A DNA stretch of 38,083 bases. It comes from a bacterium. GTDB lineage: Bacteria > Cyanobacteriota > Vampirovibrionia > Gastranaerophilales > UBA9971. Each line of letters opens with the position of its first letter. Position 1 is the first letter of the stretch. The translations under genes and the position numbers were made by a program. Shown piece after piece: positions 1 through 38,083 of this stretch. Location: the NCBI GenBank assembly GCA_037147175.1, contig JBAWVS010000025.1, positions 1 through 38,083 on the forward strand, written 5' to 3'. The notes under the pieces are model-generated. The model did not search any database. It saw only the letters and a program-made list of their open reading frames with translations, and was not told the DNA's origin.

Positions 1-77
1 TACATACCTAACAATATTGTGACCTATTTTTCAATACTTTTCAGATGACCTCTTAAATAATTTCATTTTGTTGTCCT

Positions 78-965
78 CTAATCCAGTTTATAAAAATCGA
101 CGCCGTCTTTTATTTTTTTTTGTTTATACCATTCATAATCCTTTGAAACATGTCCCAAGTCTAATGCCTGATAGCCATGTTTAGCCAAGTCATAAGCAAG
201 TATTGTTGCAGTAGGACCCAGAATACAAATAACCAGATTATCTTTTGGTATCGTTAAAGCGTTTTCTAATATGGAATCATATTCAAAATAGGCGTCACGT
301 GTTGGTCCAAATTGGTAATTTACAGAATTTGCATTTTCAAAAATATCATACTCATGATTATCTCTGATTCCCTTACCCTGTATTATGGTAACATCTCTTT
401 TATCCCATATTTTTTTCATTCTATTAAAGTGTTTTTCAAAATCATATTCCATGTATGTTGAATATAATTGAGAAAATTCAGTATTGTAATATTGTTTATT
501 AAAATCAAATAACGTTAAAAATTTTTCCTGGTTTCTGGCTCCCCACCAACTTCTAATAAATTTTACAGCATCAGGATAAATACCTTTCAAAGACTTAAAA
601 TAAATACTCGCAATACCTATATAAATATTTTCATCGTTGGAAACTAAAATATCTCTTAGCCTTTTTGCCATATCAGGAGGTACTTTTTGATAGGCCATAT
701 CATATCCCAGTGCGGCCATAAATTCGCCGTCTCCATACCGGGCTATTGATTTTTTGTTTTTAATTAAGTCTTCAATGGTTTCTTCTGCTGTTTTAATTTT
801 TGGCACAGGCAAATCCGCCAACTCATCCTTTAATTCATATCTGTAATTGTTCAATATTGCATTTATTTCTTCGTAAGAAACACTATTAGATGCCTTTAAG
901 TTTATTTGTTTAATATCAAATCTGAATAGATATCTTAGGTTATTTAAAAAAGTAATCAAACTCAA
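78..965 (-). CDS. GT-D fold glycosyltransferase (DUF1792 family)
   Basis: The 295-residue protein matches the GT-D family (DUF1792, typified by SP_1767) that adds a sugar to surface glycans or glycoproteins. The family's acidic metal-binding signature is visible near residues 73-82 as ARYGDGEF, and the C-terminal half carries the [15 protein letters not shown] Rossmann-like strand and helix. The first 60 residues are a less conserved lead-in. Translation appears to start at TTG (963-965), which overlaps the TGA stop of the upstream gene as TTGA and has a GGAG about 8 nt before it, so the two genes are likely translationally coupled. It is the last complete gene of a minus-strand block starting near 4.2 kb. 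Donor and acceptor cannot be told from sequence. Confidence 0.85.
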
Positions 966-1426
966 TTTTTAATCTCCTTGGCCGGATTTCCGACAACTAT
1001 TTTATTACAATTAACATCTTTTGTCACAACAGAACCTGCTCCTATTAAAGCATTTTCTCCTATTGTTATGCCCGGAAGTATTACGGCACCGGCACCAATT
1101 GAAGCACCTCTTTTAACAATTGTTTTTGAAATTTTACCTCGTTGTTGTTTTGATTTTGGATATTTATCGTTTGAGAATGTTACGTTAGGACCAATAAAAA
1201 CATCATCTTCTATCTCAATATCGTCCCATATTTGTACGCCACACTTAATAGTCACATTATTCCCAATCTTTACATCATTTTCGATAAAACAGTGGCTGCA
1301 AATATTGCAATTTTTGCCTATTTCTGCGTTCTCTAAAATCACACAAAATTGCCATATTTTTGTATTTTCACCAATATTTTTACTTTTAACTTCTGAAGAC
1401 TTATGAAATAGTGAGTTCATTACCAA
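962..1426 (-). CDS. Left-handed beta-helix sugar N-acetyltransferase (WlbB/FdtC-like)
   Basis: The 154-residue protein is built of hexapeptide repeats ([59 protein letters not shown]) and ends in [11 protein letters not shown]. The order of an IW motif, a [11 protein letters not shown] motif and a final GNPA motif is that of amino-sugar N-acetyltransferases such as WlbB/WbpD and FdtC, which acetylate a 3-amino sugar nucleotide using acetyl-CoA. An FdtA-type oxoisomerase sits in the same block, so the substrate may be dTDP-3-amino-3,6-dideoxyhexose (inference). The TTG at 1426 is possible, but the ATG at 1420 is better placed behind an AGAGG. The start overlaps the end of the next hexapeptide enzyme gene by up to 26 bp. 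Confidence 0.85.
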
Positions 1427-1994
1427 CCTCTTTGATTATTTTAGCCGGATTACCGGCAATTATAACATTGTCAGGAAACGATTTGGTAACAATGCTGCCT
1501 GCTGCAATTGTGCAATTGTTTCCGATACTGACACCTTTCATTATCATTACATTTGAGCCAATAAAAACATTATCGCCAATTGTCACAGGTTGAGCAGGTG
1601 AGGGTTGGTCTCTTTTTTTAGGATTAATTCCGTGAAAATCAGTATCGTATGCATGAAAATTATATCCAATAAGACAATTACTTCCAATTGCAATCTTTGA
1701 ACCGTCACTGATTATACAAGCATTATTATTAATATGTGTTTTAGCCCCAATTTCTATTATTGAATCAGATGATCTTGCTTCAATATGCATATATCCTGAA
1801 TAAAAATATGGTGAAGGAAAATATCCAAGTTCGGAATTATCTCCAATTAAAATATTTCCATTTCCTAAAAATAAAATTGGTTGTGAAAGAATATACTTTC
1901 CTTTTGGGTTTATATTGGATAATATTTTTTTATATAAATATTTTTTAAAATTAAATAATAAATGAAAATATTTATGTATCAACTTCTTCTTCAT
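1401..1994 (-). CDS. Hexapeptide-repeat acyltransferase
   Basis: The 197-residue protein has a 45-residue basic N-terminal region followed by hexapeptide coils, for example [28 protein letters not shown] and [25 protein letters not shown]. It ends in the family signature [13 protein letters not shown]. It probably acetylates a sugar hydroxyl or amine in the cytoplasm, like colanic-acid and O-antigen acetyltransferases (WcaF/Maa group). Fold assignment is firm and substrate unknown. An ATG start with AAGGGG before it overlaps the end of the upstream glycosyltransferase gene, consistent with one operon. Confidence 0.85.
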
Positions 1995-2905
1995 AATACC
2001 CCTTTTTCAATATTGTAAAAATCAGGTATATTAAATTTGTTTTGCACTTTAACAAAATTTTTCGACAGTAATTCTTCTTCTGAAAGACTTTGATTATTTA
2101 TAGCATTATTCAGACAAAAATCCACTAAATCCTTATTGTTTTCATTATTTGCAGATGAATTTTTGAATTTTTGAATAATATTTTTACGGCTTAAGCCAAA
2201 ATGTTGCATTGTAACCTCTCCCAAAAATCTAAATTTAGATTTTTTATTTATCGGGATAATTTTAGAAGGGTCTAATAATATCGGATAATAACCGCCCCCA
2301 TTTAATATTAATTTTGAATTTTTATCAATTTTATATATAAAAGGCGCAAACCAAGTTTCGTAGTTTATATTCCTATATATAGGCAAATGCGAATAAAAGA
2401 CCTGATTACAAGCTGAATGAGATATATTTTGATCTATAATAATTTTTTTTGCCTTTTCGAACTCTTCTTTATCATAAAACTCGTCTGTATCTAAAAGCAT
2501 GAAATAATTACAGCCTGCTTTTTTAGCCGCTTCTAATCCAATATTTCTTTTTTTCACTTCGTTATCATTTGGACTTATCGAAGTATTTAATACAGGTGTG
2601 AAAAATAGAATTTCATCAATAAGTCCTTTATTTTTCAACTCAATTAATGTTTGTTGTAACTTTGGGTCGCAGGGATTTCCAAACCAAGACAATTCTTGCC
2701 AAACAACGTTTATATAGTCTGCAAGAGGACGAATATTAAGTAATGAAGATTCTAGCAGTTCTTCTCCATCCCAAACAGAATAAGAAACTCCTAATTTCAT
2801 CTTTTCAGTATTTTGGTCAATATTTATGAATTTAGTTCTTAAATATTTTCTCCAATTTTTTATAGGAATTAATGAGCATAAAAGTTTTATGATGTGCGAT
2901 TTCAT
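1991..2905 (-). CDS. GT-A fold glycosyltransferase
   Basis: The 304-residue protein contains a GT-A type nucleotide-binding acidic motif, YFMLLDTDEFYD, around residues 135-147, preceded by GVSYSVWDGEELLESS and VVWQELSWFGNP. It looks like a retaining or inverting transferase acting on a lipid-linked or protein-linked glycan, of no family I can name with certainty. Its first 30 residues (IIKLLCSLIPIKNWRKYLR) closely resemble the start of the unrelated GT2 enzyme encoded at 4370-5341, suggesting a shared N-terminal amphipathic membrane-docking segment. The start overlaps nothing; the 3-prime end overlaps the acyltransferase start by 4 bp. Confidence 0.75.
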   Translation of the reverse strand: MKSHIIKLLCSLIPIKNWRKYLRTKFINIDQNTEKMKLGVSYSVWDGEELLESSLLNIRPLADYINVVWQELSWFGNPCDPKLQQTLIELKNKGLIDEILFFTPVLNTSISPNDNEVKKRNIGLEAAKKAGCNYFMLLDTDEFYDKEEFEKAKKIIIDQNISHSACNQVFYSHLPIYRNINYETWFAPFIYKIDKNSKLILNGGGYYPILLDPSKIIPINKKSKFRFLGEVTMQHFGLSRKNIIQKFKNSSANNENNKDLVDFCLNNAINNQSLSEEELLSKNFVKVQNKFNIPDFYNIEKGVL

Positions 2906-2928
2906 CTGTTGGAGTACCTTTATATAAT

Positions 2929-3774
2929 TTAATCTTCTTTTATAACAGCAATAAAATTACTGTATATCAAAATTTCTTGCCGTTCTTCATATTGAGTAAA
3001 TTCGAACAATCCATCTCTAAGTACTCTATAAATTTTGTAGTTCTCTTTTAATAAATACCAGAAATCTCTAAAAAAAGTTCTTGAATCAACATTGCATCCG
3101 CCAAATTCAAATTGTATTATTTTAATTTTTTTTGCATTTAACATGTTTTTCGCACCATTTAATACGTTAAATTCATGTCCTTCAACATCTAATTTTAATA
3201 CATCAATATAATTAATATTATTAGCCTGACAATACAGGTCTAGGGTTTTCAATTCAACTTCTTCTTTAATATGCAGATTTATATTAAAATGTTCAATTTT
3301 TCGATCGTATAAACTTGCTAAATCCGAACTGGGAGTGTCTTTGTATAAAGTAAGTGTCTCTTCTTTGTCACTTAATCCAAAATTATTCAATTTAACATTT
3401 GGATTATTTATATTTTTATTTAACTTTTCAAATGTTGCTTTTGATGGTTCAAAAGCGTGCAGATAAAGTTTTTTATTTATGCAACCTTTTAATATTTCTG
3501 TTGAATAGTTACCAACGTTCGCACCAACGTCAAATATAGTAACATCTTCATTTTCAATCATGTTAATCATATTAATCATATTTTTTATAGTTAAATCTTC
3601 ACCCGAATCACTAAGTTCTAAAGTACCGCCAATATTTAATCCTATTATTGAGCATTTATGAAGTTCATTGAAAAGGACTTGATAATCTTCAAGCCCCCCC
3701 TTTTCTTGAGTGAATTTTTTCATAAATTTTATTATACGTTTATGTATTTTTCTTCTTATAAGTTTCTTTATCAT
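2929..3774 (-). CDS. FkbM family SAM-dependent methyltransferase
   Basis: The 281-residue protein shows the class I SAM-binding motif FDVGANVGNYSTEI near residue 82, then LHAFEPSKATFEKL (acidic ribose-binding loop) and the FkbM hallmark VLKLDVEGHEFNVLNGA near residue 190. FkbM enzymes O-methylate sugars or polyketides, and in glycan clusters they usually cap or decorate residues. It lies between the FdtA-like gene and a glycosyltransferase in the same direction. A second, unrelated-in-detail FkbM gene lies at 16.2 kb. The precise target is unknown. Confidence 0.9.
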   Translation of the reverse strand: MIKKLIRRKIHKRIIKFMKKFTQEKGGLEDYQVLFNELHKCSIIGLNIGGTLELSDSGEDLTIKNMINMINMIENEDVTIFDVGANVGNYSTEILKGCINKKLYLHAFEPSKATFEKLNKNINNPNVKLNNFGLSDKEETLTLYKDTPSSDLASLYDRKIEHFNINLHIKEEVELKTLDLYCQANNINYIDVLKLDVEGHEFNVLNGAKNMLNAKKIKIIQFEFGGCNVDSRTFFRDFWYLLKENYKIYRVLRDGLFEFTQYEERQEILIYSNFIAVIKED

Positions 3775-3801
3775 TCTGTTTTTCCTTATTATTCTTACAA
3801 T

Positions 3802-4203
3802 TTAAGCATTATTAACCATGTTGAAAAAATGGTTATAGTCTCTTATATATTCATTTTCATCGTAATATTCGTTAGATAAAACAAGCAGCACTGTATTATG
3901 AGAGAATTCATACATTTCTTTCCAAACAAGCTTATTTAAATATAAAGCTTTTTGCGGTTTATTAAGCAAAATATCATCTTGTTCCTTCCCTGTATCAACT
4001 TTAACTCTACAGCTTCCTGATATAACAATCAAAAGAAATTCCGATTTTTTATTTGCATGCACGCCTCTTGTGATTTCACCTTTTGTGTCAAATATGTAAA
4101 AAGCCCTTTTTACTTCAAAAGGGACATTTTGATTCTTTTCAAAAGCAACTAAAGAGCCTCTATCATCTCCATTTACATTTAAATCTATTAATTTATATTG
4201 CAT
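3802..4203 (-). CDS. fdtA: TDP-4-oxo-6-deoxyglucose 3,4-oxoisomerase-like (FdtA/WxcM cupin)
   Basis: The 133-residue cupin matches the FdtA/QdtA family in length and motifs: DDRGSLVAFEK, then RGVHANKKSEFLLIVISGSCRVKVDTG with the catalytic His, then LNKLVWKEMYEFS and LVLSNEYYDENEYIRDY. FdtA converts dTDP-4-keto-6-deoxyglucose to the 3-keto isomer, which FdtB then aminates and FdtC acetylates. The acetyltransferase candidate is at 962-1426; no aminotransferase is in the window. It is the first gene of the leftward block, with a divergent intergenic region upstream. The related QdtA, with different C4 stereochemistry, cannot be excluded. Confidence 0.82.
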   Translation of the reverse strand: MQYKLIDLNVNGDDRGSLVAFEKNQNVPFEVKRAFYIFDTKGEITRGVHANKKSEFLLIVISGSCRVKVDTGKEQDDILLNKPQKALYLNKLVWKEMYEFSHNTVLLVLSNEYYDENEYIRDYNHFFNMVNNA

Positions 4204-4369
4204 TCCCTACTCCAGACATTTATATAAACCTATTATAGAGCTTAAATATTTCTATAGGGTAATTCTTCATAATATTTAACAATTAAACACATACTTACTT
4301 AATAAACTTTAGCATTATACTATATTAATGAAATCTATACAGTACTAAACTTTATTAAGGACATTATTA
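4204..4369. promoter_or_regulatory. Divergent promoter region with TACTTACTT motif
   Basis: This 166-bp spacer separates the leftward fdtA block from a rightward GT2 gene. It contains TACTTACTT at 4292-4300 on the plus strand and a TATACT -10-like box at 4316-4321. The same nonamer occurs in the two other divergent spacers of the glycan cluster. Promoter identity is inferred from gene orientation and AT-rich boxes only. Confidence 0.4.
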
Positions 4370-5341
4370 ATGATTAAATATTTAATTAAGTTTTTTTGCC
4401 TTCTAATACCATTTAAAAATTACAGAAAAAAATTCAGAACGTTATTGTTTGATTCATTGGTGACAAAAGAAATGAGTTTTAAAAAAGCAATAATTTTGCT
4501 TTTTAAAAAAAGGTTTGTCCGTTTTAAAACAACTCCTGAGTTTTTTACTTTTAAAAAAACTAATAATGCGATAGTTTCAATAATTATTCCTGTATATAAT
4601 CAATACAATTTTACTCGTCTTTGCTTATGGTCAATTTTGCAAAATACAAAAGATCTCTCGTATGAAATTATAATTGCAGATGATAACTCTAATGATGAAA
4701 CTGAATATATTCAAAAAAAGATTGGTAATCTAACAATAATTCGCAATTCACAAAATCTGGGTTTTCTAAGAAACTGCAATAATGCTGCTAAACACGCAAA
4801 TGGAAAATATTTATTATTTTTAAATAATGATACTCAAGTTCAACCCATGTGGCTGTCTTCTTTGGTTGAACTTATTGAAAGTGATGAAAATATCGGTATG
4901 GTTGGTTCGAAGCTTGTATTTCCAAATTCAACGATTCAAGAAGCAGGAGCTTATATAAGTAGAGAAGGGCAAAGCTATAGGCATGGTCAAAATAAAAATC
5001 CATTCCTGAATCAATTTAATAATATTAAAGAAGTAGACTATATATCAGGAGCTTCTATTTTATTATCAAGAGAATTGTGGAAAGAACTTGATGGATTTGA
5101 TGAAATTTATGATAAAGCTTACTATGAAGATGTTGATTTAGCCTTTAAAGTAAGGGAACTTAAAGGTTTAAGAGTAATGTATCAACCAGGCTCTGAAGTT
5201 ATACATTTTGAAGGAACATCTCATAATGAAAAAGCATTATTATATTCAAATATAAACAAAGATAAGTTTGTTGAGAAATGGGCTACGGTTTTAAACGAAA
5301 AGCATTTGATTTTTGATAAATTACTTCAAAAATACAAATAA
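4370..5341 (+). CDS. GT2 family glycosyltransferase
   Basis: The 323-residue protein has a classic GT2 domain starting near residue 68: VSIIIPVYNQYNFTRLCLWS, then EIIIADDNSNDETEYI and the DXD-type LLFLNNDTQVQPMW. YYEDVDLAFKVREL in the C-terminal half is the usual acceptor-side ED motif of rhamnosyl- and GlcNAc-transferase relatives. The N-terminal 60 residues are basic and hydrophobic (LIKFFCLLIPFKNYRKKFR), resembling the start of the protein from 1991-2905. It is a single gene flanked by a divergent promoter region and a convergent GT8 gene 33 bp downstream. Confidence 0.88.
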   Translation: MIKYLIKFFCLLIPFKNYRKKFRTLLFDSLVTKEMSFKKAIILLFKKRFVRFKTTPEFFTFKKTNNAIVSIIIPVYNQYNFTRLCLWSILQNTKDLSYEIIIADDNSNDETEYIQKKIGNLTIIRNSQNLGFLRNCNNAAKHANGKYLLFLNNDTQVQPMWLSSLVELIESDENIGMVGSKLVFPNSTIQEAGAYISREGQSYRHGQNKNPFLNQFNNIKEVDYISGASILLSRELWKELDGFDEIYDKAYYEDVDLAFKVRELKGLRVMYQPGSEVIHFEGTSHNEKALLYSNINKDKFVEKWATVLNEKHLIFDKLLQKYK

Positions 5342-5374
5342 AATCACTAGACTTGTTAAAAATTGGTTAAAACT

Positions 5375-6274
5375 TTAGAAATCAAAATCTTTATATTTTT
5401 GAGTTTTAAAATAATTTTTAAAATTTCGTGGATATTTTAAAGGATTAGGTACTTCAGGATATTTTGTTTTAATAAATCTTTCAAATATGCCTACTTTACT
5501 TCCTGAATAGGGCGTTCCTCCCATTTGAATCCATTCTTTATAATTTTCATTCCATTCTTGATTGTTATAAAAATTCCAGAATTTTTCTGCACAATAAGGA
5601 TGCAAAACAGAAGCGGTTGAAGCATTTTTTGACCTGGGGTGGCAATTATATTTTTCATCAATATTAAAAATATCAAGCTTGAATTCCTCAAGCAAAATGT
5701 TGATAATCCCTTGATCCGCACAGTAAAGATGTTCAGAAAGTTCATTAGTTTTTTTATAACACCATTCTTTTATATCTTTGTAATTTAGAAGAGTATCATT
5801 GAAAATGATTACTCCTGCATTATAAAAACAACTTTCCATATTATAATCATCAATATTTTTAGTGAAATTAATTTTTAATGGTTGCTTGGTCTGCCAGAGA
5901 CCTATTTGCGCATCAAAGTCTGCCACAAGGGGAGTCAAGTTGCCTTTAATCAGAAGATCAACATCAAGCCATAAAACTTTTTTGTATTCATTTAATAAAG
6001 TTAAACACTCATATCTTGAAAAAGTCATTTGAGTAAATCGATCACAGGTAGATTTGGAATGTATTTCTCCTGTAGTGGGATAGTTGTATTCGATAAAATT
6101 AATTGGAATTATTTGGTTTAATAATTTTTTATCATTTGATGATATATTTTGACCAAAAACAATTATCTCGTATGGAATTTCAATTTTGTATTTTTTTAGC
6201 CCCATCAAGACATTTGCAAGTCCAAAAGTTATATTTCCTGTTGCTCCTAAAACTATTGCTAATTGTTTTTTCAT
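5375..6274 (-). CDS. GT8 family glycosyltransferase, paralogue 1
   Basis: The 299-residue protein begins with IVLGATGNITFGLANVLMG and carries the GT8 metal site KVLWLDVDLLIKGNL (DxD) near residue 99 and the acceptor-proximal CADQGIINILL. GT8 enzymes (LgtC/glycogenin type) retain the anomeric configuration and use UDP-hexoses. The C-terminal WNENYKEWIQMGGTPYSG is shared with the paralogues at 17.3 and 18.2 kb. It follows the GT4 gene upstream with an overlap of 4 bp, so the pair is likely co-translated from the divergent promoter near 7.45 kb. Confidence 0.88.
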   Translation of the reverse strand: MKKQLAIVLGATGNITFGLANVLMGLKKYKIEIPYEIIVFGQNISSNDKKLLNQIIPINFIEYNYPTTGEIHSKSTCDRFTQMTFSRYECLTLLNEYKKVLWLDVDLLIKGNLTPLVADFDAQIGLWQTKQPLKINFTKNIDDYNMESCFYNAGVIIFNDTLLNYKDIKEWCYKKTNELSEHLYCADQGIINILLEEFKLDIFNIDEKYNCHPRSKNASTASVLHPYCAEKFWNFYNNQEWNENYKEWIQMGGTPYSGSKVGIFERFIKTKYPEVPNPLKYPRNFKNYFKTQKYKDFDF

Positions 6275-7392
6275 TGTAAAACCTTTATATATGATTGTTT
6301 TGTTAATTCAGCCGTTTCTTTCCAACTAAATCTTTTTAATTGTTCTCTTCCTCTAATAATAAGTTCCTGTCTTAGAGTTTCATTATAAATCAATTTCTTT
6401 GTGCCTTCTTCCATAGATTCATTACTATAAGGATCTATATAAATGGCTGCATTTTGGGCAATTTCAGGGAAAGAACTTGTATTACTGCTTAGCAAGGGAC
6501 AATCACATTGAAACGCCTCAAGAATCGGGAACCCGAAACCTTCGTAAAGACTCGGAAAAACAAAACATAAAGCATTCTTATAGAAAGTTATGAGAGATTC
6601 TTCTTTATCTATAGGTTTGTAAATTATCTTATTCGTTAATTTAAGAGAATCAATTAAATCTTTTTCTTCTTCCGTAAAAGGATTTCCACCTGCTGAAACT
6701 AAATAGAGTGATTCATCTTCATTTAAAATATTACTTATTGATAATAAATAATTAATAAAATTTTTATATTTAGATCTTTGTCCAACAAACAGTATATACC
6801 TCTCAGGTAAATCATATTTTTTCATTTGTTTTTCTAAAGATTCAAACGGTAAACCATGATAGATTACATCAATTTTATCTTCATCAATCTCACAAAACTT
6901 AATTATATCGTTTTTGGTATTTTCTGATATTGCAATAATCCTATTTGCTTTTTCAATGAGTCTATTTTTAATTTTAATAGTTTCATCTGCCTTTTTATCA
7001 AAGACAAAATATTCAGGTAAAACTTCGTTAGTCATATCATGAACGGTTAAAATATAAGGTTTGTTTTTTATGTAATTTAAAAAGTAGTCATCAAAATAAG
7101 TAGGGTGATAAATATCAAAATCCTGATCAATAAGTTCTTTTATAGTTTTATTTCTATTTATTGCATTTAATAATTTAATAGACTGCTTTTTAAAAGGGAT
7201 ATTTCTCCCATTTAAGCTGAATGCGTTTATGAATTGAAGATTTTTTAGATATTTGTTATCTGAATATATTAACGGAAGCTTGAAATTTATATCCGTTTCC
7301 TTATAAAATTCTTCCAAAAGTTTTTTATAATATAACGAAATGCCACCAAATATTTGCAGATTAAAAATTTGTGGGTCATATAATATTTTCAT
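6271..7392 (-). CDS. GT4 family glycosyltransferase
   Basis: The 373-residue GT-B enzyme has an N-terminal acceptor domain with YHPTYFDDYFL and ILTVHDM, the linker segment ANRIIAISENTKNDIIKF, and the donor site FPSLYEGFGFPILEAFQCDCPLLSS, which is the EX7E signature of GT4 enzymes. DVIYHGLPFE and YILFVGQRSKYKN are further conserved segments. It resembles mannosyltransferase B-type proteins that use GDP- or UDP-sugars at the inner membrane face. First gene of a leftward pair. Confidence 0.88.
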   Translation of the reverse strand: MKILYDPQIFNLQIFGGISLYYKKLLEEFYKETDINFKLPLIYSDNKYLKNLQFINAFSLNGRNIPFKKQSIKLLNAINRNKTIKELIDQDFDIYHPTYFDDYFLNYIKNKPYILTVHDMTNEVLPEYFVFDKKADETIKIKNRLIEKANRIIAISENTKNDIIKFCEIDEDKIDVIYHGLPFESLEKQMKKYDLPERYILFVGQRSKYKNFINYLLSISNILNEDESLYLVSAGGNPFTEEEKDLIDSLKLTNKIIYKPIDKEESLITFYKNALCFVFPSLYEGFGFPILEAFQCDCPLLSSNTSSFPEIAQNAAIYIDPYSNESMEEGTKKLIYNETLRQELIIRGREQLKRFSWKETAELTKQSYIKVLQ

Positions 7393-7507
7393 AAAAATAT
7401 TAAAAAATCCTTTTTAATGTTAATTACGTATAAATTGTCAAAGTCAGTATAACATACTTACTTTTTTGTTATAATAATTTTCAAATTCAGAATACAGGTT
7501 ATGAAGT
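7393..7507. promoter_or_regulatory. Divergent promoter region with TACTTACTT motif
   Basis: This 115-bp spacer separates the leftward GT4 gene and the rightward gene at 7508. It contains TACTTACTT at 7455-7463, followed after 6 nt by TATAAT at 7470-7475, 33 nt before the plus-strand start codon. The box is a good -10 candidate; no consensus -35 is seen. Confidence 0.42.
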
Positions 7508-8665
7508 ATGTTCAGTAAAATTAAAATTGCTTTCATAAAGAATGATGGTTTAACACTTGGCGGGACCGAAAAATTCTTACAAACTATAGCAGCAGGACTT
7601 CCTAAAAACGAATTTGAAGTTGATTATTTCTATGCAAATCAGGAAGACAATCCGCCTAATGAAGCAAGAAAACAGTATTTAATTGACAATGGTGTTAATG
7701 TTATAGAGTTTAAAACAACTAAACAAAGAGTTCATAGAGGAAAAATCTGGTTAGATAAAACAAATTTTTTTGATGTATTCAAAAATAATTATGACTTAAT
7801 CCAAACAGGCAGATGCGGTTTATATGAAGAGCCGTTCTGTAATATTAAAAATATTCCGATAGTTGATTCTTTACATTATGTTGTAGGCGTTGATAATCAA
7901 TATAACATTTCTCGAGTAATGCACATAAGCAACTTCAGCAGAGATAAATGGATTGAAATGAGTGGAGATAAAGATAGAATTGTTATGGTTTCTCACCCCA
8001 TGATTATTCCTGAAGTTCAATTTAAAAATTTCAGAGCAGAACTCGGACTTCAAGATAAGTTCATTTACGGATTTCATCAAAGAAATGACAATGCTATTTT
8101 TTCTGATATTCCGTTAAAAGCTTTTAAAGAAATTTCTGATAACAATAATGCGTTTGTGATTTTGGGAGCAGGAGATAATTATAAAAAACAAGCTGCAGCG
8201 CTTGGACTTGATAATGTTTATTTTTTAGATCATACCGGCGATTTTGTGATTATTTATAATTTTATAAAAATGCTCAATGTATACGCACATGGAAGAAAAG
8301 ACGGCGAACTCAACTCAACTGCAATTGCAGAAGCTCTTCATTTTGGAAAGCCTATTGTTTCTCACATCTCTGAGGCATTTAACGGACATGTAGAATGTAT
8401 AGGAAATGCAGGATTTGTAGTAAATAATTATGTTGAATACGCCCAAAAATTAAAAGAAATTGAAACAAATACAGAATTTTATAAAGATTTATCTGAAAAA
8501 GCTTTAAACAGGTTTGATGAAATGTATAATTATGAAAAGCAAATGCAAAATATTATGAATATTTACAGAGATGTAATAAAAAATCCTTATACTCACAAAC
8601 TAAAACGAATTTATCTTGATATAAAACAACTTTTTCCTTTGAGAAGACACAGGAGATTCAAATGA
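7508..8665 (+). CDS. GT4-like glycosyltransferase
   Basis: The 385-residue protein opens with IAFIKNDGLTLGGTEKFLQTIAAGL, the glycine-rich acceptor-domain loop of GT4 enzymes. It has a C-terminal donor domain with STAIAEALHFGKPIVSHISEAFNGHVE, a divergent EX7E region, and FVILGAGDNYKKQA. The fold is clear, but the usual GFG-type donor motif is altered, so donor choice is uncertain. The stop overlaps the start of the GT17-methyltransferase gene by 4 bp, indicating translational coupling. Confidence 0.8.
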   Translation: MFSKIKIAFIKNDGLTLGGTEKFLQTIAAGLPKNEFEVDYFYANQEDNPPNEARKQYLIDNGVNVIEFKTTKQRVHRGKIWLDKTNFFDVFKNNYDLIQTGRCGLYEEPFCNIKNIPIVDSLHYVVGVDNQYNISRVMHISNFSRDKWIEMSGDKDRIVMVSHPMIIPEVQFKNFRAELGLQDKFIYGFHQRNDNAIFSDIPLKAFKEISDNNNAFVILGAGDNYKKQAAALGLDNVYFLDHTGDFVIIYNFIKMLNVYAHGRKDGELNSTAIAEALHFGKPIVSHISEAFNGHVECIGNAGFVVNNYVEYAQKLKEIETNTEFYKDLSEKALNRFDEMYNYEKQMQNIMNIYRDVIKNPYTHKLKRIYLDIKQLFPLRRHRRFK

Positions 8666-10059
8666 TTTATGATTGTTTTATGTTCTATAACGAGCTTGAA
8701 CTTCTTGAAATCAGATTTAATGAGCTTAACGAAGTTGTTGACAAGTTTGTTATAGTAGAATCTTCAAAAACTTTTACTAATCAACCCAAAAAACTTATTT
8801 TTGACGAAAATAAACAAAAATTTTCAGCTTTTAAAGAAAAAATAATTCATATTGTAATAGATGAATTTCCCGGATGCAAATCCGCATGGGAATGTGAAAT
8901 TTTTCAAAGAAATGCAATCGAAAAAGGTCTTAAAAGCTGCAAACCTGACGAAATAATTATAATTTCTGATGTTGATGAAATACCAAATGCAAAAGCTCTC
9001 GCTAATTGTATAAATTTTGAAGGGATAAAAGTTCTTAAACAAAATCAATATAATTTTTATCTTAATTACATAAATGATAAAGAACCATATTGGCTCAGAG
9101 GTCCAAGGGTTTTGTTTTATAAAGACTTTAGTAAAACTGCTAACGAAATAAGAAACATTCAAGGACAAATAATTGAGAATGGCGGATGGCATTTTAGTTT
9201 TCTTGGAGGCATTCAAAAAGTAAAAGAAAAAATTCAATCATTTGCTCATCAAGAATACAACAACGAGTATTACTTGAATGAAGTCCGATTAAATAATTTA
9301 ATTTTAGACGGTGTAGATATCTTTGAGAGAGGATATAAATACAAAATTGTTAATATTGACAATACTTTCCCTGAATATATCGTTAAAAATAAAGAAAAAT
9401 ATAAAAATTTAATTTTAAAAACTGCCCCTGTTTTTCACAGGCTTAAAAATATTTTAATACAGTCCAAAAGGCACGATAAGAAATATGTAGACACTATTAA
9501 TCCGATAAATGACAATCCTATTTTGGATTTTATCGCTCCTACTTCCAAAAAAGTCCTTGAAATAGGAACAAGCGAAGGATTAAAAGAAATAATTTCAAAA
9601 AAATTTAATCTGACGGACTACTTTAATGCGGAAATTAATAACGGAGTTTGCGAAGTTGACACATTGTCCGAGGATTATTTTGATTGCGCAATTCTGGATG
9701 AAACTTTACCACAACTTTATAATCCTATTGAAATTTTGAACAAAATAAAGCCTAAATTAAATAAAAATGGTTATGTATTAATGGTTATTCCTAATTTTAG
9801 ATATATTAAAATCTTAAATCAAATTATTTTTAAGAAAAATTTTCAATATAAAGAATTAGGAGTTTTATCAGAAAAAAATATTCGTTTTTTTACACGCAAA
9901 AGTTTATTTGATGCTATAAGCAAGTCAGGTTACTTTGCTATAACCTTAAAAGGATTGAATCCCGACAATTCCCTTGAATTTCTTATTAAGAATGCGATAA
10001 CTTTTAATAATCTATATGATTGCAAGCACGAAAAGTTTTTATGCGTAATTAAGTGTTAG
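8662..10059 (+). CDS. GT17-like glycosyltransferase fused to a methyltransferase-like domain
   Basis: The 465-residue protein has two parts. Residues 1-250 match GT17 (beta-1,4-GlcNAc transferase type): MIYDCFMFYNELELLEIRFNE, VDKFVIVESSKTFT, IIIISDVDEIPN and NGGWHFSFLGG. From about residue 285, a Rossmann-type region with KVLEIGTSEGLKEII, a DCAILDETLPQL strand and VLMVIPNFRYIKIL resembles a class I methyltransferase. The SAM loop EIGTSEG is degenerate compared with GxGxG, so methyl transfer is likely but unproven. The fusion suggests that sugar addition and modification are coupled. The start overlaps the previous gene by 4 bp. Confidence 0.8.
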   Translation: MIYDCFMFYNELELLEIRFNELNEVVDKFVIVESSKTFTNQPKKLIFDENKQKFSAFKEKIIHIVIDEFPGCKSAWECEIFQRNAIEKGLKSCKPDEIIIISDVDEIPNAKALANCINFEGIKVLKQNQYNFYLNYINDKEPYWLRGPRVLFYKDFSKTANEIRNIQGQIIENGGWHFSFLGGIQKVKEKIQSFAHQEYNNEYYLNEVRLNNLILDGVDIFERGYKYKIVNIDNTFPEYIVKNKEKYKNLILKTAPVFHRLKNILIQSKRHDKKYVDTINPINDNPILDFIAPTSKKVLEIGTSEGLKEIISKKFNLTDYFNAEINNGVCEVDTLSEDYFDCAILDETLPQLYNPIEILNKIKPKLNKNGYVLMVIPNFRYIKILNQIIFKKNFQYKELGVLSEKNIRFFTRKSLFDAISKSGYFAITLKGLNPDNSLEFLIKNAITFNNLYDCKHEKFLCVIKC

Positions 10060-10066
10060 CTATTAT

Positions 10067-10858
10067 CTAATTTATAATATTATCAAATTTTCGTATATTG
10101 TTTTTATTATCCTGTTTGAATTTTTCATAAGGATATTGTTGTAATGTATTGCTAATACACTTACTTTTGTAATCAAACATACCTTTAATTCCACAAAAAG
10201 CTTTTTTGTATTTACAGTTATAAATGAATTCTTTATTAAATACAGGTCGTTCAGATCCGCATAATTTCGTTGTTTCTATGTTAGAGGCTACAATATCGCA
10301 TCCTTCCGCTATATTTGAAATTCCTTCAATTGAAATTTGTTGAGGTTTAACTTTGAATATTTTTTCAAATCTCCAGAACATATCTCCGTCTTCTTCTCCA
10401 AAAGCTATTAATCTTTCATCAAAATATTTTAATTTATGAGCAAGTTGTTTGGAAATAACAAAATGAGACCAGCTGTTATTTAGAATCAGCAAATCATTTT
10501 TCAAATCATCATTATTTTTTTTCATTATTCTTGCTTCTATTAAAGGAATAATTTGAGAATCTTCAAATTTAATATCATCATTTAATATTAGTATATGATC
10601 TGTAGGTGAATGAATAATAAGGGTATTCCACATTTTGCTCAAGCCTGTGAACGCCGGGAAAAAAACAGGATAAGCCTTTTTAATTGTTGACAAATATTGT
10701 AATAATGATTTTCGATATTTTTCATCGAAATCTTCTTCATTATCAGCATTAATGGTTATAAGAATACTTATGTCTTCATCAAAACTCCTGATTTGATTAA
10801 TTAAATTTTTTAACAAATCAAATCGTCTTTTAAAAGTTGTAATTCCTATTGAAAGCAT
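10067..10858 (-). CDS. GT2-like glycosyltransferase
   Basis: The 263-residue protein begins with the GT2 strand LSIGITTFKRRFDLLKNLI, has ILITINADNEEDF and the metal-site region HILILNDDIKF near residue 92, and later FGEEDGDMFWRFEK, the position where GT2 enzymes carry the catalytic ED motif. It is short for GT2 but both halves are present. Convergent with the gene ending at 10059 (7-bp gap) and just downstream of a second GT2 gene on the same strand. Substrate unknown. Confidence 0.78.
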   Translation of the reverse strand: MLSIGITTFKRRFDLLKNLINQIRSFDEDISILITINADNEEDFDEKYRKSLLQYLSTIKKAYPVFFPAFTGLSKMWNTLIIHSPTDHILILNDDIKFEDSQIIPLIEARIMKKNNDDLKNDLLILNNSWSHFVISKQLAHKLKYFDERLIAFGEEDGDMFWRFEKIFKVKPQQISIEGISNIAEGCDIVASNIETTKLCGSERPVFNKEFIYNCKYKKAFCGIKGMFDYKSKCISNTLQQYPYEKFKQDNKNNIRKFDNIIN

Positions 10859-10864
10859 AATAAA

Positions 10865-12424
10865 TTATTTTAACCCCTTATTATAATGGTGATGAAGATT
10901 TAGATTAAGAAAATTATCATATTCAAAAGTTAAAAATAATCCAAAGTATCTTTCCATCAAGCCGCCTTGTATTCGATATTTATGTTCAGTATCAAGCAGT
11001 TCCAATTTTTTATTTTTTACAATATATTCCATAAAACCCATCATTTTTTCAAATGTTTTTATATCAATTAAAAAACAAGAACATAAATTTATGTATTTTT
11101 TGTCGAAAAAATCTTGAATAGAATAATTTATATTAAAATAATCGTTATAATCTTTAAGAATAAAATCATAACAATTTAATCCATCACCTACAAGAGTATT
11201 TGGTTGATTTATATCAGCTAAAATCTTTTGGTTATAATCATTTATCGTATTATGCATCTCAAAACAAACGTGACCTGTAAGTGTATTCTTGATGTAATTA
11301 TTAATTCTTTTTGTAATATCTGTTTTATGTGTTTCAATAATTTTAAGCTCTTTGTCATAATGCAAAAATCCGATAAAATCTAAATTTTTATATAGTTCTT
11401 TATTGTGATAAATGTTATAAATCGCTTCACTTTCTGCCCACCATTTACCCAAATTCTGAAAATTTTGCAATTCGATTTGATGCACAATGCTATATTTGTC
11501 TGAAATCTGCATTTTGTCGGAAGAAACATCAAATATAATATAATTATTTTTATTAAAGAGCTTATCTTTTTTATACATATGATCATGAACTACATTGTGC
11601 GAAACTATGTAGACTTTCCACTTTTTGACAATATTTTGTTCAAAATTATAAAATTCATTTAATTTTAGTTTTTCCAACAATTTTCTGAATTTAATTTTAT
11701 TTATTTTTCTGGGAAAAAATTTCCTTAATAAATTAGTATTATTGAGCTCTTGTTTTGAAAAATATTTTTCCTGAATTTTTGTTCGTTCTTGTTCGTGAAC
11801 CACATTGAATTTCTCATCTGAACTCAATCCGCCTAAACTAAAAATTGAAATAGGCAAATCAACATATTTGTAGTCGCCACCATTTTGGAAATAATTAACA
11901 TACCATTCATAATCTCCAGCGATTTTATTGCTTTCATTATAGAAACCATATTTTTCAAAAGTTTCTTTTCTGAAAAATGTCGCCGGATGAAAAACCGAAC
12001 TGGTAATTAGTCTAATTTTATCTACTATTTTATGGTTTTCATAATACATTTCGCCTGTATAACGATTTAGCATTAATATATTTCCCAGCAACAATCCAGC
12101 TTTAGATTGTTGAGATTGCTCAACAAATTTTTCAACCACCAATTCATTAATTAAACTATCATCCGCATTTAAGAAAAATAACAAATCCCCTGTGGCTAAT
12201 TTTATACCTTTATTCATGGCATTATAAACACCATTATCAGACTCGACTATTAGTTTTGTTACTTTATCTTTATATTTTTCTATAATTTCCAATGTTTTAT
12301 CACTAGAAGCGCCATCAACGATAATATATTCGATATTATCATAAGTTTGATTAGCGACACTTCTTATAGTTTCTTCGATTGTATCCTGTGCATTAAAACA
12401 GGCAGTTATTATTGAAATTTTCAT
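10865..12424 (-). CDS. GT2 domain fused to a DUF4422-like domain
   Basis: The 519-residue protein has an N-terminal GT2 domain (ISIITACFNAQDTIEETIRS, EYIIVDGASSDKTLEII, NGVYNAMNKGIKLATGDLLFFLNADD, AGDYEWYV) and a C-terminal part from about residue 270 starting WKVYIVSHNVVHDHMY. The C-terminal part contains NLGKWWAESEAIYNIYHNKEL and FIGFLHYDKEL, typical of DUF4422 putative glycosyltransferases. It may therefore be a bifunctional transferase adding two sugars in sequence (inference). First gene of a leftward pair, with the third divergent promoter spacer upstream. Confidence 0.82.
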   Translation of the reverse strand: MKISIITACFNAQDTIEETIRSVANQTYDNIEYIIVDGASSDKTLEIIEKYKDKVTKLIVESDNGVYNAMNKGIKLATGDLLFFLNADDSLINELVVEKFVEQSQQSKAGLLLGNILMLNRYTGEMYYENHKIVDKIRLITSSVFHPATFFRKETFEKYGFYNESNKIAGDYEWYVNYFQNGGDYKYVDLPISIFSLGGLSSDEKFNVVHEQERTKIQEKYFSKQELNNTNLLRKFFPRKINKIKFRKLLEKLKLNEFYNFEQNIVKKWKVYIVSHNVVHDHMYKKDKLFNKNNYIIFDVSSDKMQISDKYSIVHQIELQNFQNLGKWWAESEAIYNIYHNKELYKNLDFIGFLHYDKELKIIETHKTDITKRINNYIKNTLTGHVCFEMHNTINDYNQKILADINQPNTLVGDGLNCYDFILKDYNDYFNINYSIQDFFDKKYINLCSCFLIDIKTFEKMMGFMEYIVKNKKLELLDTEHKYRIQGGLMERYFGLFLTFEYDNFLNLNLHHHYNKGLK

Positions 12425-12499
12425 TTTAATTAAATACTTACTTACTTATTTATAATATAATTAATTCTAATTAAGCCATAAATATACTCGGGTGGTCAA
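12425..12499. promoter_or_regulatory. Divergent promoter region with extended TACTTACTTACTT motif
   Basis: This 75-bp spacer holds TACTTACTTACTT at 12435-12447 and TATAAT at 12451-12456, with a GGTGG ribosome-binding site at about 12491-12495 before the TTG start at 12500. It is the third divergent spacer of the cluster to carry this motif in plus orientation. Confidence 0.42.
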
Positions 12500-13726
12500 T
12501 TGAAAAAAATAGCTGTAATTTCAAATACATTTCCACCTTTCTCCGGTGGAGGAGTTGCAACCGCACAATATAACATTTTCTTAAAGCTTAAAGAAGCCGG
12601 TTTTGAAGTAAAAGGTTTTACTTTTTATGATCATGGCAAAGTTAAGTTAAAAGAAAATGACATAATTCGATGTGGCGCACCAAAGACAATTTTTAGAACA
12701 ATAAATAGTTTTACTAAATTATATTTTTCTAAAAAACAGAAAAAAAGTTGTGCCGATTCTACAGAATATGCATGGCAATTTAATTTTTCAATCAATTCTG
12801 CAATCGGATGTTGGAAAATAAATAGAGAATTAAACAAATTCAAACCTGATATCATTATAATTCCTGATTTAGGAACTCCGAATTATTATCTTAAAATCCC
12901 CAAAAATGCTAAAGTAATAATGATTTCACATCATAATGCAATGAGATTTACAGGAAATCCCTTAATTGACAAACATTCTGAACTTGATGCGAAGCTTGTA
13001 AATATTATGGAAAATCAAGGAATGAAAATAGTTGATAAGGTAATTTGCCCTTCAAATTATATGAAAAACGTCTTTAATGAAACTCATAGCTTTGAAGGTG
13101 CTGTCGAAGTTATACCAAACATCATCAACGAAAAGCTTATAGATTCATTCCCTGCGGTGAATATAAAAAAAGAACTGGGATTGAATGAATATTCTCCTCT
13201 TATATACATGCCGGCTGCAAATACTCCTGTAAAAGGTCCTCGCTATATGTATGAGATAATAAGAAGACTTTCAGGGTTTTACAAAGAGCCCATCGGATTT
13301 TATCTTTCCGCAGGTATGACAGAAGAACTTGAATATGAGCTTAAATACAAACCTGAAAACGCTAAAATATATGCACCCGGTTATTTAGATTATGAAAAAA
13401 ATATTGGAATAATTAAAAGCTGTGATTTTGGAATAACTCCGACTTTGCTTGAAAGTTTTGGAATGGCTATACTTGAGGCAAATTTTTGCGGCGTTCCTTT
13501 CGTAAGTTTTGACTGCGGAGGGAATTCGGATATTATAAACAATCAAGAGGACGGTTTTCTTGTTAACTATCTCGAGATGGAAAGCCTTATTGAAAAGAGT
13601 ATTTTATTACTTTCAAACGATGATTTAAGACTAAACATGGGAAAAAAAGCATTAGAAAACGCTTGTGAGGATTATAATTCAGAAAAAATATTAAAAAAGC
13701 TTAAGGAATTTATATATGCTTTTTAA
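12500..13726 (+). CDS. GT4 family glycosyltransferase
   Basis: The 408-residue GT-B enzyme starts KKIAVISNTFPPFSGGGVATAQYNI, with the glycine-rich loop of GT4 enzymes. It has MISHHNAMRFTG in the acceptor domain, the VIPNIINEKLID linker, and the donor signature TPTLLESFGMAILEANFCGVPFVSFDCGG (EX7E). The chosen start is TTG with GGTGG 4-9 nt upstream; the next in-frame methionine would cut into the first beta strand. The 3-prime end overlaps the MBOAT gene by 11 bp, so this is the first gene of a long rightward operon to 19.1 kb. Confidence 0.87.
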   Translation: MKKIAVISNTFPPFSGGGVATAQYNIFLKLKEAGFEVKGFTFYDHGKVKLKENDIIRCGAPKTIFRTINSFTKLYFSKKQKKSCADSTEYAWQFNFSINSAIGCWKINRELNKFKPDIIIIPDLGTPNYYLKIPKNAKVIMISHHNAMRFTGNPLIDKHSELDAKLVNIMENQGMKIVDKVICPSNYMKNVFNETHSFEGAVEVIPNIINEKLIDSFPAVNIKKELGLNEYSPLIYMPAANTPVKGPRYMYEIIRRLSGFYKEPIGFYLSAGMTEELEYELKYKPENAKIYAPGYLDYEKNIGIIKSCDFGITPTLLESFGMAILEANFCGVPFVSFDCGGNSDIINNQEDGFLVNYLEMESLIEKSILLLSNDDLRLNMGKKALENACEDYNSEKILKKLKEFIYAF

Positions 13727-15137
13727 TTCAGTTGATTTTTTATTTATATTTTTACCAATAACATTTTTTGTTTACTTTTTTCTCAACAAAATTAAACTTG
13801 TACAACTTTCAAAAGCATGGTTAGTTCTAGCTTCATTGCTTTTCTATTCTTATTGGAGCATAAAATACTTACCATTAATACTTTGTTCAATGCTTTTTAA
13901 CTATTCAATAGGAACCACTCTGAATAATCCCGAAAACTTAAAGCTGAAAATAAACAAGAAATTGGTTCTGGCTTTTGGAGTTACCAGTAATTTATTGCTT
14001 TTAGGTTATTACAAATATTTTGATTTTTTTATTTCTAACACAAATCTTGTTTTGAAAAGTAATTTTAACTTGCTACATATAATTTTACCCCTTGGAATAA
14101 GCTTTTTCACTTTTACGCAAATTGCATATCTTGTTGATGCTTATAAGCAGGAAGTTAAAGAAGCAGATTTTTTAAATTATACTTTGTTTGTGACATATTT
14201 TCCTCACTTAATCGCAGGTCCTATTCTGCATCATAGTGAAATGATGCCTCAATTTTCAAAATTGAAAAATAAAATTATTAACCACAGAAATATATCTATA
14301 GGGCTGACTTTAATAATTATTGGACTTTTTAAAAAAGTTGTTATAGCGGATAATCTTTCTCCTATAGTTCATTCAGGATTTGATGTTGCAAAACATTTAA
14401 GCTTTTTAGAAGCTTGGTTGGTAAGCCTATCTTATACATTTCAACTTTATTTCGACTTTTCCGGTTACACAGATATGGCACTCGGTATTTCAAAATTATT
14501 TAATATTCATTTGCCTGAGAATTTTAATTCTCCATACAAAGCTAAGAATATTCAGGATTTCTGGCGTAGATGGCATATGACTCTTTCAAGGTTTTTAAGA
14601 GACTATATTTATATTCCTCTTGGAGGAAACAGATTTGGAGAATTTAAAACTTATCAAAACCTTTTCACCACTTTTATTCTTGGGGGAATCTGGCATGGAG
14701 CAGCATGGACATTTGTTTTATGGGGTGCATTGCATGGATTTGCTCTTATTGTCCATAGATACTGGAAAACTTTAGGCTTTAAAATAAATAACTTTATTGC
14801 AGTGATACTTACTTTTTTGTTTATAAATTTCACATGGATTTTCTTTAGGGCATTAAATTTTAATGATGCCTTAAAAATTATAAACGGAATGATTGGATTT
14901 TCAGGATTTATAATTCCAAAGACAAACAAATTAATATTGAGATTTCCTGATGGTATTTGTATAAATTGGCTTTTGCTTCTTACGGTCTTTATTATTGTTT
15001 TTGCTTTAAAAAATTCTAATGAATTTGCGAATAAATTTAAACCGTCAAATTTATATATAATTATTTTTGCAATAATCGGTTTTTTATCGATAATAAATTT
15101 AACCCGTGTATCGGAATTTCTTTATTTTCAATTTTAA
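13716..15137 (+). CDS. MBOAT family membrane O-acyltransferase (AlgI-like)
   Basis: The 473-residue polytopic membrane protein starts MLFNSVDFLFIFLPITFFVYFF, the standard AlgI/PatA/DltB-like beginning. It has many hydrophobic segments, YLVDAY in the first half, QLYFDFSGYTDMALGI, NFNSPYKAKNIQDFWRRWH, and the catalytic His region GGIWHGAAWTFVLWGALHG. Members move acetyl groups across the membrane onto exported polysaccharides, usually with an SGNH-type partner. That partner is encoded 8 bp downstream. Full length for the family. Confidence 0.92.
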   Translation: MLFNSVDFLFIFLPITFFVYFFLNKIKLVQLSKAWLVLASLLFYSYWSIKYLPLILCSMLFNYSIGTTLNNPENLKLKINKKLVLAFGVTSNLLLLGYYKYFDFFISNTNLVLKSNFNLLHIILPLGISFFTFTQIAYLVDAYKQEVKEADFLNYTLFVTYFPHLIAGPILHHSEMMPQFSKLKNKIINHRNISIGLTLIIIGLFKKVVIADNLSPIVHSGFDVAKHLSFLEAWLVSLSYTFQLYFDFSGYTDMALGISKLFNIHLPENFNSPYKAKNIQDFWRRWHMTLSRFLRDYIYIPLGGNRFGEFKTYQNLFTTFILGGIWHGAAWTFVLWGALHGFALIVHRYWKTLGFKINNFIAVILTFLFINFTWIFFRALNFNDALKIINGMIGFSGFIIPKTNKLILRFPDGICINWLLLLTVFIIVFALKNSNEFANKFKPSNLYIIIFAIIGFLSIINLTRVSEFLYFQF

Positions 15138-15145
15138 AGGTAAAT

Positions 15146-16249
15146 ATGCAGCAAAAGAAGTTTTATATATATACTTTAACTTTAATAACAATATTTTCGA
15201 CAATTATAATTGCCTTCAACGTTGTTGTGGACCCGTATGGTGTTTTAAATTTGTGTAATATATATAAATTTAACAAAGAAAAACCTGAATTAAAAACAAA
15301 TGAAAGAATATCCAAGTTGTTTACTGCAAAAATAAAAAAATATGACACTCTTTTTATTGGATCATCCAGAACAGATTTTGCGTTAGATCCTAAACATTAT
15401 TATAATTTAACAAAGAAAAAAGCATTAAATTTGGGCATAGGGGGTTCTGACATTTCAGAATCAAAAATAATATTACAAAAATTGATAAAAACACATCCAA
15501 ATCTTAAAACAATAATTTTAGAAGTTGATTATTTCGGATTTAATAGCACACATAAAATCAATAGTAATGAAAAAATCGATTCTTATATTTCATTGAATGA
15601 TTTTTTTAAATTATTTTTATCTTACGATTCTATAAAAAAAAGTATTTCCACTATAAATTATAATTTTAAAACTCCTAACAAGTTTATATATGATTATAAC
15701 GGATTAAGAATTAAAACTCCTGAACATAATTCATATAATTTAGCTCTTGCAGAAATCAACGGAGTTTTAACAAAAAATAAAAATTATTCACTAGATATAA
15801 GCCGACTGCAAAATTTACAAGAAATAAAAAGATTATGCAAACAAAACAATATTAAATTAATTGTTTTTGTTAGTCCTTTAAATTTTGCTGAAATTCACGG
15901 AATTAATTTAACCGGCAATTTTAATAAATATTTAAATTGGCGAAAAGAAATTAGTAAAATAACATCATTTTATGATTTTTCTATGGGAAATTATATTACA
16001 TACGAACCTTTAAAACCTCATATGAGATATTATTTTGATTCTCATCATTACACTATAGAAGTTGGACAAAAAATTCTAGATAAAATTTTAAATAAAAGTA
16101 ATATTGAATCAAATGATAACTTTGGAGTCATTATTACAATGAATAATATTGATAAATATAATAAAGAATTTTATTTGGAATATAAAAATTGGGCTTTAAA
16201 TAATAAAATAATTGTAAAAAAGATAAATCTGTTAAAGAACGGCGGTTGA
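15146..16249 (+). CDS. SGNH-like membrane-anchored acyltransferase partner of MBOAT
   Basis: The 367-residue protein has one N-terminal membrane segment (FYIYTLTLITIFSTIIIAFNVV), so most of it should be outside the cytoplasm. TLFIGSSRTDFAL at about residue 68 provides the SGNH nucleophile-type GxS, and FDSHHYTIEVGQKIL near residue 297 provides the DxxH dyad. Such proteins (AlgJ/AlgX/DltD logic) receive acyl groups from the MBOAT channel and esterify the glycan. The stop overlaps the following gene in a TTGA arrangement. A degraded copy of this C-terminus is found at 19.17-19.28 kb. Confidence 0.8.
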   Translation: MQQKKFYIYTLTLITIFSTIIIAFNVVVDPYGVLNLCNIYKFNKEKPELKTNERISKLFTAKIKKYDTLFIGSSRTDFALDPKHYYNLTKKKALNLGIGGSDISESKIILQKLIKTHPNLKTIILEVDYFGFNSTHKINSNEKIDSYISLNDFFKLFLSYDSIKKSISTINYNFKTPNKFIYDYNGLRIKTPEHNSYNLALAEINGVLTKNKNYSLDISRLQNLQEIKRLCKQNNIKLIVFVSPLNFAEIHGINLTGNFNKYLNWRKEISKITSFYDFSMGNYITYEPLKPHMRYYFDSHHYTIEVGQKILDKILNKSNIESNDNFGVIITMNNIDKYNKEFYLEYKNWALNNKIIVKKINLLKNGG

Positions 16250-17295
16250 ATTTTTCTGATAAAATAACTTGGATAGGTATAGATAGAATGTTTAATAAAT
16301 TACTAAAAGAATATAAACGGTTTATCAAAAAGCAATATTGCCAATTATTTGGTAATTATGATTTTTTGCCATTTTTATGTGATTGGTTTGATGATTGGAA
16401 AAAATATCACATAAAAAATCAATATACCATTCAAGAAAAACTTGATAAATTAAAGAAAAATATGGATCAACAAAGTAAAGATACTGTTGATTTAATTTAT
16501 AATAGATATGTTTTTATCAATCCTTGGTTTGCCGAGAGAGATAATTTTCTTATAAATCTTGATAAGCTCTTTACTGAAAAAGAATTAGTTCAGCAGAAAG
16601 AAAAGTTTTTTGTAGATAAAAACAAATTTAAACTTCCTAAAGGATTTGCACATGCTTTACCAATTTATAAATACGATGCAGGTTTATCTTTTTTAGATAG
16701 CAAGATTTTAAAACAGATAGAAGGAAAAGATATTATAGATGGTGGTGCTTTTATTGGTGATACAGCCATTGTTTTTAATAAATATAGTCCTTCTAAAATA
16801 TATTGTTTTGAGCCAAATGAAGAAAATTTTATAAATTTACAAATTACTTCAAAATTAAATAAATTAGAGGATAAAATTGTACCAGTTCAAAAAGGACTTG
16901 GCGAAAATGTTAATGAACTTAAATTATTCGGAGAGGGTGCCGGAGCCAGTTTAATTAATAATAATGATAATTACACAACTATTTCTGTTACAGATATAGA
17001 CAATTTTGTATTTATCAATGATATTAAACCTGCTTTAATAAAACTTGATGTTGAGGGTTTTGAGCTTGAAACAATTAAAGGGGCATTAAAAACTATAAAA
17101 ACTTTTAAACCTATCTTATTAATTTCTCTATATCATCAGCCCAAAGATTTTTTTGATATCAAACCTTTAATAGAGAGTTTAGAACTTAAATATAATTTTA
17201 TGGTCAGGAAAATAGACCCAAACCACACAACCGTAGAAACAATTCTAATAGGTTATACAGAAGAAGAAGAAGAAGATGATGACGATGATGAATAA
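16246..17295 (+). CDS. FkbM family methyltransferase with acidic tail
   Basis: The 349-residue protein has a 130-residue N-terminal extension, then DIIDGGAFIGDTAIVFNK (SAM loop), IYCFEPNEENFINL and the FkbM signature LIKLDVEGFELETIKGAL, followed by LLISLYHQPKDFF. It is expected to O-methylate a sugar. The TTG at 16246 overlaps the previous stop as TTGA, an arrangement also seen near 965; an ATG at 16288 is an alternative. The last eleven residues are EEEEEDDDDDE, encoded by a GAA/GAT simple repeat that also contains the start codons of the next gene. Confidence 0.88.
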   Translation: MNFSDKITWIGIDRMFNKLLKEYKRFIKKQYCQLFGNYDFLPFLCDWFDDWKKYHIKNQYTIQEKLDKLKKNMDQQSKDTVDLIYNRYVFINPWFAERDNFLINLDKLFTEKELVQQKEKFFVDKNKFKLPKGFAHALPIYKYDAGLSFLDSKILKQIEGKDIIDGGAFIGDTAIVFNKYSPSKIYCFEPNEENFINLQITSKLNKLEDKIVPVQKGLGENVNELKLFGEGAGASLINNNDNYTTISVTDIDNFVFINDIKPALIKLDVEGFELETIKGALKTIKTFKPILLISLYHQPKDFFDIKPLIESLELKYNFMVRKIDPNHTTVETILIGYTEEEEEDDDDDE

Positions 17296-18223
17296 AAACA
17301 AAAAAAAACATTTAATAGTTCTGGGGACAACAGGAAATATGGCATTTGCCACTGCAAATGTGCTTATTGGGATTAAAAAACATTCTCCTTATTTAAATGC
17401 TGATGTTGTTATTTATGAACAAAATGTATCAGAAAATGATAAAATACTTTTAAATTCAATAATGCCTTGTTCTTTTATTAATTATGAATTTCCAGTAAGA
17501 CAAACTGAAAGATTCGATCAAGACAGGTTAAATAGATTCACAGAATTAACTTTTTCCAGATATGAATGTTTTAGAATGCTGGATGAATACAAAAAAATAA
17601 TGTGGCTTGATATTGATATTCTGATACAAGGTGATATCACCCCTATGTTTGATTATAGCGATTCAACTGGTATTTCTTTTGTACCTGAACCATATCCAGT
17701 TTGGAGTCTTTTTACTCAGAGTGTACATGGGAATTATGACTGGAATAAAAAATTTTACAATGCAGGAATTTTTGTTATAGATGATAACCTTAAAGATAGG
17801 GATAAATTATGTGATTGGTGTTATAAAAAAACCTTTGAATATGCCCCTTTTCTTCATTTGCCTGACCAAGCAATTTTAAATATTATGTTTCAAGAATTCG
17901 AAATTGAAATAGAGCCTATGGCAAGAAAGTATAACTGTTATCCAACGGATAAATCTGCAAAAGAAGCTGTTTTACTTCATTCTTACTCTTCTGAAAAGTT
18001 CTGGAACTTTTGGGATTTTAAAGAATGGAATCAAAACTATAAAAAATGGTTAAAAATGGGTGGTTCTGCCTATACAGGGAAAAAAGCCAATTTCATCTCA
18101 AGGGAAGTAAAGAAAATTTTTCCACATGCCCCAGATATTATTAGAAAACCAAGAGCATTTGCTTTATATATTGTTGAAGAATACAAACGAATACAAAATT
18201 CTAAAAAACAGATAAAAGGATAA
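17276..18223 (+). CDS. GT8 family glycosyltransferase, paralogue 2
   Basis: The 315-residue GT8 enzyme has HLIVLGTTGNMAFATANVLIG at its start, the metal site KIMWLDIDILIQGDI, LPDQAILNIMFQEF, and C-terminal WNQNYKKWLKMGGSAYTG. Four possible ATG starts (17276, 17279, 17285, 17288) lie inside the acidic-tail repeat of the FkbM gene. The ATG at 17288 would best match the N-termini of the paralogues. It likely adds a hexose from a UDP donor. The next paralogue begins 4 bp downstream, indicating local duplication. Confidence 0.88.
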   Translation: MMTMMNKNKKKHLIVLGTTGNMAFATANVLIGIKKHSPYLNADVVIYEQNVSENDKILLNSIMPCSFINYEFPVRQTERFDQDRLNRFTELTFSRYECFRMLDEYKKIMWLDIDILIQGDITPMFDYSDSTGISFVPEPYPVWSLFTQSVHGNYDWNKKFYNAGIFVIDDNLKDRDKLCDWCYKKTFEYAPFLHLPDQAILNIMFQEFEIEIEPMARKYNCYPTDKSAKEAVLLHSYSSEKFWNFWDFKEWNQNYKKWLKMGGSAYTGKKANFISREVKKIFPHAPDIIRKPRAFALYIVEEYKRIQNSKKQIKG

Positions 18224-18226
18224 TTA

Positions 18227-19132
18227 ATGACGAGCAAAAAGGAAAAGTTAATAGTACTTGGGGCAACCGGAAATCTGACTTTTGCTGTTGCAAATGTGCT
18301 TATAGGGATCAAAAAACATTTACCAAATTTAGATGCGGATTTTATTATATTTCATAATGATATTTCTGAAAAAGATCAGAACTTACTTAATTCTATTATT
18401 CCCAGCAAATTTATAGATTATGAAATGCCAATAAATACTAACGGTGTTGAACAATCATCATTTCCAAGATATTCAAAACTCGCATTTTCTCGTTATGAAT
18501 GTTTTAGGATGTTGGACGAGTATAAAAAAGTTTTATGGATAGACGTTGATATTCTTATTCAAAAAGACATAAGCGGCATTTTTGACTATGCAAAAACAGG
18601 AATCAGCTTGTTACAAGAAGAAGCACCTCTTCAGGAATGTTTTTCTGTATCTTTAGAAAATTATGATATGCAAGGGTCTCATTATAATTCAGGAGTACTT
18701 CTGCTTGATGAAAATATTGTTGAACCAACTAAAATGGCTGATTGGCTTTATTCAAAGACTTATGAATTTGCAGATTACTTAAAATACGCAGATCAAGGCG
18801 TTATTAATCTTCTTATCCAAGAATTCAAATTGGAAGTTGACAAACTTCCTGAAAAATTCAACTGTCATCCTCGCAAAAAAGAAGTTACAAGAGCGCCTAT
18901 AGTACATACATATTCCCCACAAAAATTCTGGAGCTGGTATGAAAAGATGTATAACTTTAAAGAGTGGGATGAAAACTACAGAAAATGGCTTAAAATGGGT
19001 GGAACACCTTATAAAGGTATAAAATATGATTTTTGGGAAAAAATTGTTAAAAATTATCACTTTGATTGCCCGCATCCCCTAAGACAACCAGGAAAGTTTG
19101 TGAAATTTATTTTGAAGAAGAAAAAAGGATAA
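18227..19132 (+). CDS. GT8 family glycosyltransferase, paralogue 3
   Basis: The 301-residue protein starts KLIVLGATGNLTFAVANVLIG and has the metal site KVLWIDVDILIQKDI, YADQGVINLLIQEF and C-terminal WDENYRKWLKMGGTPYKG. It is clearly a tandem duplicate of the neighbouring gene and a relative of the copy at 5.4 kb. Between the DxD and the DQG motif (SLLQEEAPLQECFSVSLENYD) the copies diverge, which is where acceptor or donor choice would change in this fold. It is the last intact gene of the rightward operon before a decayed patch. Confidence 0.88.
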   Translation: MTSKKEKLIVLGATGNLTFAVANVLIGIKKHLPNLDADFIIFHNDISEKDQNLLNSIIPSKFIDYEMPINTNGVEQSSFPRYSKLAFSRYECFRMLDEYKKVLWIDVDILIQKDISGIFDYAKTGISLLQEEAPLQECFSVSLENYDMQGSHYNSGVLLLDENIVEPTKMADWLYSKTYEFADYLKYADQGVINLLIQEFKLEVDKLPEKFNCHPRKKEVTRAPIVHTYSPQKFWSWYEKMYNFKEWDENYRKWLKMGGTPYKGIKYDFWEKIVKNYHFDCPHPLRQPGKFVKFILKKKKG

Positions 19133-19136
19133 AATA

Positions 19137-19284
19137 ATGCTTTTTAATACAGATATGGCTCTTGGTTTATGAAGCTTCTCACTATAGGGTAAAAGTCGGG
19201 AATATGATTATTGATAAAATTTATAATTCAAAAGACAAAATTCCTGACTGCAATACCTTTGTGGAACTTATGTCACCGCATTAA
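19137..19284 (+). pseudogene. Composite relic of an MBOAT-SGNH gene pair
   Basis: The first bases encode MLFN, as at the MBOAT start at 13716, joined directly to TDMALG, which matches the internal YTDMALGI motif of that enzyme. After a break, VYEASHYRVKVGNMIIDKIYNS followed by a short tail to a TAA at 19284 corresponds to the C-terminal catalytic segment of the SGNH partner (FDSHHYTIEVGQKILDKI). The order MBOAT then SGNH is the same as in the intact pair, so this is an internally deleted second copy. No product is expected. Confidence 0.7.
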
Positions 19285-19373
19285 ATATTAATGAACACTT
19301 AAACTGCTTTATAAATGATTTTAAAAAACATTAGTTTCTTCTATAATTGTAAAATACAAAGTGAGAGTAAAAA

Positions 19374-20300
19374 ATGTTTAACACCCCGATATTATTTTTA
19401 ATATTTAACCGTCCTGATACAACCGAAAGAATTTTTGAAGAGATAAAAAAACAAAAACCAAAATATCTTTATGTTGCAGCTGATGGACCGCGTGCTGATA
19501 AAGAAGGCGAAACTGAAAATTGCAAACAAACCAGAGAAATTATTAGCCGAATTGATTGGGATTGCGAATTAAAAACACTTTTCAGAGATGAAAATCTTGG
19601 ATGTAAAATTGCAGTTAGTTCTGCTCTAAATTGGTTTTTTGAAAACGTTGAAGAAGGTATTATTCTTGAAGATGACTGCCTTCCCTCAAAAAGCTTTTTT
19701 AATTACTGTGAAATTTTGCTTGAAAAATACAGGAATGATACAAGAATAATGTGTATAAGTGGTGAAAATCCGCTTGATGAGGCACTTTGTTCCAAAAGTT
19801 ATTATTTCTCCCCTATTCCTCATATTTGGGGATGGGCAAGCTGGCGTCGGGCTTGGAATTTATACGATGTAGATTTTAAAGGGTTTGATACTTTTATTAA
19901 ATTTGATATCATCAACAATGTATTTGAGCAAAAAGAAGCTCATGAATACTGGAATAAGATATTCAACAGGGTAAAGAACAATGAAATAAACACTTGGGAC
20001 TACCAATGGACTTATGCTTTATTTGTAAATAACGGTTTAAGTATTATCCCGACAAAAAATATGGTTTCAAACATAGGATTTGGTCATGAACAAGCTTGTC
20101 ATACAAGTGAAAATTCACCTTGCGCAAATAGGGAAGTATTTGAACTTGGTGAAATCAATCATCCTCAATTTATTTGTGCGAGCAAAAAAGCTGTTAATGA
20201 AATATTGAAAGTACGCTATGATATTCAGGAAAAAACACCTTTATTTATTTTAAATCGTGAAATTTCAAGAGCATTAAGAAAACTGGTGAAAAATGCTTAA
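19374..20300 (+). CDS. Glycosyltransferase of the HlpA-like GT2 group
   Basis: The 308-residue protein starts TPILFLIFNRPDTTERIFEEIKK, contains YVAADGPR and the metal-site equivalent EGIILEDDCLPSKSFFNYC near residue 98, and IPHIWGWASWRRAW. This layout belongs to a GT-A group often annotated as hemolytic protein HlpA-like or sugar transferase; members act on surface glycans. A TATAAT-like box (tctataattg, about 19340) precedes the gene, so it may start a new transcript with the following GT4 gene, which overlaps it by 8 bp. Confidence 0.82.
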   Translation: MFNTPILFLIFNRPDTTERIFEEIKKQKPKYLYVAADGPRADKEGETENCKQTREIISRIDWDCELKTLFRDENLGCKIAVSSALNWFFENVEEGIILEDDCLPSKSFFNYCEILLEKYRNDTRIMCISGENPLDEALCSKSYYFSPIPHIWGWASWRRAWNLYDVDFKGFDTFIKFDIINNVFEQKEAHEYWNKIFNRVKNNEINTWDYQWTYALFVNNGLSIIPTKNMVSNIGFGHEQACHTSENSPCANREVFELGEINHPQFICASKKAVNEILKVRYDIQEKTPLFILNREISRALRKLVKNA

Positions 20301-21672
20301 AAACCCTATTGAATATACAGAAACAAGTTTTTATCAAAAGCACTTTTCTCAAAGAAAAGTCGCACAAAAAATTTATGAAAATTTTGTTTTACTGCATTTA
20401 AAAAAATATACTAAAAATTACTCTATTAATAATTATTTAAAAAATATACTTCACCTAAATACAGCCGTAGGAAGGGGTGGAGCCGCAAAAATAGCTTATA
20501 ATTATCTTAACAGAAATTTTAACAAGTTAGGGTATAATTCAAAACTTTTGGCGGGAATGATTTATTGCAATCAAGAATCTGATATTGAATTAATTAAGTG
20601 CAAAAATTTAAATATTCATAAGCTTTTGCATAAATATCAACGAAATTCAGGGTTATTAGATTTCTATAACCTTGCAAGTTTTGATATTCCCGAGATGGAA
20701 GTATTTAAAAATGCGGATATTATTCATTTACACAATTTGCATGGCTCTTATTTTTCACCATTTATGCTTCCTCAACTGACCTCTTTAAAACCTACAATAT
20801 GGACTTTGCACGATGAACAATCTTATACAGGGCACTGCGCTTATGCTTTTGACTGCAAAAAATGGCTAACAGGTTGCGGTAATTGTCCGGACTTAAATTT
20901 TTATCCCAAAATAAAAAATGACACTACTGAATTTCTTTTAAAAACAAAGAAGAAAATCTATGATATGTCTTATTTTAGTGTAGTTTGTCCTTCTAATTGG
21001 CTTGCCAACAGAGCAAAACAAAGTATTTTACAAAATAAAGATATCAGAGTGATTTATAATGGTGTAAATGAAAAAATCTTTATTAATGCAGACAAAATGG
21101 AATCACGAAAAGCTTTAAAACTCCCTTTAGATAAAAAAATTCTTATGTTCAGTGCAAGCGGAAGCATTAATAACCCACAAAAAGGTGGAAAATATTTTTT
21201 TGAGGCTTATAATCGCCTAAAAAACGATCATAATATTTTATTTCTTAATATAGGCGGAGGGGATTCTTCTAGAATTAAAAAAAACTGGATAGATATTCCG
21301 TACATAAACGATGAAAACACTATGGCACTTTATTATTCAGCATCTGATTTATTTATTTATCCCTCTATGGCTGAAACTTTTGGACTGGTTATCGCAGAAG
21401 CAATGTCTTGTGGTACTCCCGTAGTGGCTTTTAATAATACTGCTATCCCTGAAATAGTTGACCATTTGCAAACCGGATATCTTGCAGAAAATAAAAATAT
21501 TGATGATTTTATACATGGTATTAATTTATTTTTAAATAATGATGAATTACGAAAAGCTGCTATTCTTAAATCAAGACAAAAAATAGTAAAATATTTTACA
21601 CTTGATAAAATGATTCAAAATTATATAGATTTGTATAATGAAATTTTGTCTAAAGAAGCTATTATCAGCTAA
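20293..21672 (+). CDS. GT4 family glycosyltransferase
   Basis: The 459-residue protein has a 50-residue lead, then LNTAVGRGGAAKIAYNYL, IIHLHNLHGSYFS, WTLHDEQSYTGHCAYAFDC with a Cys-rich patch (WLTGCGNCPDL), and the donor motif YPSMAETFGLVIAEAMSCGTPVVAF (EX7E). This set is typical of WcaC-like GT4 enzymes of exopolysaccharide and O-antigen clusters. It overlaps the preceding gene by 8 bp and ends in a 4-bp convergent overlap with the gene at 21669. Confidence 0.9.
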   Translation: MLKNPIEYTETSFYQKHFSQRKVAQKIYENFVLLHLKKYTKNYSINNYLKNILHLNTAVGRGGAAKIAYNYLNRNFNKLGYNSKLLAGMIYCNQESDIELIKCKNLNIHKLLHKYQRNSGLLDFYNLASFDIPEMEVFKNADIIHLHNLHGSYFSPFMLPQLTSLKPTIWTLHDEQSYTGHCAYAFDCKKWLTGCGNCPDLNFYPKIKNDTTEFLLKTKKKIYDMSYFSVVCPSNWLANRAKQSILQNKDIRVIYNGVNEKIFINADKMESRKALKLPLDKKILMFSASGSINNPQKGGKYFFEAYNRLKNDHNILFLNIGGGDSSRIKKNWIDIPYINDENTMALYYSASDLFIYPSMAETFGLVIAEAMSCGTPVVAFNNTAIPEIVDHLQTGYLAENKNIDDFIHGINLFLNNDELRKAAILKSRQKIVKYFTLDKMIQNYIDLYNEILSKEAIIS

Positions 21673-22613
21673 ACTTTTGTTTTTAATGCGATTTTAAGTC
21701 GCTGAAAAGCTTTTGGTGAAAAAAATCTGAGCGGTAAATATCTTAAGTAATACAATATATAAAACAATTTAGCTTTTTTAGCGACTTTTTCTCCATAACA
21801 AAGTTTAAAAAAGAGAACCGTTCCTGTTAAAACCATTTTTTCTATTTTAAGTTGGTTATTTGATTTTGCCGAAGATGCTCCGCCAAAATGAATAATGCTG
21901 GATTCAGGAACAAATTTAATTCTATAACCATTTTTCTTCAAACGAAAACATAATTCAGCTTCTTCTCCAAACATAAAAAATTTTTCGTCAAAAGCACCGA
22001 CTTGATCTAAAGCAAATTTTCTAAGCAGCAAATTTGCTCCTATAATAAAATCTGGGTTATAATTGGATTCCAGAGCATAAGGCTTGTCTTCTTTGAGTGA
22101 TTCTTTGTGTTTCAAAACCTTTGTTTTAAATATATGTTTATATCTGTATAATAACTCTTGGAAATTTATTCCAAAAGCTTTTTTACGAAGCTTGTCTAAT
22201 GTATCAAATTCTCCTACCGAATCCTGAAGTGTCATGTCAGCATTATAAAGCTGACCGCCGCAACCGCCGACATCATAATTCTCATGTTTTTCCATAAAAT
22301 TAAAGAGTATCTTGACTGCATTATTAACTAAAACCGTATCTGTATTTAATAAAAAACAGTATTTAGCATCAGACTGTTTAATCGCGATATTGTTCGCTCT
22401 TCCAAACCCTAGATTTTCAGGACTTTCAATAAGCTTAACATCGGGAAATTCTTCTTTAATCATTTTAACAGAACCGTCTGAAGAAGCATTGTCCACAACC
22501 CAAATGTCGTATTCAATTCCATCAGTTTTTTCATATACTGATTTAATACAGTCTTTTGTTAATTCTTTTGTGTTGTAGTTAACGAGTATTATCGAAACGT
22601 CCATCTTCACCAT
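21669..22613 (-). CDS. GT2 family rhamnosyltransferase-like enzyme (WbbL type)
   Basis: The 314-residue protein has VSIILVNYNTKELTKDCIKS, YDIWVVDNASSDGSVKMI, the metal-site region YCFLLNTDTVLVNNA, and MFGEEAELCFRLKKNGYRI with the acceptor ED motif. This is the layout of WbbL-type rhamnosyltransferases that use dTDP-sugars, consistent with dTDP-sugar synthesis in the cluster. It lies only 43 bp downstream of the mobile operon on the same strand, so readthrough from that operon is possible. Confidence 0.88.
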   Translation of the reverse strand: MVKMDVSIILVNYNTKELTKDCIKSVYEKTDGIEYDIWVVDNASSDGSVKMIKEEFPDVKLIESPENLGFGRANNIAIKQSDAKYCFLLNTDTVLVNNAVKILFNFMEKHENYDVGGCGGQLYNADMTLQDSVGEFDTLDKLRKKAFGINFQELLYRYKHIFKTKVLKHKESLKEDKPYALESNYNPDFIIGANLLLRKFALDQVGAFDEKFFMFGEEAELCFRLKKNGYRIKFVPESSIIHFGGASSAKSNNQLKIEKMVLTGTVLFFKLCYGEKVAKKAKLFYILYYLRYLPLRFFSPKAFQRLKIALKTKV

Positions 22614-22655
22614 AACTTTATATTTTTCTTTTCTTTAAAATACACTAAATATGCT

Positions 22656-24308
22656 TCAAATTAAACAGAAATTTTTCTTTATTGCCGGAATAAACTTTCC
22701 GAATTTTTCAACAAGCGTATTTAAATTACTGCATCCGACTTGTTCTTTAACATAACTTAATGGTAAATTCTGCTCGATTAGTAAGGCTGTATAAGTATCT
22801 CTTAAGTCAATAAACTTAATATTTTCAAGTCCTGCTTTATTTGCCAGAGGCAGGAATTTATTGTGAAGCATATCTTCGGGATTTTGAAAATCTCCGTTAT
22901 CGTCAGGAAAAATATAAATACTTTTCGAAGAATCTTTTAATTTTGATAAAATTTCAATTATTTTATCCGGCAACTCAACGTATCTAACTGCTCTTTTGGA
23001 TTTAAGAACAATTATTTCACCGTTATATATCGACCTGTTTATTTTTATCCTTTTATTTGCCCAATCAACTTTATCCCAGGTCAAAGATAAGACTTCTCCT
23101 CTTGTTAATCCCGTGTTAACTGAAGTTACAAGCAGCGGGTAAAATTCCAAAATTTCATTTTTGCAGGTGTCTAAAAGTTTTTGAAGTTGTTTTTTATCAA
23201 GAATATTCATCCCGTTTGCGAATTCCATTTTTATTCGCTTAACTTCAACTCCGGCATAACTGTTATCCATATATATTCTTTGGATTTTTTTTATTAAATT
23301 TATATGTCTTCTTATTGTTTGCGGAGTGAGCGATTGTTCTTGCAATAATATTTCGTATTTTTGCAAGTTTTTTTCATTAATATCTGTTAATTTCATATTT
23401 TTAAAAAAAGGAATCAAATGCAAATTAATATATGACTTGTAATGACACAAAGAAGTTTTTTTGATTTCATTGCTTTTAATCAGATCCTTTAAATAATCTT
23501 TAGCGGCAGTTTGAAAAGTATTGAAACCTGATTTCTTTTGAATTATTTTAATCTTTTTCTTTTGATCATATATATTACCAAGTTCAGAATCTTTAAACAC
23601 TAAAATATCATTTTTTATCCTTGTGGTAAATGTATTATAGCTTGGAAAATCTCGTTTTATTTCTTCAGGATTATTTTTTAAATGTTCGGCACCGAATTTT
23701 GTATAATTATATTTTAAACTTTTCCCTTTATTTTCCAGAACATAATCCCTGAATTCTCTGTAAAGAGTTTCATCCAATTGATGATTTGCTGATAAAAAAC
23801 TTCTGCCGGGAGATATTAAACCTGCTACTCCATATTTTTTCAGTTTTCTTTTTGCCCTGTAGAACGCAGGCTGAGAGGTTTCCATAGAAGGATGCTGTAC
23901 ATTCCAAACTTCATTGATATAATCATAAAGCTTTTTTCCTTTCATGTTCTCCACTTTTTTTAACAGGTCAATATATTTATTTATCATTTGCTTGATAGCT
24001 TTTGGAGAATTTATGAAAGCATCAAGCGTATTTCGTTCTTCATCAAGTTTTTGAATCTCTTCTAATGAAAATGAAATGAATTTTTTACTTATAACTTTTT
24101 CTTTAAAACGTTTTGACTTGAATTGGTATTCATCTGCCTGCTTATAGATATAGGTTTCTTCGTCGATTTTTTTAATCTTACCTGCAGAAATAAAATCCTT
24201 TAAAAAATCTTCAACTCTGTCCTCGCTCTCTTCCGCCATAATGAGCAACTCGTCAAAAGTAAAGAAGTGCAGTCTTTTAGCTAGTTTTGTCAGTTTAGCA
24301 TTTATCAT
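22656..24308 (-). CDS. Mu-like DNA-binding region fused to a degenerate tyrosine recombinase, copy 2
   Basis: The 550-residue protein has a winged-helix-like start (FTFDELLIMAEESEDRVEDFL), then residues 95-235 resembling the end-binding helical region of Mu-type transposases (VWNVQHPSMETS, KKYGVAGLIS, FPSYNTFTTRIKND). Where a DDE core would follow, residues 260-345 are a SAM-like core-binding domain and residues 370-550 a tyrosine-recombinase domain. Catalytic positions are largely lost: arginine I is T402 (TGLTRGE), the HxxR His is I500 although R503 remains, the LGH His is C526 and the nucleophile is F536; the beta-hairpin Lys (K436) survives. The intact frame and strong similarity to the adjacent copy suggest a selected binding role without cleavage. 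Alignments are by eye. Confidence 0.82.
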   Translation of the reverse strand: MINAKLTKLAKRLHFFTFDELLIMAEESEDRVEDFLKDFISAGKIKKIDEETYIYKQADEYQFKSKRFKEKVISKKFISFSLEEIQKLDEERNTLDAFINSPKAIKQMINKYIDLLKKVENMKGKKLYDYINEVWNVQHPSMETSQPAFYRAKRKLKKYGVAGLISPGRSFLSANHQLDETLYREFRDYVLENKGKSLKYNYTKFGAEHLKNNPEEIKRDFPSYNTFTTRIKNDILVFKDSELGNIYDQKKKIKIIQKKSGFNTFQTAAKDYLKDLIKSNEIKKTSLCHYKSYINLHLIPFFKNMKLTDINEKNLQKYEILLQEQSLTPQTIRRHINLIKKIQRIYMDNSYAGVEVKRIKMEFANGMNILDKKQLQKLLDTCKNEILEFYPLLVTSVNTGLTRGEVLSLTWDKVDWANKRIKINRSIYNGEIIVLKSKRAVRYVELPDKIIEILSKLKDSSKSIYIFPDDNGDFQNPEDMLHNKFLPLANKAGLENIKFIDLRDTYTALLIEQNLPLSYVKEQVGCSNLNTLVEKFGKFIPAIKKNFCLI

Positions 24309-24323
24309 TTTTTACAAACCCTA

Positions 24324-25973
24324 TTATATTAAACATAAATTTTCTTTTGTTTTTTGAGGAATAAAGTCTTTATACCTGTCGACCAAAACATTCATATTGG
24401 TAAATCCAAATTGTTTTTTAACATATGATAAAGGAATATTTTGCTGTATTAAAAAAGCTGCGTAGCTGTCTCTCAGGTCAAGAAACTTGATGTTTTCAAG
24501 TCCGGCTTTATTTATCAGCGGCAGGAATTTTGTATTGATCATAATTTCAGGATCCTGAATCCTTCCGTGTTCATTCGGGAAAATATATGTGGATGTAGGA
24601 TTTTTTCTTAATTCTGATAAAATTTCAACCAACGTATCCGGCAAATCAATATACCTGCTGGCTTCGCGTGTTCTAAGGGTCAATATTTGCCCTTTGTAAA
24701 TGGATTTATTTACTAATAATCTTTTGTTTTCAGGCTCATACTTGTCCCAGGTGAGGGCAAGAACTTCTCCTCTCGTTATTCCTGTATTAACCGCCGTTAC
24801 AAGCAGCGGATAAAAATCGGGAAATTCTTTTTTACAGGTTCTTAACAACCTTATTATTATCTCCTTCTCTAGGATATTTGCTTCGCTTAAGAATTTTACC
24901 CCTATTTTTATTGATGCTGAGGTACGGCAGGTTGTATCCAGATATATTTTTAAAATTTTTCTCACTAAATTAATATGAACTTTTATGCTTCTTGGTGACA
25001 GCTGCTGCTCTTCAAGCATAGTTTTGTATTCTTTAAGCTTATGTACATCAATATCTTTTAATTTAATATTTTGAAAAAACGGTATCGAATAAAAATTTAT
25101 CATTGCTTTGTAATTCTTGCAGGTAACTTCTTCAACTTCATTTTTTTCAGCCAAATCCTTTATATAATCTTCAGCAGCAGTTCGGAATGTTTTAAAGCCG
25201 AGTTTTTTTTGAATTATTATAAATTTTTTCTTTTCATCAAACATTTTTGCAAGACTAAAATCGTTAAACTTCAAAATATCTTTTTTGATTCTTGCTGTAA
25301 CTGAATAATATGTGGGGAATTCCCATTTTTGACTATCAATATTATTTTTTAAATAATCTGCCTTAAAAGTCAGAAAATTTTCTTTTAAGCTTTTATCAGT
25401 ATTTTGAAGAAAATATTCTTTTATTTCATTGTAAACATCTTCATCTATCGGGTCATTAACAGATATATATTTTCTCATCGGAGAAATTAAGCCTGTTATT
25501 CCGGTAGTTTTTAATATTTTTCTTGCTTTTACAAATGAAGCTTTTGAAGTTTTCATATCAGGATGCTGAATATTCCAAACATTAACTATATAGCTCAGCA
25601 AAATTTTGCCGTTAGCGTTTTTTACTTCTTTTAACAGGTCAACATATTTATTAATCATATTTTGAACTGCAAGAGGTGCATTTTTAAATGCTGCAACAGT
25701 TTTTCTTTCAATATCAAGGTTGTCTATTTCTGTCTGTGAAAAGAAATCAGGCTGTTGCTTTTCTTTTGTTTGAAATTCTTTTATTTGTATAACAGGAATA
25801 AATTCATTGTATTTATACTTGTTGTCTCTATCAAACTTAATTTTATTCACTGCAAAAAATTCATCAAGGAAAATTTTAACAGTCTGTTCGTCTTCCCCTG
25901 ACATAATTAAAAATTCTTCAAAAGTAAATTTTTTAAGCCTCTTAGCCAGCTTTGTCAGTTTCTTCGCTGTCAT
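24324..25973 (-). CDS. Mu-like DNA-binding region fused to a degenerate tyrosine recombinase, copy 1
   Basis: The 549-residue protein has the same architecture as its downstream neighbour: winged helix (FTFEEFLIMSGEDEQTV), Mu-like segment with VWNIQHPDMKTS and TTGITGLIS, core-binding domain from about residue 260, and recombinase domain from about residue 370. Arginine I is T400 (TGITRGE), the hairpin Lys position is R434, the HxxR His is L498 with R501 kept, the LGH His is F524, but a tyrosine is present at Y534. Loss of arginine I and both His argues against normal strand exchange. It overlaps the AAA ATPase gene by 32 bp, so the ATPase and this protein probably act together, as MuB does with MuA (inference). 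Confidence 0.82.
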   Translation of the reverse strand: MTAKKLTKLAKRLKKFTFEEFLIMSGEDEQTVKIFLDEFFAVNKIKFDRDNKYKYNEFIPVIQIKEFQTKEKQQPDFFSQTEIDNLDIERKTVAAFKNAPLAVQNMINKYVDLLKEVKNANGKILLSYIVNVWNIQHPDMKTSKASFVKARKILKTTGITGLISPMRKYISVNDPIDEDVYNEIKEYFLQNTDKSLKENFLTFKADYLKNNIDSQKWEFPTYYSVTARIKKDILKFNDFSLAKMFDEKKKFIIIQKKLGFKTFRTAAEDYIKDLAEKNEVEEVTCKNYKAMINFYSIPFFQNIKLKDIDVHKLKEYKTMLEEQQLSPRSIKVHINLVRKILKIYLDTTCRTSASIKIGVKFLSEANILEKEIIIRLLRTCKKEFPDFYPLLVTAVNTGITRGEVLALTWDKYEPENKRLLVNKSIYKGQILTLRTREASRYIDLPDTLVEILSELRKNPTSTYIFPNEHGRIQDPEIMINTKFLPLINKAGLENIKFLDLRDSYAAFLIQQNIPLSYVKKQFGFTNMNVLVDRYKDFIPQKTKENLCLI

Positions 25974-26655
25974 TATGCAAAAACTCCTTAATTGTTATCT
26001 CATCAATTGTGCTTAAACCGTTAGCATGAGCTATATTTTCTGCTTTATTTATCAATTTGACTATTTGTCTGAACCTGTTTGTCTTGTTAAAAATGTATTT
26101 AATAGCGCAATCAGTCATTTCAATTTCTGAAAGCTGTTCAATTATTGTTTTTATATCTTTTTTAGAAAAAGGCTCAAATTTTAATTTTTCAGAAATCCTG
26201 TCATATAAATGGCGATATCTCAGAAGTTTTTTATCTGCCATCCCCATCCCTGCCATTACAATAGAAACATTCGTTTTGTCATAAATATCTCGCAGTGTTT
26301 CTATAGCTGATTCATTTCCCGTTAAATAGTCTATTTCATCGACAATAATTACTTTTGGTTCATTATTTAACTGTCGGACACATTGTTTAAACAAATCAGC
26401 AGAAAAATGATACGGAACTTCGCCTAATTCTTCTATTAATTCCTGCATTAACCACCTTGCCGACATATTATTGGCAGCCCTTATGAAAATTGCATCGTTT
26501 TGAGTCGCCCACCACAGAAGAGCTTGAGTTTTTCCAAGTCCCGGTTCTCCATAAACAAGAGACATCCCCGGCACTCCTTCGGCTCTGTTTTGCAAATTAT
26601 TCATCATGTTTATGAAATTTTTAACATTTTGTGTCCGCGCAAATACTTTTTTCAT
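25942..26655 (-). CDS. MuB/TniB-like AAA ATPase
   Basis: The 237-residue protein shows Walker A GEPGLGKT (residues 36-43), Walker B VIIVDEID (about 102-109) and a sensor region VSIVMAGMGMADKKL. It begins KKVFARTQNVKNFINMM, like MuB/TniB-type proteins. MuB-like ATPases coat target DNA, choose insertion sites and activate the transposase. It overlaps the upstream DUF4268-like gene by 4 bp and the downstream chimeric recombinase gene by 32 bp. In phage Mu the order is A then B; here the putative A-equivalent comes after B. Confidence 0.9.
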   Translation of the reverse strand: MKKVFARTQNVKNFINMMNNLQNRAEGVPGMSLVYGEPGLGKTQALLWWATQNDAIFIRAANNMSARWLMQELIEELGEVPYHFSADLFKQCVRQLNNEPKVIIVDEIDYLTGNESAIETLRDIYDKTNVSIVMAGMGMADKKLLRYRHLYDRISEKLKFEPFSKKDIKTIIEQLSEIEMTDCAIKYIFNKTNRFRQIVKLINKAENIAHANGLSTIDEITIKEFLHNDSEETDKAG

Positions 26656-27410
26656 CTTTTAATCTTCTCCATACATTTGCTTATGTTCTTTGCTTTGCCA
26701 AGCTGTTTTTCAATATCGGCTTTAAAACTTTCCAGCTTGTAAAATATCTCTTTATCTTTTGCAATCAACAGTTCACAGCCAAGATTATTTTTAGCGGTAT
26801 TAATTGTAAGCTGAATCGAAACTCCGGAGATTCCGATAGAAATGTATTGCCAATGCTGCGGCGCCGGAACGGATATTTTCAAGGGGGAGTTATTTTCGGT
26901 TGCGTATTTATGAAATTCCTGCCAGAATTGTTCCTGTTTTTCTTTTGTATTGCTAATTTTCGCTTTGGGCTTTTGATAATCGTTAGCTGACGGCTTTAAT
27001 AATTCTTTAAATCGCAATTCATTATTTTTAAAACAGCATTTAAATATATACAGCTTCACTTCATGAGCAATAATTGTACTTAGCCAGCTTGCTGTTTGCA
27101 TTGCATCGGGTATTTCTTGATTTACCAGCCAGACGATGTTTTTTGCATTATGCTTTGATGCGTATTTTAAAAGACCTGCAAGGGTTTTAAGGTTTTGTTT
27201 AAGCTCGCATTCAATAACCGTCTTTTCATGGAGGTTGCAGACTGCAATAATATCAGCCTGCTCGTCGCTTGATTGCTCAGATACCGATAAAAACCGGATG
27301 TTTGATCCGAGAATTTTTTCGAGCATTTCTTTTCCTTCTTCTGCCACAAAGGTTCTGAAATCTTTTCTGCTTTTAAAAACGGCTGATTCGTTGTTTGATT
27401 TTACTGTCAT
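26652..27410 (-). CDS. DUF4268-like protein with nuclease-fold N-terminus
   Basis: The 252-residue protein has an N-terminal alpha-beta region with ADIIAVCNLHEKTVIECELKQNLKTLAGLLKYA, NIVWLVNQ and TASWLS. This fits the PD-(D/E)XK-like layout seen in DUF4268 proteins, with D and ExE in plausible catalytic positions. The C-terminal part, EQFWQEFHKYATENNSPL and QHWQYISIGISGVSIQL, is the DUF4268 signature. Its role is unknown; members occur near defence and mobile loci. Overlaps the AAA gene by 4 bp and is preceded by AAGGAG and an 11-bp inverted repeat. Confidence 0.72.
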   Translation of the reverse strand: MTVKSNNESAVFKSRKDFRTFVAEEGKEMLEKILGSNIRFLSVSEQSSDEQADIIAVCNLHEKTVIECELKQNLKTLAGLLKYASKHNAKNIVWLVNQEIPDAMQTASWLSTIIAHEVKLYIFKCCFKNNELRFKELLKPSANDYQKPKAKISNTKEKQEQFWQEFHKYATENNSPLKISVPAPQHWQYISIGISGVSIQLTINTAKNNLGCELLIAKDKEIFYKLESFKADIEKQLGKAKNISKCMEKIKR

Positions 27411-27428
27411 GACTGTTTCTCCTTAAAG

Positions 27429-27466
27429 TTTCTGCCAATCACACATTAGAGCGCAATTGGCAGAAA
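27429..27466. repeat. Intercistronic perfect inverted repeat
   Basis: TTTCTGCCAAT (27429-27439) pairs with ATTGGCAGAAA (27456-27466), 11 bp around a 16-nt loop, in the 97-bp gap between two DUF4268-related genes. On the minus strand it sits just before the AAGGAG of the downstream gene and has no U-run, so it is a better candidate for an operator or RNA-stabilising hairpin than for a terminator. Confidence 0.6.
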
Positions 27467-27507
27467 AGGTAGAAGAAGAAGAAATAGTTTTACTTTAAGA
27501 TATAATC

Positions 27508-27990
27508 TTAAGACAGATTTTGATTGTTTATAATTTCAGGCTTTTTAGGTCTGCATAAATGAAAAGCATACATAGAATTTTCTAACTCATAAGCAATAAT
27601 TCTAATGGCGATAAACTCAACCCTGCCTTCTGCCTTGTCATTTAGCCAATTAAGAATATGCCGAGTTTTTTTATCAAGATGAGCAAGTATCCATACAGCT
27701 TTTTGTACGTCTTTAAAGCAAGCTGCCGCCAGCAACTTTTTAAAATGTTCTTCAATAGGTTCATCATAGTTTATCAATACAGCTATTTTATCAAGAGATT
27801 CACTGTCAGTGAAGAAAAGATCCGGCCTTATTTCTTCATCGCCCGCAATATAGCTGCCCAACTCATTTGAAAGCTTTGAATTAATAAGCTTTCCAATCAT
27901 ATCTCTGTTATTATATATGCATTTTCGTAAAATTTCCTTTTCTTGAAAGGCTTCTTTAAGACTGACTGTTTTTTTTTCTATCGGCTGCAT
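27508..27990 (-). CDS. Small protein related to the nuclease-fold half of DUF4268 proteins
   Basis: The 160-residue protein has EIRPDLFFTDSESLDKIAVLINYDEP, KAVWILAHLDKKTRHILNWLND and VEFIAIRIIAYELENS. This order of a D-containing strand, a VWI strand and an NWLN helix matches the N-terminal domain of DUF4268-type proteins and parallels the gene just downstream. It lacks the C-terminal DUF4268 segment. The active-site ExE/K region is weak, so it may be a non-catalytic partner. It lies between terL and the longer paralogue in the minus-strand operon. Confidence 0.6.
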   Translation of the reverse strand: MQPIEKKTVSLKEAFQEKEILRKCIYNNRDMIGKLINSKLSNELGSYIAGDEEIRPDLFFTDSESLDKIAVLINYDEPIEEHFKKLLAAACFKDVQKAVWILAHLDKKTRHILNWLNDKAEGRVEFIAIRIIAYELENSMYAFHLCRPKKPEIINNQNLS

Positions 27991-28029
27991 GTTCGCAATG
28001 TCCTTTCTTTCTTTATTAATACAATAATT

Positions 28030-29403
28030 CTAATAGTAAGTGCTCCAATCGATGTCATCGCAGAAGCCCTTCATCATATCGTCTGCTTCCCACCTGTGTC
28101 TTGTTTCGATAGTGAACGGTTCTTTATAACTTTGCGCCGCATGAAGCGCAAGCGCCAAAGCCCAAAATCTGTCAGCATGTCCTGATACATCCGATTTCTC
28201 GACATCAAACCTGATATGTCCTGACGTTGTTATAACCTTTCTGACTGAATGCAAGTCATCTCTAATCTCCCGGTGGGACGGAATGTAAACCGTTCTGTCT
28301 TCAAAGTTGGTTCTCAGGTTGTATGCAAGCTCTTCTTTTACCTTCGCGTTAAAATTGATGCCTTCTACTCTGTAGTGTCCGTATTTTTCCACGGCTGATT
28401 CGGCTAACTGAGCTCCAAGTCCAGTTGCGTCTATACAGCATCTTCTTAAATTTTCAAGTTTTAAGATATTTGCCAAAACTTGCTCCTGAATTCGAAACGG
28501 AGTTTTTTCAATAATTTTAACCATTCTTGTATATTTTACGTTTCCGAGTTTTTCCAGAACCCAAATTACAGTCAGATCTTTCTTTCTGCCGATGTCCATT
28601 CCTACATAAAGATCGCCTGTTAAACTTTCCAATTCTTTGTAAAGATTATCGAGTTCGCAGGTGTAAATAAGTTCGTAGGGAAGAAATGCAGTTGTTTCAT
28701 CCATTGCCTCGCAGCAATATTCCTGAAGCCAGGTTTGCTCGTCAAAACAGTTTACCCTTTGTTCTTCCAGCCACTCATGTTTTTCTTTTTTAGTTGTCTC
28801 CCTGCCGTATATTTTATCTACAAGCCCTTCCTTGACTGCAAGTTGAATCGGCGTCGAATGAAGAGACCATTTGCTCTGTTTTGTTTTAATGTCGTCTACA
28901 AACTTGTAAAACCTGCAATTTTGTCCGTTATGAGTCGATAAAATCCTGAGCGGATAATTCCAAGTGATGCAGGGCTTGGCTGCAGCCCATAAATCTTCTT
29001 GCTTTGCGTGATGCGCAAATTCATCAAGCACGACTTTGCCGCCCTTGCTTCTGAATCCTTTGGGATTAGAACTTAACGCGTTAATTTTTGCGCCATTTGA
29101 AAACTCTATAACATAAGCTTTAATGTCATTTTCCGAATCGACTATTACGTTTCCATGATATTTGGCTGCAATATTTAAAAGCCTGACCCACTGTTCGCAA
29201 TATCCAATATATTCTCTGGCGGCAGACTCGTCGGATGAAGAGAACCAAACATCGGGAACTTTCTTCGCAACGCAGTCAATTACATCTTCATAACTCTGAA
29301 CATAAGTAGCGCCGATGCGGCGAGACTTTTCCCACACTTTGATTTTTGATTTATCGTCCAGCCATTTTTTTTGATACGGGAACCAATAATTATCGAGATT
29401 CAT
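28030..29403 (-). CDS. terL: Phage terminase large subunit (Mu gp28-like)
   Basis: The 457-residue packaging motor has all motifs in order: the variant Walker A WEKSRRIGAT (residues 24-33), Walker B VVLDEF (124-129), the coupling motif LSTHNG (155-160), and nuclease acidic residues in VGMDIGRKKD (D270), CIDATGLG (D325) and GHADRFWALALAL (408-420). It corresponds to the Mu gp28 / FluMu terminase family that cuts and packages DNA into proheads. It appears intact, yet no portal, protease or capsid gene follows; the downstream genes are DUF4268-like proteins and transposition-type proteins. A 65-codon piece of a second terL is at 37.15-37.36 kb. Confidence 0.92.
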   Translation of the reverse strand: MNLDNYWFPYQKKWLDDKSKIKVWEKSRRIGATYVQSYEDVIDCVAKKVPDVWFSSSDESAAREYIGYCEQWVRLLNIAAKYHGNVIVDSENDIKAYVIEFSNGAKINALSSNPKGFRSKGGKVVLDEFAHHAKQEDLWAAAKPCITWNYPLRILSTHNGQNCRFYKFVDDIKTKQSKWSLHSTPIQLAVKEGLVDKIYGRETTKKEKHEWLEEQRVNCFDEQTWLQEYCCEAMDETTAFLPYELIYTCELDNLYKELESLTGDLYVGMDIGRKKDLTVIWVLEKLGNVKYTRMVKIIEKTPFRIQEQVLANILKLENLRRCCIDATGLGAQLAESAVEKYGHYRVEGINFNAKVKEELAYNLRTNFEDRTVYIPSHREIRDDLHSVRKVITTSGHIRFDVEKSDVSGHADRFWALALALHAAQSYKEPFTIETRHRWEADDMMKGFCDDIDWSTYY

Positions 29404-29404
29404 T

Positions 29405-29836
29405 TTATACCTCTGCTTTCGTATATTTTCTTAATCCTAAAAGTTCTTCAATTTCTCTTACGTCCTGCTCGGATAAAACATTGTTCTTTTCGACAGGGCG
29501 CGATTTGATGACAAGATCCTCATACTGTTTTATTTTCATAATAAGGGGGAGCAGTTTTGTAAATGTGTATAATCTCCCCGGATTTGCTCCCTGACCGTTT
29601 TTAATATCTGCTTCAATCGAATCCATTATGGTTTGGGAGAAATTATACAGTCTTTCATGAAAAGCTTTCTTTCCGCTGAGGTATTCGAGTCTCATTTCAT
29701 CCCACACCCCTTCTTGTTTCCACTTAAGAACCGTCTTGTAGTTTAGTTTCAGAGATGAAGCAATACTTTGCAAACTCATTTGCTCCCGGACATATTTTTT
29801 CTCTGCTTCGTCATAATGCGTTTGCCGTTTACTCAA
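29405..29836 (-). CDS. Terminase small subunit-like HTH protein
   Basis: The 143-residue protein has an N-terminal helix-turn-helix (YVREQMSLQSIASSLKLNYKTVLKWKQEGVWDEMR), a helical middle (KAFHERLYNFSQTIMDSIEADI) and a short C-terminal VLSEQDVREIEELLGL. This matches small terminase-type proteins of Mu-like phages, which bind the packaging site and recruit TerL, encoded 1 bp downstream. The start is TTG at 29836 with AAAGGAG upstream; the second copy at 37.4 kb uses TTG too. It is the first gene of the mobile operon. Confidence 0.82.
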   Translation of the reverse strand: MSKRQTHYDEAEKKYVREQMSLQSIASSLKLNYKTVLKWKQEGVWDEMRLEYLSGKKAFHERLYNFSQTIMDSIEADIKNGQGANPGRLYTFTKLLPLIMKIKQYEDLVIKSRPVEKNNVLSEQDVREIEELLGLRKYTKAEV

Positions 29837-30067
29837 TCCTGACTCCTTTAAAGTTGTAAATAACAGTCATGCATTTTAATTTTTGTTCAGCGGGCAGAAG
29901 AATTTCCCCGCCAATGATTTTTAGCAAGTTCGGTTTTTATTTTTTTTTGCAATAATTCTGTACAGAAAAGTTTTAATCAGAGATGATTTTTTAGAGCTTG
30001 GAAGCAGAGATTTCAGCTGAAGAAGAAGCCTGTCGATGTCGTATTAACTATAGTATAATTGGTTTTC
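29837..30067. other. Operon leader and promoter region of the mobile operon
   Basis: No gene is seen. On the minus strand the leader carries an inverted repeat, GGCGGGG and CCCGCT around a short loop (about 29894-29918), between the putative promoter and the small-terminase start. A TATAAT-like sequence (agtataattg) lies near 30055 on the plus strand. It is the expected site for control of the minus-strand operon; which boxes are used is not decidable by eye. Confidence 0.4.
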
Positions 30068-30121
30068 CGGTTGCGTTTCAAGTATAAAACCAGGTTGCGT
30101 TTATACCAAGAATGCAACCGG
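30068..30121. promoter_or_regulatory. Control array A, motif GGTTGCGTTT
   Basis: Two direct copies of GGTTGCGTTT (30069-30078 and 30093-30102, 24 bp apart) and one inverted relative (AATGCAACCGG, 30111-30121) sit upstream of the mobile operon. A related core, ATTGCG, recurs about 85 bp further out at the putative element end (30196-30218). They look like binding sites of the element's own regulator or end-binding protein (inference). Confidence 0.6.
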
Positions 30122-30218
30122 CGCATTTCTATTTATATCAGAGGGATTATTAACCGGTGTTGTTTAGCATATTTTTTCCTTTCAGGTTTTTTGTAACTCG
30201 CAATCAAAAAATCAGGCA
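30121..30218. repeat. Duplicated end module, copy A
   Basis: Shares with copy B an ordered set of segments: CGCATTTC, TTAACCGGTGTTG, CCTTTC, TTTTTTGTA, CTCGCA and a run of A. Read from outside, the terminus begins TGCCTGATTTTTTGATTGCG and continues AG. Sequence beyond 30218 has no recognised gene. Probably an element end; the exact boundary is uncertain. Confidence 0.55.
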
Positions 30219-30272
30219 GTAGAGGCGATGGCGGTTTTCTTTTTATCTATAATCATAATACACGGTATTTTA

Positions 30273-30320
30273 ATCGCATTTCTACTATAAAAGTGTAGTA
30301 AAAATGCGATTATCGCATTT
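30273..30320. promoter_or_regulatory. Control array B, motif ATCGCATTT
   Basis: ATCGCATTT occurs at 30273-30281 and 30312-30320, with the inverted AAATGCGAT at 30302-30310. Between them lies a near-palindrome (TCTACTATAAAAGTGTAGTA). The layout, two direct and one inverted copy, is the same as array A but with a different motif; the core CGCATT recurs at the adjacent terminus. Confidence 0.6.
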
Positions 30321-30413
30321 CCCTTGATATTAGCGGGTATTAACCGGTGTTGATTAACACAGTTTATTGCCTTTCTGTTTTTTTTGTAGCTCGCATTCGA
30401 AAAATAAAGTACA
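30316..30413. repeat. Duplicated end module, copy B, with TGT-type terminus
   Basis: Second copy of the end module, about 195 bp from copy A, sharing CGCATTTC, TTAACCGGTGTTG, CCTTTC, the T-run, GTA-CTCGCA and the A-run. Its last 25 bp (30389-30413) read from outside start TGTACTTTATTTTTCG and end AATGCGAGC. They align without gaps to the terminus at 33940-33964 with most positions identical. Confidence 0.6.
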
Positions 30414-30455
30414 GAGGAACTAAAGGGGGGTTGTATATTTATAGCATATACCTTA

Positions 30456-30515
30456 TTCGGTGCGAAAAACCGGTATAAAATAATACCAAAATTTCGCACC
30501 GAAATATGATATAAT
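30456..30515 (+). promoter_or_regulatory. Nested inverted repeat and promoter, motif TTCGGTGCGAAA
   Basis: TTCGGTGCGAAA (30456-30467) is inverted as TTTCGCACCGAA (30492-30503), enclosing GGTAT (30472-30476) and ATACC (30483-30487). Seven bases after CACCGAAA comes TAATATTA, and TATAAT is at 30510-30515. The same CACCGAAA-N7-TAATATTA arrangement recurs at 30953-30975. Likely a repressor-controlled promoter reading right. Confidence 0.6.
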
Positions 30516-30723
30516 ATTAGTCATTTTATTTTCGTTTAATAATAAATTTTTGAATATATGCAAATAATTATAAAATTGTAATCAAACCTTTATTCCTTAG
30601 CTCCGTTGTTTTATAGAAAAGAAAATGTTTTGCACAATTACGGCTTAAAAATATATCCTGATATTATAAATCATGAAAAACATAACGGGCTTAAGGTTTT
30701 ATAATTTTGGTTTAGGCTTGAAA

Positions 30724-30750
30724 TTCGGTGTAAATATGTAATAATATAAT
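30724..30750 (+). promoter_or_regulatory. Promoter of the putative ncRNA, variant TTCGGTGTAAA site
   Basis: TTCGGTGTAAA (30724-30734) is followed by 7 nt and TAATATAA, with a perfect TATAAT at 30745-30750. This is the third example of the site-N7-TAATAT layout within 500 bp. The predicted start of transcription falls at the first base of the closing stem of the RNA at 30756. Confidence 0.55.
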
Positions 30751-30753
30751 TAA

Positions 30754-30847
30754 TTATCAGACCAGCGTCAGATTAAAGTAACGTCAGGATAATCTTGGCA
30801 GTACCTTTGAGGTATGGTGTGTTGCTCTGAGGGTCTGATATTTTTTA
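30754..30847 (+). ncRNA. Putative structured small RNA
   Basis: A closing stem of ATCAGACC (30756-30763) with GGTCTGAT (30832-30839) is followed directly by a T-run (30841-30846), so the 3-prime end resembles an intrinsic terminator formed by the whole molecule. Inside, AGATTA pairs with TAATCT, and GTACCT pairs with AGGTAT around a 3-nt loop, giving a three-way-junction layout. A TATAAT lies 6 nt before the first stem base. No open frame of note is present. I do not recognise it as 6S, SRP RNA, tmRNA or a known riboswitch. Its position between element control sites and an Xre gene suggests a mobile-element RNA. Confidence 0.55.
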
Positions 30848-30948
30848 TGCAATAAGTTTCGTCTTAAGTTAGGTCACAATGCTTACAACATAAACTTTTC
30901 AATCTATCTGCACTCTTGAAATAGTTTTACAAAAAATCATAACAAAAA

Positions 30949-30975
30949 TTCGCACCGAAACCTGCGATAATATTA
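30949..30975 (+). promoter_or_regulatory. Promoter with operator-like site TTCGCACCGAAA
   Basis: TTCGCACCGAAA (30949-30960) followed by 7 nt and TAATATTA repeats the layout at 30492-30518. It precedes a hairpin leader and the Xre regulator gene at 31197, which could be autoregulated from this site (inference). Confidence 0.5.
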
Positions 30976-31025
30976 ATCCTGATTTTTATTATATTAAATT
31001 TGTGATAACATTTAAACAAAGCAAT

Positions 31026-31068
31026 ACCTCGGCGACTCTGTAAATAATACAGGAAGAACATCCGAGGT
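31026..31068 (+). other. Structured leader hairpin upstream of the Xre gene
   Basis: ACCTCGG (31026-31032) pairs with CCGAGGT (31062-31068), and an inner CTGT/ACAG stem (31038-31041 with 31049-31052) closes an 7-nt loop. The structure lies in the 5-prime untranslated region predicted from the promoter near 30960. No U-run follows, so it is not a standard terminator; it might be an RNA-level control element or protein-binding site. Confidence 0.4.
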
Positions 31069-31196
31069 GTACATTTACATTATAGCATTCTTTTTTATTC
31101 AAGCGTCCGGCTATATTCCTTTTTCTGTTTTTTATGCCGGCATTACAAAATATGTTAATAAAGGAATTTTAAAAATAATTAGATAAGGTCTTACTT

Positions 31197-31622
31197 GTGT
31201 TTGTTATAAAAAGCGATGCCGAAAAGAAAACTACTCTTGAATTGATAAATAATTTCAAAAAAGCGATTGAAGAAGTTAATAATTCAAATGCCGATGACTT
31301 GATTAAACAATCTCAAATAAATGGTTATAAAATACAGACAGCTGATTTGGAAAAACAGATTGAAGAATATGATGAATTAAAAAAAGGAAATTTAAGATTA
31401 CCTGAAAATCTTTCCTTTTCTGAATTATTAGGATATTTAACTAAAGTACGAATATCAAAAGGAATATCACAGAGCGAATTAGCTAAAATGATTGGTGTAT
31501 CAAGACAACAAATAAGCCGTTATGAACTTCAGGATTATCGGGGAGCAAGCCTTGAAAGGATAAACCTAATTTTAAATGTATTAGGCTTAACAATAAGTAT
31601 CAAGTTACAAGATGTTGCATAA
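31197..31622 (+). CDS. Xre family helix-turn-helix regulator with coiled N-terminus
   Basis: The 141-residue protein has a charged helical N-terminal half (TLELINNFKKAIEEVNNSN ... LEKQIEEYDELKKG) and a C-terminal HTH: LLGYLTKVRISKGISQSELAKMIGVSRQQISRYELQDYRGASLERI. The start is GTG with AAGG 9-13 nt upstream. The fold fits antitoxin-type or phage-like repressors; no toxin gene is adjacent on either side. It may bind the TTCGGTGCGAAA sites found three times in the 750 bp upstream (inference). Confidence 0.8.
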   Translation: MFVIKSDAEKKTTLELINNFKKAIEEVNNSNADDLIKQSQINGYKIQTADLEKQIEEYDELKKGNLRLPENLSFSELLGYLTKVRISKGISQSELAKMIGVSRQQISRYELQDYRGASLERINLILNVLGLTISIKLQDVA

Positions 31623-31792
31623 CAGTAAAACAGCGAATTGATGTTCTTGACACTTACAGGGCTAACATCGCATCTTAGCTTGCTTCTTTATCCGGATTTT
31701 GATGAATTATATCTTTAAGGAGATTGATACGGCACATTTTTATTATTTGCACAATATCGCTGACACTTATTCTGATGGTGACCGGCTTGGTC

Positions 31793-31954
31793 TTAGGTAT
31801 TAGGTCTTAAAATTTTAAATTTATTATTCATCCAAGAATCATCATTTTCATTAAAAATTTCTGAAAATTTATTCGCTTCGCAATCAGGACAAAACAATTC
31901 GCCCTTTTCGTCTTCAAAAAGTTCGGATTTGCAAATATTACAATTTTTAGTCAT
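31793..31954 (-). CDS. Small zinc-ribbon protein
   Basis: A 53-codon gene begins ATG at 31954 with GAGGT 10-14 nt upstream. The protein reads MTKNCNICKSELFEDE and then GELFCPDCEANKFSEIF, so two CxxC pairs 14 residues apart can bind one zinc. Its start codon overlaps, as ATGA, the stop of a frameshifted upstream frame. Small zinc-ribbon proteins of this kind are found as antitoxins or partners of small toxins; here that is a guess. It is too short to have a dependable family match. Confidence 0.6.
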   Translation of the reverse strand: MTKNCNICKSELFEDEKGELFCPDCEANKFSEIFNENDDSWMNNKFKILRPNT

Positions 31955-32090
31955 TTATATTTACCTCGTAATTCCAAAAAAATAATGTGTTTTCGATTAG
32001 CTATATATGCAGTTATTAACCTGAATTTATCTTCCCGCGTTCAATAATTAAATGCGAAACTCTGTTAGAATATAATTTTAAACTTTTCAT
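31951..32090 (-). pseudogene. Frameshifted small ORF upstream of the zinc-ribbon gene
   Basis: From ATG at 32090 the frame reads MKSLKLYSNRVSHLIIERGKINSG and stops. A shift by one base at about 32020-32030 continues as KFRLITAYIANRKHIIFLELRGKYK, ending in TGA that overlaps the zinc-ribbon ATG. Position, size and ATGA coupling suggest a decayed partner protein, possibly a small toxin, in a two-gene cassette. A sequencing error instead of a mutation cannot be excluded. I do not recognise the family. Confidence 0.45.
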
Positions 32091-32535
32091 TCTTGTTACC
32101 TCTTGGTTTATTTTTAATACATTTATGTTTAATTATCAACTGTATTAAGATAAATTTAAACTTTGGAGACACTCTTGGTTTATTTTTTTCTTGTAATGCT
32201 AAATCACACATAAAATCATATTTGTAAGCTGGAAAATTTTACACATGTATCTTGCACTCAATTATTTTGTTAACAAATTTTGCAACTGTATTTTAACGAT
32301 TAATTTACAGGGTGCGCAACATAAATTTTATAATTTGTATGCACTCTTGAGTTTCACTGTCTTAATTTGCCATACAGCAATTATTCAGTTCAGCCTTCTA
32401 TTGTTTTTGTATTTCAAAATAAATCATGACGCAAGTCTAAAACTAAATTATTTTGAATATTCATTTAATTTAGACACTTTAAATTTTTGCCACTTGGCAG
32501 TATAATATTAAATAAGTGACAAAAGAGGGAAATTT
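32091..32535. other. AT-rich intergenic region with short direct repeats
   Basis: No convincing gene. CTCTTGGTTTATTTTT is repeated exactly at 32100-32115 and 32172-32187. A loose 40-bp similarity to 30886-30920 (CAACATAAA...TGCACTCTTGA) lies at 32315-32351. A possible frame of 86 codons at 32245 has no coding character or ribosome site and is not accepted. A GAGGG precedes the antitoxin start at 32536. Confidence 0.4.
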
Positions 32536-32958
32536 ATGAAATCAGCATATTTAGAGAAAACTTTAAAAATTGTATCTACAAATGATGACTTCAATGATGA
32601 AATAGAAATTATTAACAAAATAGAAGAAGGATTTTCTTTTGAAGTTATTGAAGAACTTATTACGGAAAATAAATTTTCCCTTCAGGAAATAATTGAACTT
32701 GTTCTTCCAAACAGAACATATTACAGAAGAAAAAAAGAAATGCGATTAAATTCTGAAGAATCTGATATCGTCGCAAATTTATTCAACTTAACTGAATTTG
32801 CAGAAGAAGTTTTTGGAGATAAAGAAAAAGCTTATAATTGGTTGCGCAGGATTAACAGGTCCTTAAAAAGCAGAAAGCCCATAGCTCTTTTAAAAACTGC
32901 TTTTGGAAGAAAAATTGTAGAAGATGTTTTAAGCAGAATAGCATATGGTGTTTATTAA
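32536..32958 (+). CDS. Xre/MbcA/ParS-type antitoxin of a RES toxin
   Basis: The 140-residue protein matches the Xre-like antitoxins with a C-terminal toxin-binding domain (DUF2384): SLQEIIELVLPNRTYYRRKKEMRLNSEESD near the centre, then FGDKEKAYNWLRRINRSLKSRKPIALLKTAFGRKIVEDVLSRIAYGVY. This C-terminal motif set normally blocks the active site of its partner. The gene has GAGGG upstream, and its stop overlaps the toxin start by one base (TAATG), the usual arrangement for this pair. Confidence 0.92.
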   Translation: MKSAYLEKTLKIVSTNDDFNDEIEIINKIEEGFSFEVIEELITENKFSLQEIIELVLPNRTYYRRKKEMRLNSEESDIVANLFNLTEFAEEVFGDKEKAYNWLRRINRSLKSRKPIALLKTAFGRKIVEDVLSRIAYGVY

Positions 32959-33389
32959 TGCATGTCTATCGTTTATGCAAAGAAGGATACAGTAATCTTG
33001 ACGGGGACGGCGCAAGTAAAACCAATAATTCATGGAATTCAAAAGGCAAACATGTTATATATACATCCGAAAATATTGCTTTAACTATTTTAGAAATACT
33101 TGTTCATCTCGATTATGATTTAATTCCGAATGATTATTGTTTATTAACAATTGATATTCCTGATAATTGCACAGTTGAACAATATTCAAAAACAACTTTA
33201 TCAAGGAATGAAACTATAAGGTTTGGAGATGAATGGCTGACAAGCAAAAGATCCTTAATTTTAGCTACGCCTTCATATATTATTAATAAAGAAAAAAATA
33301 TTCTTATTAATCCTAATCATCCTGAGTTTACAAATATTAAAGTAATAAACAAAGAGCCTTTTAATTTTGACAGCAGACTTTTTAAGTAA
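32958..33389 (+). CDS. RES domain toxin
   Basis: The 143-residue protein starts HVYRLCKEGYSNLDGDGA and has WNSKGKHVIYTSENIALTILEILVHLD, the R-E-S bearing core, and later WLTSKRSLILATPSYIINKEKNILINPNHPEF. RES toxins (MbcT, ParT, Res) break down NAD+ or use it to modify a target, and are held inactive by the Xre partner encoded immediately upstream. Length and motifs are complete, so the module is probably functional. It sits among mobile-element relics, consistent with horizontal arrival. Confidence 0.93.
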   Translation: MHVYRLCKEGYSNLDGDGASKTNNSWNSKGKHVIYTSENIALTILEILVHLDYDLIPNDYCLLTIDIPDNCTVEQYSKTTLSRNETIRFGDEWLTSKRSLILATPSYIINKEKNILINPNHPEFTNIKVINKEPFNFDSRLFK

Positions 33390-33703
33390 AATTACTTAAT
33401 TAAGTTTTTCAAACAAATATTTCTATTTGTATCTTGGTGTATCTGTATGTATCAAAGAAAAAATTGCTTGATTTTGAAAATATGAGCAAGTTTATGTCAT
33501 TGCAGAAACGTTTCTTTAAGCATCTTAACCTTTACAGCTATATAAGAGTGATTTATTCTCAGTGTTACTTCCTCCTTGGGCTATAAATTTTTACGCATGT
33601 AATTAACACCTGAAATGGAAATTCTCAGTCTGGAAATTTATAAAAATAAATTATCATTCCCCCATAGACACAGCAAAACATAATTCTTAAGGCATTTGAA
33701 ACA
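33390..33703. other. Non-coding region with a 10-bp-phased TGTATC repeat
   Basis: No gene seen. Just after the RES gene, TGTATC starts at 33428, 33438 and 33448, exactly 10 bp apart. The rest is AT-rich and unassigned up to the C-rich array at 33704. Confidence 0.4.
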
Positions 33704-33730
33704 TTTCCCCCTGACTTCCGCAGGCTTCCC
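33704..33730. repeat. Triple YTTCC array, control region C
   Basis: TTTCCC (33704), CTTCCG (33715) and CTTCCC (33725) start 11 and 10 bp apart, the outer two followed by extra C. The same spacing and similar sequence occur at 35598-35624 in control region D, in each case about 80-100 bp before the element-specific array. Probably a conserved protein-binding module of these elements. Confidence 0.6.
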
Positions 33731-33802
33731 CCTGCCTAATAAAACCAAATATTTCATTTTTGCCGAAAAAACGCCTCAAATATAGATATATCGCGGATTT
33801 AT

Positions 33803-33871
33803 TATCCAATTTCTATCCGGTTTTTATCCGTTTATTATCCAATTCGTATCCGCAAATTATCCCTTTTGTCC
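33803..33871. repeat. Control array C, TATCC every 11 bp
   Basis: TATCC begins at 33803, 33814, 33825, 33836, 33847 and 33858, exactly 11 bp apart, with a seventh variant TGTCC at 33867. The inverted copy GGATA occurs at 33950-33954 inside the putative element end. Helical phasing implies cooperative protein binding on one DNA face. In this position it most likely binds the element's transposase-like or repressor protein. Confidence 0.8.
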
Positions 33872-33939
33872 GTTTTTTTGCAAACCATTTCAAAGCGGCG
33901 AAAACCGCGACGGGATTGAACTTTAGGCAGTTTTTCCCC

Positions 33940-33964
33940 GCTCGCAATTGGATAAAAAACTACA
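33940..33964. mobile_element. Putative element terminus C (TGT...)
   Basis: Read from outside, the 25 bp begin TGTAGTTTTTTATCC and end AATTGCGAGC, aligning position for position with the terminus at 30389-30413. The coding frame of a GT9 enzyme runs into this boundary from the right and ends within it. A second TGT at 33970-33972 leaves 8 bp of uncertainty in the exact edge. No opposite end was identified. Confidence 0.6.
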
Positions 33965-34157
33965 GCTTACATTCAAAAATTCCTAGGGGTGCATAGAGCT
34001 TTGATAAAAAAGGCTGAGCTATAATTTTAATTTCGTTGTTATCATCATATTTTTGATTAAGTTGTTTAAGTGCAACAAGCATAGGAATATTTAAAACAGC
34101 ATCCCCAATCCGCCAAGGAAGAATTATATCGATCTTTTTATTTTTAAACAAAGCCAA
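33965..34157 (-). pseudogene. GT9 heptosyltransferase-like gene, truncated 5-prime fragment
   Basis: About 62 codons remain: KKIDIILPWRIGDAVLNIPMLVALKQLN is the N-terminal strand and loop of ADP-heptose:LPS heptosyltransferase-like GT9 enzymes, which are normally near 330-350 residues. The frame ends in element sequence at the terminus near 33964. A TTG at 34157 is a possible start with no strong ribosome site. This indicates insertion or deletion at an element end inside a glycan gene; no function is expected. Confidence 0.65.
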
Positions 34158-34371
34158 AGTTATTTATTCCACTAAAACATCATTAAACTGCATATATATT
34201 AACATAATCATCTTTTAGATGAAAATGCGGATGAGAAAATTTTGAAAAAATTTTCGAGGACGCCGAAATTTTTTATACAGATTGAGGGAAGTACTTTATA
34301 ATTCTTAAAAGTCAGACATAGAAGTTAATACAATTTTATTATCAGTAGAAACAGTAAATATATCAGTTATT
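34158..34371. other. Unassigned region between the GT9 fragment and the MuA relic
   Basis: No gene is seen. The region is AT-rich with runs such as AAAATTTTGAAAAAATTTT near 34237. It would have held the promoter of the truncated GT9 gene, and perhaps the far end of the MuA relic element, but no terminal motif was found. Confidence 0.35.
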
Positions 34372-34436
34372 ATGAGAAAAAATAAAACCAACCGGCTTTT
34401 TTCGGTTGGTTTTCTCAATTTGACTGATAAACTTTC
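34357..34436. terminator. Bidirectional terminator with extended stem
   Basis: AAAACCAACCG and CGGTTGGTTTT form a perfect 11-bp stem around GCTTTTTT near 34386-34415, A/T-flanked on both sides so it can work in both directions. Further out GAGAAAA/TTTTCTC and TATCAGT/ACTGATA extend the pairing to about 40 bases per arm with interruptions. It lies just beyond the stop of the MuA relic. Confidence 0.75.
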
Positions 34437-34458
34437 TCATACCTCCTGATAATGGATA

Positions 34459-35237
34459 TTAATTTTTCAAACAAACTTCTTGTTTAGCCGGAAGTAAAAA
34501 TTGCGATTCAATAAGATTGTAATCTTCTGCCGTAAACAATTTTCTTACCTCCTTTAAGGTTTTATTCCTAAGTTTTTGCTGTTTAACTATTTTTTGTTTG
34601 TAATCCTGAATATCATTTATGTCTCCAAGATGATGTGCCATCGGATGCGTTGAAGTAACACGACTTGCCCTGCATAAAAACTCATTTTTCATTGAATAAA
34701 CTTTTACTGAACTTAAATCAAACAGGCTGTACTTAACTATAGCCTTGCCTCTGATTCCATAAAGCGTGTCATCGTAATAATCCTGCTTTAAAAACCGGAT
34801 GCCGTTCCTGTGGATGGTTTTAATTTCCATCGCCATCATCAAATCATCAAGTTCCTGCTCGTTAATTTCCTGCTTTTCAACAGTTGAAAGAACCTCTGCA
34901 ATTGTTTTGCCTTTGACATTCGGACAAGGGCAACCCGTTTCATATTCGCAGGAATTATTTTTTCTTGTGTTGATTGAATATTTGCTAACTCAGCTTCCGT
35001 ATCTTCAAACACCATTGATTGGTAATATTCGTTTAAATATTTGCTTTGAAGTTCGGGTTCTAAAGAACTTAAGCAAATCTTGTAAACCTTATCTCCTCTT
35101 GTATCTTCGGTTTTGTAGATATATTTATTGGTTTGCCTTAAAGATAAACGAACCGCTCTTTCTGTAATTTTTTTTAAAGAAGCAACGGCTCTTACATCCA
35201 GCCAAACCCGTGTGGTGTCGATAATTTTTTCTGTCAT
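34459..35237 (-). pseudogene. Mu-type transposase relic lacking its catalytic core
   Basis: From 35237 the frame encodes a MuA-like N-terminal DNA-binding domain (WLDVRAVASLKKITERAVRLSLRQ ... YKICLSSLEPELQSKY). Near 34960-34990 homology passes to another frame: YETGCPCPNVKGKTIAEVLSTVE and then EIKTIHRNGIRFLKQDYYDDTLYG, KAIVKYSLFDLSSVKVYSM and NEFLCRAS, the C-terminal beta-barrel of Mu transposases. The DDE catalytic domain and most of the end-binding helices, roughly 350-400 residues, are absent. It derives from an ordinary DDE-type relative of the chimeric proteins at 22.7-26.0 kb. Confidence 0.82.
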
Positions 35238-35597
35238 CAGTTTTGCTTATTTCCATATAACTCGTTCATACTGTTGTGTATGATAAATCGTTACAGGAAA
35301 ATTTCAACAATATTGCTGCTTTTGTGTTTGTTTATATCCTAAGATGTTCTGATGTTAAGCAAATCTTTATTTATAATCATAGAGAACTAAAGTTTAAACT
35401 TTAGTTTAACCCTGTTTTTTGTAAGATAAGTTCACAAAAGTGGAAAAGAAATACAATTTATTATCGGCAATGCTTCCTGCTTGGGCGGCTCAATGCCATG
35501 CATGTTATTAACAGCAGGATTGAAAATTATCACACTGAAAATGCGGCATAAAATGTTTGTAAACGCAGCAGGACAAGCTTCTTAACACGGCGAAACA
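35238..35597. other. Non-coding control region D, inner part
   Basis: No gene. The region lies upstream of the MuA relic on the minus strand. It contains the perfect 22-bp palindrome described separately at 35385-35406 and otherwise unassigned sequence. Confidence 0.4.
35385..35406. promoter_or_regulatory. Perfect 22-bp palindrome, candidate operator
   Basis: The half-site AACTAAAGTTT is followed immediately by its exact reverse complement. It lies about 150 bp upstream of the MuA relic start, where Mu-like phages place repressor operators. A dimeric repressor site is the simplest reading. Confidence 0.55.
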
Positions 35598-35624
35598 CTT
35601 CCCCCAACCTTCCCTAGACTTCCC
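35598..35624. repeat. Triple CTTCCC array, control region D
   Basis: CTTCCC begins at 35598, 35609 and 35619, spaced 11 and 10 bp, the same spacing as the array at 33704-33730. It marks the corresponding module in a second element with a different outer motif. Confidence 0.6.
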
Positions 35625-35720
35625 CCTCCGCAAAAAAATGGGATATTACTATACTATAAAAAATATGCCTGTATTATAGACGTGCTGGGGATAAAGGCGA
35701 AAGATAAAAAAATTATCAAG

Positions 35721-35759
35721 TCCCATTTTACTCCCATTCTAGTCCCATAAATATCCCAT
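35721..35759. repeat. Control array D, TCCCAT every 11 bp
   Basis: TCCCAT starts at 35721, 35732, 35743 and 35754, exactly 11 bp apart. Inverted copies (ATGGGA) are at 35638-35643 and 35841-35846, the last inside the putative terminus. Period and layout equal those of array C while the motif differs, as expected if each element has its own binding protein. Confidence 0.8.
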
Positions 35760-35829
35760 TTCGGACATTTTAAGCAGACCGACAAACTAGGGCAAAAGCC
35801 GCACCGTTTCAATCAAGCGGCGATTTTTT

Positions 35830-35848
35830 GCGAGTTGCGAATGGGACA
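35830..35848. mobile_element. Putative element terminus D (TGTCCCATT...)
   Basis: Read from outside, the end is TGTCCCATTCGCAACTCGC, containing the array motif TCCCAT directly after TGT. hsdR coding sequence begins at once beyond 35848. Just inside lies a GCCGC/GCGGC stem (about 35796-35820) followed by a T-run. No matching opposite end or target duplication was found. Confidence 0.55.
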
Positions 35849-36769
35849 TTCCTCTATAATTTCAAAGGTTCACCGCTTCAGCAATTACATTGTTTAAATA
35901 TGGCGGCAGAGTTTGCACAAATTACAGATAAAATTGAAAAACGTTTTATGTTTTTAACCAAACGGTTAAAAGCCGCATATGATATTTGTTGTGGAAGTGA
36001 TGCTTTTAGTCAGGAAGAGCGCGATTATATTCATTTTTATATGGCGATACGCTCAATTGTTTTTAAATTAACAAAAGGCGATGCACCTGATACTGCTCAA
36101 ATGAATGCAAAAGTTAGAGAAATGATTAAAGATGCCTTGCAAAGCGATGGCGTTCAAGAAATTTTCAAACTCGGCGATGAAAAAGAATCCCAAATCGACA
36201 TTTTTGATGATGATTACCTTGCAAAAATTGAAAAAATTAAACTTCCGAATACTAAAATAAAGCTTCTTCAGCAGCTGCTTACTAAAGCAATGAGCGACTT
36301 TAAAAAGGTAAATAAAATAAAAGGCATTGATTTTGAAAAAAGATTTAAGGCTTTAGTTGAAAAATACAACGAACGTAGCGAGCAAGATATTTTGCGTAGC
36401 GAGGTTTTAGATGAATTTACTGACGAAATTATTAATCTTTACCATGAAATGAAAAAAGAAAAAGAATCTTTTGCTGATATGGGAATAGATTTTGAAGAAA
36501 AAGCATTCTATGACATTTTAAAAATGTTGACAGTAAAGTATGACTTTGAATATCCTGACGATAAACTTTTAAATTTAGCTAAAAAAGTTAAAACTGTTGT
36601 AGATGACAAAGCAAAATATACAGACTGGAATCAGCGTGATGATATTAAAGCTGAATTGAAAGCAGATTTGATAATTTTACTTGCTGAAAATAATTATCCA
36701 CCTGTAGACCGTGATGAGGTGTATAAGGAAATTTTCGAGCAAGCAGAAAATTTTAAGAAGCATCGATAA
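35849..36769 (+). pseudogene. hsdR: Type I restriction enzyme HsdR, C-terminal fragment
   Basis: The remaining 306 codons encode the helical C-terminal region of HsdR (DUF3387): AEFAQITDKIEKRFMFLTKRLKAAYDIC, DYIHFYMAIRSIVFKLTKG, LDEFTDEIINLYHEMKKEK and the hallmark end ADLIILLAENNYPPVDRDEVYKEIFEQAENFKK. The nuclease, helicase motor and translocase parts (about 700 residues) are missing. The frame abuts the element terminus at 35848, so it was cut by element activity. No hsdM or hsdS is in the window. It cannot restrict DNA. Confidence 0.85.
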
Positions 36770-36790
36770 AACGAAGGGCAGAGGATATAA

Positions 36791-37027
36791 ATGAGCGAAG
36801 ATAAAATTACCTGTCTTATATATCCAGTTTTACAGAAATATTATAGTGCTTTAAATAATTTAAAAGAATTAAATATAACAGGTGATATTTTTTATAACAT
36901 ATCCAAGATAGATGCCTTTTTTGCTGAATTTAGAACTATAACTTTAGTTATGCAAAAAGTTTTTAATACAGAAGAACTTAAAGCCTATTATGTAGCAAAA
37001 CGTGATGCAATATTATCAAAAGACTAA
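36791..37027 (+). CDS. Hypothetical protein downstream of hsdR
   Basis: The 78-residue mostly helical protein (MSEDKITCLIYPVLQKYYSALNNLKEL ... FAEFRTITLVMQKVFNTEELKAYYVAKRDAILSK) follows the hsdR fragment by 21 bp with GCAGAGG upstream, and a further small gene follows within 4 bp. It looks like an accessory gene of the same restriction operon. No family is recognised. Confidence 0.6.
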   Translation: MSEDKITCLIYPVLQKYYSALNNLKELNITGDIFYNISKIDAFFAEFRTITLVMQKVFNTEELKAYYVAKRDAILSKD

Positions 37028-37030
37028 AAC

Positions 37031-37149
37031 ATGAAATGGTTTATAGACCAACGGAACAAAATTTTGAAAGAAGAGCCTTTTCGCCTTGAAAAAGGGATAA
37101 AAGTTGATGTATATTTGCCTAACTTTACTAAAACTATTATAGATGACAG
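37031..37149 (+). pseudogene. Truncated hypothetical gene interrupted by a terL fragment
   Basis: About 39 codons are genuine (MKWFIDQRNKILKEEPFRLE, then GIKVDVYLPNFTKTIIDD). Past about 37149 the frame merely reads through the antisense of a terL fragment. The preceding gene is 4 bp upstream, so this was the next gene of the hsdR-linked operon. Function unknown; broken by recombination with Mu-like element DNA. Confidence 0.6.
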
Positions 37150-37355
37150 ATTACATCTTCATAGCTTTGAACATAAGTCGCACCGATACGGCGAGATTTT
37201 TCCCATATTTTTATTTTTGAATTATCACCCAGCCATCTTTGCTGATACGGAAGAAAAAGCTCGTTTATTCCGGGAATTTTTTCTTTGCCGGAATCTGTGT
37301 TAGCACTTGCAGGTTGACTTTCCGGTTTTTGTTTGTATTTTCTGTTTTTTGCCAT
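37150..37355 (-). pseudogene. terL: Terminase large subunit, N-terminal fragment
   Basis: The frame from ATG at 37355 has a 35-residue leader absent from the intact TerL, then FLPYQQRWLGDNSKIKIWEK and SRRIGATYVQSYEDVI, nearly the same as residues 8-42 of the complete protein at 28.0-29.4 kb. Homology stops at 37150, in the middle of the first ATPase helix region. Everything after the Walker A motif is lost, so it has no function. It starts 3 bp after the second small-terminase gene, the same gene order as in the intact operon. Confidence 0.85.
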
Positions 37356-37358
37356 TTT

Positions 37359-37787
37359 TTACTCTTCTTTCGGAATTCGTTTTATACCCAGTAACTCTTC
37401 TATTTCTCTGACATCTTCAGGAGTCAGGCTTGTTTTGCCGTCATCCGTTATTTGTTTTTTAGCTGTGTCAGGTAAATCTTGAACTTTTGTAATCATTGCC
37501 AGTATTCTTGCAATTGTGTATAGTCTTCCGACAGCTGGCTTATCGCCATTTTCAAAATCATCTTCTATTGAATCCATTAATTTATTTGCAAAATTATGAG
37601 TTCTTTCTCTAAATGAAAGTTGGCTTTTAATATAGCTTTTTCTTTTTGAATCCCAGTTGCCAAGCTTTTTCCATCTGTGCAATGTTTTGTAATTTAGATT
37701 CAAATCAAAAGCAATATTTTCTAAACCTTTTTGCTCTTCAACATACATTTGTTCTGCTTCTGCAAAATGTGCGTCTTTCTTGCCCAA
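37359..37787 (-). CDS. Terminase small subunit-like HTH protein, second copy
   Basis: The 142-residue protein parallels the copy at 29405-29836: AEAEQMYVEEQKGLENIAFDLNLNYKTLHRWKKLGNWDSKR (HTH), FRERTHNFANKLMDSIEDDFENG, AVGRLYTIARILAMI and LTPEDVREIEELLGI. The start is placed at TTG 37787, because a perfect AGGAGG lies 6 nt upstream and the N-terminus then matches the other copy; a start at 37832 would add 15 unrelated residues. The gene looks intact although its terL partner is broken. Confidence 0.82.
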   Translation of the reverse strand: MGKKDAHFAEAEQMYVEEQKGLENIAFDLNLNYKTLHRWKKLGNWDSKRKSYIKSQLSFRERTHNFANKLMDSIEDDFENGDKPAVGRLYTIARILAMITKVQDLPDTAKKQITDDGKTSLTPEDVREIEELLGIKRIPKEE

Positions 37788-37992
37788 GGCTTGCCTCCTA
37801 TTTTTTGCCAAACTCTTCAAGTTCTTCATCAAAGGATTTTTCAGTTATCAGGTGTTATTCACTCAAAGGAATTTCTCCTGTAATTGTTTAAATTTGCATT
37901 GTAAAGCAGAGTCCTGCCGAAACTCTTTTTGCTGCGGGATATAAGGTTATAAAAATCTTTTCGCTTTTTTAATAGGCTAACATATATTTCTA
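37788..37992. other. Leader and control region E
   Basis: The sequence upstream of the second small-terminase gene has AGGAGG (reverse complement at 37794-37799) and AT-rich sequence with no gene. It corresponds in position to the leader upstream of 29836. Confidence 0.4.
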
Positions 37993-38061
37993 TTCCACTT
38001 CAAAATAATCGGGAGTTCCATTTACTTGGTAAACGGAATTTCTTTTTATTTTGAAGTGGAA
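37993..38061. repeat. Control array E, nested inverted repeats of TTCCA sites
   Basis: A perfect 16-bp outer pair, TTCCACTTCAAAATAA (37993-38008) and TTATTTTGAAGTGGAA (38046-38061), encloses a near-perfect inner pair, GTTCCATTTAC (38015-38025) and GTAAACGGAAT (38029-38039). The four TTCC-type sites sit symmetrically, 23 bp apart in each arm. The layout resembles the nested repeat at 30456-30503 with another motif. It continues to, or is near, an element end outside the window. Confidence 0.7.
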
Positions 38062-38083
38062 CGGAAAAACAGTTTATACTCCC

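What the first reader, a model, noticed from the sequence alone, without database searches (positions are those of the whole stretch)
22656..25973. Tandem proteins joining a Mu-transposase-like DNA-binding region to a tyrosine recombinase domain
Both proteins of about 550 residues show a Mu-like end-binding segment (for example VWNIQHPDMKTS, TTGITGLIS, PTYYSVTARIKKD) where a DDE domain should follow, but carry a core-binding plus tyrosine-recombinase domain instead. They lie directly after a MuB-like ATPase. I know of no described family in which the DDE core of a Mu-type transposase is replaced by a tyrosine recombinase. The Mu and recombinase assignments rest on motif reading by eye.
Basis: partly seen in the sequence, partly recalled or inferred. 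Interest (0 to 1): 0.88.

Follow-up and report, generated by a model that had tools for sequence, protein, structure and literature searches.

The report
Dead-integrase target selectors of Mu-type transposons
Two neighbouring genes encode proteins that join a Mu-transposase-type DNA-binding region to a catalytically dead integrase; relatives show that they are the third gene of a family of defence-gene transposons that land just past tRNA genes, so they probably choose the landing site rather than cut DNA.

Summary
The architecture is real. Both proteins (549 and 550 aa) carry a winged helix (1-58), a MuA-type end-binding region (about 80-242) and a complete tyrosine-recombinase (TR) fold (about 262-540), after a MuB-like ATPase. 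The reading "TR replaces the DDE core" is wrong. In relatives the operon is an intact DDE transposase, MuB, then the fusion; the window's own DDE gene is a remnant at 34459-35237. The TR domain lacks Arg-I and His-II in 21 of 21 fusions, while free integrases in the same genome keep them, yet dN/dS is about 0.06-0.12: a dead but maintained DNA-binding domain. In Candidatus Gastranaerophilales the family forms transposons of about 14-19 kb with defined ends, 5-bp target duplications (10 of 15 pairs) and defence cargo. Fourteen of 18 insertions lie 39-380 bp past the 3' end of a tRNA gene (chance about 5e-26). In the window's own genome, all three copies of a shared left-end block lie 38-50 bp past tRNA-Val, -Ala and -His. 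Best explanation: a target selector that works like TnsF of Tn6022, but in the MuA/MuB lineage and without TniQ. That the TR domain itself reads the tRNA gene is inferred. The window copy looks non-autonomous.

The parts
24324..25973 (-). fusion protein 1 (549 aa): winged helix, MuA-type DNA-binding region, inactive tyrosine recombinase
25800..25973 (-). fusion 1 residues 1-58, winged helix shared with the third-gene proteins of related elements
   Evidence: shared segment of 55-60 residues with L009 TR and L015 TR; helices and beta wing in AF2 model
25248..25736 (-). fusion 1 residues ~80-242, MuA I-beta/gamma-like DNA-binding region
   Evidence: hhalign 99.9% against MuA N-termini; profile hits on MuA ORFs; PF09039 in stand-alone homologue
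24936..25190 (-). fusion 1 residues ~262-346, core-binding (SAM-like) domain
   Evidence: PF14659, PF13102
24354..24866 (-). fusion 1 residues ~370-540, degenerate catalytic domain (Arg-I to Thr, Lys to Arg, His-II to Leu, His-III to Phe; Arg-II and Tyr kept)
   Evidence: PF00589; alignment
22656..24308 (-). fusion protein 2 (550 aa), paralogue of fusion 1; Arg-I to Thr, His-II to Ile, His-III to Cys, nucleophile Tyr to Phe
25942..26655 (-). MuB/TnsC-type AAA ATPase; its 3' end overlaps the start of fusion 1
   Evidence: phrog_296 E=1e-53, AAA_22, TniB
34839..35237 (-). remnant of the DDE transposase gene (residues 1-127)
34459..34950 (-). remnant of the DDE transposase gene (residues ~452-612); the catalytic core (about 128-451, holding D281, D348, E394) is deleted
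26652..27410 (-). DUF4268 protein now occupying the place where relatives have the DDE transposase
   Evidence: PF14088 E=3e-16; homology with the C28 element stops 33 bp upstream of MuB

Best explanation
The fusions are target selectors of a Mu-type transposon. A separate DDE transposase binds the transposon ends and joins DNA; the MuB ATPase marks target DNA; the fusion docks on this machinery (probably through its winged helix, shared by all third-gene variants, and/or its MuA-type region) and uses its catalytically dead integrase domain to recognise a site in or next to tRNA genes, the usual attachment sites of integrases. MuB is loaded there and the element inserts in either orientation, some tens to hundreds of bp past the 3' end of the tRNA gene, with a 5-bp duplication. 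Shown: domain make-up, operon, dead but conserved TR, element ends and target duplications, tRNA-proximal insertion. Inferred: that the fusion, and its TR domain in particular, causes the tRNA targeting; its contacts with MuB and the DDE protein.
For: Third gene after DDE and MuB in about 20 loci, sometimes in tandem as in the window. Arg-I and His-II absent in 21/21 fusions, present in free integrases of the same genome; purifying selection on the TR domain, dN/dS 0.06-0.12. Ends and perfect 5-bp target duplications in 10 of 15 pairs of ends (chance 2e-27). tRNA gene with its 3' end facing the element within 380 bp in 14/18 insertions, nine on the left and five on the right counted over all calls; the three new placements plus one were scored after the hypothesis was formed; 36-42 tRNA genes per genome, chance about 5e-26. 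Own genome: 139-bp left-end block occurs three times, each 38-50 bp past a tRNA gene. An element whose third gene is winged helix plus TR without the Mu region (L015) also sits at a tRNA, whereas L010 (Mu region without TR) has none in 17.5 kb. Thirteen Mu-like transposase loci have no tRNA within their 4-kb stretches. Several free relatives of the TR domain lie beside tRNA genes. Dead TR as target selector is proven for TnsF (PMC10293859).
Against: No experiment. Four of 18 insertions have no tRNA. Distances vary from 39 to 380 bp and tRNA identity varies, unlike the fixed attTn7 offset. Five of 15 end pairs lack matching duplications. Two elements without a TR third gene (L178, L187) are also near tRNAs, so the winged helix or another protein could be the determinant. 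The comparison of TR-bearing with TR-lacking elements rests on few loci, in part without defined ends (p about 0.01). In the window's own genome only left-end blocks were found, no right ends. The window copy lacks an intact DDE gene and has no tRNA in 38 kb.
Confidence: 0.62

Rival explanations
1. Accessory end-binding or regulatory protein: the fusion binds transposon ends through its MuA-type and TR domains to assemble or repress transposition, and tRNA targeting comes from MuB, the DDE protein or host features.
For: MuA-type region normally binds element ends or the enhancer (established knowledge); all three modules are DNA-binding; two TR-lacking elements near tRNAs.
Against: Does not explain why an integrase domain was recruited and kept; 13 Mu-like DDE loci without a third gene show no tRNA nearby; the element with TR but no Mu region is at a tRNA.
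Confidence: 0.25
2. Cointegrate resolvase: a Mu-type element copies itself into a cointegrate that the TR domain resolves, like TnpI or TniR.
For: Gene position resembles the resolvase gene of Tn5053-type elements (memory); TR fold complete.
Against: Arg-I and His-II missing in 21/21, His-III missing and Tyr to Phe in fusion 2, Arg-II to Gln in a whole subfamily.
Confidence: 0.06
3. One reading: an active hybrid transposase in which a tyrosine recombinase replaces the DDE core.
For: Domain order; no intact DDE gene next to MuB in this window.
Against: Separate DDE gene in nearly all relatives with invariant triad; dead TR; 5-bp duplications typical of DDE transposition.
Confidence: 0.02
4. Decaying gene remnants without present function in this window.
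For: DDE core deleted, nested remnants around, no tRNA or clear ends in the window.
Against: Both fusions and MuB are intact open frames; the family is under purifying selection elsewhere. Concerns this copy only; intact DDE copies elsewhere in the genome (C22, C28, C57) could act in trans.
Confidence: 0.05

Closest known systems
TnsF of Tn6022 (Tn7-like), Faure et al. 2023, PMC10293859
   Same: Inactivated tyrosine-recombinase domain on a DDE/AAA transposon; DNA-binding N-terminal extension; proposed or proven role in choosing a fixed safe site.
   Different: TnsF has zinc fingers, two CB domains and a partial CAT domain, works through TniQ, in a TnsABC element, at comM. Here the CAT fold is complete, the partner domain is MuA-type plus winged helix, no TniQ was found, the element is of the MuA/MuB lineage, and insertions are at tRNA genes.
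TnsD/TniQ homing to tRNA genes in CAST I-D (CyCAST), same paper
   Same: Insertion a short distance downstream of a tRNA gene chosen by a dedicated selector.
   Different: Selector is TnsD; offset nearly fixed at 30-33 nt; here 39-380 bp and several tRNA identities.
Phage Mu MuA/MuB and Mu-like prophages of the same bacteria
   Same: MuB-type ATPase, MuA-type end-binding region, DDE transposase with Mu-transpos_C, 5-bp duplications.
   Different: Not a phage (no hits in viral contigs); third protein without DDE core; defence cargo; non-random insertion.
Integrases of tRNA-inserted islands
   Same: TR domain most similar to these, e.g. L011, L020 beside tRNA-Val.
   Different: Catalytic residues lost; fused to MuA-type region.

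Membership tests
Active tyrosine recombinase | CB plus CAT fold | tested here: met
   Pfam and Foldseek
Active tyrosine recombinase | R-K-H-R-H/W-Y catalytic set | tested here: not met
   Arg-I and His-II absent in 21/21; fusion 2 also lacks Tyr
Mu-type (MuA) transposase | I-beta/gamma end-binding region | tested here: met
   PDB-level support weak
Mu-type (MuA) transposase | DDE core and Mu-transpos_C | tested here: not met
   not in the fusion; present in the separate upstream protein of relatives
TnsF (Tn6022 target selector) | inactivated TR domain | tested here: met
TnsF (Tn6022 target selector) | operon with TniQ in a TnsABC element | tested here: not met
   operon is DDE, MuB, fusion; no TniQ in 14 genomes, but that search had no positive control
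TnsF (Tn6022 target selector) | N-terminal zinc fingers | tested here: not met
   winged helix and MuA-type region instead
Target selector (functional class) | elements insert at a common site type | tested here: met
   14/18 past tRNA genes
Target selector (functional class) | protein is required for and binds the target | not testable with these tools
   needs transposition and binding assays
Mu-like phage | virion genes within the element | tested here: inconclusive
   sampled cargo is defence genes and no viral contig matched; a TerS-like gene follows the fusion in many elements and TerS/TerL lie in the window

The most novel reading that the evidence does not exclude
A Mu-lineage family of non-phage, defence-carrying transposons has evolved its own modular homing system: a shared winged-helix adaptor with exchangeable DNA-reading modules (MuA-type region, dead integrase, others), in which dead integrases steer DDE transposition to tRNA genes, convergently with TnsF and without TniQ.
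Probability: 0.5. Interest if true: 0.85.

Novelty: new variant of a known kind. Interest (0 to 1): 0.74.

Why it matters
Phage Mu and MuB are the textbook case of nearly random insertion. A Mu-lineage transposon with a dedicated, integrase-derived site selector would show that site-directed DDE transposition with a dead integrase arose outside Tn7, would explain how defence islands gather beside tRNA genes in gut cyanobacterial relatives, and offers a simple three-protein system (DDE, MuB, selector) in which swapping DNA-reading modules could be studied.

Tried and rejected
TR replacing the DDE core: rejected. Resolvase: rejected on catalytic residues. A conserved ~300-bp block downstream of the fusion was first taken for the right end; it is an internal gene start, shared flanks continue beyond it and no target duplications fit; true right ends were then found by their likeness to the left end. 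Phage satellite idea (TerS-like gene, 14-19 kb size): kept as a lead only, since sampled cargo is defence genes and no viral contig matched. Searching genome contigs with the window protein alone found nothing; a subfamily alignment worked. Right ends of the elements in the window's own genome and the ends of the window's own copy could not be found. The test for TniQ had no positive control.

Full report
What is there. The two ORFs are at the stated place: 24324-25973 (549 aa) and 22656-24308 (550 aa), minus strand, 51-52% identical, following a MuB-like ATPase at 25942-26655. Both end in a tyrosine-recombinase unit (PF14659/PF13102 core-binding domains, PF00589) and the AF2 model (mean pLDDT 74, pTM 0.38) matches Tn1549 integrase, XerA and lambda integrase.

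The Mu-type region. Taken singly the window proteins do not reach a Mu family model. Their relatives do: a stand-alone homologue in the same genome (L010:8127-8873) hits PF09039, the Mu I-gamma domain, at E=2e-5 above the cut-off. A profile of the region finds the N-termini of full-length MuA-like transposases at E 1e-28 to 1e-37 in single-genome searches, and hhalign against such N-termini gives 99.9% over 151 columns. Solved structures give weak but consistent signs: MuA I-gamma 2ezh is the top sequence hit at E=0.048 and TnsB chains are the top fold hits at E about 0.8-4. Residues 1-58 are a winged helix that also starts the separate N-domain and TR proteins of related elements.

Not a replaced DDE core. 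In about 20 loci the gene order is DDE transposase (646-715 aa), MuB, fusion. The DDE protein has Mu-transpos_C and an invariant D281, D348, E394 triad. In the window's genome the related element on C22 has the same order but with the N-domain and the TR as two separate genes; C57 has winged helix plus TR only; C32 has the N-domain only. The window's own DDE gene survives only as pieces at 34459-35237 without the catalytic core, and homology with the C28 element breaks off 33 bp upstream of MuB. The window copy is therefore probably not autonomous.

A dead integrase. In an alignment of 21 fusions with free TR proteins from the same genome, Arg-I and His-II are missing in every fusion. Fusion 1 keeps only Arg-II and Tyr; fusion 2 keeps Lys and Arg-II and has Phe for Tyr; a whole subfamily also has Gln for Arg-II. 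The TR domain nevertheless evolves under strong purifying selection, dN/dS mostly 0.06-0.12.

The element. Complete relatives come from MAGs labelled Candidatus Gastranaerophilales or Melainabacteria; the window's genome is of the same order. The best sampled subfamily has left ends TGTAAAGAAACAGGACAATACAG and right ends TTTTTCTGTTTTCTCATGTTAATTAACA, spans about 14-19 kb, and has perfect 5-bp duplications in 10 of 15 pairs of ends (three of them pairing ends on two contigs). Sampled cargo is type I and type II restriction-modification genes, HEC-06-like and kinase proteins. No viral contig encodes a relative, and no phage or plasmid record covers both halves.

Where it lands. In 14 of 18 insertions of this subfamily a tRNA gene lies within 39-380 bp of an element end, always with its 3' end facing the element: Ser, Met, Ile, Gln and Phe genes, at either end of the element. 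With 36-42 tRNA genes per ~2-Mb genome the chance is about 5e-26. L095, L098, L104 and L092 were scored after the idea had been formed and all four fit; L109 did not. In two cases read in full the insertion lies just past the apparent terminator of the tRNA gene. In the window's own genome, a 139-bp left-end block occurs three times, 38, 50 and 40 bp past tRNA-Val, -Ala and -His. As controls, 13 Mu-like transposase loci have no tRNA in their 4-kb stretches. Elements with a Mu-type third gene but no TR show fewer tRNA neighbours (2 of 9 against 16 of 20, p about 0.01), but their ends are not defined and two of them are near tRNAs, so this contrast is weak.

How it most likely works. The DDE protein and MuB do the transposition; the fusion selects the site. 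Its dead integrase domain belongs to a group whose free members often lie beside tRNA genes, which makes tRNA-gene recognition the simplest guess. The MuA-type region may hold the selector to the transposon ends, and the winged helix, which is common to all third-gene variants including one with an unrelated C-terminus (L187), may be the docking part. These last steps are inference.

Relation to known systems. TnsF of Tn6022 is a target selector with an inactivated TR domain that acts through TniQ at comM (PMC10293859). The present proteins work, on this reading, like TnsF, but fail its defining context: no TniQ was found (without positive control), the transposase and ATPase are of Mu type, the N-terminal part differs and the targets differ. 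They are best called a new variant of a known kind. In the library searched, no paper describes such a component for a Mu-lineage transposon; subscription papers and preprints are not covered.

Noticed in passing
window 29405-29836 and 37359-37832; L050 11133-11561, L053 10873-11301 and others: A TerS-like HTH gene (gp27/DUF1804-like) follows the fusion directly in many complete elements; the window holds two paralogues, one with a full TerL (28030-29403) and one with a TerL fragment (37137-37355). Could be a packaging or regulatory part; unexplained.
   Followed up: partly
window 32536-33389: Xre antitoxin (PF09722) and RES-domain toxin (PF08808) pair between the DDE remnant and MuB.
   Followed up: partly
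window 35828-36769: C-terminal piece of a type I restriction R subunit (T1RH-like_C, E=4e-87), consistent with decayed defence cargo.
   Followed up: partly
L187 4829-5488 (-); L178 9931-10764 (-): Other third-gene variants after DDE and MuB: in L187 the same winged helix joined to an unrelated C-terminal part, in L178 a diverged winged-helix/Mu-type protein; both elements near a tRNA gene. Suggests exchangeable DNA-reading modules.
   Followed up: partly
L010 9247-14112: Separate Mu-like prophage early region (repressor, MuA 678 aa, MuB 291 aa) directly beside an element of DDE, MuB, N-domain.
   Followed up: no
window 12500-22613: Large glycosyltransferase gene cluster ends 42 bp from the stop of fusion 2, so one side of the window element was probably lost or rearranged.
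   Followed up: no
L058 11796 to L068 ~3255: A single 2819-aa ORF as cargo of one complete element, not identified.
   Followed up: no
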